DNA of 64,000 nucleotides. Source: Gavia stellata (lineage: Eukaryota > Chordata > Aves > Gaviiformes > Gaviidae). Below, piece after piece: positions 1 to 64,000 of this stretch. The position numbers and the translations under genes are program-made. The stretch's first letter is position 1; each line of letters begins with the position of its first letter. The stretch is from assembly GCF_030936135.1 (NCBI RefSeq), contig NC_082635.1, positions 186,001-250,000 of the forward strand, given 5' to 3'. Below the pieces are notes generated by a model that did not search any database, was not told the DNA's origin, and was given only the letters and a program-made list of their open reading frames with translations.

Positions 1-477
1 GCAGGCGTGCGTGAAGCAGATGTGGGGCTCAAAGCTCCTGCCAAGAGTCTCGTGGACCCCGGAATCCCTAAACAGAATCTGCGGTGAGTTTTAATTCCCG
101 ATCCGGAGCTTTGTGCCCTGCGGCAAACGTCACCAGCGCCGGCTGAACATGTTGCTCAGGCGAACGTGGCCTCTGGGTCACGGCGCAGCGTCTCCTCAGG
201 CGCAAGAGGGAGCTGCGAGCTCGGGAGCGGGGAGAAGCGAGCTACGACGCTGCGGGGGATTGAAGAATAGCGCAAAATAACCAAGAGATTTTTTTCCTAT
301 TTTTTTTTCCCTCTGGTTATCTCACAATGAGTTTTCCTGCGGCTGGGATGGCACCGCTTAGCTGTTCCCTTCCAGTTCCCGCTTGCGCAGCACCCGCTGT
401 AATTCTCCGCGGGGGGCTTTTCCCACCCTTCCCGAGTCCGCAGGAAGACTCATCTCTCCGTTTTTCTCCCGTTTCAG
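1..477 (+). other. SAE1: SAE1 intron (upstream part)
   Basis: I find no coding exon here. The preceding SAE1 exons, which encode the first 70 residues in human including the nucleotide-binding Gly-rich motif, are not present and must lie before the window. The segment ends in a pyrimidine-rich tract and a CAG acceptor at 475-477. Confidence 0.7.
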
Positions 478-3400
478 GTTTCCCAAGAGGACACGCGAGC
501 TCAGTTCCTCATCCCCGTGGGTTCCTTGGGCCGCAACAGAGCCGAAGCCTCGCTGGAGCGGGCGCAGAACCTCAATCCCATGGTGGACGTGAAAGCTGAC
601 TCCGAGAGCGTGGAAAGCAAACCCGAAGAGTTCTTCACCCAGTTCGACGCAGTACGTGCGGCGGGGGGAGAGAAAGGTCGGAGGAGAAAGGGGCTTGCTG
701 ACTTCTTATTAAGTCTCCTCGCTAATTACTCTTATTCTGATTGCGTTAGCGCTGAGAGTGTCTATCCTTGAGCCGCGGGCAGCTGCCTGCCTGTTGTCGG
801 CGCGAGTTTTCCCCGCCGCGGTTACAGGTTGAGCTGCCTGACTCTTCAGAAATGGCATCTGTTCCCCTTCTGGTCTCCTCCGTGGGTCGCAACAGGCGGC
901 GGCTGCCTGCTGCCTGCTTTTTTCGGGTGTGATGGGGCTGGTAGTTGTAGGTACCGCAGCCGATGGCGGCTTCCCAATCCGGCCTTCTTGCCGGATGGTG
1001 AAAAATCCGGCGGCGGCTCTGAAAGCAAGGGGAGGAGGAACGCATCCAGGTCTTGTAGCTCCCGCGGATCGGCTGCCTGCCTCTGCCTGACTGCAGGGCG
1101 GCAGGCGCTGCCGAGGGGATCGTAAAGCGCTGATTACAATAACGCGGCCCTGCGGGGAGCTACCCCGGGGTACATATCCTGCTCCGCTCCCAGGCCCTGA
1201 GCTTTAGAAATAACCGTATTTAGCGTCGTTCCCCCAATTCCCACCAAAATTCTCCGGAAACGGGATGCTGTATCCCTTAACCTCCTAATTATGCCCGGAG
1301 CGGAGGCTGCTGGAATTAGCCCCTGTGAACGGGAGGGGAAAATTGATAATTACTCCCAGCGTTGTGCCCCGCTGTGAATGAAACGGCAACTCTTCCCCGC
1401 CGCCCCAGGAAAGGGGGGGAGATGTTACACCCCCCAATAACCCCGTGAGGAGGGAAGGAGGGGGGTAAACGTTCAAATTTCTGCCTGCAGGTCTGCCTAA
1501 CCTGCTGCTCCCGGGATGTTATGGTGAAGATCGACCAGATTTGCCACAAAAACAGCGTCAAGTTCTTCACCGGCGACGTTTTCGGCTACCACGGCTATAT
1601 GTTTGCCGACCTGGGGGAACACGAATTCGTGGAGTGAGTCGGGGAGGGCTGCGGTCTCGGGGAGCGGGTGGCGAGAGGAGAACCGGCCCCACAAGAAGGG
1701 TATCGGTGTTTCGGCTGCCTTCACCCCCTCGGAGAGGCTGCCTGTTTTTGGGACCCGGGAGATTTGAAGTCTTTTAAAAAGACTTTTTGCCGCTGAGCAG
1801 CGCGAGTGGGGATGGCGGTTTCTCAAAGCGAGCTCAGTTGGTGGTTTTTTGGGTTGTTTTTTTTCCCCCCCCCCGCCTCCGTAGAGAGAAAACCAAGGTC
1901 GCCAAAGTCAGCCCGGGTGTGGAAGATGGGCCGGACACCAAAAAAGCCAAACTCGACTCGTCGGAGACCACCATGGTGAAAAAGGTGAGTGGGATGGGGG
2001 GGGAAAAACCCACCCTGCAGAGACCTCCGAGACCTCTTGAGGGATGGGGCGAAATCTGCGCCGAAGCAAAAACCTTTTCACATTGAAACGCCTCCGGCCG
2101 GGGCATTGTTTTGGTTTCCCAGCTGGAAATTTAACGGAGGAGTGGAAATCCCCTCGACTTTAGCCGGCTACGAGGAGAATGCGAGCTGAGCCAGCAGATT
2201 AACGCCCTTTTGTGTCCCTTTTGCCCCCTCCCTCCCTCCACCTCGCTTTGAGGGTGCAGCTTCCCCTCGGAAGGTCTGGGAATATTCCCCGGATGCCGAT
2301 CGAACCAGCTGTCGCCCTCCCGCCGTTTGCGGGGGGGATGGCGATTCCGCGTTCGGATACGGCGAATTCCTCCGGATCCCTTTCTGAGATGCCACAGCCC
2401 GCGTGCCGAGGGAGGGCCGGGGCTCCGCCAAGCCTTTCCCTGGATGCGTGCGGGAGCAGGCGGGCTTCGCGTCGGGGAGACTTTCACACTCCCTCGTTTA
2501 ATACCTCCGTGGTTTGGAGCCGGTTTTCCCAAATACTCCAGAGTTCACGCACCGTAAACCCTCATCCCCTCCTAAACTGACGCTGAGGGCTATCGGCGTT
2601 ACCTTAAAAATCTTTTAATTAAGAGAGCGGGTCGTTTAGCCATCCTCCCGTCGGGTTAAGCTTTGCGGAGGCGTGCTCCCAAGGGTCTTTTGCGCCGGGA
2701 CGCCAAATCCCTGCATGACGATTTGGGCGATCCTGCTCTGCCTGGGGGAATAAAGACGATTATTTTCCCTTTGCCGCCACCCGGCTCTCCTCGTCCCCGC
2801 CGCCGTGCCCGGCTCCCCTTGCTGAGCTCAACGGGGATGGCGGCAGCGTCGGTGTCCCGGCCCTCGACGTCACCGCTCGCTCGCTGACCTCATCTCAAAA
2901 GACCTCGCGCCGTCGGGGGACCCGTCGGGCCGGGGCTGGGGGTATCGACGTTGGGTTGCCTTGCCAGGGGAAGGGAGCGCAACACACACGCCGTCTGCAA
3001 TTTGTGGGGGGCTTCTCCCTGGTGCCCCCCCAGACCACGCCAACGCCTTCTCTCCCCTCGCAGCGGGTGCTTTTCTGCCAGCTGAAGGAAGCCCTGGCCG
3101 TCGACTGGAGTGGGGAGAAGGCAAAGGCGGCGCTGAAACGCACCACGACGGATTATTTCCTCCTCCAAGGTAAGTCCCTGCCTCTCAATTCCCATTGCTT
3201 TTCCCTACTGGCATTGGGAAATTCGGCTTTGTCCCATCGCCAAACCGGGTGTGCGCTCTCCCAGATCTGCCGCGGCGGCGGCGAGCGAACGTGAGGCAAT
3301 TTCTGTGGTGAAAACCAGCTTTTGATTATTTTTATTGTCGGCTTTGAGGTTTGTTGGGGTTTTTTTTGTGAGTTTTACCGTAATAGCCAGGAGCTAAAAA

Positions 3401-5161
3401 TACCCGGGCGACTGGGAACAGCCTTCTCCCCGGTATGGAAGCGCCCTGCCGCACGGCTCAGGCCCTGGCCGCTCGTCCCTCTCCCTTGCCATGAGCTTTC
3501 AGGCTCTGGCGGCGGCTCGTGCCGAGGCATCCGGGGAAAGCCGAACCACCCTGGAACGTTTCAGAGCCCGGCTCTTCCCTCGGGAAGGAGCTGGGAGCGC
3601 TGGCCGGCCGCGCGAGCTTTCCCAAACCCGCTTTGCGGTCGCGCCGGCAGGTTGAAGGTTTGGCCAAGGAGCTCCTAAAAGAGAGACAGGGAGCTGCCGC
3701 TCCCCTCGGCTTCTCCCGAATTGCCGGCAGAGCCGCACGGCGAAGCTGCCGGCAGCCCCTCGGCTGCGTGGCGGCACCGGGGTGACTCTCTCTCTCCCTC
3801 TCCCTCTCCCAGTGCTGTTGAAGTTTCGGACGGATAACGGCCGGGATCCTTCACCCCAAAACTATGCCGAGGACTCGAAGCTGCTGCTCCAGATCTGCCG
3901 CGACGTCCTGGAGGCGCTGGGTGTCGGCGCCGACCTGCTGCCGGATGAATTCGTCAGGTGCGGCAGGGAGCCGAGCACATCACCGGCACCTCCTTAGCCA
4001 TTACTGCTCCTTTTCCGTTGGATCGCCGGGTGCCGGAGAAGCTCCGGCAGCTCCCGACGCCCGTTTTCACCATGAATCTCACCGGGAGGACGACGGCGGT
4101 GACCTGAACCGCCGCCTGCCCTGCGTGTCCTTGCTTTTCCTCCGGGTCACCGTCACCGGGGGATTAACAGCTCGGTGGAGCAGGTTCACCGCCTTCCCCA
4201 AGGCCGTTGGTGCCGTGGGCTTGACGCCGGGCCAGACGCCGCCTCGCTCCGCCAGCGTGATCCCGAGCAATCCCAGCCGGCTCCGCCGGGACCTTGGGAC
4301 CGCGGCGGTGTAGAGAAATCGCCCGTGTCCTCGCGGTGACACCAAACCCCGGTGTCAATCCCGGGAGGGTCCCCCTCACCCCCGGCGCGTTCACCGGGAA
4401 CTCCCCGTCCCTGCCTGCATGTTGCCACACGCTGCCCACCGGGAATGGCGGGAATGTGCCGCCGGAGGCGGCGGGGTGGGGGGGGACGCAACGCCGCGCC
4501 GGCATTTTGAGGGGTTTATTTTTAGCAGGGTGGCACGAAGCACGCAGGGGGGGACGCGCCGGTGTCGTGTCCCCGTCACCGCCGGCTCCTTTTGGGGGGA
4601 AACCTCGGTGTTTTAGCAAAACCCAGAAGCTTGGTTTTTTTGGGGGGGGAGCGCGGGGAACCGCGGCGTCTCCGGGCTTTGCCGTTGAATTTCTCTTCCT
4701 TCCCTCCAGCTACTGCTTCTCCGAGATGGCTCCCGTCTGCGCCGTGGTCGGAGGCGTCCTGGGCCAGGAGGTGGTCAAGGTAGCGGTCGTTTTGTTTTTT
4801 GGGGGGCGCGGCGGGTGCCACGATGGTTGCAGCGTGGGGGGGCTCTGCACAGCGCATGCTTCCCCCCCTCCTTGCCCCCCCAAAACCCCCTTCCCCACCG
4901 GTTGGGCGACCCCGGCCCCCCCATTTTGGGGGCGCTCCCCTCTAATAACCCCCCCCCAGATCCACATCTCCCAGCGCCGGGCTTTATTTTTTCGGCGGCG
5001 GGGTGAACCCCGATTCACCGGTAACCGAATTTGCCCCCCCTCCCCCTGTGTGTCCCCCCCCCCTCAGGCCCTCTCCCAGCGGGACCCCCCCCCACAACAA
5101 CTTCTTCTTCTTTGACGGCATCAAAGGCAGCGGGATCGTGGAGTGCCTGGGCCCCAGCTGA
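478..5161 (+). CDS. SAE1: SUMO-activating enzyme subunit 1 (5' partial, 7 exons)
   Basis: SAE1 (AOS1) pairs with UBA2 to form the nuclear E1 that adenylates SUMO; the catalytic cysteine sits in UBA2, so none is expected here. Exons: 478-651, 1491-1633, 1885-1984, 3064-3169, 3813-3957, 4710-4779, 5068-5161, all with GT/AG borders and matching phases. Recognisable stretches are GSLGRNRAEASLERAQNLNP, FTGDVFGYHGY, DGPDTKKAKLDSSETTMVKK and CFSEMAPVCAVVGG. The first exon here starts at the residue matching human Val71. The last exon has one C too many in the C run at 5085-5093: as read, it stops early at 5113-5115. With one C fewer the frame runs to the TGA at 5159-5161 and the total matches the human length of 346 residues exactly. 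I therefore treat the extra base as a likely assembly error. The next gene, BBC3, is convergent. Confidence 0.95.
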
Positions 5162-5288
5162 GCGCTTGGGGGGCTTCAGCCCCCCCACTTTGGGGTTGGG
5201 GGGGTGGGATGGTGAAACCCACACCCCCCCCAGTGCTCACGGGTTAATTTTGGGGTGCGGCCGGCACCCCATGGGGGTTTTTTGGGTT

Positions 5289-5294
5289 AATAAA
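5289..5294 (+). terminator. SAE1: SAE1 polyadenylation signal AATAAA
   Basis: Canonical AATAAA lies about 130 bases after the SAE1 stop codon and just before the C-rich minisatellite. Its position is right for a short 3' UTR. Confidence 0.75.
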
Positions 5295-5379
5295 AAGCAT
5301 CTTTCTAAAAAGTGGTTTATTTTGGGGCTGGAACTGAGCTGTCGCGGGATGTAACATGCACTGGGGGGGGGGGGAAGGT

Positions 5380-8240
5380 CTGAGCTAATGCCAGACCCCC
5401 CAAAACCCCACAGACACCCCAAAACCCCACAGACCCCCCCAACCCTGCACCCCCAAACCCCATGGACCCCTAGCCCTGCACCCCCAAACCCTGTGGACCC
5501 CCAAACCCCACAGACCCCAAACCCTGTACCCCCCTGAAATGCCATGGACCCCCAAACCCTGCAGCCCCACAGACACCCCCCCAAATGTTGCGGACCCTCT
5601 AATGCTGCAGCCCCAAACCCTGTGGATCTGCACCCACTGGACCCCCAAACCCTGCAGCCCCCCAAATGCTGCAGCACACCCCCCCCCCCCCCCAAATCCC
5701 ATGGACCCCCAAACACTGTGGACCTTTGAACGCTGCAGCCCCAATCCCTGTGGACCCCCAAAACCACGGACCCCCAAAGACTGCAGTTCCAAACCCCACA
5801 GCCCCCCACACCCCATGGACCCCCCAAACCCTGTGGACCCCCAAAGCACTGCAGCCCCCCCAAACCCACGGACCCCAAACCCTATGGACCCCCAAACACT
5901 GTGGATCCCCACCCAACCCTGTGGACCCCCAAACATTGCAGCCCCTCAAACCCTATGAACCCCCAAACCCTGCAGCCCCCCCCAAACCCCATGGACCCCC
6001 AAACACTGTAGCCCCCCACCCCCTATGGACCCCCAAACACTGCAGCCCCCCAAACCCTATGGATCCCCACCCAACCCTGTGGACCCCCAAACCCCTGCAG
6101 CCCCCCAGACCTTTTGGACCCCCAAACACTCCAGCCCCAAACCTCATGCCCCACCCCTGCAGCCCCCCAAACCCCATGGCCCCCTAAACACTGCAGCCCC
6201 CCAAACCCACGGACCCCAAACCCTATGGCCCCCTAAACATTGCAGCCCCCCAAACCCACAGACCCCAAACCCTATGGCCCCCTAAACACTGCAGCCCCCC
6301 AAACCCACAGACCCCAAACCCTATGGATCCCCAAACACTGTGGACCCCCAAACCCTATGGACCCCAAACCCTATGGACCCCAAACTTCGCAGACCCCAAA
6401 ACACTCCAGCCCCAAACCTCATGCCCCCCCCAAACCCCATGGCCCCCCACCCCTGCAGCCCCCAAACCCTGTGGACCCCCAAACACTGCAGCCCCCCAAA
6501 CTCACAGACCCCAAACCCTATGGACCCCCACCCAACCCTATGGACCCCCAAACACTGTGGACCCCCACCCAACCCTACGGATCCCCACCCCCTATGGACC
6601 CCCAAACACTGCAGCCCCCCAAACCCACAGACCCCAAACCCTATGGATCCCCAAACACTGTGGACCCCCAAACCCACGGACCCCAAACCCTATGGATCCC
6701 CAAACACTGTGCACCCCCAAACCCTATGGCCCCCAAACTTCGCAGCCCCCTGAAACACTCCAGCCCCAAACCTCATGCCCCCCCCAAACCCCATGGCCCC
6801 CCAAGCCTGCAGCCCCCCAAACCCGCAGACCCCAAACCCTATGGACCCCCACCCAACCCTATGGACCCCCAAACACTGTGGACCCCCACCCAACCCTATG
6901 GATCCCCACCCCCTATGGACCCCCAAACACTGCAGCCCCCCAAACCCACAGACCCCAAACCCTATGGACCCCCAAACACTGCAGCCCCCCAAACCCACAG
7001 ACCCCAAACCCTATGGATCCCCAAACCCACAGACCCCAAACCCTATGGACCCCCAAACACTGCAGCCCCCCAAGCCCACGGACCCCAAACACTATGGATC
7101 CCCAAACCCACGGACCCCAAACCCTATGGATCCCCAAACACTGTGCACCCCCAAACACTGCAGACCCTCAACCCCTATGGCCCCCAAACTTCGCAGCCCC
7201 CCGAAACACTCCAGCCCCAAACCTCATGTCCCCCCCAAACCCCATGGCCCCCCAAGCCTGCAGCCCCCCAAACCTGCAGACCCCAAACCCTATGGACCCC
7301 CACCCAACCCTATGGATCCCCAACCCCTGTGGACCCCCAAACACTGCAGCCCCCCAAACCCATGGACCCCAAACCCTATGGATCCCCAAACCCTCAGACC
7401 CCAAACCCTATGGATCCCCAAACACTGTGGACCCCCAAACACTGCGGACCCTCAACCCCTATGGCCCCCAAACTTCGCAGCCCCCCGAAACACTCCAGCC
7501 CCAAACCTCATGCCCCCCCAAACCCCATGGCCCCCCACACCTGCAACCCCCCAAACCCACAGACCCCAAACCCTATGGACCCCCACCCAACCCTATGGAC
7601 CCCCAAACACTGTGGACCCCCACCCAACCCTATGGATCCCCAACCCCTATGGACCCCCAAACACTGCAGCCCCCCAAACCCACGGACCCCAAACCCTATG
7701 GACCCCTAAACACTGCAGCCCCCCAAACCCACAGACCCCAAACCCTATGGATCCCCAAACACTGTGGACCCCCAAACCCTATGGCCCCCAAACTTCGCAG
7801 CCCCCCGAAACACTCCAGCCCCAAACCTCATGCCCCCCCACACCTGCAGCCCCCCAAACCCACAGACCCCAAACCCTATGGACCCCCACCCAACCCTATG
7901 GACCCCCAAACACTGTGGACCCCCAAACACTGCAGCCCCCCAAACCCATGGACCCCAAACCCTATGGATCCCCAAACACTGCAGACCCTCAACCCCTATG
8001 GCCCCCAAACTTCGCAGCCCCCTGAAACACTCCAGCCCCAAACCTCATGTCCCCCCACGCCTGCAGCCCCCCAAACCCATGGACCCCTAAACACTGCAGC
8101 CCCCCAAACCCCCAGACCCCAAACCCTATGGACCCCCACCCAACCCTATGGATCCCCAACCCCTATGGACCCCCAAACACTCCAGCCCCCCCAAACCTTA
8201 TAGACCCCAAACCCTCCGGACCCCCCAACCTTTATAGACC
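5380..8240 (+). repeat. C-rich minisatellite, about 17-bp unit with higher-order structure
   Basis: About 2.85 kb of variants of CCCCAAACCCTATGGAC, with subtypes carrying ACAGA, TGTGGA or CTGCAG. A distinctive marker block containing CTTCGCAG and ACTCCAGCCCCAAACCTCATG recurs near 6384, 6737, 7188, 7470, 7790 and 8008, so the array has also grown by copying larger blocks. Stops are almost absent on both strands, which creates long Pro/Gln/Thr and Gly/Val/Trp reading frames that are artefacts. The minus strand is G-rich with GGGTTTGGGG tracts and could form quadruplexes. Confidence 0.95.
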
Positions 8241-8281
8241 CCCCCACCGCGGCCACCGCACGCCCCTCTCCTTAAATTCAT

Positions 8282-8287
8282 TTTATT
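8282..8287 (-). terminator. BBC3: BBC3 polyadenylation signal (AATAAA on minus)
   Basis: TTTATT on the plus strand reads AATAAA on the minus strand, about 415 bases after the BBC3 stop codon and next to the end of the 17-bp minisatellite. It defines a likely BBC3 3' UTR of roughly 8265-8702. Confidence 0.6.
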
Positions 8288-8319
8288 GAAAAGAAACGTA
8301 CAAAAAAAGTAACCGATCA

Positions 8320-8430
8320 TATACAGCCGCTGTCTTCCCCTATATACAGCCCCCCCGCCCCTATATACACTGCCTCCCCTATATATAATGTACAGCCCCC
8401 CCCTCCCCTATATACAGCTCCAACATACAG
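8320..8430. repeat. Short TATATACAG tandem repeat in BBC3 3' UTR
   Basis: Five to six imperfect copies of a 17-20 base unit, CCCCTATATACAGCCCC, lie inside the presumed 3' UTR of BBC3. Confidence 0.75.
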
Positions 8431-8702
8431 TATATACACAGCGCTGCGGCCGCGTGTGCCCCCCCCGTGGGGAAGCCGAGGTGAAGGGGGGCACCCCGTG
8501 TCCCCCCCCACCCCCGTGTCCCCCGTCCCCCCAATAAATTAAATAAATAGAAAATGGCGGCGGGGGGATGCAGCAACGGGCCCCCCCCCCCCCCCGCCCC
8601 AGGGCAGCTTCTTTTCACCGCGGGGTGGGGGGGGGACGTGGACAGGACCCCCCCGCGCCCCCCGGTGCAGTTAGGGGGGTGCAGGGGGGTGCAGGGGGGG
8701 GG

Positions 8703-10965
8703 CTAGTTGGCTTCCCGCGCCGGCAAGGCGGCTGCCTGCAGGTTGTAGACGCCTCCCAGCAACTGCGAGACCAGGCGGTAGAGGTGACCCCAAAAAACGC
8801 CGCCGACGCCGCCCCGCTGCTGTCGAGGGGTCTTCATTAATGGGGGGGTGGGTTAATTAAGGGGTGTCTGTTTATTTTTTTGGGGGGGGGGGGTGTTTAG
8901 GGGGTCCCCCCCCCCGCCCTCACGCCGCCGCTGGCTCCCTGCCTTATAGACCCGCTGCTATTTATAGGCTGTGAGTCAGCGGCTGGCTCGCACGCGCGCG
9001 TGCAAACAAGCCGGCGGCTCCTTTTTTTATTTTTGGGGGGGGCCCTGCCCAATTTGGGGGTGCCCCCCACCAAATAACAGCCCCCCACCCCAAATAACAG
9101 CCCCCCCCTTCCCCGCAGCGAGCAAAGCAGGGGGGATAAGAGCGGGAATGGTGGGGATAACACTGAGAATAGGGGAGGGATGTGGGGTTTTGGGGTGCCC
9201 CCCCTCCAAAAGTGTCTCTAAGGAAGCCCCCGCCTCCAATTTGGGGGTGCCCCCCCCCAAATAACAGGCCCCCCCCCCCCAATAACAGCCCCCCCCCTTC
9301 CCCACAGCGAGCAAAGCAGGGGGGATAAGAGCGGGAATGGTGGGGATAACACTGAGAATAGGGGAGGGATGTGGGGTTTTGGGGTGCCCCCCCCCCAAAA
9401 GTGTCCCTAAGGAAGCCCCCGCCTCCAATTTGGGGGTGCCCCCCCCCAAAATAACAGGCCCCCCCTTCCCCACAGTGAGCAAAGCAGGGGGGATAAGAGC
9501 GGGAATGGTGGGGATAACACTGAGAATAGGGGAGGGATGTGGGGTTTTGGGGTGCCCCCCCCAAAAGTGTCCCTAAGGAAGCCCCTGCTTCCAATTTGGG
9601 GGTGCCCCCCCCCAAAATAACAGGCCCCCCCTTCCCCACAGTGAGCAAAGCAGGGGGGATAAGAGCGGGAATGGTGGGGATAACACTGAGAATAGGGGAG
9701 GGATGTGGGGTTTTGGGGTGCCCCCCCCCCCAAAGTGTCCCTAAGGAAGCCCCCACCTCCAATTTGGGGGTGCCCCCCTCCAGTTTGGGGGTGCCCCCCC
9801 CAAAATAACAGGCCCCCCCTTCCCCGCAGCGAGCAAAGCAGGGGGGATAAGAGTGGGAATGGTGGGGATAACACTGAGAATAGGGGAGGGATGTGGGGTT
9901 TTGGGGTGCCCCCCCTCCAAAAGTGTCCCTAAGGAAGCCCCCCCCTCCAATTTGGGGGTGCCTCCCTCCAATTTGGGGGTGCCCCCCTCCAATTTGCCGC
10001 CCCCCCCCCCCCCCAAATAACAGCCACCATCCCACCAGGGAGCGAAAAGCAGAGGGAGTAACACTGATAACAGTGGGAATAACACCGGGAAGGGGGGGAG
10101 TGCGGGATTTTGGGGTGCCCCCCCCAAAGTATCCCTGGGTGACCCCCCCCCAAATTTTGGGGTGCCCCCCCCCCTTACCTGCTGCTCGTAGGTCTGCTGG
10201 AAGGCGTCGCCCAGACGGCGCAGCCGGGCGCCCAGCTCCCGCTCCGGGCCGGGGGCTTCCCCGGGGAGACGGCCATTAGGGACGGCCCCCCCCCGGCTCC
10301 CCCCGCTTTGGGGGGGTCCCTCGTGGTCCCCGTCCTCCGTGGGGTGAAACTCGCCTGGAGTGGGAGTGGGAGAAGGGGGGGGGGGAGGTCAGGCTCCCCC
10401 CCCCCCAAGCAGCAGGGCAGGATACGGGGGCTCGTCAACAGGAAAGCCCAGAACAATTCCCAGCGCTTGGATTGGGGTGGGGGGGGCACAAGCAGCTGCC
10501 CCCCCCCCAAAAAAACACGCGTGGGAGTGGGGGGGGCATGCCCTGACTCCCTGCTTACCAAAAGAGGAGCAGGCAGCCAATGGGGACCCCCCCACAGGAG
10601 TACGAGGACACCCCCCCCCCCCCAACACGGGTATGGGGACCCCCCCACGGGTGCGGGGATCCCCACGGGGTGCGTGGACGCCCCCCCCCACCCGTGTCCA
10701 TCCCTCCCCCCCCACGGGACTCACCGTGGTGGGCGACGGCGGCTGCGGGGGGTCCCCGCGTCCCGCAGCGATAGAGGAGGAAGGCGGCGGGGGGGGGGGG
10801 AGCCCCGGGACAGGCGCAGCTCAGACGGGGGTGGCGGCGGGGGGGGGACACCGCCGGGGACACGGGGCCGGGCAGGGCCAGCGCCCCCCCCCCGCCGCAG
10901 GCAGGGGGGGCAGGCAGGGGGGCTGGAGGCTCGGCGAGGCTCCCTTCCCGCAGCGGTCTGGCCAT
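8703..10965 (-). CDS. BBC3: BCL2-binding component 3 (PUMA), BH3-only pro-apoptotic protein
   Basis: PUMA binds anti-apoptotic BCL2 family proteins at mitochondria through its BH3 helix and triggers BAX/BAK. Coding exons on the minus strand are 10965-10725, 10354-10179 and 8831-8703; the phases fit (241+176+129 = 546 nt, 181 residues; human has 193). The start MARPLREGSLAEPP resembles human MARARQEGSSPEPV, and the ATG has G at -3 and +4. The BH3 helix at residues 120-137, ELGARLRRLGDAFQQTYE, aligns with human EIGAQLRRMADDLNAQYE and keeps the invariant Leu125 and Asp130. The hydrophobic tail at 152-170 (FWGHLYRLVSQLLGG) matches the human WRVLYNLIMGLL region. The exon-2 acceptor is strong. The last-exon acceptor (AATGAAG/ACC) has a C-rich but weak tract and is the least certain border. 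The middle is Pro/Gly/Ala-rich, as in mammals. It lies between SAE1 and CCDC9 as in human. BMF or another BH3-only gene is less likely given both ends of the protein and the synteny. Confidence 0.9.
9040..9995. repeat. Tandem repeat of about 165-190 bp in BBC3 intron
   Basis: Five to six copies of a unit containing AATTTGGGGGTGCC, AATAACAG, GAGCAAAGCAGGGGGGATAA, GGTGGGGATAACACTGAGAA, GGGATGTGGGGTTTTGGGG and AAGTGTCCCTAAGGAAGCCC. Copies differ mainly in the length of their C runs. It fills most of the intron between the BH3 exon and the last exon of BBC3 and is open in several frames by chance. Confidence 0.95.
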
Positions 10966-10980
10966 CGCACCCGGGGGGCT
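10966..10980 (-). other. BBC3: BBC3 5' UTR segment of first coding exon
   Basis: Read on the minus strand, a pyrimidine tract ending in TCCCCGCAG abuts position 10980, leaving 15 untranslated bases before the ATG. This implies an upstream noncoding exon. The intron (10981-11692) holds only C/G homopolymers and an A-tract near 11065. Confidence 0.6.
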
Positions 10981-11692
10981 CTGCGGGGAAGGGGGGGACA
11001 CGCGTGGGTGTGGGGGAGTGACACATACCCCCACGCAGCGCGGGACATTCCCCCCCCCCCATTAAAAAAAAAAAAAAATCGCCCTCCGCGCCCGCCAGGG
11101 GGCGCCCCCGCGAGCGGGCGGTGTTTGTAAACAAACCGGGCAGCGACCCCCCGGGGCGGCGGGGACCCCCGCGGAGCCGCCCGACCCCACGGACACGCGT
11201 GACACCCGCGCCGGGACTCCCCACACCGTTACACCCCTCTTCCTCCTCCTCCTGCCCCCCCACGGGGTGGGGGGGGGGGGGGGGGTGCGCTCTGCCCGCA
11301 CCACCACACTTCACCCCCCCCCCCCCCCCACTTTCCCACGGGGGGCACCCCACGCAGCCCCACTGCTCGACCCACGGCACCCACCCCACGGAGCCCTCTG
11401 CTTGCACCCACCGCGGGCACCCCACAGCGGACACCCCACGGGCTCCTCTTCCCACCCCGCACTCCCCCCCCCCCCCATCCCACCCCGCGCCCCCCCCACT
11501 CGCGTGACACCCCACTCCCACGCCACGCACCCCATCCCGCGCCGTACCCCCCCCCCCCCCTCCACCCCACGCCGCGCACCCCCGGGGCTCCACGACCCCC
11601 ACGCGTGCGCACCCCCCCCCCCATATGTCTGCCCCCCCCCCCCCCCCACGCCGCGTCCCCATCCCGCGTGGACGTGTCCCCCCCCCACTCAC

Positions 11693-11785
11693 TGCAGCTG
11701 CATGAACCGTGCGGGGAGAGCGCTGCGATCGGCACCGGCACCGGCTCGGTCTGGCAGCGCGCGCCGCGCTGCCCGCTCTGGGCAA
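11693..11785 (-). other. BBC3: Probable BBC3 5' noncoding exon
   Basis: The minus strand has an excellent donor GCTGCA/GTGAGT with the exon ending at 11693, downstream of a GC-box and CRE promoter. The 5' limit is my estimate, because a transcription start cannot be read from sequence. It would join the acceptor at 10980. Confidence 0.5.
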
Positions 11786-11846
11786 GGCCCCGCCCCCTCC
11801 GTGACGTCACCGCCCCGCCCTCGCCCCGCCCCGCCCCGCCCCGCCC
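11786..11846 (-). promoter_or_regulatory. BBC3: BBC3 core promoter: GC boxes and CRE
   Basis: A perfect cAMP-response element TGACGTCA lies at 11802-11809. It is flanked by GC boxes (CCGCCCC repeats at 11811-11846 and CCCCGCCCC near 11788-11797). The region is CpG-dense, TATA-less and sits just upstream of the candidate BBC3 first exon. Confidence 0.65.
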
Positions 11847-11847
11847 C

Positions 11848-11867
11848 GGACAAGTTCGGGCTTGTGC
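11848..11867. promoter_or_regulatory. BBC3: Candidate p53 response element upstream of BBC3
   Basis: Two adjoining decamers, GGACAAGTTC and GGGCTTGTGC, fit the p53 consensus RRRCWWGYYY at 19 of 20 positions with zero spacer; the single mismatch is at position 9 of the second half. It lies about 155 bp upstream of the candidate first-exon donor. Mammalian BBC3 is a direct p53 target with a promoter-proximal site, so placement and quality agree. Confidence 0.75.
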
Positions 11868-12129
11868 GGCGGTCGGGGATCCCCCCCCCCCCCCCCCACG
11901 GGGGGGTGCGTGGGGTGCAGGGGGGGTGCGTGGGGTGCAGGGGGGGCGCCCCGTGGGGTCCCACACCCCACACACCTCTGACACCCCCCCCCGGGGTCCC
12001 ACTCGGGACGGTGGGTGCTGGGGGGGGGGGTGTGGGGGTGTCACCCCAAGCCCCCCCGCGTCACGGGTCCGTGGGGTGCAAGTGGGCACCCAACCCCCTG
12101 ATCCCCATCGCTCGTGGGTGCACGGCCAC

Positions 12130-12775
12130 CCACCCCCCCCCCCAGCACCCCACTCCCACGGGGGGGGAAGCACACCCCCCCCCCCAGCACCCCACTCCCA
12201 CGGGGGGGGGGGGTACGCACCCCACTCCCCATTACACAGGGCTCCCCACTGCACCCCACTCCCACGGGGGTCCCCCCCACCCCAGCACCCCACTCCCACG
12301 GGGGGGGGGGAAGCACACACCCCCCCCAGCACCCCACTCCCACGGCGGGGGGGGGGTACGCACCCCCCTCCAGCACCCCACTCCCACGGGGGTCCCCCCC
12401 ACCGCAGCACCCCACTCCCACGGCGGGGGGGGGTACACACCCCCCCCAGCACCCCACTCCCTATTACACAGGGCTCCCCACTGCACCCCACTCCCACGGG
12501 TGTCCCCCCCACCGCAGCACCCCACTCCCACCGGGGTCCCCCCCCCCAGCACCCCACTCCCACGGGTGTGTCCCCCCCCCAGCACCCCACTCCCACGGGT
12601 GTCCCCCCCACCCCAGCACCCCACTCCCACCGTGTTTCCCCCCCCCCAGCACCCCACTCCCACGGGTGTGTCCCCCCCCCCCAGCACCCCACTCCCACGG
12701 GTGTCCCCCCCACCGCAGCACCCCATTCCCACCGGGGTCCCCCCCCCCAGCACCCCACTCCCACGGGTGTCCCCC
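12130..12775. repeat. Minisatellite, about 31-bp unit
   Basis: About 20 copies of CAGCACCCCACTCCCACGGG followed by a variable C- or G-run segment. A few copies carry an insert with ATTACACAGGGCTCCCCACTG, repeated near 12230, 12470 and, in part, elsewhere. Open frames across it on both strands are artefacts. Confidence 0.95.
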
Positions 12776-13184
12776 ATCACCCCCCCCCGTGTGTGGGTGT
12801 GGGTGGGGGGGTCCCCAGCACCCCACCCCGGGGGGGGGCACCCCACTCCCCACCGCCCCGGGGTTCCCACGGCTGTGCCCCCCCCCCCCCCCACGCGTGC
12901 CCCCACTCCCACGGGCGGGGCGGGTCCCGGGGCGGCCGCAGCCACTCAGCCGCCGCCGCCGCCGTTTCCAGGGGAAGGTTCCGCCGCCGCCGCCGCCCCG
13001 GTAACAGCGGGAAGGGGCCAACCAGGCGCCGCCGCCGCCCCGGCCACGGGGGGGGGAACACCCCCCCTCCCCTCCGCCGCCCCGGGCCCCGAGTCCCGGC
13101 CCGCCCGCACCCCCGGGCACCCCCCAACCGGGGCCCGCCCGCACCCCCGGGGCACGGGACCCCCCCAAAAAGGGGGTCCCCAAA

Positions 13185-13780
13185 TCCGGTCACCCCCGGA
13201 CCCCCGGGACCCCCCCAAATCCGGTCCCTTCACGAACTCCGGGACCCCCCAAATCCGGTCCCCCCCCCCGGACCCCCGGGACCCCCCCAAATCCGGTCCC
13301 TTCACGAACCCCGGGACCCCCCCAAATCCGGTCCCCCCCGGGACCCCCCCAAATCCGGTCCCTTCACGAACCCCGGGACCCCCCCAAATCCGGTCCCCCC
13401 CGGGACCCCCCCAAATCCGGTCCCTTCACGAACCCCGGGACCCCCCCAAATCCGGTCCCCCCCGGGACCCCCCCAAATCCGGTCCCTTCACGAACCCCCG
13501 GACCCCCCAAATCCGGTCCCCCCCGGGACCCCCCCAAATCCGGTCCCTTCACGAACCCCGGGACCCCCCCAAATCCGGTCCCCCCCGGACCCCCGGACAC
13601 CCGGGACCCCCCCAAATCCGGTCCCCCCCGGACCCCCGGGACCCCCCAAACCGGGTCGTGCACCCCGGGACCCCCCCAAATCCGGTCCCCCCCCGGGACC
13701 CCCCCCAAATCCGGTCCCCCCCGGACCCCCGGGACCCCCCAACCCGGTCCCCAAACCCCGTCCCCCCCCCCGTCCCCCCG
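13185..13780. repeat. Minisatellite with CCCCAAATCCGGTCCC unit
   Basis: About ten copies of a roughly 58-60 bp composite: GGGACCCCCCCAAATCCGGT alternately followed by CCCTTCACGAACCC or by CCCCCC. It ends at about 13780, before a CpG-rich segment that runs into the N gap. Confidence 0.95.
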
Positions 13781-13955
13781 TGCCCCGGGACCCCCCAGCC
13801 CGTGTCCCCCACACAAGGGGGGGTCGTGGGGACATCGGGGCACGGGGACAGCGGGGAGGGGGCGCCGTGCCGACCTTTGACCCCTGACCTCTGCCCCCGC
13901 CCCACTGCCCTGCCGGTCACCCCTGGCCCCGCCCCTCGGCCGGGCCCTGCGGCCA

Positions 13956-14155
13956 NNNNNNNNNNNNNNNNNNNNNNNNNNNNNNNNNNNNNNNNNNNNN
14001 NNNNNNNNNNNNNNNNNNNNNNNNNNNNNNNNNNNNNNNNNNNNNNNNNNNNNNNNNNNNNNNNNNNNNNNNNNNNNNNNNNNNNNNNNNNNNNNNNNNN
14101 NNNNNNNNNNNNNNNNNNNNNNNNNNNNNNNNNNNNNNNNNNNNNNNNNNNNNNN
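13956..14155. other. Assembly gap of 200 N
   Basis: A run of 200 N, probably a placeholder of arbitrary size. It falls inside a CpG-rich segment between the two divergent genes, so promoter or first-exon sequence may be missing. Confidence 1.
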
Positions 14156-14156
14156 C

Positions 14157-14275
14157 GCCGCGCTCCCATTGGACGGAGACGCCTCCGCCGCAGCCAATCA
14201 GAGCCCGCGGCGGCGCTGTATCCAGCGGAGCGCGCGACCGTGCGGGAACCGGCGGGGCCGAGGGAGCAGCTATAG
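14157..14275. promoter_or_regulatory. Unassigned CpG island with two CCAAT boxes
   Basis: An ATTGG box and a CCAATCAG box in opposite orientations lie about 30 bases apart in CpG-dense DNA, directly beside the N gap. This is typical of a housekeeping or bidirectional promoter, but I find no gene to attach. It could serve an upstream exon of BBC3 or CCDC9, or an unrecognised transcript. Confidence 0.45.
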
Positions 14276-16795
14276 GTACCGGCTATAGGTACCGGCTATA
14301 GGTACCGGCTATAGGCACCGGCTATAGGTACCGGCTATAGGTACCGGCTGTAGGTACCGGCTGTAGGTACCGGCTATAGGCACCGGCCATGGGTGCATCT
14401 ATATGTACCGGCTATAGGTGCATCTATAGGCACCGGCTATAGGTACCGGCTATAGGTACCGGCTATAGGTGCATCTATATGTACCGGCTATAGGTGCATC
14501 TATAGGTGCCGGCTATAGGTACCGGCTATAGGTACCGGCTGTAGGTACCGGCTATAGGTGCATCTATATGTACCGGCTATAGGTGCATCTATAGGTACCG
14601 GCTGTAGGTACTGGCTATAGGTGCCGGCTATAGGTGCGGCTATAGGTACCGGCCATGGGTACCGGCTATAGGCACCGGCTATAGGCACCAGCCATGGGTG
14701 CATCTATATGTACCGGCTATAGGCGCCGGCTATAGGCGCCGGCTATAGGTACCGGCTGTAGGTACCGGCTGTAGGTGCCGGCTATAGGTACCGGCTATAG
14801 GCACCGGCTATAGGTACCGGCCATGGGTGCATCTATATGTACCGGCTATAGGTGCATCTATATGTACCGGCTATAGGTACCGGCCATGGGTGCATCTATA
14901 TGTAGCGGCTATAGGTGCATCTATAGGTACCGGCTATAGGTACCGGCCATGGGTACCGGCTATAGGTGCCGGCTATAGGTGCCGGCCATGGGTGCATCTA
15001 TATGTACTGGCTATAGGTGCATCTATAGGTACCGGCTATAGGTACCAGCTATAGGTACCAGCCATGGGTGCATCTCTAGGTGCTGGCCATGAGTTCCAGC
15101 CATGGCTGCATCTATAGGTACCGGCCATGGGTGCATCTATAGGTACCAGCTACAGGCGCTGGCCATGGGTACCGGCTATAGGTGCTGGCTATAGGTGCCA
15201 GCCATGGGTTCCAGCCATGGGTGCATCTATAAGTACCGGTTATAGGTACTGGCCATGGGTGCATCTATAGGTGCCAGCCATGGGTGCGTCTATAGGTACC
15301 GGCTATAGGTACCAGCCATGGGTGCGTCTATAGGTACCGGCTATAGGTACCGGCCATGGGTGAGTCTATAGGAACCAGCTACAGGTGCCGGCCATGGGTG
15401 CATCTATAGGTACCGGTTATAGGTACCGGCCATGGGTGCATCTATACGTGGCAGCTATAGGTACCGGCTACAGGTGCTGGCCATAGGTACCGGCCATGGG
15501 TGTGTCTATAGGTACCAGCTGCAGATGCCGGCCATGGGTGCTGGCCATGGGTGCATCTATAGGTACTGGCTATAGGTACCGGCCATGGGTGCATCTACAG
15601 GTGCCGGCCATGGGTGCGTCTATAGGTACCGGCTATAGGTACTGGCCATGGGTACTGGCTATGGGTGCGTCTATAGGTACCGGCCATGGGTACTGGCTAT
15701 GGGTGCATCTATAGGTACTGGCTATAGGTACTGGACATGTGTGCTGGCCATGGGTGCATCTTTAGGTATCGGCTATAGGTACTGGCTGTAGGTGCTGGGC
15801 ATGGGTGCGTCTTTAGGCACCGCCTATAGGTACCGGCTAAGGGTGCTGGCTAGGGGTGCCAGCCATAGGTACGGCCATGGGTAGCAGCTATAGGTAACAC
15901 CATAGGTACTAGCCATAGGTAACAGCTATGAGTGCATCTATAAGTACCGGCCATAGGTACCGGCCATTACCGGCCATAGGTACTGGCCATGAGTGCATCT
16001 ATAGGTACAGGCTATGGGTACAGGCTATAGGTACGGCCATGGGTACTGGCTATAGGTACGGCCATGGGTACTGGCTATGGGTACTGGCTATGGGTGCATC
16101 TATAGGTACTGGCCATAGGTACGGCTATGGGTACCGGCTATGGGTACCGCCCATAGGTAACGCTATGGGTGCTGGCTAGGGGTGTTGTCTATAGGTAATG
16201 CTATAGTTACTGGCCATAGGTACCAGCTATGGGTACAGCTGTAGATGCTGGCTATAGGTGCCGGCTATAGGTACTGCTATCGGTTCAGGCTATAGGTGCT
16301 GGCTACGGGTACCAGCTATGGGTGCATCGATAGGTAATGGCTATAGGTACTGCTATAGGTAACGCTATGGGTACACCCATGGGTACCGGCTATGGGTCCG
16401 GGCTAGGGGTCCGGCTATGGGTGCGGCTATAGGTACCGGCTATAGGTACATCCATAGGTACCGGTATAGGTGCCACTACAGGTGCGTCTATAGGCACCGC
16501 TATAAGCAGTGCTCTAGGAACAGCTATAGGTACGGCAATAGGTACATCCATAGGTATGGCTGTAGGTAGGGCTATGGGTGCTGCTATCGGTACCGCTGTA
16601 GGTGCATCTATAGGTACGTCTATAGGTACTGCTACGGCTGCAGCTATAGGTCTGGCTATAGGTACACCCCCAGGCACTGCCCTGGGTGCCGCTATAGGCA
16701 CGGCTGTAGGTACAGCCATAGGTCCGGCTATAGGCGCGGCTGGAGCTCCATCCCGCTATGGTCCGGCTATAGGTCCCGCTATAAGCTCCACTATA
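14268..16795. repeat. 2.5-kb array of a 13-bp unit (CGGCTATAGGTAC)
   Basis: Close to 190 copies of a 13-mer, CGGCTATAGGTAC, mixed with variants carrying GGCCATGGGT and GGTGCATCTATA. Copies are nearly identical at the left end and decay steadily to the right (from about 15,800 onward spacing and sequence drift), so homogenisation is polar. Each unit carries TATA and GGTACC motifs. Confidence 0.95.
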
Positions 16796-16799
16796 GGCC

Positions 16800-17010
16800 C
16801 CGGCCCAGGGCCGAGCCCCCCCCTCCCCGCGCCTCCCCTGGCCCCGCCCACCGGCGCCGCGCGCCCGGCCCGGCCCAGCCAATCGCCGCGCGCCGCCGCG
16901 GCCAGAGCCGCAGCTGCCATGGAGACAGCCGGGGGGCGGGGCGGGGGAGAGCCCCGCCCATGCCGCGCCTCCAAGCCCCGCCCACCGCGGGAGGGGCAAG
17001 GCGGGGGGGT
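16800..17010. promoter_or_regulatory. Unassigned CpG island with CCAAT and X-box-like motif
   Basis: CpG-dense with GC boxes, a CCAATC box near 16880 and GCTGCCATGGAGAC near 16914, which resembles an RFX X-box. An ATG in a good context exists on each strand, but both frames run into minisatellite, so I call no gene. Confidence 0.4.
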
Positions 17011-17044
17011 GCGGGGAGCCACGCCCACCGCGGGGGAGCGCGGG

Positions 17045-19075
17045 CAGGAGGGGGGACGGGGGGGACAGCGAGGGGGGGACGGGGGGACACGGGGGGACGG
17101 GGGGGGGACACGGACACGGGGACAGGGGGACACGGGGGACACGGGGGGGACACGGGGGACACGGGGACAGGGGGATTTGGGGACAGGGGGACACGGGGGA
17201 CACGGGGGACACGGGGACAGGGGGATTTGGGGACAGGGGGACACGGGGGACACGGGGGGACACGGGGGGATGGGGACAGGGGAATTTGGGGGACGGGGGG
17301 ACAGGGACACGGGGGGACAGGGGGGACGGGGACACGGGGATTTGGGGACAGGGGGGACACGGGGGGACGGGGGGGACACGGGGACAGGGGGATTTGGGGA
17401 CAGGGGGACACGGGGGGACGGGGGGACACCGACACGGGGACAGGGGGACACGGGGGACACGGGGGGACACGGGGGACACGGGGACAGGGGGATTTGGGGA
17501 CAGGGGGACACGGGGGGACACGGGGGACACGGGGACAGGGGGATTTGGGGACAGGGGGACACGGGGGACACGGGGGGACACGGGGGGACGGGGACAGGGG
17601 GATTTGGGGACAGGGGGGACACGGGGGGACACGGGGGACACGGGGACAGGGGGATTTGGGGACAGGGGGACACGGGGGACACGGGGGGACACGGGGGGAT
17701 GGGGACAGGGGAATTTGGGGACAGGGGGGGACAGGGACACGGGGGGGACAGGGGGGACGGGGACACGGGGATTTGGAGACAGGGGGACACGGGGGGACGG
17801 GGGGGACACTGACACGGGGACAGGGGGATTTGGGGACAGGGGGACACGGGGGACACGGGGGGACGGGGACAGGGGAATTTGGGGACAGGGGGACACGGGG
17901 GGACAGGGACAGGGGGGACAGGGGGATTTAGGGACAGGGGGACACGGGGGGGACACGGGGGGACACGGGGGACACGGGGACGGGGATTTGGGGACAGGGG
18001 GACACGGGGGGACGGGGGGGACACTGACACGGGGACAGGGGGATTTGGGGACAGGGGGACGGGAAGTGGACACTGAGGTGGGGGACAGGGGGACACGGGG
18101 GACACGGGGACAGGGGGATTTGGGGACAGGGGGACATGGGGGGACACTGACACGGGGACAGGGGGACACGGGGGGATACCAATATGGGGACGGGGGGGAT
18201 GTGGGGACAGGGGGACACGGGGACGTGGGGGGACAGGGGGACATGGGGGGGACATGGACAGGGGGACACGGGGATGTGGGGGGACACCGAAATGGGGACG
18301 CACTGATATGGGGACAGGGGGGGACAGGGGGACATGGGGACATGGGGACAGGGGGTCACAGGGATGTGGGGACACAGGGGGACAGTGACATGGGGACAGG
18401 GGGATGTGGGGGGACATGGGGACACGCTGGCATGGGGACAGGGGGACACAGGGACAGGCGATGTGGGGACAGGGGGACACAGGGGCATGAGGACAATGGG
18501 AAAAGGGGACATGGGGACATTGGGGCACAGGGACAGGGGAATTTGAGGGCACACTGACACGGGGACGTGGGGACACCAGTGACACGGGGACACCAGTAAC
18601 ATGGGGACATGGGTCGCGGCAACATGGGGACAGGAGGGCACAGGGACATGGGGGGACACGGGGACATTGGGGGACATGGGGGACATGGGGACATGGGGGA
18701 CATGGGGGGACATGGGGGACACGGGGGACATGGAGGGACAAGGGGACACGGGGGACATGGGGGGACACGGGGACATGGGGGACATTGGGGGACAGGGGGA
18801 CATGGGGGGACATGGGGACATGGGGGGACACGGGGACATGGGGGACATTGGGGGACACGGGGGACATGGGGGACATGGGGACATGGGGGACATGGGGGGA
18901 CATGGGGGACACGGGGGACATGGAGGGACAAGGGGACACGGGGAACATGGGGGGACACGGGGACATGGGGGACATTGGGGGACAGGGGGACATTGGGGGA
19001 CACGGGGACATTGGGGGACACGGGGACATGGGGGACATGGGGGACACAGGGGGGCACGGGGACATGGAGGCCCCA
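17045..19075. repeat. G-rich minisatellite (GACACGGGG / GACATGGGG)
   Basis: Two kilobases of 9-11 base units. The left part has repeating modules of several GACACGGGG units plus GACAGGGGGATTTGGG; from about 18,200 units change to GACATGGGG. Segments near 18650-18790 and 18840-18975 are near copies of each other, showing block duplication. Dense G runs on the plus strand are strong quadruplex candidates. Long Gly/Thr/Arg and Pro/Ser/Cys frames are artefacts. Confidence 0.95.
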
Positions 19076-19214
19076 GCCAGGGCAGGGGGCAGCATGGGGA
19101 CAGTCACCGAGGCTGAATGGAGGAAGGACAGACGTCAGGGAGGGGACAGAGGGACAGCCACACGGGTGGCCGGGCACGACAGCCAGCCCCACGGTGGGCC
19201 CCACTCCTCCCTCT

Positions 19215-19348
19215 GCCATCGCCCTTTTAAGCCCCCCCCCCCCATTCCCGCAGCGGAAGCGGAAGTCGCTCTGACGCGCGACTGGGCGGGGACAGCCGCT
19301 TCCCGGGGGGTCCGTGTGCCGCCCGGCGCCGCCGCCGCCGCCGCCGCC
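19215..19348 (+). promoter_or_regulatory. CCDC9: CCDC9 promoter / 5' UTR
   Basis: CpG-rich segment with two adjacent ETS cores, CGGAAGCGGAAGT, at 19254-19266, a GC box (GGGCGGGG) near 19286 and a GCC trinucleotide run leading into CCGCCATGG. No TATA box is positioned well. The start site is not determined. Confidence 0.6.
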
Positions 19349-22300
19349 ATGGTGAGGCCCGGCCCGGGGGCCTCCGCTCCGGGCGGCGGGCTGGGGGAGA
19401 CCGGGCCCGCTCCGGGGGGCCGGGCTGGGGCTCCGGGGGGCCGGTGAGGGCGGCCAGGCCGGGCCGGGGCTCCGGGGGGCCGGTGAGGGCGGCCAGGCCG
19501 GGCTGAGGCTCCGGGGGACCGTGTGGGCCTTGTCGGGGGGCCGGGCCGGGGCTCCGGAGGGCAGAGTGAGGGCGGCCAGGCCGGGCTGGGCCTTGTCGGA
19601 GGCCGGGCCGGGGCTCCGGGGAGGCCGGTTGGGGCGGCCTGGCCTTGCCGGGGGGCCGGGCTGAGGCTCCGGGGGACCGTGTGGGCCTTGTCGGGGGGCC
19701 GGACCGGGGCTCCGGGGGGCCGGTGAGGGTGGCCAGGCCGGGCTGGGGCTCTGAGGCGGCCTGGCCTTGTCGGGGGGCCGGGCCGGGGCTCCGGAGGGCA
19801 GAGTGAGGGCGGCCAGGCCGGGCTGGGCCTTGTCGGAGGCCGGGCCGGGGCTCCGGGGAGGCCGGTTGGGGCGGCCTGGCCTTGCCGGGGGGCCGAACCG
19901 GGGCTCCGGGGGGCCGGTGAGGGCGGCCAGGCCGGTCTGGGCCTTGTCGGGAGCTGGGCCGGGGCTCCGGGGAGGCCGGTTGGGGCGGCCTGGCCTTGCC
20001 GGGGGGCCGGGCTGAGGCTCCGGGGGACCGTGTGGGCCTTGTCGGGGGGCCGGACCGGGGCTCCGGGGGGCCGGTGAGGGTGGCCAGGCCGGGCTGGGGC
20101 TCTGAGGCGGCCTGGCCTTGTCGGGGGCCCGGGCCGGGGCTCCGGAGGGCAGAGTGAGGGCGGCCAGGCCGGGCTGGGCCTTGTCGGAGGCCGGGCCGGG
20201 GCTCCGGGGAGGCCGGTTGGGGCGGCCTGGCCTTGCCGGGGGGCCGGGCTGGGGCTCCGGGGGGCCGGTGAGGGCGGCCAGGCCGGGCTGAGGCTCCGGG
20301 GGACCGTAAGGGCCTTGTCGGGGGGCCGGACCGGGGCTCCGGAGGGCAGAGTGAGGGCGGCCAGGCCGGGCTGGGGCTCTGGGGCGGCCTGACCTTGCCG
20401 GGGGGCCGGGCTGGGGCGCCGGGGAGAGCGGCTGGGCCTTGCTGGAAGGCCAGCCTGGGTCTCTGGAGGCCCGGCTGGGGCGGCCTGACCTTACCGGGGG
20501 ACCGGGCTGGGGTTCCAGCGGACCGGTGAGGGCGGTCTGGCCAGGCTGGGGCTCCGGAGAACCGGCCGGGCCTTGCCAGGAGGCAAGCCCGGGGTTCTGG
20601 AGGGGTGGCTGGGGCGGCCTGACCTCGCTGGGGGGCCGGGCTGGAGCTCTGGGAGGCCGCTATGGGGCTGACGTGACCAGGCCGGGGCTGCGGAGGGCCG
20701 GTCCCCGCTCTCACCCCTCTCCCCCCCACCCTCAGTCGGCCGCGCTGGATCTGAGATCGAAGGAGGAGAAGGACGCGGAGCTGGACAAGCGCATCGAGGC
20801 GCTGCGCAAGAAGAACGAGGCCCTCATCAAACGTTATCAGGTGCGGGGGGCTCGGCCCCGTGGCCCCCCCCGGCCTGCGTGGAGGCAGGGAAGGCGCTTA
20901 CAGCCCCTAATCCTCTGCCTGCAGCGGCTTAACGCCGGGTGGGGGGGGTTTAACCTCATACGGGGTCACAGGAGGGTGTTGGGGGGGATTGTCCTGTCCA
21001 AAATCCACGAGGGGACGCGATGGAGGGGCGGGGGGGTTTGTCCCCGCTCACGCCCGTATCCCGGTGGCAGGAGATTGAGGAGGATCGGAAGAAAGCGGAG
21101 CAGGAGGGGATCGCGGTGACGGCTCTGCGCCGGGCACGGCCCCCCGATGCCGAACCTGAGAGGAGATGGGTGGACAAGGATCTCTCCGTCACTGTCCAGG
21201 TCATGCTCTCCCCCGGGGTGAGTGGGGGGAGTTGGGGTTCAGGGGACTATCCGTGGGGTTCAGGGCAAGGTGGGGGTCCCTTGGGAGTCTTGCTGAACCC
21301 CCCCCGTCTCCTTCCCTCCAGGAGAAGCGCGTGGTGAAGGACAAGAAGCCATCCGGCACCCCTAAACCCGTCCGCGGCGCCGCTCCCCGCGGCTCGGGGC
21401 GCGCTGGCCTGCGTCCCTCCGGCCGTTCCCCGCGGGGGGGAACACCCCGTCGACACGTTTTGGGAGGGGGGCGACGACGCGGCTCCGGGAGAGCGCAGCG
21501 GCCGGGGCCGGCGCTCGCGGGGTCGGGGAGTGGCTGGCCCGGTGATGGGAGGCGACGCCGGCCCCGACCGAAAGTCCAAGGTGGGTGTTTTGGGGGCCGG
21601 GTGGGTGTTTTGGGGGCCGGGTGGGTTCACCCCACGCCCTAGGGGTGCGGGGAGGGGCGTTACCGGCCAGTTTGGGGGTGCTGCCTGCCCCCGGCGGCAG
21701 CTGGTTTCTCCTCGCCAGGAGTGGGAAGAGCGACGGCGGCAGAACATCGAGAAGATGAACGAGGAGATGGCGAAGATCGCGGAGTACGAGAGGAACCAGC
21801 GGGTGAGGAGGGAGAGGGGATCGGGGGGAGGTCGGTCGGTCGCGAGTGTCCCCCCCATGGGTGGCAACGTCCCCCTTTTCCCCCCCCAAACCCCGACTCA
21901 GGACGGGCTTCATGAAAAGAATCCGGTGCGCAACTTCTTGGACGACCCGCGCCGCAGCGGCCCCTTCCAGGACGCCGATCGCAAGGAGGGGAGCCGGCGG
22001 CACGTCCGAAACTGGGGGGGAGCCGATTTCGACAAGGTCAAGGCCGGGATGGAACGCGAGAAGACCTGGCAGGGCCCCGTACGTACCCCGGTGGGTCCCC
22101 CCACCTCCTGCCCCACGTTTTTTCGGGGTCCCGGGATGGACATCGGGTGGAGTTTGAGTAGTTGGGACAGGGCTTGAGCCGTGTCTCGCCACAGGGACGT
22201 CGTTCCAGCCCGAAAACTGGGGGGCCACTGGACATGACGCTCTCCATGACGGGTCGGGAACGAGCCGAATACGTCCGCTGGAAGAAGGAACGGGAACAGA

Positions 22301-23867
22301 TCGATCAGGAACGCCTGGCGCGGCACCGCAAACCCACCGGGCAGTGGCGGCGGGAGTGGGATGCCGAGAAATCGGACAGCATGTACGGAACGGGGGCGAC
22401 GGGGGGTGATTCTGGGGGGAGTTGTGCTGTCCCCGGTGTCACCCGTTCCCTTTCTTAGGTTCAAGGAGGGCTCTGCGGCGGCACCCGGCTCGGAAGTGAG
22501 CGGCGGGGAGGAAACCAAGCGCCCTCCTCCCAAACCTCCCACCTTCGGGGAATTCCTCACCCCGCATCGCACCCAGCGGAAGAGAAAGGGCCGGGGACGC
22601 GGCCAGGGCGCCGGGACCAAGCCCTACAGGTCGGTGGGGTCGCGTCCCAGCGAGGATTTAGAGGTGGGGGGCTCCTCTCTGAGCCCCGTTTTCCCGTGGA
22701 TTTTGGTCTCCGAGCCGTTGGGATCTTCTTTTCCCCTCCAGCATGCACGATAACCGGTGGGAGGAGAAGGAGCTGCCGGCATCGATCGAGGAAGCCGAGA
22801 ACCAGAAGGTGAAACGCCGAGGCAGATCCTGGGGGGAACCGGTGGGTGTTTGGCTGCGCCGCGGTGCCCGTCTCCCCCTCTGATACCCCCTAACCGTGTA
22901 CCCGCAGGCGGAGGAAGCGCCGAGCGGGGCCATCCCGGAGCCCCCCCCTTCCCTGAGCCCTGAGGAAGATGAGGACCAGTGGGAGGATGTCAGCGAGGAG
23001 GAGGAGGAAGAAGAGGAGGAAGGCGGCAGCAGCCCAGGGTCGTCGAGCGAGGACGAAGCACCCCGCAGTGCGTCCCCCAAAGCCCAGCGTCCCCCCAGAG
23101 CCGGGCAGGCTGCGCCTCCCAAACTGCGCGTGCCCCCCACCGTGGCACCCGCCCCAGACGGGGGGGCTGGCACCCCCCCGAGCCCCTTCTCCCCCGTGGG
23201 AGGCCACCAGCCCGTCTCGGACTGGGGCGAGGAGATGGACCTGGCCTCTCCCCGCAGCAGCCTGGGGGACAGTCCCCTTTCAGGTCCCACTGTCCCCAAG
23301 TCGAGAGGGGCTTCCGGAGAGACTCCAGGTAAAAGTGGGGGGGCTCTGCCCAAATTAGGGCTGGGGGGGGCACCAAACCTGGGCTGAACCCCTGGGATTT
23401 GGGAGGGGAGACACGTAGCCCGAGCAGCAGGACAAGGGAAGGGGCCGAAGTGGGGCTTGACCGTCTCTTTCCGCCCCCCAGGGCTGAGCCCCGTGGAGCT
23501 GGTTGGGCCCCCCCGGGGGGTGCAGAGCCCTGCGGAGCCCCCCCGAGGGGAAACAGCGAGGCCGAACCCGGAGCAAGAGGCTTCGGAGAAGCACGAGGAG
23601 GCAGCGGGGAAGCTGGCGGAGGACGGGACGCAAGGTGGCGAGGGGAATAAGGGGGGGCACGCACCACAGGGGACCCTCCCCACTTCGGATCCCCCGAAGT
23701 TGGGGGGGATCCTGTGAGCCGGGGGGTTCAGACCCCGATTTGTTCTCCCAGGAGCCGCGGCGTTTCCCCGCCAGCCGGATGCGGAGACGGCCCCCGGCAC
23801 GGTGGAGATCACGGACTTCCAGCGGGTGCGTTTCCGTAAGAACTCGCCTTCTCCGGCTGACCGCTAA
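19349..23867 (+). CDS. CCDC9: Coiled-coil domain-containing protein 9 (12 exons)
   Basis: CCDC9 is a largely disordered RNA-binding protein reported with exon-junction complexes. Exons: 19349-19351 (ATG only), 20736-20840, 21071-21217, 21322-21580, 21719-21802, 21902-22078, 22195-22382, 22459-22629, 22742-22808, 22908-23328, 23482-23634, 23752-23867. Diagnostic stretches: LDLRSKEEKDAELDKRIEAL (N-terminal coiled coil), EWEERRRQNIEKMNEEM, NPVRNFLDDPRR, DMTLSMTGRERAEYVRWKKE, RHRKPTGQWRREWDAEK, PPKPPTFGEFL, an acidic DQWEDVSEEEEEEEEE tract and SPFSPVGGHQPVSDWGEE. Exon 4 is 259 nt although both neighbours are phase 0. It starts in one frame (EKRVVKDKKPSGTPKP) and must end in another (GRGRRSRGRG, DRKSK); the likely extra base is in the seven-G run at 21434-21440. 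With that base dropped the protein is about 629 residues (human 531). The C-terminus beyond SDWGEE is longer than in human and less certain; a donor at CAGCGG/GTGCGT (23826) could instead join a later exon near 24449. Confidence 0.93.
19370..20695 (+). repeat. G-rich tandem repeat in CCDC9 intron 1
   Basis: Units of about 45-60 bp built from GGGCCGGGGCTCCGGGGGGC and GGTGAGGGCGGCCAGGCC. A block of about 350 bp starting near 19680 is repeated near 20030, giving higher-order structure. The intron contains GGTGAGGG repeatedly, a donor-like motif. Confidence 0.9.
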
Positions 23868-24935
23868 CAGGGGACTGACACCTGCACCCTCCGGGCTCTT
23901 GTCTTGTCTGTCTGTCCTTCCCACTTCTGCTTGCCGGCTCTGACGCTCCTGCTGACAGACTGACTCTACCCGCGAAACATCCCGGAGCTCTGCCTGCTCT
24001 TTATTCCCGGCATCTCCGGGTTTGGGATCCGGTTCCTTGCAAAGCCCGGGAGCTTGTGTCGGGTGGCGGAGGCTGGCGGGTGCTGCGCTTGCCCGGGAGG
24101 CTGCGACGTCTGTATGTCTGTCTGTCTGTCCTGGATTAAACTCTTCCCTCCCCAAACAGCCCGAGGGACTGGTCTCTCCCTGCGGCCACGCCGGGAGGGA
24201 GGTTGTGGAGCCAGGATAACGCTCTGGGTTTGGAGAGGGGGGGGCCAAAACACCGGCCCCCTGCTCCCCGCCGCTGCTTGGGGCAAAATCAGTGGGGCTT
24301 ACGCTGCCCCACGCGTCCCTCGCCCGGCAGTGGGGCTGGCAGGAGGGCGCAGGCAGGGACCGGACCCCCCCGTCCCCGAGCTCCTCCGTGGCTCTGGGGC
24401 CGGCAGCTGCCTTCACGCTGCCTCCTTCTTCTCTTTCTCCTTCGACAGGACGGCCAAGCGTCCCGATGTCCTCCAGCCGCCCCTCCGTCACCCGGGTCGC
24501 TCCCGCCGTGACCGCTACAGCTTTCTAGAGACTGTGAGCCGGCAGGAATAACCCGGGGAGAGGCGAGGGGGGGGGAAAAATCACCCGCCTGCACCTCCCT
24601 GGGGGTTTGGCCCTTGCTGGGGGGGGTCCCCGAATCCCTTCTGCGCCCGCGGGGGAGGCGGATCGAGCCTGGGGACGGTGGCGGGATGTTTAGGAGCGGA
24701 GGATGCCAGCGCTGGTGGTGGTGCCGAGGGTCCCAAAAGGGTTTGGGGGCTCCAGCCGTGCACCCCAATGCTCCTGCCCCCTGGCAGGGTGCTTTGTGTG
24801 TGTGGGGGGGTGTCCCCTTCTTCCCCTCCCGTGCCCTGGAGCTGGGTGGGAGGGGTGGGCTTGACCCCCCCCCCACCTCGGGTGCCTCATCCCACCGGCT
24901 CTTTGTAAAATAAACCTCCAAAACATCTCGGCGCC
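23868..24935 (+). other. CCDC9: CCDC9 3' UTR with polyadenylation signal
   Basis: Runs from the TAA to AATAAA at 24909-24914. It includes a short TGTC run near 24108-24135. A good acceptor at about 24448 (CTTCGACAG) suggests an alternative terminal exon or a spliced 3' UTR. Confidence 0.6.
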
Positions 24936-24947
24936 TGGTCCTTGCTC

Positions 24948-25072
24948 GCAGGGGTCCCCCCTCTTGCTGCTGGGGGTCCCCCCTCTTGCTGCTGGGGGTC
25001 CCCCCTCTTGCTGCTGGGGGTCCCCCCTCTTGCTGCTGGGGGTCCCCCCTCTTGCTGCTGGGGGGCCCTCTC
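24948..25072. repeat. 22-bp tandem repeat, about six copies
   Basis: Near-perfect copies of GGGGTCCCCCCTCTTGCTGC plus two bases, starting about 35 bases past the CCDC9 polyadenylation signal. High identity suggests recent expansion. Confidence 0.95.
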
Positions 25073-25796
25073 TCCTCTCAAGGCCCGGAAGGTTGTGGTG
25101 GGGGGGTCCCAGTACCGGCAAGGGGCTGCCCGGCGGACACCGGAGCCGCAGGAAGGGGCTGCTGAGCTTTGCCGGGGCTTTGAAGCTGCCTACGCCTGTT
25201 ACCTGTTGGGAGGGGTTCCTGGTTTTGGGGGTGAAACGAGACGTGTAGGGGCTCTGGAGGAGGTTTTGGGGTGAAAAAAGTGCAAGAGCAGGAGGGCTCT
25301 CCCCTAATTCCCCCCGGGGAACCTTGTGCTGTCCCCGGGGACCCGTGGGGATATTCGGGGTGGAGGAAGTCCCGGCTGGGAGAGGAGAAGTCCCTTGGCT
25401 CCGCGGTGGTGGTTGGTGACGTCCCCCAGACCCAGATCCCCGCGAGACCCATCAGCTTTCCCCGGCCACGGTAGGACGGACGAGGGATACTCCGGGCTGC
25501 CCCCAGCATCACCTTTGAGCTGAAACAAGTCCGATACCCCTCAAAAAAAAAAAAAAAAGCACCATTTTGGGGTTGAGACCTTGTTTTCCAGCTCCGCTCG
25601 CTGCCGCCGGCTCCTACTCCTCGGCTCTGCCGCAAAGGGGTCGCCGCCTGCCATCTCCCCCCTCGTTACACCTGGAGACGAAGCTTTCCCGCCCCGCTGC
25701 CCCTCCCAGCCCACCCGGCTTCTTCTTCTTTTTTTTTTTCCTCCACCAAAGATCTCTTTTCCCCTCCCTGCCGTTGCTTCCTGTTCGCCACTGCTG
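25073..25796. other. CCDC9-C5AR1 spacer
   Basis: No gene recognised. In human the small membrane gene INAFM1 lies in this interval; I see no hydrophobic frame resembling it. An A-tract is at about 25541-25558 and a T-tract at about 25726-25739. Confidence 0.55.
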
Positions 25797-25859
25797 TATA
25801 AAAGCCCGGTGCCGCCCGCTCGGCCCCGGGGAGTGCGGTCGTAGCCGGCGAGGACCCAG
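25770..25859 (+). promoter_or_regulatory. C5AR1: C5AR1 promoter with TATA box and noncoding exon 1
   Basis: A TATA box TATAAAAG lies at 25797-25804, with an ETS/PU.1-like GCTTCCTGTT about 20 bases before it, fitting a myeloid gene. The presumed first exon starts about 25 bases after the TATA box and ends at the strong donor CCCAG/GTGAGC at 25859. It contains no ATG, so translation starts in exon 2. Confidence 0.7.
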
Positions 25860-26544
25860 GTGAGCAGCTGGTGAGGTGCGGGATAGGCGAGACTCCCTCC
25901 CTTGGCCTAGAAAAAAATAATAATCCAGTGCTGTTGGGGGGGAAAGCCGAGCTTTGGGTGTTCTCCATCCTTCCGCCGGCGGGATGGATTCTCCCCGCTG
26001 AGGGCGTGCGGTGAGGTTGTTGCGGCTCCTCTTTAGGCGTTGGGTGATGGTCGGAGACACCGTATCTCCTCCTCGCCCCTTCTTCCCGTGCTCCGGGTCG
26101 CTCAGCCGGCCATCAGAGCATCCCAAACATTCATCGTTGTTTCCTCCTTCTCCTTCAGGGTGTTTCCCCCCGCCCCGTCTTGGTGTTGGCAATGCTTTGG
26201 GCACCGGGAGGTTTCTCTTTTCCCCCGGAGAACCAAAATCATCCCCCCGTAGTACCCACCCAGTAGACGCAGGAGAAGCTGCTGGAGCTGCAGCTCCCCC
26301 GGCGTTTCCTCATCCAACTTCTTGCGCCACGCAGGCTGCGGGCAGCTCGGTGAGGAAGTGGGGAAATGCCTATTTCCTTGGTGACCGGGATGGGGGGGAA
26401 CCATGAAGCTGAGTGGTTTGAGGTGCTTGCACCACACGTTCTCGTTGAGGAGCATCTCACCGGGCTGGTTTTGGAGGTGCCGCCTCTTTTCCGCGAGGGG
26501 AGAGGCCCGTTGGATGGAGGGAGAGACGATGGCGATGATGATGG

Positions 26545-26862
26545 ACGTAAGGAAGAGATGTTTTACGATGAGGGTGGCGAGATGATGGAACAGGTTGCCC
26601 AGAGGAGTTGTAGATGCCTCATCTTCATGGTCAGGTTGGACGGGGCTTGGAGCAACCTGATCTAGTGGAAGACGTCCTTGCCCAAGGCACAGGGCTTGGA
26701 CTGGGTGATCTTTGAAGGTCCCTTCAACCCAAACCGTTGTGCGATGTTATGGACGGGGCTCGGAGCAACTTGATCTAGTGGAAGATGTCCTTGCCCGTGG
26801 CATGGAGGTTGGACTAGATAATCTTTGAAGGTCCCTTCGACCCCAACCGTTCTATGATGGTC
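26545..26862 (+). mobile_element. CR1 LINE 3' fragment with internal duplication
   Basis: Carries the CR1 3' signature (GGAACAGGTTGCCCAGAGGA, then TTGGACTAGATAATCTTTGA, AGGTCCCTTC, TTCTATGATG). The last 110 bp are present twice (about 26639-26745 and 26752-26862). It lies in C5AR1 intron 1 and ends 20 bases before the exon 2 acceptor. Confidence 0.85.
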
Positions 26863-26900
26863 TAACAGAGTGTGGTTTCTAGGTTGGGAGCTGGTGGAGG

Positions 26901-27953
26901 ATGGACTTCTCGATGCCCAATTATACCTACAATTACTCCATCTGGGACGACTATTCCGTATATGATATCGATGGCTATGAAGTCCCTCACAGCTACCGCG
27001 CCGTCCTGGCGCTCTACGCCCTCATCTTCCTCCTGGGCGTCTTGGGCAACGGAGCCGTCATCTGGGTGACCGGCTTCGAGCTGCGGCGCACGGTGAACGG
27101 TGTCTGGTTCCTCAACCTCTCCGTGGCTGACCTCCTCTGCTGCCTGGCCTTGCCTTTCCTGGCCCTGCCGCTGGCCCGTGACCACCACTGGCCCTTGGGT
27201 CACTTTGCCTGCAAGCTGCTGCCCTCCCTCACCATCCTCAACATGTTTGCCAGCGTCCTCCTCCTGATGGCCATCAGCGCCGACCGTTGCGCCATGGTGA
27301 CGCGGCCGGTGTGGTGCCAAAACCACCGGACCCTGGGACTGGCCCGGGGGGCTTGCGCGGCCGCCTGGTTCCTGGCCGGGCTCCTCACCCTCCCCTCCTT
27401 CATCTTCCGTACCACCCGTTCCGACATCTTCTCCGAGAAGACGACCTGCGTCCTGGACTACACGGCCGTGGGGCGCCACCAGCACCTCACCGAGCTCGTC
27501 ACGGCCGTCACCCGCTTCATCTGCGGCTTCTTGGTTCCCTTCGTGGTGATCACGGCTTGCTACAGCCTGCTGCTGGCTCGTGTCCACAGCAAGGGCTTTG
27601 CCCGTTCCCAGAAAGCCATCAAGCTCATCTTGGTGGTCATCATCAGCTTCTTCGTGTGTTGGCTGCCCTACCACATCGTGGGGTTGATCCTGGCCTCCAC
27701 CCATCCTCACAGCGACTTGTTCAAGGGCGCTCTGGATGCTGACCCCATCGTGGCCGGCGTTGCCTACATCAACAGCTGCATCAACCCCATCATCTACGTC
27801 ATCATGGGCCAGGACTTCAAGGAGAAGTTCCAGCGTTCCTGGAGAGCCGTGCTGCGGGGCGTGCTGAGCGATGACCCCACCAGCACCATGGGGGACAGCA
27901 GGATGAAGACCAAGTCCACCATGGATGACCACAGTGCCAGCACCACGGTGTGA
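26901..27953 (+). CDS. C5AR1: C5a anaphylatoxin chemotactic receptor 1
   Basis: Class A GPCR for complement C5a at the plasma membrane of myeloid cells, coupling to Gi. It has 350 residues, the same as human, in one coding exon (exon starts at 26883 after TTTCTAG). The N-terminus has six Tyr in the first 26 residues with acidic neighbours (sulfation candidates) and two N-glycosylation sequons at Asn7 and Asn11. Seven hydrophobic segments are visible; key motifs are LLGVLGN (TM1), NLSVADLLCCLALP (TM2), SADRC at the TM3 end, CWLPYH (TM6) and NPIIY (TM7), followed by a Ser/Thr-rich tail. Human C5AR1 has DRF where this has DRC, but the large extracellular loop of C3AR1 is absent, and synteny between CCDC9 and DHX34 supports C5AR1. 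Confidence 0.95.
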   Translation: MDFSMPNYTYNYSIWDDYSVYDIDGYEVPHSYRAVLALYALIFLLGVLGNGAVIWVTGFELRRTVNGVWFLNLSVADLLCCLALPFLALPLARDHHWPLGHFACKLLPSLTILNMFASVLLLMAISADRCAMVTRPVWCQNHRTLGLARGACAAAWFLAGLLTLPSFIFRTTRSDIFSEKTTCVLDYTAVGRHQHLTELVTAVTRFICGFLVPFVVITACYSLLLARVHSKGFARSQKAIKLILVVIISFFVCWLPYHIVGLILASTHPHSDLFKGALDADPIVAGVAYINSCINPIIYVIMGQDFKEKFQRSWRAVLRGVLSDDPTSTMGDSRMKTKSTMDDHSASTTV

Positions 27954-28448
27954 CCGGGAGCGAGGTGGCTCCGGGGCTGGAATGTCGCTTGTGTTGCTTG
28001 AGGCCACCACCTTCTCCTCCTCTCCTGGAGGTCCCGTAGAGAAAAGATGATGCCGCCATCGCCCCCTTTCCCCACCAGTTGCCCCACGTGGTTGCAGGCT
28101 GGGGGAAGCTATGTGCCCACCTATCCCTGGGGACCCCCTCCCGGCTTCCTCGGTGGCCTGCCAGCGGCGAGAGGACTTTGTCCTTGCAGGCGGTACCACG
28201 TTCTCCTGCTTCTCCAGCCCAAGCATGGACCCTGTTTCCAGCTCCTCCCCTCTCTTAGCCCCATAAGAGCTGTGCTGCCCCATGAACCCCTCCCAGCCCC
28301 ACATCTCCACCACCCAGTGAGGCCCAAGATGTGGGTGAGCCCACCTGCGAGCTCCGTCATCCCAAAAAGTCAAGTCCACCCCACTCATGGGGGGCTGGCT
28401 GCCCTTCACCGTCCCCCTGCCTTCACCATAGCCGCGTCCACCGTCGCC

Positions 28449-28454
28449 AATAAA
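28449..28454 (+). terminator. C5AR1: C5AR1 polyadenylation signal AATAAA
   Basis: Canonical AATAAA about 500 bases after the C5AR1 stop, followed by a T/GT-rich stretch. The intervening sequence is the 3' UTR. Confidence 0.75.
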
Positions 28455-28719
28455 TCTTGAAGCTCCCTCAAGCCTTGAGCAAGACCTCGGTCCCTTGGTT
28501 CTCCTTTTTGGTTGTTTATTGGGCAAGATTTTTGCCATCTCAGCAGCTTTTGAGCTCACGGGTGACGCAATAAGTGCCGCAGCGTGTGCCCGCCCTCCCA
28601 CCGGAAAGTCCTTGTCATGGGTGGTGAACTCTGCCCCGTCGTCTTGCTTCACCTCGTGGGGTGGAGGGTGGTGGCCGAGGTTGGTCTGGTTTTCTCTGCC
28701 TGGGTGCTGCCCAGCCTGG

Positions 28720-30010
28720 GGACAGGGATGGTTGGGGACAGTGGGGATGGTTGGGGACAGTTGGACATCGACAGGGATGGTTGGGGACAGTTGGACAGCA
28801 GCGGGGATGGTTAGGGACGGTGGGGATGGTTGAGGATGGCAGGGACAGTTGGACATCAACGGGGATGGTTGAGGACGGCGGGGACAGTTGGGCACAAGGG
28901 GGACAGCAGGGATGGTTGGGGACAGTTGGACATCGACAGAGATGGTTGGGGACAGTTGGACATCAACGGGGATGGTTGAGGACGGCGGGGACAGTTGGGC
29001 ACAAGGGGGACAGCAGGGATGGTTGGGGACAGTTGGACATCGACAGAGATGGTTGGGGACAGTTGGACATCAACAGGGATGGTTGAGGATGGTCATGACA
29101 GGGATGGTGGGGACAGTGGGGCACCACAGGGACGGATGGGGATGGTTGGGGACAGGGGGTACAGGGAGGGACAGTGGGGACTGGGGATGACAGTGGGATG
29201 GTTGGGGACAGTGGGGCACCACGGGGATGGTTGGGGACAGTGGGGACAGGGAGGGACAGTGGGGACTGGGGGGGACAGTGGGATGGTTGGGGACAGTGGG
29301 GCACCACGGGGATGGAGGGGGACGGTTGGGGACAGGGGGGACAGGGGGGACAGCGGGGCACATTGGGGACAGTTGGGGATAGTAGGGCACATTGGGGATG
29401 GTTGGGGACAGGGAGGGACAGTGGGGACTGGGGGGGACAGTGGGGCACATCGGGGACAGTTGGGGACAGTGGGGCACCACGGGGATGGATGGGGATGGTT
29501 GGGGACAGTGGGGACAGGGAGGAAGAGTGGGGACTGGGGGGGACAGTGGGATGGTTGGGGACAGTGGGGCACATTGGGGACGGTTGGGGACAGGGAGGGA
29601 CAGTGGGGACTGGGGGTGATGGTGGGATGGTTGGGGACAGTGGGGCACGTTGGGGACAGTGGGGCACCACGGGGATGGATGGGGACGGTTGGGGACAGTG
29701 GGGACAGGGAGGGACAGTGGGGACAGGGGGGGACAGTGGGATGGTTGGGGACAGTGGGGCACATCGGGGACAGTTGGGGACAGTGGGGCACCACGGGGAT
29801 GGATGGGGACAGTTGGGACAGGGACGGACAGTGGGATATTTGGGGACAGTGGGGCACATCGGGGACAGTTGGGGACAGTGGGGCACCACGGGGATGGATG
29901 GGGACAGTTGGGACAGGGACGGACAGTGGGATATTTGGGGACAGTGGGGCACATCGGGGACAGTTGGGGACAGTGGGGCACCACGGGGACGGTTGGGGAC
30001 AGTTGGGGAC
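28720..30010 (+). repeat. G-rich minisatellite between C5AR1 and DHX34
   Basis: Units around GGGGACAGTTGGGGACAGTG and GGATGGTTGGGGACAG with GGGGCACCACGG modules, arranged in blocks of about 80-110 bp that recur, e.g. near 29780, 29860 and 29945. It fills the place where C5AR2 lies in human. Open frames on both strands are artefacts. Confidence 0.95.
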
Positions 30011-30059
30011 CGTGGGGATGGGGGGGGCACAGGGGAGGTGGTTGGGGACAGTTGGGGAC

Positions 30060-30284
30060 AATGGGGCGCAGCGCTGCCCGCAGCCCCCGCCCGGGACGCC
30101 CCGCCCCTTTCCCCGCCCCTTTCCCCGCCCCCTTCCCCGCCCCTTCCATAGCCACGCCCCTTCCACAGCCCCGCCCCTTCCCCACACTGTCGGCGGCGCT
30201 CGGGCGCCCTCTGGCGGCCGCGCCTGGTGCGTCCCGGCGCCGGGGCCCGGTCGGGGAGTGCGGGCCCGGGCCGGGCCTGGGCGG
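30060..30284 (+). promoter_or_regulatory. DHX34: DHX34 CpG-island promoter and noncoding exon 1
   Basis: A series of CCCCGCCCC GC boxes at about 30085-30180 precedes a CpG-dense segment ending in the donor GGGCGG/GTGAGT at 30284. The coding exon has an acceptor CTGGCACAG at 32516-32524, so this is the likely first exon. No TATA box. Confidence 0.6.
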
Positions 30285-30469
30285 GTGAGTGCGGGCCCGG
30301 GCGGCCCCGGCCCCGGGGCAGCGGCTGCCGGGGAGGCAGCGGGGCCGGAGAGGGGCCTGCTGAGCCGGGGCTGGGTAGGAAACCGTGGGCCGACGGGCCT
30401 GAGGCGGTGGGGAGCCGGGTTGAGCGTGTGTGTGAGGGGGCACTGGGGAGCCGGGCCTGGTGCGAGGTT

Positions 30470-32330
30470 CCTGAGGGCTGGGACGGGGTGTGTGGGGGCC
30501 CGGGGGGCTGGGACGGGGTGTGTGGGGGTCCCATGGGGCTGGGATGGGGTGTGTGGGGTCTCGGGGGGCTGGGACGGGGTGTGTGGGGGTCCCATGGGGC
30601 TGGGACGGGGTGTGTGGGGTCCCGGGGGGCTGGGATGGGGTGCATGGGGGTCCCATGGGGCTGGGACGGGGTGTGTGGGGTCTCGGGGGGCTGGGACGGG
30701 GTGTGTGGGGGCCCGGGGGGCTGGGACGGGGTGTGTGGGGGTCCCATGGGGCTGGGACGGGGTGTGTGGGGTCTCGGGGGGCTGGGACGGGGTGTGTGGG
30801 GGTCCCATGGGGCTGGGACGGGGTGTGGGGGGTCTCGGGGGGCTGGGGGGCTGGGACGGGGTGTGTGGGGGTCCCATGGGGCTGGGACGGGGTGTGGGGG
30901 GTCTCGGGGGGCTGGGACGGGGTGTGTGGGGGTCCCATGGGGCTGGGACGGGGTGTGTGGGGTCCCGGGGGGCTCGGACGGGGTGTGTGGGGGTCCCAGG
31001 GGGCTGGGACGGGGTGTGTGGGGGTCCCATGGGGCTGGGACGGGGTGTGTGGGGTCTCGGGGGGCTGGGACGGGGTGTGTGGGGGCCCGGGGGGCTGGGA
31101 CGGGGTGTGTGGGGGTCCCATGGGGCTGGGACGGGGTGTGTGGGGTCCCGGGGGGCTCGGACGGGGTGTGTGGGGGTCCCAGGGGGCTGGGACGGGGTGT
31201 GTGGGGGTCCCATGGGGCTGGGACGGGGTGTGTGGGGTCCCGGGGGGCTGGGACAGGGTGTATGGGGGTCCCATGGGGCTGGGATGGGTGTGTGGGGTCC
31301 CATGGGGCTGGGCTGGGGTGTATGGGTGTCCCAGGGGGCTGGGACGGGGTGCCTGGGGGTCCCAGGGGGCTGGGCTGGGGTGTATGGGGGTCGCAGGGGT
31401 CTGGGCTGTGTGTGTGTGATCCCATGGGTCTGGGCTGGGGTGCCTGGGGTCCCAGGAGTCTGGGCTGTGTGTGTGTGATCCTATGGGGCTGGGACGGGGT
31501 GTGTGGGGTCCCAGGGGGCTGGGATGGGGTGCCTGGGGGTCCCAGGGGTCTGGGATGGGGTGCATGGGGGTCCCAGGGGTCTGGGCTGGGTGTGTGGGGT
31601 CCCAGGGGGCTGGGATGGGGTGCATGGGGGTCTGGGCTGGGGTGTATGGGGATCCCATGGGTCTGGGCTGGGGTGCCTGGGGGTCCCAGGGGGCTGGGCT
31701 GGGTGTGTGGGATCCCATGGGTCTGGGCTGGGGTGCCTGGGGGTCCCATGGGGCTGGGACGGGGTGCCTGGGGGTCCCAGGGGGCTGGGCTGGGTGTGTG
31801 GGATCCCAGGGGGCTGGGACGAGGTGCATGGGGGTCACAGGGGTCTGGGCTGGGTGTGTGGGATCCCATGGGTCTGGGCTGGGGTGCCTGGGGGTCCCAT
31901 GGGGCTGGGACGGGGTGTATGGAGGTCCCATGGGGCTGGGCTGGGGTGCATGGGGGTCCCATGGGGCTGGGCTGGGGTGCATGGGGGTCTGGGCTGGGGT
32001 GTATGGGGGTCCCAGGGGGCTGTGTTGGGGTGCTCAGGGGTCCCGGGGGGCTGGGTTCTGGGTTCTGGGGGGTCCCAGGGGTCCGGACCGGGTTGTGGGG
32101 TTCCCAAGGGGCTGGACAGGGGTGTCTGGTGTCCCAGGGGTCTGCCCCGGGGTGTGTGGGGTCTCAGGCAGCTCAGTTGGGGTGCATAGGGGTCCCGGGG
32201 GGCTGACATGGGGCGCACGGGGGTCCCAGGGGGCTGGGACAGGGGACATGGAGGTCCCAGGGGTCTGGGCCAGGTTGTGGGGGATCCCAGGGGATTGGGT
32301 TGGGGTATGGGGGGGTCCCAGAACATGTGG
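30470..32330 (+). repeat. G-rich minisatellite (31-32 bp unit) in DHX34 intron 1
   Basis: About 55-60 copies of GGGGCTGGGACGGGGTGTGT plus GGGGTCCCAT or GGGGTCTCGG. Left copies are most uniform; after about 31,300 units drift to GGTCTGGGCTGGGGTGC. Larger blocks repeat, e.g. near 30940 and 31120. All six frames are largely open, giving false Gly/Val/Trp and Pro/His proteins of up to 1000 residues. Confidence 0.95.
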
Positions 32331-32560
32331 GATTCTGGGGGTCCCGGCTAGGGGCAAGGAGGAGGCTCCGGTGGTAGTGGAGCTCACCGGTGTGGAGCGA
32401 CGGCCGGGGACACGGCCAGGGCCAAGCAGGGCGGCACCCTGCTCCCCCAACACCCCCAGACCCCCAAAACGGGCTGAGGCTGGGCACGGGCCCCCACCTC
32501 ACACCGACCACCGGCCTGGCACAGATCCCCGGCTCCGGAACCGGCTGCCCCACCGCGGAG

Positions 32561-35500
32561 ATGCCGCTGGAGAAGGAGAGCAGATCCCGGCGGCGAGAGC
32601 GGGATCTTTCACCTTCCCGATGGGATTGGGACTGCCCCGTCACGCGGCGCCGGCTGGAAGAGCTGTATTTCCGCGAGCAGGATTACATCAGAGCCGACTC
32701 CGAGGATGTCTCCAACTTCTGGGCTTTCTTCGAGCGGCTCCGGCGTTTCCAGAGCCGGAGAACCGAGCGCGAGCCAACCCCCAGCCGCCGCGACCAAGCA
32801 GAGCCCTCCGCCGCCGCCTGCCGCCTCGACCTGCCCCGCCGATACGACCTCCGGTACCGCATCAACCTCTCGGTGCTGAGCGCCGACGTGGAAGGAGCGA
32901 TCCGAGGCCGGCGAGGAGACTCCGGCGTTCCCCAGGAATGCCTCTCCGAATTCCGCACCGCTTTGCTGCACTACCTGGACTTCACCCAAAAACAAAGCTT
33001 CGCCAAACTGGCCAAACTCCACCGGGAACGAGCGGCGCTTCCCATCTCCCAATACCGGGACCGGCTCCTGCGCGCCGTGGCTCAAAACCAAGTGGTGGTG
33101 ATCGCCGGCGATACCGGCTGCGGTAAATCCACGCAGGTACCTCAATTCTTGCTGGCGGCCGGTTACAGCCACGTGGCTTGTACCCAACCTCGCCGCATCG
33201 CCTGCATCTCGCTGGCCAAACGAGTAGGCTTCGAGAGCCTGCACCAGTACGGAAACCAGGTGAGCTCCGTGGGCTGGTGACCGGCGATTTCCCTGGCCGG
33301 TTTAGGGGTAACTGGGAGCCGTTGAGCACCGCTGGTTTCTTCCCACCCTGCTACTGGGTGCTACTGGGTGAAGGAAAGGGTTGTAGTGAACTGGGCTACA
33401 TCTGGCTGGCGGCCGGTCGCCAGCGCTGTTCCTCAGGGCTCAAATTTCGGGCCGATCCTGTTCAAAAAATATTAAAAATATCAATATAAAAAAAATAATT
33501 GATATTTTAATCAATGGAAATTGGCTGATGATACTGGACTGGGAGGTACTGTTGACTTTCTGGAAGGACAAGAGGTCCCGGCTGCATCCGGGGAGGTTCA
33601 GACTGGATTTTAGGAAACATTTCTTTACCGAGAGGGCGGTCAGACACCTCGAGGGGCTTCCTCGGGGTGTTGGTGCCCCACGCCTGTCGGCGTTTAAGGG
33701 AAAAATACCTTTAATAATATGCTTTAGCTTTTGGTCAGCCCTGAACCGGTCGGGCAGTTGGAGTAGATGATCATTGTGGTTCCTTCCAACTGAAATATTC
33801 TATTTTATTCCTTTTTATTCTCTTCTACTCTTCCTCTCTCTGCCACAGGTGGGCTACCAGATCCGCTTCGAGAGCACCCGCTCGCCTGCCACCAAGATCG
33901 TCTTCCTGACGGAGGGGCTGCTGCTGCGGCAGGTGCAGCGGGAGCCGACGCTGCCCGGGTACCACGTCCTGATCGCCGACGAGGTTCACGAGCGGCATCT
34001 GCACAGCGATTTCCTCCTGGGGGTCCTGCGGCGGCTCCTTCCCGCTCGGCCGGACCTTAAGTTGGTGCTGATGTCGGCGACCATCAACATCCGCCTTTTT
34101 TCGGGGTACTTTGGGGGCGCTCCGGTGCTGCAGGTGCCGGGAAGGATCTTTCCCATCTCGGTGAGGACGGAGGGTGATTTTTGGGATGAATCCCGGCACG
34201 GGGCGGGCGCGAATCTCCCCCTGCGTCTACCTGGAGGCAGCGTCCTCCCTGTCTCTGCTTCCGCAGGTCATTTACCAACCCATCCCTAAGGAAGAAGCAT
34301 CCACGGTCGGGAAATCGGGGAAATCGGAGCGCCTGGATCCCCTCCCGTACCTGCGGGTGCTGCAAGCCATCGACCACAAGTACCCGCCGGAGGAACGCGG
34401 GGACCTGCTGGTGTTCCTGAGCGGGGTGGCCGAAATCGGTGCGGTGCTGGAGGCGGCGCAGGCTTATGCCGCGCGCACCCAGCGCTGGATTGTGCTCCCT
34501 CTCCACAGCACCCTCTCTGTCGCAGAGCAGGACAAGGTGGGTGAGGGCCTGACCATGAGATCGGGGTGGGATTCGGCACCCTGGCGTCGCACAGCGAAGA
34601 ATCCCAGAGCTCAGCCCGGCTGCGCCCCGATTGTGGGTGCTTTTGGGGCGCGACCGATGGGTGCAGCCTGTATTTACCTTCTCCCTGCTCTGGGGACGGC
34701 CATGCTGACGTAGGACCGTGGTTTCTCCTTCCTCAGGTGTTTGACGTGCCCCCTCCCGGCGTCCGTAAGTGCATCCTCTCCACCAACATCGCGGAGACCT
34801 CGGTGACGATCGACGGCGTGCGCTTTGTCCTGGATTCTGGTAAAAATCCCCGCTCCGACGCCCCTCTCCGCTGGGTGGGAAAAGCTTCTCCCTTCCTCCC
34901 GCCCTGCCCTGAGCTTCTCCTTCCCTCCTGCTCTCTCCAGGGAAGGTGAAGGAGATGAGCTACGACCCTCAGGGCAAACTTCAGCGGCTGCAGGAGTTCT
35001 GGATCAGCCGGGCGAGCGCCGAGCAGAGGAAAGGACGTGCTGGCAGGACTGGCCCCGGCGTCTGCTACCGGCTCTACGCCGAATCCGACTACGACGCCTT
35101 TTCCCCCTATCCCGTGCCGGAGATCCAGCGGGTAGCGCTTGACGCTCTGGTGCTCCAGGTAAAGTTGGGGTTCCCTCTGCTCACGTTGGGGTTTCCTCAG
35201 GGGAGATTTGGGGAGGAAACGCAGCCAGCCAAGCGTGAGAGCAGGCTGCGGCTGAGGTGTCGGGGTGCGTTGGCTCTTGGGGGGCGCTTCGTAAACCTCC
35301 AGGCTCTTCCCGTCGTCGCTGGGCTCGTTCTACGTGTGCTTCTCTCTCAGTTAAAGAGCATGGGGCTGGGCGACCCCCGGACCTTCCCTTTCCTGGAGCC
35401 GCCTCCCTCGTCCAGCCTGGAGACGGCCGTGCGGTACCTGAGGGACCAGGGAGCCCTGGACGAGGCTGAAGACCTGACGCCCATCGGGAACCTTCTGGCT

Positions 35501-38474
35501 CAGCTGCCGGTGGACGTGGTGGTCGGTGAGTAATTCGGGGCACTCCCTGACGCGCAACGGAGTGGGGGGGGCTGTTTTCCCTGCCTTCACTGCCCTGCCC
35601 TCACCACGCAGGCAAGATGCTGGTCCTGGGCACACTTTTTGGACTGGCCGAGCCCACCCTGACCGTGGCGGCTGCGCTGAGCGTGCAGTCCCCTTTCCTG
35701 CGACCCGCTCACCCCAACCCCGACTGCGCCACGGCCCGACGGCCCCTGGAGAGCCCCCACGGCGACCCCCTGACGCTGCTCAATGTCTTCAACGAGTGGG
35801 TCCAGGTGGGATTTCTGCCTCGGGAAGGGAGATGAGACACATTTAGGGTTTGGGGAGACTCTGTTTTGGGGTGGGGTGTGCTTGAGTCCATGTGGGAGGC
35901 TGCTGGGAGGTGGTGGGGGCTGATTTTGGGGTGCGGGGAGCAGTGGGAAGGACAACCCGTCCCTGCCGGGGGCTGAGCCGTGCTGTCCCGGAGCAGGTGA
36001 AATCGGAGCGGAGCGGCAGCTCTCGGAAATGGTGCCGGCGCCGAGGCTTGGAGGAACATCGGCTTTACGAGGCCGCCAACCTGCGGCGCCAGTTTCAGGT
36101 GAGGTGGGACAGGATCCGGCCTCGGGGTGGGGTTTGTCTTTGGGCCGGGGAGGTCGTTGCTGGTGCGGAGGAGAGCTGAATTTGCCTGCGTGCCCCCAAC
36201 CTGCCCATCTCCCGGCTGCGGGGGCTCAGCAACCCTCTCCCCACCACCCCAGGAGCTTCTCCGAGACCACCAGCTGCTGGAGGAAGCCTCCAGCCAGCCC
36301 AGCGACAGCTACAGCCGACAGAGCCGACACCGGCAACGCCGCGAGCTGCACCGGCTGTGGCGTTCCCACGCGGAGACGGAGGGTCGGAAGCGCAAGGTGC
36401 TGCGGCTGCAGGACGGAGCGGACGCCTCCTCCGGCGAGGAGGAGGACGGTGGCGGCACCCGTGGGAAGGGGGAGCGCAGCATCGATATCCAGGTGACCCT
36501 CGCATCCGTCTCCTCTCCGGGGAGGCAGGATCCGGCCAGCCGGGCCCCTGACGCCCTCTCTTATCTCTGCAGGATGTCAAGTTCAAGCTCCGCCACAACA
36601 TGGAGGAGCTCCAGGCCGTATCCAGCTCAGCCCTCTCCTCCTCTCAGCTCGCCCTGCTCAAGCTGGTGCTGTGCAGGGGGCTTTACCCCCAGCTGGCCGT
36701 GCCCGACCAGCTCAACAGCGGCCGCAAGGACTCCGATCAGGTCCGTGTCCTCCCCTTGCCCTGTCCCCTACCCCGGCAGCCCCTCGCTCTCCCTCAACGC
36801 TCGTTTTGCTCTTGCTGCAGATTTTTCACACCAAAAACAAGCAGGGTGTCGTGCTTCATCCCACCTGCGTCTTCGCTACCAGCCCGGAGCTGCTCCATGC
36901 CAAGGAGGGACCGGAACGCGGTGGGACCAAAGGTGGGACAACCCCAATCCTGAAGGAACTGGCTCTGCTTCTCCCTGGCTTTTTCCCTGCCGGGTGAAAG
37001 CGCTGCTGGCCTCGGGGTTTGGCAAATCTCAGGCACTGGGGATGGGGAGAGGTTTGGGGTTCAGCTGAGACCCCCCCTTATTGTCCCTGCAGAGCCCACG
37101 GAGGGGCTGAGCCGCCGCCACCAGCTCCTCGCCTTTGTCTCGTTGCTGGAGACCAACAAGCCCTACCTGGTGAACTGTGTCCGGGTACCAGCCCTACAGG
37201 TGAGCTCTTCGCTCCCCTCCTCTTCCTCTCCATGCCCTCCGATAGCCTTCGTCACCCCAAACCGGTTGCGTTTCGCTCCTCCAGGCTCTCCTGCTCTTCT
37301 CCCGTTCGCTGGACACCAGCGCGGACTGCGCCCGGCTGGTAGCGGACGGATGGCTGGAGCTCACCGTCCCCGATTCGGACTCTGCCCTGCGCCTCCTCTC
37401 CACAGCCCTGCAGCTTCGTGCCGCTTGGGAAAAACTCCTCCACCAGCTGTTGGAAGGTCGGGGCGAGGAGTCGGGCCGCCGGCCGAGCTCCCGGGACGTA
37501 TCCGTGCTTACCCGCGGGCTGCTGGAATTCCTGCAGATGGAGGTGACGTGGCCGCGACCGCGGTGCGGGTGGTTTTAATCCATCTCCGGCGCCTTGCATC
37601 GGGTTGAAGGCTGAGAAAGGAGGATGAGGGGAGCTGGTGCAGCCCCCCCGACACCCTCGCGTCCCCTTGCAGGTGCCGTACCGCCTGCGCCAGCTCACCG
37701 GGCTGGAGAAGCAGAACCTCTACATCGGTCCCCAAACTGTGGCTGCCGCTCCCCGGCTCCCGGGGCTCTTCCAGGGGACGGAGATGAAGCCCGACGAGGT
37801 GAAAGGCGGCCACAGGGTGACCGACTTTCTCACCTACAACTGTCTGGCCGTGAGTACAGCCCTCTCCCGCCCTTCCTGCTCTGCCTGCCGCCCCCCCGGG
37901 GGAGTCTGAGCATCCCCTCCGCCCTTCGTATCCCGCAGACGGACACGGACCTCTACAGCGACTGCTTGCGGAGCTTCTGGACGTGTCCCCACTGCGATCT
38001 CCACATGCCCTTCACCCCCCTGGAGCGCATGTGCCATGAAAATGCTTGCCGGCCCTCCGAGGGTGAGTATTCCCCCCCGCCGAAGGGGCTGTGACAAGGG
38101 ACAAGCGGGGACAGCCAGCCTGGATTTTCCCCGGGGGGGGGAACCCAGGTGGTATCTCTGCTCCGTGGGCGACCGAGGAGAGAGGCGGCAGTGAGCTGGG
38201 CTGGGTTTGTGCCGGATTTTAGGAGCACCCCTCGAGATGCCACCGATGGCCACATTTTGGGGGGCAACGGGGGGAAGAAAAAGGTCTTGCGGGGTTTTGG
38301 TTTCCTTCTGATCCCCGTTTTTCTTTGTCTTTTCCTGCAGCCCCCTTGGAAGAAGAATCCGAAAGCTCGTCCAAAACCTCCGCCCTCCACAGATCCTACC
38401 ACTGCGACGTCTGCCAGCAGGATTTCACCTTCACCCCCACGGAGATCCTTCGGCACAAGAAGCAGCACCGGTGA
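32561..38474 (+). CDS. DHX34: DExH-box RNA helicase DHX34 (16 coding exons)
   Basis: DHX34 promotes nonsense-mediated mRNA decay by aiding UPF1 phosphorylation. Exons: 32561-33259, 33849-34160, 34267-34536, 34737-34839, 34941-35158, 35351-35525, 35612-35805, 35997-36098, 36253-36492, 36573-36740, 36821-36932, 37093-37199, 37285-37542, 37673-37849, 37939-38062, 38341-38474. All phases fit (3393 nt, 1130 residues; human 1143). Helicase motifs: Walker [10 protein letters not shown] at 183-191, DEVH at 277-280, SAT at 309-311 and [10 protein letters not shown] at 490-499. The rest matches human closely ([17 protein letters not shown]). The C-terminus has two Cys-X2-Cys zinc-finger-like modules (TCPHC and CDVCQQDF). 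The ATG at 32561 gives [10 protein letters not shown]; an upstream in-frame ATG at 32390 lies before the acceptor and is not used. Each exon is short and GC-rich with compact introns except intron 1. Confidence 0.96.
33395..33835 (+). mobile_element. CR1 LINE 3' fragment in DHX34 intron
   Basis: It contains CR1-like GGCTGGCGGCCGGTCGCCAG and CTCAGGGCTCA, an internal deletion or degenerate AT patch near 33465-33510, then GGAGGTTCAGACTGGATTTT, AGGAAACATTTCTTTACCGA and the 3' terminus GTTGGAGTAGATGATCATTG with TTCCTTCCAACTGAAATATT followed by an ATTCT-type tail. The tail merges with the pyrimidine tract of the next exon's acceptor. Confidence 0.85.
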
Positions 38475-38785
38475 CCGGGGATGCTCTCACCAGCCGGCCG
38501 GCGGTGGAGACGGTGCTGAGCCCCCCACGATGCTGGGGTCGTCCCCCGTCCCCGGGGAGAAGCAGGGGACCCCCGTAACGGGGGGAAGCCCCCCCAACAC
38601 TGCTACCTCCGTTGCTCTCGGGTGAGTCTGGCTGGATCCCAAAAGGGATTTGGCGTTTTAGGGGTATTCCAGTGGCTCCTGCAAGCTCGTCCCTGACACC
38701 GTCAGTTATTCTCGGGTAGGAGCAACTTGATTTCACGCCCTTTTTTTTTTAAAATATGTAAATAAATCGCTTTTTTTGGAGAAAG
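38475..38785 (+). other. DHX34: DHX34 3' UTR with polyadenylation signal
   Basis: About 290 bases from the stop at 38472-38474 to AATAAA at 38761-38766, followed by a T-rich stretch. It marks the end of the GC-rich gene cluster. Confidence 0.75.
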
Positions 38786-38789
38786 TCAG

Positions 38790-41700
38790 CGCTTTGTGGG
38801 GTCTTGGGGAGGTCTCCCGCCTTGCGATGCTGTCTGGTGCAGCACGGCCAGTGTGTGGCACTCCTATACCGGCCTCATCCCTGCCTCATCTCCTTTTCTT
38901 CCTGTATCCCATGGGAAAAGCATCGGAGCGGCCCGTGCCAGGACTTTACCACCACCAGGACTCAAAAACCACCCCCCAACCCCCCCCATATATTAATACC
39001 AAATGACCCGAGCGTCCCTTCGGAGGACGCTCGCTCCCAACGCGGCGAGAAGATGCCGCCTTAACGTAATAAGAGACCTCGCCTTATGAATCGTGGCTGG
39101 CCCCGGTGCATTTTTGGGCTGAAAACACCCGGAGAAAGGCAAATCTGGAGCGGTTCGCACCCGCGCGCGCTCTGCGGAGGCAAATGCCGCGACGACGGGA
39201 ACTTCTCAGCTGTCTAAACCCATTTAAAATGCATTAATTATCAGCCCGTGCGCTGCATTAGGCTCAAGCAGGGTTATTAGCGGGGCCCCTTCTAATTAAA
39301 GCGATTTGATGGTATTTTTAGCTCTGTGGCATGTTGAGTTTTATTCACCAGGCGAAGAAAGTAATAAATAAGCGTGGTTGAACCGGCCTCGTGAGGCTTT
39401 GGGGTAAGGAGCTGCTCCAAGAGCCAAGTTTCCTGGGATTTTAAATTTTTTAAGCCCCACGGTTTTCCGTAAGGAATTAACGATCGCCAGGGCTCGGTGC
39501 GCGTTGCCGGCCGTAAAATAGGTGGCGGAGGAGAAAGGAAAAAAGGGGAAGGATTTTTATTTTTCTTTTTTTAAATTGATTTTCTTCCTTTATTTTATTT
39601 TCCTCCCAGCTCGCACCCTTTGCGACTCGCTGTGTGTCCTCCCCTTCTTGATTGGGTTTATCTGCAATTAATTACCGCTCGGGCGCAGGTAATTCCCGGC
39701 TGGTGGCGTCGCAGCACTTGCAGAAATTTAATTAAGCGGGCGATTTGTTGAGCAGATTATTCGGTTTGGGGCTGGGGGGGGAGGATCTAATGCGAGCCTT
39801 TACCGCAGGCAGCTGCCTGTCCCTTCGCTCGGCGCCATCCCACTCCGCTTTCGGGGTGCGGGAGGAGCCGTCTCCCCCAATTTAGCGGTGGGGGGCAGAG
39901 GGGATGCTCCGAATGAGTCCCTGTTGCCATGGCAGCGAGGCGGGATGGGAGATGCTCCTGCCATGGCAACAGGCATCAGACGGGTTTGGCTTTGCTGTTT
40001 TCGGCTGCAGGAGCCCCAATTTTTTGCCCTCCTCGTTAGGTCGCGGGACAGAGGGTGAATTAAAGTCTGGCTGACGTTTCTGGAAGCCGAATGTCAGCGC
40101 TGCTGTGGTCCCGCGTGCGTTAAGATGCTCCAAAACCCTCCAGTTTTCCCCCAAAAAGCTGGGCTTTTCTTTCCAGGACGCCGACAGCGGTTTGGTCCCC
40201 GGTTCCTGTGCCGTGGGGGGACTTCAGCTTTGCTCCGGGCCACCTGGCCCTGCTAAATGCCACCCACAACCAGCCTGGACCCACTTCTCGGGTTTCAATT
40301 ACTCAATATTCTCACCTTAATAAGAAGAACCCAACAGCCCTCAGCAGTAATCGTTAGGGCTCATCAAGCATAAACCAGCTCCGCTGTTGACCGCCCTCCT
40401 GAAAAAACACAACATCCCTGTTGCCTTTAATGCACGGACAAAGCCTTAGTGCTTTTAAACCAAGCTTAGAGCAAGTCGTTTATGTCAGAGAAAACTAAAT
40501 AAGGCTGTGGGAAAGAAGTGGGATTAATTTACTTTACTATTGAAAGCCACAAATTCAAGTCTCGCGTGAGAAAAATGCTGGTTTTTTAATGAACTCCTCC
40601 AAATTTCCATCCCCGGCATGTTTGGGCTCGAATTGGACCAGGTTTGCTGTTGGGTGGTCTAAAGCCATGAGCTGGATGCTGGTGTAACCTCGTGGGGGGT
40701 CAATCCTGGGTCTGATCCTGATCATTAACCATCATTAATGACCTGGATGATGGGGGCAACCTCAGCCGGTGGCCACCGGCTTGACCGTCAGCAACGCGTC
40801 CTCACCACGAAGGTGGCAAATGGTCTGGGCACATCACAGAGCTGCCTGAGCTTTAAACTTGAGCTTAAGAAGTTGTTTAAAAGCAGAAGACTTCATTTTA
40901 AAAAAAAAAAAAAAGAAAAACCGCTGCTGGAGATGCTGCTCTTCACCTTATCTCTGCCCCGAAGTGTGAGACACAGATGAACAGCTCTTGGAGTGGGTTG
41001 AGAACAGCCTTGTGTGCCTGGCTGTTGCTCGTTAACATTAATTAACGTTACAGCGCTGGCTGGGTGAACTTTAATTTTCGATCGGGCCAATTAAATGGAT
41101 GGATCAAGGCGGGGGCCGGCGCGCTGCGTGCCGTCCTCGTCCTCTTAGAGGCTGCTTCAGCGGAGCGGTTGGTGGTCCCCATCTACCGTCCTTCGTGGCG
41201 CAGGGGAGCGGGAGCCTGAGAACAGGATTTTGGAAGGATTTTGGGGGGAAATTTGATTTTTTTTAATCTTTCCGGAGAAAGCCAGACCAAGAGCAAGGCG
41301 CTGATTCTCGTAATTTCACCATACGGCAGCTATAGCGGCTGTTACAACGCCAGTAATGCCGCAGTCCCCCCGTGATGCACGAAAACTCCTTTCTCCCTTT
41401 TTTTGTTTTTGCCTTTTAACGATTGAATTTGTTTTCCTTTCTGGAGAAATGTGTTTTATTGAGCTCGGTTGCCCTGGCAGGAGCATTTTCTTGTGCCGCC
41501 TGCTCTTTGCCCCCAACCGGGACATCCCCCTCCTGCCCACGAAGCTCCTTTTGAAGGTTGTTTCTGAGCATCCACCCCAACCCCAGCTCCATCCTCAGAT
41601 CGCAAAAGGCCATCACGGCAAATTTCCAACCCAAAAACAATTTTCCCTTTTTATTTTCATCGACCGAAAGAACCCCTGGGATGGAGACAATGATTTACCA

Positions 41701-44700
41701 CGTCTCATGGCAGCCCGTTCCAATGGCTAATTACCCTGCCAGCTAATTACCTGCATCTTTCTTTTCTAGGCTGAATTTCTGAGCTTCAATTCCCACCAAC
41801 CGGCCCTTGTGCGTTGCCGTTACCGGATAAAAACAAGCCGCTAATACCGAGATGGCCATTTCTTTGGGAGTCAACAACCCCGCATCAAACCACCTCTTAC
41901 ACCTCCTTTAATTAACGATGGAAGAAGTTTGACGATCTAGAAAAAAAAGAAAGAAATCACGGGGGCTGAGCGCTCCCAAGGAAAGCGTAACGCTTAAATG
42001 AAAGAAAAAAAATTAACAAGCAGACGAGATTTTCTTTTCCCTTTGCAAACGAGGGCTTCTTCCCAGCAACGGCGGGCAGAGAGAGGTTATTTTTTTTTAT
42101 TTAATCTCAATTTGCACACACCGAGCAATTATCCGGCCGCCCTCTTCAACCCTGGTGAATGACCTCGTGTTCTTTGCAATTTTTTATTATTATTAGTATG
42201 ATTATTATTTTCCTGGAGGTTGAGGCAAGCACATTAGCTTCTAATTGAAACCAACAGCGTGTTGCTTGGGGATCATTAAATTAATTGTTCCCAGAGGTCA
42301 AGTGGGAACGGGGTGGTCTGTACCTATTAAAAATGAGCGTGGAGCAGGCAGGAGCTCGTCCCCACGTGGCGATGTTCTCCCGTGGGCCGGTTCAGCTCCA
42401 ACCCAGCACACCTCACCCCGTCCCGCTCCTCCCTCGATGGATTTTTTTGGGGCTCCTGAGCATCCGATTTATCCATTTTCTCTTCTCCAGCCTGAAAATT
42501 CCGAGCTGGCAGCCAGATTTCTCAGCAGAAATCCATCTTCTCTTCTGCAGCCTTAAAATTCATAGATTTCCAAGCAGAAATTCGCCCCCGCTGCCCTTTA
42601 GGTTGTGCACGCTGGGGAAGTATATCATTAATAATTACATAATTAATAACCAACGACCCAGCGGTGGGTGGAAATGCTGACTCAGCATCCACAGGAGACT
42701 GAGGGTTGAACCATAAGCCCGGCGTGGAATTCCTCCCCCTGGATACAACGTGCATCAGCCTCAGGTGAAATATCGATCCGAAGATGGGGAAAAAAACTCC
42801 GCTTCCAGCTGAATTCTGCCAATTTTGTGCCAATAATGAACTGAAAGCGGGGAGATATATTTTTTTTTTTTTAAACGGAGATCTTAATAATTTCCAAGAG
42901 AAAAGGGATCCAAGTCACTTGCCCATGGAAGATGCTCTCAAGAGGAAACCTCTCTGCTTCTTCCATGCTCTTATGTGATACCTTACAATTATAAGGTGTG
43001 AAATGCAATTATAAGGGGAGGACAGGAGGCAAATAAGTGTCAGGTCAGTCCTGGGACTGCTCGACATCGCCGCTGTGGCAAAGCGGGAGTCCCCAAAACA
43101 AGCCAGACCCAGGACTCTTGCTATTTCCACCACCCAACTTATTCCATTCCCAAATCTGCTGTTTTGATTTCTCCATCTCAATAGTTTCCAAGGTTTTTTT
43201 TTTGTTGCTAATAAAAATATATACGACGCTAATAAAAGGATTTAATTAAATTATTGGCTAACGCTGCTCCTTGAGGGACCTTCTGGGTTTGGGTTTTTGG
43301 AGGTTGTACCAGACGCAGCCTGCAGACAGCAGCCTTGCCCTCCTTGATGGAAGCTCCCAGCCTCCTGCTCTTTATTAAAATGCCGAAAATCAGGCAAAAT
43401 CCAAGCATGCCGCTCCTTCCCTTATGCTGTGACCCACCGTGGAGAGATGAAGGCTTCCCCAAGGTCCCAAAATTGTCTTATCAAGAAGGAGATAAGAATT
43501 TCTTTTTTTCTTTCTTGATTCCCTTAGGGTTTGTGCTTTGTGTTGGGTGGGGCGGGAATAAAAATTCATGGGTTTTAGGGGAAAGATTATCACATTATCA
43601 CGTGAGTCCAGAACCTGGGACTTTATAAAACAACCTGTGGCCTACAACAAAATCATGAGATTTGGTTCCTGCTCACGATCTCCTCATCAGAACTCAAGTG
43701 AATGAGCCAAAATCCCATGAAACGTGGCAGTTTGGGCTATTTATGCTACTTATTGCTGATCTAATCCTCCTGCCAGTACCAGGACAACTTTCAGGACCAC
43801 CGTCTGCTGCTGGAGTCCCTCCTACCCCATAGACCCTGACGCGTCCTCAACCATCAACAACATCTTACCTGACCGGCAGCCACCGCAGCACCACACGACC
43901 AACGCCTACGACGGAAGAGAAGCTGGACGAGGATGATGTGCTCATGAAGCTCAAGAGAAGAAAGCAGGAGGTGACCGCAGCGACTGCAGAGCGAGCTGAA
44001 CTTACCTCAACACGGGAAGGACCAAGGGTGGCCTTTGTTGTCAATAAATGGCTCTATCAGTTGAGTTGGCCAACTGGCCTTCCCTAAAATAATCCGTAGA
44101 AAGAATTATCTCCCTCAGCAAGCCAAACCAACGTGGGGGAAGGTTATGTGCGGCTCAGCTTAATGTAAATTATAAAAATTAACCAACCAGGAAGATGAGC
44201 TTTGAAGAGAGCTTCAACCTGTGTCTTCCTTCCCGTTGACTTGGGACACCCTGCGTCATACTGGTGGGCGGCTGGAGACCGGTAATGGGAATTGTGGTTG
44301 TATTGCGATTCAGCCATATATTGCAATTGCTATATTATATTTATGTTGTGATTTTTTTTTTTTTTAGTAGGCTGCTGGCTCACTTTTCTTAACCAACCCC
44401 CCCTGTAATGTCAAATATCTTAAAAATCAGTAAATTTGGCATTAAAACATTAAACCCTCCTTGTGTGGAGTATCTAAAGGAACCTGGTTGAAGAGCGCTG
44501 GACTTCGACGCGCAGCTGTTCAGCTCCGGTCCCGGCTGATGGCGATCCTGGGCAGTCTGGGGTTGGGGTCCCCATGCTCCCGGCCACCCCCTGCATCCCT
44601 GCGTCGCTGCTCGGGAGCAATCCCCCCTCATCCCGTTTCCCCACACACGCGGCGCCGGCACGTCGCAGCGATGGGGATAGACGGCGGTGAGGCGATGCCA

Positions 44701-47700
44701 GCCTGCCGGGTGTTAATTTTATTCCTTTTTTTTTTCCTGCGTGATGCAGCCTCTCTGCCTGCTTGACAGCTCAGCTGCCTCCAAAGCGCCTGTTTATGCA
44801 GCTGGAGAAGGAGGGAAGACAAGCAGGTGGGGGAGCAGCTACTGCCAGCAGCAAAGCAGGAGCCCGAAAGAGCCGTATTTTATAACCCCTCCGTGCGTTT
44901 GCGTGTCTATGTAGACACACACACGCTCTCACCTCTCACCGTTGCATCCTCCAAAGGGTTTCACCAGCTCCCGGCGTCACCTTTGCGGAGCAAACGCTTT
45001 GCTGGGAAAATTTGCCTGGTCACCTGAAAATGGGTCTTGGTTTGCCGAAATGCCTTGGCCCCAAATCCAGAAACGCCGCCTCCAAATTAATTACTAATTA
45101 CTCGTTTATTGGGTGGGCTGGACCTTTGGAAAGAGCTGGTTGATGTCCCTTCTCTGCACAGGGGGAGACGCTGCCATCCATGAGGTCCCTGTTCCACCAG
45201 GATGGGGAGGAGGAGGAGGTCGTTTCACGGATGCGTTGTCATCATCCCGCATGCTGACTTCATCTGGGTCCAGAATTTCTCTGGGGCTGGCTCACTGCCA
45301 GGCTCCCCAAACCCACTTTCGGTGCAAAAAGGAGCTCAGGAAAGACCTTGGGAGCCAAATGCCCCCCCAAAAAAAAAGAGGAATGGGAAAAAAAACCACC
45401 CCACCCCACCAAATCATCCTTCTGGCTGCACGACCAAGCAATTAATTCCTCTGGATGGGCTGGTGACAGGGATGGTGACCAGAGGGAACAGGGATGCTCC
45501 AGCCTGCGTTTCATCCCTGCGTCCCAGCACGCAGCTTTGCAGCCGCAGGACCCCCCCACCCTCCGAGCACAGGCACCCCGGTTCCTCTGCAGCCCATGAA
45601 CCAGAGGGGACCTGGGGGTCCCCCCTGAGGTGTCCTGACCCTTAAATGAGCACCCAGAGGGTCACGCCAGGCACCGCTTCCAGCTCCGGAAGGAGCTTTT
45701 CCTATTCAAAGAACCAGGATTCACCCAAGAATCAGCCTTGCGAGCACCAAAATGTTGCTAGAACCAAATTTTCGTGTTTTTCCAAGGCCCTTCATCGCTC
45801 ACCCACCCCTCAAACCCCCTCTGGAAGCTTTTCCTTGGAGGGCTGGATCTTGCTCTCTCCGCTTCTCGCGGGATTTGGTTTCCCCTGCCTTGTGCCAGCT
45901 GCCCGTAACTCACCGGAGAATCAATTCCCAGATCTGCGCTGAACCGTCGTTAAGCCTCGTTAGCCTTAAGCTTCCTTCTCTTGATTTCTGGTTATTGCCT
46001 GGGTAGGAAATCAACACCTCTGCGTGATGGAGAGTCTCTGCTTTCCCTCGTACGGTCAATCTTAACGTCTCCCGAAGCTCTGCAGAAGCGAAGTGGGTAG
46101 AGAGCATCTCTTAGCTCCACCGTGGATGAAGGAGGTGGAAGCACATGAGACATCCAAGAAGGTCATGAAGGACCCCAAAATTAAAACGTGGCTCCCCGAA
46201 TCATCGCAGCCTTGAGCGTGAGGCCGTTCTCCCTCGTTGCGTTGAGTTCCATGAGACCTTTGCGTGGTTCCTCCTCTCCTGAATATATTCTGATCCTTCT
46301 TATGGGATACATCACCCTGCGCTGGCTTGTCTCGCAAAGTTTTTCCTGCTGCGAGTATCCTCTACCAGAGACAAATTAAAGTGGCACGGCTGCATAATTA
46401 ATGCCGCTAATGAATAATGAAGCAAGTCTAAAGTTGCATGCATTTTTCAAGCTGAGCGTGGGAGAGGACCAAACAGGTTGGTTTTTAAATTACTCCTTCG
46501 GCCGAGCGGCGGTCGGGGACCGACTGTGGGAGACGAAGGCTGCTAACGGCAGCGACGACCCTACGGCCCCCGGATGCTCATCCTGGAAGGAAAATGCTTG
46601 GGAAAGGCTGAGCTTGCTGAAAAGAGACCCCACCTCACGCAGCTGAGCAGCCGGGCTGAAATGAGATTGCTCTAAGTTACGCAGTGGAAAACTAATTTAC
46701 TTTCTGTAGGTGATGGAGAGGCACCAAACCGACGCTTGAGCTGGCGGATGTGCCAGCAGTTTTTAGTTTCTTTTTTTTTCCTTCCTATAATCCCTCTGCT
46801 CAATGCGTTATCAGAGAGGACCGTGCTTATCGCATGAACTTGGCTTGATGCGACGCTCAGCCGGGCTTGCAAAGGCAACGGCGGGCACGGAGGGGGAGAG
46901 ACTTCCTTGGGAAAAGCCCACCCAAACTCAGGGATCTTGCTTGGAGGGTTCGGCGCATGGGGATGGATGCCCACCCGTGAAATGTGGGGGTTTTTTTTGG
47001 AGATTCCTCAGCGTGCACTCCCACTGCTGCTCCTCCTTCTGCATCCCCTCTGCCCTCGAAGCAATGCCAGGCAGGGGATGGTCCCCTCTTCGCTTTTGCA
47101 CAGCACCCCTTTTTTCTGCACCCTGCTTTGGCTCTTGCAGACACCAAGAGCTTTTACTGTCCGCTTTGACGAGCAAAAGGGGTTCCAACTGGGTGCAAAA
47201 TAATTCTGGGCAGCCTGAAATATTATTATTTTTTTCTCTTGCCATTGCAAAATGACAAAGTTCCTCCTTTCTTGGCCTCGGTCACCCAAAATTACAATTT
47301 TTCCAGCACATGTCCCATACCTTGTAGGAGCACAACTCTTCGCCCAAGACCACCATCAAGAAGCAACCTACTCCCCCCCCTTGCAAGCTCTCGCTGATGT
47401 CCTCCTCATCCCGACTCCGAACCGCGCCGCCGCTATTGATCGCACCGCCTGCCTTGGGGATTTTGTTTTGCAGCCTGGCGTCGGCAAGCGTACGTGATTG
47501 ACGGGCTGGAGCTGGCTGATCTGCACTTGTGAAGCAAAACAGAAGGAAACTGTGCCTTCCCCTCCCTTGATTTCAATTACAGGGAGATTTTCTCCTCCGA
47601 GACGGCAAGACGGCTTCTGGAGGACAGGGCTCGCCTTTCAGCCCCCTCTCCATCACCCTCGCCCGGGAACAAACAAGCTATTTACAGGCTCTCGGCAGCA

Positions 47701-47930
47701 TCCAACTGCTTCCCCAGCAATTAAGGGCGGGGGAAGATGGAGAGATGAGGGCATTGTCCTCAAGGCCATGCTGGGTCCATGGGGGCAGGACTTTCTCACC
47801 ACCCTCGAGAGCCCAGCAGGTCAGAGGTACAAGTTGTTATCTCTTTGATTCAAGGATATTAGATATTTCTAGACTTTTTTTACATGATGTGCTGCCTCTC
47901 GCTGCTGTCAACAAGCCATCTTCTCTCTGA
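38790..47930. other. Lower-GC intergenic region without recognisable exons
   Basis: No frame resembles a known protein. The neighbour in human is MEIS3, but I could not find MEIS homeodomain or PBC-A exons. AT-rich, low-repeat stretches rich in TAAT/ATTA cores (about 39210-39380, 39640-39760, 41690-41910, 42080-42300, 46370-46450) look like developmental enhancers. A TGATTGACGG motif at 47495-47504 resembles a PBX-MEIS site. A short piece at about 40690-40760 resembles CR1 (CATTAATGACCTGGATGATG). An A-rich tract lies at 40898-40917. Confidence 0.5.
39920..39973. promoter_or_regulatory. Inverted pair of RFX X-box-like motifs
   Basis: CCTGTTGCCATGGCAG at 39920-39935 and its exact reverse complement CTGCCATGGCAACAGG at 39958-39973 are separated by 22 bases. 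Each arm contains GTTGCCATGG, the core of the RFX X-box. It could act as a double RFX site or form a 16-bp hairpin. Confidence 0.55.
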
Positions 47931-47935
47931 TGTCC

Positions 47936-48705
47936 CCTCTCCTCTGCTCCATCCATGTAGGATGAGCACAGCCCACCCACCTTCTCCTCTGCTCCATCCC
48001 TGTGGGATGAGGACAGCCCACCCACCTTCTCCTCCGCTCCATCCGTGTGGGATGAGGACAGCCCACCCACCTTCTCCTCCGCTCCATCCGTGTGGGATGA
48101 GGACAGCCCACCCACCTTCTCCTCTGCTCCATCCGTGTGGGATGAGGACAGCCCACCCACCTTCTCCTCCGCTCCATCCGTGTGGGATGAGGACAGCCCA
48201 CCCACCTTCTCCTCTGCTCCATCCCTGTGGGATGAGGACAGCCTACCCACCTTCCCCTCTGCTCCATCCCTGTGGGATGAGGACAGCCCACCCACCTTCT
48301 CCTCTGCTCCATCCATGTGGGATGAGGACAGCCTACCCACCTTCTCCTCTGCTCCATCCCTGTGGGATGAGGACAGCCCACCCACCTTCTCCTCTGCTCC
48401 ATCCATGTGGGATGAGGACAGCCCACCCACCTTCTCCTCTGCTCCATCCCTGTGGGATGAGGACAGCCTACCCACCTTCCCCTCTGCTCCATCCCTGTGG
48501 GATGAGCACAGCCCACCCACCTTCTCCTCTGCTCCATCCCTGTGGGATGAGCACAGCCCACCCACCTTCTCCTCTGCTCCATCCATGTGGGATGAGGACA
48601 GCCCACCCACCTTCTCCTCTGCTCCATCCCTGTGGGATGAGGACAGCCCACCCACCTTCTCCTCTGCTCCATCCATGTGGGATGAGGACAGCCTACCCAG
48701 CAGAC
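47936..48705. repeat. 45-bp minisatellite, about 17 copies
   Basis: Unit TTCTCCTCTGCTCCATCC(A/C)TGTGGGATGAGGACAGCC followed by CACCCACC. Copies differ at a few positions (CATGTGG/CCTGTGG/CGTGTGG, CCCACCC/CCTACCC). The unit length is a multiple of three and lacks stops in several frames, so 15-residue-repeat frames of about 280-310 codons exist on both strands. Confidence 0.95.
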
Positions 48706-48709
48706 CAAA

Positions 48710-49695
48710 CCCTGCGGTAAGGCTGTTCTGCAGATCACTCATGCCTCATCTATCGGTTTCTATTTTCCTCCTGATAGTTTTGTGGAGCCCGACTGCTCTC
48801 TCGAGTAATAATCACAGTAGAAATAAGGTAAGAGGAGGAAACAAGTCTGGGCTCAAAGCCACCAAGAGCAGGCACACATTTTTCATTGCTCTGACACGCC
48901 AAGTTAACGCCGCAGACCAAGAAACCCTCGCGATGGGCAGAAAAGTTTGCGTAACAGAAAATAAGCAAAATAAATGTAAGCTGTGAGAGGGACCGATGGC
49001 TTGAGAGAGACATCGCTCCTCTGTGCCTTTTCCAAACAAACCTTCAGATGTACAAATGAATCCGCTAGTAATATTCCTCACAGTCTTGCAGAAAGCTCAT
49101 TAGGAGGCTAACGAGGGGCCCAGGCTTGGAGGTTAATGCGAGAGCAATTACATATTCTCCCTGGGTTGGTTTTTTTTTTGAGGTGAAACCAGGAGAGCTC
49201 ACATGCGGCAGCAGCCTCCAGACTTTTCCCTGCCTTTCATCAAAAATCTCCTTTTTTTTCAGCTTAACAAAAGCACCTTTTCATACAAAAGGTCATGTAA
49301 CTTCTGCAGCTGAGCGCCGCGACGGCGTAAGGCTTGTATCAGCTCTCCGGTTTTCCCAGCGTTGCATACAAAGCGAGGGTCATAAGCCTCCCCCGTGAGC
49401 CATATGGCATTTATGCTCCTCTCCTTCTAGTGCTGTCACGTCTCAAACCTGTCCAATTGATGGAGATGATCCAAGAAAACTAATACCGGTCTCTGGCATT
49501 TATCAGTTTGCACGATGGAGTCAGGCATCTTCCTGCTCCGGCAAAAGGGTAAATACCAAGTCGCTCATTAAAATCCTACAGTCCTTTCCACTAAAACCTG
49601 CAAGATTGAGTTCTTTAGGTCCTTCTACGTCCTGTTTGTTTGAGAACTTCCTCCCCTCCTCTCCACCTCCTTCTCCTCGGTGCTACTGCAACAGA
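48710..49695. other. Intergenic DNA
   Basis: No gene recognised. Moderately AT-rich unique sequence follows the 45-bp minisatellite. Confidence 0.5.
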
Positions 49696-49699
49696 AAGG

Positions 49700-50500
49700 C
49701 AATACGGCAGCAGTTTAGAGTCTGACATGGTCAATGAGGACATGGAGTTGAAAACTGGAGAGGAACCTCATGAAGTTCAGCAAGGAAAAGTGCTGCACCT
49801 GGGGAGGAACAACCCCGTAGTAGCAGTCTATGCTGGGGGTCATCCGGCTGGAAAGCAACTCAGCAGAGAAGGACCTGGGGGTGCTGGGGGACACCAAGTT
49901 GACCGTGAGCCAGCGATGTGCCCTCGCTGCAAAGGACAACAACAGTGTCCTGGGCCGCATTAGGCGAAGTATTGCCGGAAGGTCGAGGGAGGTGGTCCTT
50001 CTCTCTTCAGCGCTGGTGAGGACACATCTGGAGTACCGTGTCCAGTTCTGAGCTCCCCAGTACAAGAGAGTCATGGGCGTACTGGAGAGAGTCCAACGAA
50101 GGGCGGTGGAGATGATGAAGGGACTGGAGGAAAGGCTGAGGGAGCTGGGTCTGTTCAGCCTGGAGAAGGGTCAGGGTGACCTTATCAACGTATATAAATA
50201 CCTGAAGGGAGGGTGCAAAGAAGATGGAGCCAGGCTCTTCCCAGTGGTGCCCAGTGACAGGACCAAGAAGCAATGGGCGACTGAAACACAGGAGGTTCCC
50301 TCTGAACATCAAGAAACACTTTTTATACCGTGATGGTGACTGAGCGCTGGCACAGGTTGCCCAAGGAGGTGGTGGAGTCTCCATCCTTGGAGACATTTGG
50401 AAGTGTTTGGACGTGGTTCTGGGCAACCAGCTCTAGGTGGCCCTGGTTGGACTAGGTGACCTCCAAAGGTCCCTTCCCACCTCAACCATGCTCTCATTCT
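49700..50500 (+). mobile_element. CR1 LINE, 3' 0.8 kb with decayed reverse-transcriptase C-terminus
   Basis: Plus-strand frames read LESNSAEKDLGVLGDTKLTV, RTHLEYRVQF and [20 protein letters not shown], the end of CR1 ORF2. The frame is broken by a TGA at about 50049-50051, where the family has Trp. The 3' end has CAGGTTGCCCAAGGAGGTGG and GGTTGGACTAGGTGACCTCC. It is 5'-truncated, as usual for CR1. Confidence 0.9.
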
Positions 50501-50504
50501 GGAT

Positions 50505-53500
50505 GTATCAGTGGGCAGATTTTCATAGGACAAGGGTTGTACACGTCCCGCTATGTCAGACCATGCACAGCACCAACCTTGCCTCAAAAGCTCCTTAGTA
50601 AAACCCGAGCGTCCTCTAAGTCCAGCCTAAAAAAACCACCCAAGGTCATCGCCAGCAGCACCATGAGGGCTGTAGCTCACGGCTTGTCAACTGCTTTGCT
50701 TGGTAGGAAGAGACAGGGCATCATTAACCACCTTCCACCTCAGACAACGCCGAGGAGGAAATATATGCCTCGACTTACGGCAGGCCATAATTCTGGCAGC
50801 ACAGGTCTGTTGTGATATACATCACCTCTTCCGGAGACCATCAGTTACCCTCCGCCAGCGCATTTCTCTTTATTAGGTGACCAAAGGAGCAAAGGCATAA
50901 TGCTGCAGATACCTGCTTCCCCACCTGGAATAAACCCCGACATCTTCTCCTCCCGTTGACGTCCCTCCAGTGTCCGAGCAACCTAACCCAGTTATTACTG
51001 CAGCTGCATGGAGATTTTCTGGATAACACTTACTGTTTCCTCCCCCTGCAAGAGCATCCATGACACGAAGGATCTTGTTTGGCGCTCCGACACCCCCGGA
51101 TATTTTATTGCTCTAAGCACGCCAGACTACGGCGGGTTAACGTGGGCTTCTCTGAGACAGCTTCGGATAAAGCTGTCATCTACAGCTGCATCGTAAACTC
51201 GTCTTCTTAATTGCCTTGTCATTAATACCGGCTCCTACATGCCGCTGGTTTGAACACCTCCCAAACCGTCTTGTTGCTGCAATGATTTCCCTTACTGGTA
51301 GATACCGGTGAGGTCCGACAGTGCATCCCATGAAATGCAGGTGGGGTGGTCCCCCAAAAGCGTGCTCAAACTGGGCAACCGCAGACTGCCTCCTGCACTA
51401 CAAAGTGCCTTCGCTCTATGCGCCTCAAATCATTTAATTTGCTTTCGCTTTGGGCTGGATTAAATAAAGTCATCGAGCAGTCGGCGCTGTCTTTTCATGT
51501 CATGTAATGACAAATGAATACTGCTGGGACCAAAAAATATAGACCTGGAGATGACATGATTGCTGTTATTGTTCCTCAAACCGTTGCTGTCTTAGAATCT
51601 CACTGCACCTCCTGCAACACGGTGATGGCCGCCCAGCCATAAGCAGAAGCCTTTGGTCTTCAGACAGTATTTCCACACCAGGAACCACTCTGTCTATTTT
51701 TTTAAATGCACCTGTATTTGTAATTATGCGCGCAAGCCTGCAAATATCGCCTGCAGAAGCTGCCCCCTTCTCGGTGCTTAATGGAGAATGAATGATCAAA
51801 GTCATAGAAGAAAGCCAACTGTGTTCCCTCAGGGTCCCAGAGAAAAGTTTCCTTGGCAGGTTGGGACACCAGGATGTCTTTTTTTCTCCGCCAACAAACC
51901 TTTCTGAGTTCATCTGCCACCAGTCGGGGGAACGAGCTTGGATTTGGGTCAAGCCAACTGAGTGGTGGTTGCTCAGTAGCAATGACCCTTTGCTCAGGAT
52001 CCAGGTTGGAGAGTTGCAGGAAGCACCGAGCTCAAGTAAGGTCCCAAGCTCAAAAATATCTTATCCGTAGCATAAATACAATTTAATTGGCTTCCTGAAT
52101 GAGTTGGAAAGTACCATCCTCCTGCAGCTGCTGGAGGAAAGCAAGGGAGGTGCAGCGCAGACCCTGGTTTCACCCCTCCATGTCCCCAGGGTGGCTACAA
52201 AGGAGATGGGAGGAAAAAAAAATGGTTGAAAAGTCTGAATTCAGCCTGGATCGGCTGTTCTTCTGCCAAATCTGTTGATAAAACAGGAGCAAACCCCCTG
52301 GAAAACGCCCAGCAAAGGCATGCAGGATGGATACTGTGCTCCCCATCACCTGCAAGGGACCTCGTCTGCTACTTCTACCCTTGATAAGCAACCAGCGGCC
52401 AGAGACGAGCTTGATTAAATAGACAAAGCATCACATTTATCTTGTCGCTCGCTCTCCTCCGCCGACCTAATTGAAAGGGCTTTGCAGAGCTAAAAGTGTC
52501 CTCGCCACCTCTTAAGCGCTCAGAGAACGGGTTTGTTACGCGGAGCGAGGCGTAGAAAGGAAAAGCAACCGTGCATCTCTCTCTTAACGAGACGAGGAAA
52601 AAAATCAGCGACAGCTCTGGGCTGCTTTGCAAAAGCCTCGCCTGCATTTTTGAAGGGTTCATGGGCACATCGTCTCAACCCCACTGCGCCAGCGCCGATG
52701 GCTTTCAAGTGCCATTTCATTTCTGATTCGCTTTGAACTCTCGCTTCCCCTTGGAGATAAATTCCCTAAAAAATGTCACTTGACTACAGCAGATTCCTGC
52801 GTGCAGCTGTGAAGCAGCTGCTGAGCATCATCAAAATAAGAGCTGCGTTTCACCACTCTGTAGAAGACGTGGATGAAGATTTCCTCGCGCCATGAACTTG
52901 TGCACTGCAAAGCACTGCAAAAACCTCCCATTTTGATTCAGACCTTTTATCTGGCACAGGTTTCCCACCTTCGGCCATCAGAAGAGTCCACAAAGGTAGA
53001 AAAGTCACCGGCAGGATTGCACCTACCTCCCCCAAAGCATCCATCTCCAGCAGAGCAAGCCAAGCCACGAATGCCTTTTGCCCATCAGCCACTATCACGC
53101 AACAACCAGCACGGGTGTTTCGCTCCCCAAACCCATTGCAAAAGCCCCTTCCCCTCCCGCGAAGACGTGCCTTGCACCCCACGGCAAGCCCCAAACCAGT
53201 GAGTTTGGGTGGACCAAACAGAATATCAGAGATGGTTTCCAAGCTGCCATCATTCACGGGTCACCGGAGGGTCTTCTCTTCCCCGTACAAAGCAAGAGCT
53301 GACAAGAAGCGTGATGGAGCTGGGAGTCAAGGGCACGACCGGGAGAGCCTCTGCCTTTGGGTTTGCCGTAGGACTGGGCGCTCTGCGATAACTTGCAAGA
53401 GCTCTTGAAAGCCAACAGAAAAGCACGTGTCCTCGTTCACGTACGTTCCCCCTTTGGGACAGGGCAGCAGGAGTTTCTTTCCCTCCCTGTACTTCGAAGT

Positions 53501-55605
53501 TGATGAGAGTGGGCTTGGAAATATTTTTTGTTATTAATTAATCATGTTTTTTTCTCCCTTCTTCCCGGATTCAGGGCTAAAATTCTGCAGGGCACGCAGC
53601 GTTTGCAGATGCAGACCTGCAGCTTACCGACCCCTACAACCTTGCTATGGCTTTGCAAACGCCTTCCCTCCAGTGTCGCTCCCCTCAACAGCCTGTACGG
53701 TTTTGCAGCATCACTTTGGCTAAGAAAAACCCTTCGTTAGATCCCAGCTACTTTCCGAAGACTGAAAGTGTGATTAGAAACCAATATAGGGCAAAGACTT
53801 ACACGTGACGGCAGCACCGATGGGCAAAGCATCCGTGGGGATAGGTGTGCAAGATTCCTCCTTGTAGACATGAATCTGTGGGTATTTCCTGAGGGTGGGA
53901 TGTCTTGCAGGGAGAGAGATGCTCGGCAAACCCTGGAGCAGACAGACCGTAACGTGCTGATGTGCATCCTGGGGGTAGAGCTTCATCCGTCGGCAAAGCT
54001 CTGGAGCGCATCGGTGGTTTACGTGTTAGACCCAAGCAGCCTACGAAGGGGAAACGCAGCTCCTCTGATGCGGGAGAAAGCAGGAGGAGAGCAAGAGATG
54101 CTAAGCACGCATAACAAGAACATGAAGATATAGTTTTTAGCTAACGAATACATGAGATTATAGCTTTTAGCTGAGAGCAGCCATCCAAGTGACCCTACGG
54201 TCTTCCACAACCCATGGAGACTGGGGATATTTTTCCAGGACCATTGCTTTCTGCCACCGATCTACTCGTACACAGCTCCAATCCCTCTTTGCCTACAATC
54301 AGGACACTACTCTCATGGAAAAAAAAAAAAAATTAAAATAATTAAAAAAAATAAATAACTCAATAGGCAGCCAGAAAACCCTACCATAAATACATCCTCA
54401 TCCAACCTCCCTGTCCCCTCGGTAAAGCAACAAGATTTGATCGAGGCAGCACACGCAGAGTGACAAACTGCGTGCGCACGCACGCCCAGGCGTAATGATT
54501 TAGCACAGCAGTCGCTTTGCAAGCCAACATCTAAAGCTTCCAAATTTAGCCCTTGTTGAAAGGCTTGTATGGATCTAACGCTGTATTGATCTGATATGCG
54601 TGAAAGCCGAGGTAACATGCCCGAGAGGAGACTATCCCACCAGTTCCTTTTTGGAACATTTGTGCATTTGTTGATTAAGCAAAAGAAACAGCAAATCCAG
54701 CAGATAGGTGACGACCACAAGCAAATAAAAAAACCCCTGGGGTGGATATGCACGGTCAGAACAGACGGAGTTTCACCAACTTGCTCCAGGAGGTTATGCA
54801 ATTTTTATTTTATTGTATTTTTAAATGCAAGTATTCAGGGTTAATTACCTATTAGCAGGGTCCTTGTCCTTAATGAGGATATTTAAAATGCACGAAAAGG
54901 GGTTGGTGAGTCATTCTGTTCTCAGAGACCATCTTTCATGTGGAAGGAGGGTGGATCAGCGAGCGCGTGCTGGATAAAAACTGAGCCACAGCCAGACCCC
55001 AAACCAGTCCTGCCCCTCAAAACCATCCCATTGTATTAAAGAAGAATGCCAATGGCATCCTAAAAAAGCACTTTGCCATTCCAGACACACAAAGCCACTG
55101 CTGTTACAGACACCGGCTTGCAGGATCAGGGTTTCCTTCCATGCAACAGGGTCCTAAATCCAACTGGAGGTTTCAAAGGTGCAACAAAAATCCCCAGACT
55201 GGGAAATACGATGAGTTTTGTCCCGGTCAGCCTAAGCCTATAAGAGTTTTGAAAATGACGGGACAAAAGCAGACGAAGGAGCAATGCAACTGGCATTACA
55301 TCTGCCTGCCTTTGGTTCTCCAGGTAGTCACCTACAGCCACTTCTCGAAGGCTTGGGCACCCCAAAAGCATCACTGCCAGACACAGAAGGTAAATACTTG
55401 GCTCTTCTCGAGCCCGTTCTTTTTGAGAAGCCAAAAGTGCTTTCTAGTGCTGACACAAGGTTGGCACTGATGGGACAGCTTGCAGTGGCGTAGACCCTGA
55501 TGGGGGTGGTGTTGGCATCTGATGGAACATCTGCAGTGGTGCAGACCCCAAAATACAAGAGGTGGAAGAGTGTGACGGGAAGAGAGCACAGAGATCCCAA
55601 AGGAC
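50505..55605. other. Intergenic DNA
   Basis: No coding exon recognised on either strand. A-rich low-complexity sequence lies at about 54318-54356. The rest is unique sequence of moderate AT content. Confidence 0.45.
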
Positions 55606-55610
55606 GCTCA

Positions 55611-55745
55611 ACCACAGCATGGTCGAGGTGGGAAGGGAGGTCTGGAGGTCATCTGGTCCAACCAGGGCCACCTAGAGCTGGTTGCCCAGGACCACGTCCA
55701 GATGGCTTTTGGATGTCTCCGAGGAAGGAGACTCCAACCGCTGGG
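55611..55745 (-). mobile_element. CR1 LINE 3' fragment, minus strand
   Basis: The sequence GGTCATCTGGTCCAACCAGG with CCACCTAGAGCTGGTTGCCC is the reverse complement of the 3' end of the CR1 copy at about 50390-50500. It is short and strongly 5'-truncated. Confidence 0.8.
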
Positions 55746-56210
55746 CTTCACCCACTCCTTGAATGGAGAAATAAACCCCTGAATGGGGAGTCAAGCCCTC
55801 CGCTCTTTGCCGAGATGCCGGTTGCTCTGGACCAAATGCTTCTGAGATCCAGCCTCGGAGGATCTCTATCCACGTGGATTTCTGGGCACTGTGCAAAAAT
55901 GCTGCTTAAAAAAAAAAAGTAATTAGATATTCTGCACCCTGCCCTGAAGGTCGATAACTCACTCAGTCTGTTTATAACTTAAAAACCCAACCACCCACAA
56001 CCCCACCGCCCAGCCCTCTGTCATCTCTGAATGTGAAATATGAGCCTTCTCCCTCCGCTGTGTGGTGATTTACAGCCTCCCGCCCGTACGCTCCACAGCT
56101 TCTCCAGCCCTGTTTACTTTACCTCTTCAGAAGACAAATTGGAAATCGGCTTGAAATTAAAGATCAATGAAGAATTTAACTCCTTTTTGCCCCATTTGCT
56201 GCCTTTTCTT

Positions 56211-56725
56211 TTTTCTTCCCTTCCCTTCCCTTCCCTTCCCCTTCCCTTCCCTTCCCTTCCCTTCCCTTCCCTTCCCTTCCCTTCCCTTCCCTTCCCTTCC
56301 CTTCCCTTCCCTTCCCTTCCCTTCCCTTCCCTTCCCTTCCCTTCCCTTCCCTTCCCTTCCCTTCCTTTCCCTTCCCTTCTCTTCTCTTCTCTTCCCTTCT
56401 CTTCTCTTCTCTTCTCTTCTCTTCTCTTCTCTTTCTCTTCTCTTCTTTCTTCTCTTCTCTTCTCTTCTCTTCTCTTCTCTTCTCTTCTCTTCTCTTCTCT
56501 TTTCACTTCTCTTTGCTTCGCTTCGCTTCCTTTTTCTTTTCCTTTATCTTATCTTCTCTTCTTTTTCCTCTCCTCTCCTCTCCTCTCCTCTCCTCTCCTC
56601 TCCTCTCCTCTCCTCTCCTCTCCTCTCCTCTCCTCTCCTCTCCTCTCCTCTCCTCTCCTCTCCTCTCCTCTCCTCTCCTCTCCTCTCCTCTCCTCTCCTC
56701 TCCTCTCCTCTCCTCTTTTATTCTT
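56211..56725. repeat. Compound pentanucleotide pyrimidine array
   Basis: Three successive pure-pyrimidine blocks: (CCCTT)n at about 56215-56375, (TCTTC)n at about 56376-56510 and (TCTCC)n at about 56566-56715, with short transitional sequence between the last two. Ideal for triplex (H-DNA) formation. Leu/Pro/Ser frames over it are artefacts. Confidence 0.98.
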
Positions 56726-57297
56726 ATTTTCTTTTATTTTCTTTTCTAGTCCTCTCCAGTCCTAGTCTATTTTAAATTTTTTTTTTGAGCTGAGCACAGA
56801 TTTAAAAAGATGAAAAAAAAACCCCAACCCATTCCCTGTTTTTTCCCAGGAATATCAGCATTTTTCCGGAGACTCTGCAAGCTCCTTCTCCTGGGAATTA
56901 GTTATCCGACACCCCGTGAGCAGCCTCTAAATCCTCCCTGTAGTAAAACCTTCCCTCCACGCACCAGAGAGAACAGGGAAAAAAAAAAATCCCCATCACC
57001 GAAACGCAGCATCGCTACGCCCCAGCCCCTTCCCCGCCGGCAGCGGTGGGCGGCACATCCAGAAATATCAAAAAATGGGGGAGTTGGGTCCTTTTAAGGG
57101 TCACTGAAGGTCACTGCCCCGAGAAATCTGCTCTTTCTGATGTGCGCACCGCTGCCGGCAGCATCTTTGGTCCGAAAGTCCTGGTAATGGTGAGTTCAAC
57201 AGGAGATTTCAGTGGATCCGCGGTTTTGGGCTCTTTGCTGGGTGGCCCTTGCTGGTGTCAAGTATTTTTGAGTATAGAACAAACACAAAAGAAGCCT

Positions 57298-57580
57298 TTA
57301 TAAAAATATTAACTAATAATAGCAATAAATTAAATAATAATAAATAATAACATTAACATGGAATAATAAATAAAATTCATTAAATAATAATAATAACAAT
57401 AATACATAATAGTAACACGTTAAATAATAAATAACAACAACAATAATAAAATTAAATAATAATCATAACAATTAAATAATAATAAACAATAACAAAAAAA
57501 TAATAAAAATTTTAAAATATGAATAAAATTATTATTATTTCTATTCCTATTTCTATTTCTATTACTATTACTTTTACTTT
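57298..57580. repeat. AT-rich AAT/ATT low-complexity block
   Basis: Irregular AATAAT, AACAAT and TAAATAA runs, then TATTTCTATT repeats and a short TTG run, for about 280 bases with hardly any G or C. Likely a decayed microsatellite. Confidence 0.9.
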
Positions 57581-57584
57581 TTTG

Positions 57585-60500
57585 TTGTTGTTGTTGTGCT
57601 TTGCCGCGGCTTCGACGCTCTGCGTCTCTCGTCTGGTAGGAGGAGACAAGATGCTGAAGGGAATGAAGAGCGTTTGGGGGGGGCACAGGATTTTACCGTC
57701 CCCTGTAAACTATTTATCCGGGAAGGGCATCGAAACCGGAATGTTTTATTAACTTGACAATAAAAAGAGCATAATCCTGAGAACAGCGCTTTTAAAAACC
57801 GGGGACGTCCGGTTTCATCGGCTTTGCCCAGATGCTTACGAAGCACGAGAGGAGGGGAAGGGCTGTAGCCTGAGGACTCGGCTACACACAGAGATTAATT
57901 TGGATTCAGAGTATGAGGGGGGTGAATTTAAGGACCTTTACTGTTCCTAAGCAATGTCCAAAAATGGGATTATTCAGGAAAAGCTGCTCTGGAAAGAAAA
58001 ACCCCGAGCAGCTGCAAGAACTGCCTGGACCATCCTGCGCTGCTGATGGATGATGAGAAACATCTCCAGAACCTGCCACGACGGAGCAGCAAGCCCCGAG
58101 TCGCAGCCTTTGGAGAACATCAACGGAATTTACAGGGATGGCCCCGAAAAGGCATTTGGTTTTTTTTTTTTTTTCATTGGGGTTGAGCCTACGGACAGCA
58201 GATCACGCTCCAGAAGAAGCTGCAAATAGTGTGATCCTCTATTCCAGAGCTTTTTCAGACGCACACGTTTAAAACTCTTGCAAAGCCTTCTCCCTCTGCA
58301 TCTTGTGAGCTACTTGCATCACTTCTATATATTAAAAAGAAATAAAAATATATATTTATGTATATATATTTATATACACACCCCTATAGCTGTCCTGCTT
58401 TCCTCCATTCACAAACATCACAAACCCATCGCCACCCGCCCAGTCTCATCGCCCACAGCATGCCATCTCCGCAGATAAATGAGGGTCGCGGGTGAGTAAA
58501 TTGAGGTGTCAAAGGTAAATGCTAAACCTCGGCGATGGTACAAAGGTGGCGGCTCCCAAAGGCTTTCAATCGGCTGCGAGCCGTGGATCGTACTTACTGC
58601 AGAGTGAAGAGCATCCGCCTGCGGAGGATGCGGCCACAACCGCCCGTCGGATAATCTCGATGTCATGAGATAAGCCGTGCAAGCAAACAAGGAGAGGCAG
58701 ATTGTGCAGGCAGCGCGAGGAACCTGCTGGAAAAAAATAAAAATTATATTTATAAAAAAATAACATTAAAAAAAAAATCACGCAAAAGAACACCACCAAT
58801 ACCAATGTCCCCATGAACCTGAGGGCAAAGCCTGGGAGAGACACGCTTAGCGTGAAGCTCCTAAACCCATGCCAAGGTGCCGCAAGCCGCCGGGGAATTT
58901 TGCAATCAGTATTGATTTTGCAGGCGGGGTGCTCTGGCTGCTATGGCAGCAGCGTAAAAACCTCGCCGCTGATCGACATCCAGCTCGTCAGGCTGGCGAC
59001 GAGTGCTGGATCATCCCGCTGAACCTCCTGGGTATTGCGTGGCAGAGGATCTCGTCCATTAACCCCCCGGATTTACGAGCTCAGATTAAACTTAGGGTAA
59101 GCGTAGTTACGAGCTTAACTAAAGGGAAGATTTAAATCTTTGGGGCAGCCACTATTTTCCATCAGTTAGCTAATTCTGATGTTAATTAACCAATTCTACT
59201 CATTCTCCCTCGTTTCTCCTAAGAAGTTCACCCAGTTCCTCCTGGAGAGGTTGAACCAAACATCTGAAGGGTCAAGACAAGGAGAGTCAAGCGGGGAGTC
59301 TAGCACCCAGACTTTCACGTCTTAAAGATCTACTCAGGAGACCATGGCGAGGGTGATGGACAACCATCCCTGGAAGCTGCAGGTGAGACCAACCAGGCTT
59401 CAGAGATGACTGATGCACGCTGGTCCGGTCTAGGGACCCGCCTCGGACCTCGGAAAAATCAGATCCTGGGACTCTGAGGAGCACGACTTGCTCTTGAAAT
59501 TAAGATTTCTTGTTTTCTAGGCTTCTTAGGTGCTTCTCAAGCAGCCCATGGTTCAGCCAAAGCCCTGGAAACAGATGAATGACAGCCCGGTGTCCTCTTA
59601 AGGGCAAGGAATTAACTCTGCAGGAAGAAAGAATACAGTTTAGCAGCAAACATTTTATTAAAAGTCAACAGAGAAACACACCATATAATTCCCAGCACCG
59701 TGGGAAACACTGGGTGAGATGTTATAGCCCAGCGTTTGCATGGAGGCAACGCAGATCTTCGTAACGACACCTCGCGACTTCGCCATCTGCCGCTACGGGC
59801 AGGTAAAAAGCAGGTGGGACATTGCCCAGATCTGCTCATCTGGCGTTTCTTTGCAGTGAAAAAGACCGTCTTGACCAGCACGTACCTGAAGCATCATTTC
59901 AGCTGGAGCACCAACACCAGGCTCGTTGTCTTCACACCACAACTGGTGTTCTCTCCGTTGTACGTCACACACGTTGGATTTGAGGTGCTGGTCCCAGAAG
60001 CCCAATTGGACACACCTTCTACCTTTGCATGGAGACAGTGCGTTTGCACAGATAGCGATGATTCCTCAAGAAGAGCGTATTAACCGAATACATAGTGATG
60101 CAACATGAAAGCCGATGGAAACCGCGACGAACGATTCAATATTTTGTTATCCTTCCAGCAGCTCTTTGCTGAAAACATCTTTTTATTTCTAAAGGTTACG
60201 GAAGCCTCATTTCGAAAGGCCAAGAGGAACTTGCGTGAGTCACTGCAGAAGGGGATGCGCACACGTTCAAAAAACCGGTGCATTTAATTTTTCAACATCC
60301 CGGTCTACTTTTCCCTTTCTCCAGCAAGTTCAAGAGAGAAAACAAACTAAGGGAGCTCGCAAGAGTCCTCGTAGCCACCTCCTGCCCTTTACTGTCAATC
60401 CCCTGCATGGGGCAATGAGAAGTCCACGCTAATGAGCGGATACTTGGACAGGCTCAGAAAATTGGCTTTGGCCCTTGAACTCTCAGCATCCTCACTGTTT

Positions 60501-63500
60501 CCGTGAGTTTTTTCCAGCCTTTATTGTCCCTCCTGAGATCTGGGCATCATCTTTTCCACGCAGCGCTCCTGGCTTAGGACCCAGCAGCCTCGGTCTAACA
60601 AAACATTGCGCGACCGTGTTATATTGCAGTTATTCAGATTCTTCTTCTTATTCGGGTGCTCAGCCGGTCCAAAGCAGCAATGCCGACTAGTTTAGTTTAC
60701 TTCCACCTGAAAAACCACGGAGCACCGATTATTGAGCTTCACCCTGTGCTGCAGAGTCAAGATTTCGAGGGGGCTGCTCAAAGACCTCCTCCAAACCAGG
60801 GAAATCCAGATTACAATTCGAAACGAAGCCTGGCTTGAACCTGCACGGATGTGGACACGCGCGCAGCGCCGTGTCGCACGGATGGGACCGGTCTTTCTTA
60901 TTGTTATGCGCACAGCGTGCTCGTGCACATCAGAAAAAAAAAAAAGCAGGTTTTTGCCACGCGATCGAGCTGGGAAGATTTCATCCCGCTTTGCCCCGAT
61001 TTCATGTCTGCATGAGGAGCGGGACGTTGATGCCAACACACAGCGAGAACAGGAGTGAAGGTAAACTCATGGCAAAGGCATCATTTAAAAACCCACCCTG
61101 GGGGTGCTTGTGGTTGAGAGGGGAGCGAAAGGATGTTCTCCTCCTTTTTCTTCAAAGGCTTATGAAACCCATGGGGGGAAAAAAACCCACCCAACCTCCG
61201 GGGAAATGTCACCTTTGAGGAGGGACGTGGCAAGCTCCCGCAGAGAGGATGAGAAAGGGTGGGTGACCTCCTAGGGAACCCTGCCTCCATCACATGGGGT
61301 TCAGCATCCCAGCCCTTGTCTCAGCAAGCAGACAGCCCCTGTGTTGCAGAGGCAAGGGCTGGAAGAAGCGGAGCGTCGCGTATGTTTGGCCCGATCCGTC
61401 ACCAGGAGATGCAGGTTCTGACGGATGCACCCAGATGAATTTTTTTTCGTTCTCCCCCAGTACTGTTTTTCTTCCCTCCCTCTCTACCTAATCCTCTTTT
61501 ATTCTTTAACACTCTTTTAAATACTTTATAGCACAGTTAATGACCTGTTTAGCTTATACACAGCTGATATTTTTGTCAGATAATAAAGGGGCTTTTACCT
61601 CCGGAGATCAAGGGCTAGAAACGCATGACATTTTTCCTTCACTGTAGCCATTAATTGCGCTTTTTCATTTCAAAGATATGACAAATCAGCTGAGTTACAG
61701 CTGCTCAGAGAAACATTTTTCCTTATACCTTCCCTGGCACAGCCCATACTGCAGAAAGCCGCCCCGTGAATGCTAGGGAAGAAGTAGCCCAGGTCTGAAG
61801 AGAGGGAAGAAGTCCGAGCTTGGCAGCTTTTTGCTAAATAGCCTGATAAATGGGATTTTTCTTTCTGCTGCCACTTGTTTCTGGGATGCTGCTTATTCTT
61901 CCCCATAGAAAATCAGGCAGCGTGGAGGCAACAGGAGCTTTGCAGAAGCCGGGAGGAACCTCTGAGCACCCAAGTTGCTGGCCACCACCTGGTCTTTTTG
62001 CTGAGCTGTAAATAAACTTCTTTTTCTGAAGCATCCTTGCAACTCAGAATAACTACCGGCTTGCTCTTTCAGCTGCTGTGAAACCACCGCCTTCCACGCA
62101 AGTCAACAGAGCCGGGTTTAATTCCTGCCCCCCACCAAAGCTCAAGCCTTCAGAAAACCGATGCGGTGGGTGTGTGCAGGTTAAACAGCAAGTTTTTTTG
62201 TTTGGGGTTTTTTTTGGGTTTGTTTTTATGGTTTTTTTTTTTTTGTTCGCAGGATTGCAGGAGGTCTTTTGGAAGCATAACCCACAGGCGCGATGGATTC
62301 GGGGTAATTAACGCTAAAATCGCGGCTCTTCGCTAAGCACAGGAGAGCCTTGTGCGTAATTATGCTCGAAATAATAAAAGCTGGAATGAGAGAGATAAAA
62401 CTACCCTCCCTGTCATTTTTATTTGCAAGTCATCCATATGCACCACGGGGAGTTCAAGCTGTGGACACTTTAATTAGAGATGTTCGGTGATCATTCGTGG
62501 TGTGACCAACCTGGTTTAGCTGAAGTCGCCCCGGTTTCCCCCGCAGACACGAGATGCTGATGGGGTGGGAGTGAATGTCACCCACAAATCCCCTGGAAGT
62601 GGGGAAAAAAGGGGGGTGGGGGCAAGTTTTTTTCATCCCCGTCTTGCTCTACGCTTTAGAGGAAGGAAATTCGCATTTCAGAGTTGAAACGGTCACAAAT
62701 TGCCAATTTGCAGGAGTTCTGCCAAGATTTTAAAACGTTATATGGACACAATAATGACACGAACTAAGAGGAGGAGAACACGCCTTCTGCTCTCGTGTCC
62801 CACTTTCACAGCTGCATGTCCTTTATGCACTTTTTTTTTTTTTTCCAAGGTCCATAATGCTAAAAAACACCCCAAGAAACATTTACAACCTCTGCTGCCC
62901 TGCCTAATGTTAATTCCAGCAGACAGACATGCCTCTGCAGCTGTCGTGGCTCTAGGGAAAAGAAATATATATTAAGCCGTAGCAGAGTATTAGCAACCAG
63001 ACCAGAAATAGCAAAGATACAGAGAGGGGATAGAAGAGATGTGGACCTCTCCATCCCTGGAAAGCTGCCTGACAACGTGCCGTTACACCTTGCGTTGCCC
63101 TTGGATGCAGAATATCCACGTGCAAAGCAAGGGCAATGCAATAGCCTCCTTGCAAACCAATTTCCAGACATATTTTAGGTTAGATGTTTTGGCGAGGGAA
63201 GCTTTTCAGAAAGGACACGCTATTTTATCTTTTTTTCTTGTCATATCGAGCCAAGGTAAGCCCAGGCAGGAGATACAACATCGGTGGGCTGAATGAAGAA
63301 GAGACAGCTTAAGCCTCGTCTTCTACCCGCGTTTTATGTTAAATTTACCATTTTAGTGGATAGTGAGCTACAAAACGAGCTGAAATACAAGAAGTGTGGC
63401 TCAAGCTGAATTTTTCTTATTTTTGGGCACCAAAATCCGCAAGAGAAGAGCTTATCCATGAGAGAGAACCATATGGTGAGTAAAAGGAAAGGAAAACTGC

Positions 63501-64000
63501 CCCCAAAAAACCAGTGATTCGTGGTACTGGTTTGCCTGAAAGAAGTGGGTTGAGTGGGGAAATTGTTTTGGTTGGGCTTTTAAAGAAAAATTAAAGCAAG
63601 TTAGGTATGCGTAAGGTGCATCATCTAGGGTGGATGGGGAAAATGGACTTCAAGTCTATAAGGAATCAGCTGCTGCACGGCAACTCTGATTTTCCACTTT
63701 TAAACACTTACCTAGCTGCAATTCTTAACATTTTACTGACAGCACCCTCCAGACACTGTTTATTTTTGCGGGTTTTTTTTCATTTTTTGGTGTTTTCTTG
63801 GGTTTTTTTGTTTGGTTGGGGGGGTTGTGCATTTCTTTTGTTCGATTGGTTGTTTTTTTGTTGGTTTTTTTTTTTTTTTTTTCCAGAAAGTCTTCCTGCA
63901 GAGACGTTTCTCCCCTCCTCTCCCATCTGTAGCACCTTGGGCAATTCACACCATTTTTGCCTTTTTTTTTTTTTTTTCCCCTCCTTGCTTTACCTTTGAA
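57585..64000. other. Intergenic DNA to window end
   Basis: No coding exon recognised. AT microsatellite-like sequence is at 58330-58382. Segments at about 61500-61720 and 62290-62480 are AT-rich, unique and rich in TAATTA-type cores, resembling conserved noncoding elements. T-rich low complexity occurs at about 62185-62245 and 63765-63885. Confidence 0.45.

What the first reader, a model, noticed from the sequence alone, without database searches (positions are those of the whole stretch)
8703..10965. Intact avian BBC3/PUMA embedded in minisatellites
All three coding exons, the BH3 helix, the hydrophobic tail and the MARxxxEGS start are present with matching phases (181 codons), between SAE1 and CCDC9 as in human. 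From memory, PUMA is poorly represented or considered missing in bird annotations; the flanking C/G homopolymers and a 165-190 bp intronic repeat would explain that. The BH3 core reads LRRLGD, closer to the general BH3 consensus than human LRRMAD.
Basis: partly seen in the sequence, partly recalled or inferred. Interest (0 to 1): 0.9.

Follow-up and report, generated by a model that had tools for sequence, protein, structure and literature searches.

The report
Bird PUMA cell-death gene, intact copy
This stretch of bird DNA holds an apparently intact copy of PUMA (BBC3), a gene that lets the tumour suppressor p53 trigger cell death; databases already hold the same gene in many birds, mostly under other names, although one paper says chickens may lack it.

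Summary
On the minus strand at 10965-8703, between SAE1 and CCDC9, lies a spliced, uninterrupted frame that is the bird orthologue of BBC3/PUMA. Protein searches find it in 20 named bird species, five turtles and three lizards. Only 5 of the 20 birds call it 'bcl-2-binding component 3'; the other 15 have names such as 'SFPQ-like', 'formin-like' or 'uncharacterized'. The chicken entry is 'LGE1-like', although one paper says chicken 'may not have PUMA'.

Additions: a p53-element-like site with one mismatch at 11848-11867, upstream of exon 1; an overlapping upstream ORF; and BH3 as the most conserved segment.

So PUMA is not missing from birds. Most entries are misnamed, and GC-rich homopolymers and intron repeats probably explain why. 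The gene is an ordinary orthologue of a known family. Expression, p53 response and killing were not tested. The species is unresolved.

The parts
11848..11867 (-). p53 response-element-like site GCACAAGCCC GAACTTGTCC, no spacer, one mismatch to RRRCWWGYYY x2
   Evidence: about 0.11 sites with <=1 mismatch expected per 64 kb in a first-order Markov model of the window (3 Mb simulated, so rough)
11802..11809 (.). CRE-like palindrome TGACGTCA, the only one in the window
   Evidence: function not tested
11693..11800 (-). non-coding exon 1 (5' end unknown, 11800 is nominal); donor TGCA|GTGAGT; upstream ATG at 11703 opens a 56-codon out-of-frame ORF overlapping the main start
   Evidence: bird protein models P0004, P0005, P0019, P0147, P0148 read through the same exon1-exon2 junction (by eye)
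10725..10980 (-). exon 2; ATG at 10965; start MARPLREGS; contains G10, C9 and C12 runs
10179..10354 (-). exon 3; BH3 motif (residues 117-139, about 10247-10179)
9049..9992 (.). tandem repeat of period about 166-189 inside intron 3
   Evidence: containment checked
8703..8819 (-). coding part of exon 4: hydrophobic tail, TAG at 8705-8703.
8282..8287 (-). AATAAA polyadenylation signal, about 430 nt after the stop
472..4782 (+). neighbour SAE1 (pieces at about 472-654 and 4708-4782 matched), tail to tail with BBC3
   Evidence: 5.6e-24; 8.2e-07
20736..22102 (+). neighbour CCDC9 (first coding exons), head to head with BBC3
   Evidence: tblastn of P0010; PF15266 DUF4594 19.9 bits, below its cut-off of 27; that this domain marks CCDC9 is recalled

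Best explanation
This is the intact bird orthologue of BBC3/PUMA, a BH3-only member of the BCL-2 network. Most likely mechanism: stress-activated p53 binds the element at 11848-11867 and switches the gene on. The 177-residue (or 176/181), mostly disordered protein reaches the mitochondrial outer membrane by its C-terminal hydrophobic helix. Its BH3 helix (ERELGARLRRLGDAFQQTYEQQ) fills the groove of BCL-XL, MCL1 and relatives, which frees or activates BAX/BAK and starts apoptosis. Shown here: gene structure, intact frame, orthology, synteny, BH3 conservation, predicted helices in an orthologue, and a p53-site match. Inferred from the mammalian family: transcription, p53 control, membrane targeting, groove binding and killing.
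For: (1) The spliced protein finds 21 proteins at E<=1. The 17 best have E from 1.3e-78 to 3.4e-17; all named hits are birds, and two are unnamed. The profile search adds five turtles, two of them named BBC3, and three lizards. (2) Emydura P0144 passes the Pfam PUMA cut-off (29.4 against 26.4 bits), tying the sauropsid family to PUMA. (3) SAE1 and CCDC9 flank it; the human order is recalled. (4) BH3 is the most conserved region: mean identity to the window 0.83 over 16 rows, against 0.49-0.71 elsewhere. (5) By eye, the frame agrees with orthologues on both sides of the long homopolymers. (6) p53-like element with one mismatch; the human PUMA element has three. (7) AlphaFold2 of the Accipiter orthologue gives helices at 130-158 (BH3 part, pLDDT about 90) and 161-185 (tail, about 75-81) in an otherwise low-confidence chain.
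Against: The window protein stays below the Pfam PUMA cut-off (20.1 bits for 181 residues; 16.8 for 177). Only 6 of 17 alignment members match that model at E<=1. In one search, Dromaius and Nyctibius (both named BBC3) and the two lizards had no PUMA match at E<=1. No mammalian PUMA is among the 36 profile hits (only 7993 candidates were scored). Human PUMA peptides match the profile at E about 1. The best PDB hit of the single sequence is an unrelated 2S albumin at E=0.37. No RNA evidence was available. One p53-like site could be chance, and I saw it by eye before testing it.
Confidence: 0.92

Rival explanations
1. A silent or decaying copy: the orthologue is present but no longer expressed or functional in this bird.
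For: No expression data. Passerine orthologues have an altered tail, so constraint may be relaxed in parts of the bird tree. Repeat-rich dot chromosomes lose genes (PMC12954441); that this locus is on one was not shown.
Against: Start, splice sites, BH3, tail, stop and AATAAA are intact, and BH3 is conserved from Dromaius to passerines.
Confidence: 0.04
2. The frame is real only in this assembly: homopolymer lengths are miscalled and the true frame differs.
For: Coding runs of C12, G10 and C9. Models of Tyto, Aquila, Agelaius, Podargus and Catharus, and one of the Harpia models, leave the PUMA frame in part (by eye).
Against: The window's frame matches orthologues before and after the long runs, and 13 of 20 named bird species give a continuous start-BH3-tail model.
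Confidence: 0.03
3. A different BH3-only gene (BMF- or BIM-like) or a chance GC-rich frame.
For: Weak Pfam matches to BMF (P0144, P0149, P0151, P0009) and Bclx_interact. Many long chance frames exist in this window.
Against: Whole-length orthology with proteins named BBC3, the SAE1-CCDC9 position, and an Emydura PUMA match above its cut-off.
Confidence: 0.01

Closest known systems
BBC3/PUMA of turtles (Emydura P0144, Carettochelys P0146) and birds (Nyctibius P0006, Larus P0007, Anas P0015)
   Same: Whole-length alignment; start of the MARPLREGS/MARPLQEGS kind (Larus reads MASEGS); [LI]G[AV][RQ]LRR[LM]GDAF BH3; tail with a conserved W and a YN or YD motif.
   Different: Tail sequence GHLYRLVSQLLGGVYNLQAAALPAREAN; turtle BH3 has M for L (LRRMGD).
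Human BBC3/PUMA (PDB peptides 5uul_B, 6tqp_B, 2roc_B, 2m04_B)
   Same: 10 of 21 BH3 residues identical, including LRR, D and YE. Coding exon phases 1 and 0 and the MARxxxEGS start match as recalled.
   Different: Human LRRMADDL against LRRLGDAF; human p53 element has 3 deviations from consensus, this one 1; no direct full-length match to a mammalian protein was obtained.
BIM BH3 (PDB 1pq1_B)
   Same: LRRIGDEFNETY resembles LRRLGDAFQQTY.
   Different: The similarity is limited to BH3 and weak (E=1.6).

Membership tests
BBC3/PUMA | Pfam PUMA (PF15826) above its curated cut-off in this protein | tested here: not met
   20.1 bits (181 residues) or 16.8 bits (177 residues) against 26.4; collinear match to profile 81-176. 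Named BBC3 orthologues of birds miss it too (Anas 23.1; Dromaius and Nyctibius none at E<=1); turtle Emydura passes (29.4).
BBC3/PUMA | Whole-length orthology to proteins named bcl-2-binding component 3 | tested here: met
   Nyctibius 71%, Larus 72%, Dromaius 55%, Anas 46% identity over 97-100%; Phaenicophaeus 57% over 73%.
BBC3/PUMA | BH3 motif Lxxx[GA]D | tested here: met
   LRRLGDAF; readable in 19 of 20 named bird species (the exception is Catharus P0152, whose model loses the frame).
BBC3/PUMA | C-terminal hydrophobic mitochondrial-targeting tail | tested here: inconclusive
   Hydrophobic tail present (best 15-residue hydropathy 1.06); helix predicted in the Accipiter orthologue. Targeting itself not testable.
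BBC3/PUMA | Locus between SAE1 and CCDC9 | tested here: met
   human order recalled.
BBC3/PUMA | p53 response element in the promoter | tested here: inconclusive
   One-mismatch site at 11848-11867; binding not testable; conservation in other birds not tested (no bird genomes reachable).
BBC3/PUMA | Binds anti-apoptotic BCL-2 proteins and kills cells through BAX/BAK | not testable with these tools
   needs bench work

The most novel reading that the evidence does not exclude
Birds of all three deep lineages (ratite, fowl, neoavian) keep a p53-inducible PUMA, including chicken, which has been said perhaps to lack it. It has escaped notice because it lies in a repeat-rich, homopolymer-rich, dot-chromosome-like block and is annotated under unrelated names. 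Its output may be tuned by a conserved overlapping upstream ORF, and passerines have rebuilt the mitochondrial tail.
Probability: 0.5. Interest if true: 0.5.

Novelty: new member of a known kind. Interest (0 to 1): 0.4.

Why it matters
At least one study of bird neuron death reasoned that chicken may not have PUMA (PMC6034111, passage). A gene model with exon borders, a candidate p53 site and a list of misnamed orthologues makes p53-to-PUMA signalling in birds directly testable. It also shows that loss claims for genes in such GC-rich blocks need a check by synteny and by short-motif search.

Tried and rejected
TPRQ is in 0 of 20 bird models and the 8819 version equals Larus, but the models vary in length and sequence here, and a TTAAC plus C-rich tract before the AAG could serve it (sequence). 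Rejected: an open frame as evidence in itself (183 long frames). Rejected: 'exon stuttering' as in PMC12954441. Apart from the exons themselves, the best match of any BBC3 exon in the window is 36.2 bits, far away (output limited to 6000 characters, matches of all four exons shown); their threshold was 42.1 bits under their own settings. The intron-3 array is at most their 'intronic' kind.

Led nowhere: Rfam (no match at the gathering score in the window). The genome search on the window's own genome did not complete three times. A C5AR1 tree of 34 rows (33 chosen by hand from the 120 listed of 896 hits, plus the window) did not place the species (highest identity Aquila, 92%).

Papers: nine searches on bird BBC3/PUMA or its neighbours and one on the p53 element, in a library that lacks most subscription journals. 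In their listings I saw no paper that describes a bird BBC3. Listings were capped: 25 of 72 papers, 15 of 47, and 15 of 13,469, whose terms were too loose to be useful. Six exact phrases such as 'chicken BBC3' and 'avian PUMA' gave 0 papers. Passages only were seen of PMC6034111, PMC12896748, PMC7199394 and PMC10426914. The locus's gene symbols as searched were absent from the main texts of PMC4290089, PMC8449477 and PMC12954441. Supplements could not be read, so gene lists there are unchecked. The remaining listed papers were seen as listings only.

Full report
What was checked. An open frame is weak evidence here: 8-12 kb is 62-75% G+C, and the window has 183 stop-to-stop frames of at least 120 residues. 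The case therefore rests on homology, synteny and structure.

Homology. The 177-residue protein found 21 proteins at E<=1 in 5.77 billion sequences, the best at 1.3e-78. A profile of the window and 16 of these rows (A2) found 36 at E<=0.1 (only the 7993 candidates sharing most words were scored). Those 36 rows comprise 22 from 20 named bird species, five from turtles, three from lizards and six without a name (P0018, P0020, P0153-P0156). The birds are Accipiter, Harpia, Aquila, Tyto, Nyctibius, Larus, Chlamydotis, Dromaius, Patagioenas, Phaenicophaeus, Anas, Gallus, Podargus and seven passerines (Chamaea, Poecile, Taeniopygia, Haemorhous, Camarhynchus, Agelaius, Catharus). Five of the 20 are named bcl-2-binding component 3 (Nyctibius, Larus, Dromaius '-like', Phaenicophaeus, Anas). 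The other 15 bear unrelated or uninformative names. The chicken entry is 'transcriptional regulatory protein LGE1-like'; its C-terminal part is BH3 plus tail, while its N-terminal part does not match.

How intact the orthologues are. By a pattern count, 13 of the 20 named species have a model with a start of the MA type, BH3 and tail. BH3 is readable in 19 of 20; Catharus is the exception. By eye, the Tyto, Aquila and Agelaius models start in exon 1 in another frame, Podargus and one Harpia model also leave the frame, and Patagioenas is fused to CCDC9 exons.

Link to PUMA proper. The window protein scores below the Pfam PUMA cut-off of 26.4 bits: 20.1 as 181 residues and 16.8 as 177. Six of 17 alignment members match that model at E<=1. 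In one search, Emydura passes (29.4); Chelonia (26.2), Anas (23.1) and Carettochelys (22.8) fall short; Dromaius, Nyctibius, Podarcis and Gekko have no PUMA match at E<=1. Human PUMA peptides are the only PDB hits of the profile, at E about 1. The single sequence's best PDB hit is an unrelated 2S albumin at 0.37. No named mammalian protein is among the 36 hits. Membership thus rests on the chain bird - turtle - PUMA, on position and on BH3, not on a direct strong match to human.

Gene model. Bird models P0004, P0005, P0019, P0147 and P0148 read through an exon 1-exon 2 junction (by eye). In the window it corresponds to a donor after 11693 (TGCA|GTGAGT) and an exon start at 10980. Joining those gives an upstream frame MQLQAPRVRWPDRCGKGAS, nearly the Aquila N-terminus. 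With exon 4 at 8819, introns are 712, 370 and 1359 nt, and an AATAAA lies at 8287-8282. The four-exon layout with one non-coding exon is what I recall for human PUMA-alpha. The upstream ATG at 11703 opens a 56-codon out-of-frame ORF that overlaps the main start. A similar upstream start appears in the Aquila, Tyto and Agelaius models, so it may regulate translation; this is untested.

Exon-4 acceptor. After the BH3 exon, the window reads TPRQQRGGVGGV from 8831, QRGGVGGV from 8819, or RGGVGGV from 8816. Of 20 bird models none has TPRQ; Larus has QRGGVGGV and Tyto QRGGVAV. Accipiter has two isoforms differing by one Q, as a NAGNAG acceptor would give. The evidence favours 8819 without closing the matter; junction reads would.

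Promoter. A p53 element-like site with one mismatch and no spacer, first seen by eye, lies at 11848-11867. A first-order model of the window expects about 0.11 such sites per 64 kb, or 0.0005 per 300 bp (rough). At up to two mismatches the window has 2, this one included, against 2.08 expected, so the weaker class is noise. With spacers of 0-13 bases, 21 pairs of half-sites reach two mismatches or fewer, and this is the only one with one. The published human PUMA element, CTGCAAGTCCTGACTTGTCC, has three deviations from consensus (PMC10426914, passages); 14 of 20 bases agree with the window's site. A TGACGTCA palindrome at 11802-11809 is the only one in the window.

Constraint and fold. Mean identity of 16 rows to the window, gaps counted as differences: residues 1-20, 0.71; 21-80, 0.49; 81-116, 0.65; BH3 117-139, 0.83; tail 140-177, 0.64. 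AlphaFold2 of the Accipiter orthologue, with 20 other homologues, has mean pLDDT 58 and helices only at 130-158 and 161-185, as expected for a disordered BH3-only protein.

Surroundings. SAE1 pieces lie at about 472-654 and 4708-4782. CCDC9 first exons lie from 20736 on (DUF4594 at 19.9 bits is below its cut-off). An intact C5AR1 frame lies at 26883-27953. An ORF at 34913-35533 has an HA2_N domain; I take it to be DHX34 by recall of the human order. Minisatellites lie downstream (5.4-8.2 kb), within intron 3 (9.05-9.99 kb) and upstream (12.1-12.8 kb and beyond). This resembles the 'sequence stuttering' of dot-chromosome genes in PMC12954441 (section 7 part 1 and Discussion part 1 seen), without copies of exon edges. 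That this gene lies on a dot chromosome was not shown.

What is known. [quoted passage not shown] The paper searches listed in Tried and rejected showed no paper describing a bird BBC3, but NCBI-sourced names already give it in five birds. The finding is therefore a real, intact gene of a known kind. Its value is a refined model, a candidate p53 site, and a misnaming problem laid open that conceals PUMA in birds.

Noticed in passing
P0021 (Gallus, XP_015128536.2 'LGE1-like'): The chicken protein under this unrelated name carries the PUMA BH3 (LGARLRRLGDAF) and tail, against the printed remark that chicken may not have PUMA.
   Followed up: partly
P0011, P0013, P0014, P0016, P0017 (passerines): Passerine tails mostly read (F/L)RWVAPW(L/I)G..PAAPLAARGGN (P0013 is shorter) instead of YRLVSQLLGAVYNLQ, and BH3 reads LR(L/V)LGD: a possible lineage-specific remodelling of the membrane tail.
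   Followed up: partly
window 11703 (- strand), exon 1 into exon 2: Upstream ATG opening a 56-codon ORF that overlaps the PUMA start out of frame; similar starts in Aquila, Tyto and Agelaius models.
   Followed up: partly
window 8831-8816 (- strand) and bird models: The start of exon 4 varies in length and sequence between bird models, from RRGL in zebra finch to QRERQRGGVGGV in Chlamydotis.
   Followed up: partly
P0010 (Patagioenas): A predicted protein fuses CCDC9 N-terminal exons to BBC3 exons 3-4. In the window these genes are on opposite strands, so that model or assembly is probably wrong, or the local order differs in pigeon.
   Followed up: no
P0154, P0155, P0020: Frames that read from the BH3 exon into intron 3 run into differing repeat units (P0154 and P0155 share the exon but soon diverge in the intron), as expected if intron 3 varies between individuals or assemblies.
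   Followed up: no
window 26883-27953 +: Intact single-exon C5AR1 frame, 92% identical to Aquila; found in many birds.
   Followed up: yes
window 13956-14155: A run of 200 N, the only gap in the window, beside a 2.4-kb array of a 13-base unit (14269-16665).
   Followed up: no
window 47837-48745 and 56037-56775: A minisatellite that is stop-free on both strands, and a low-complexity, apparently pyrimidine-rich tract, both seen only as translations.
   Followed up: no
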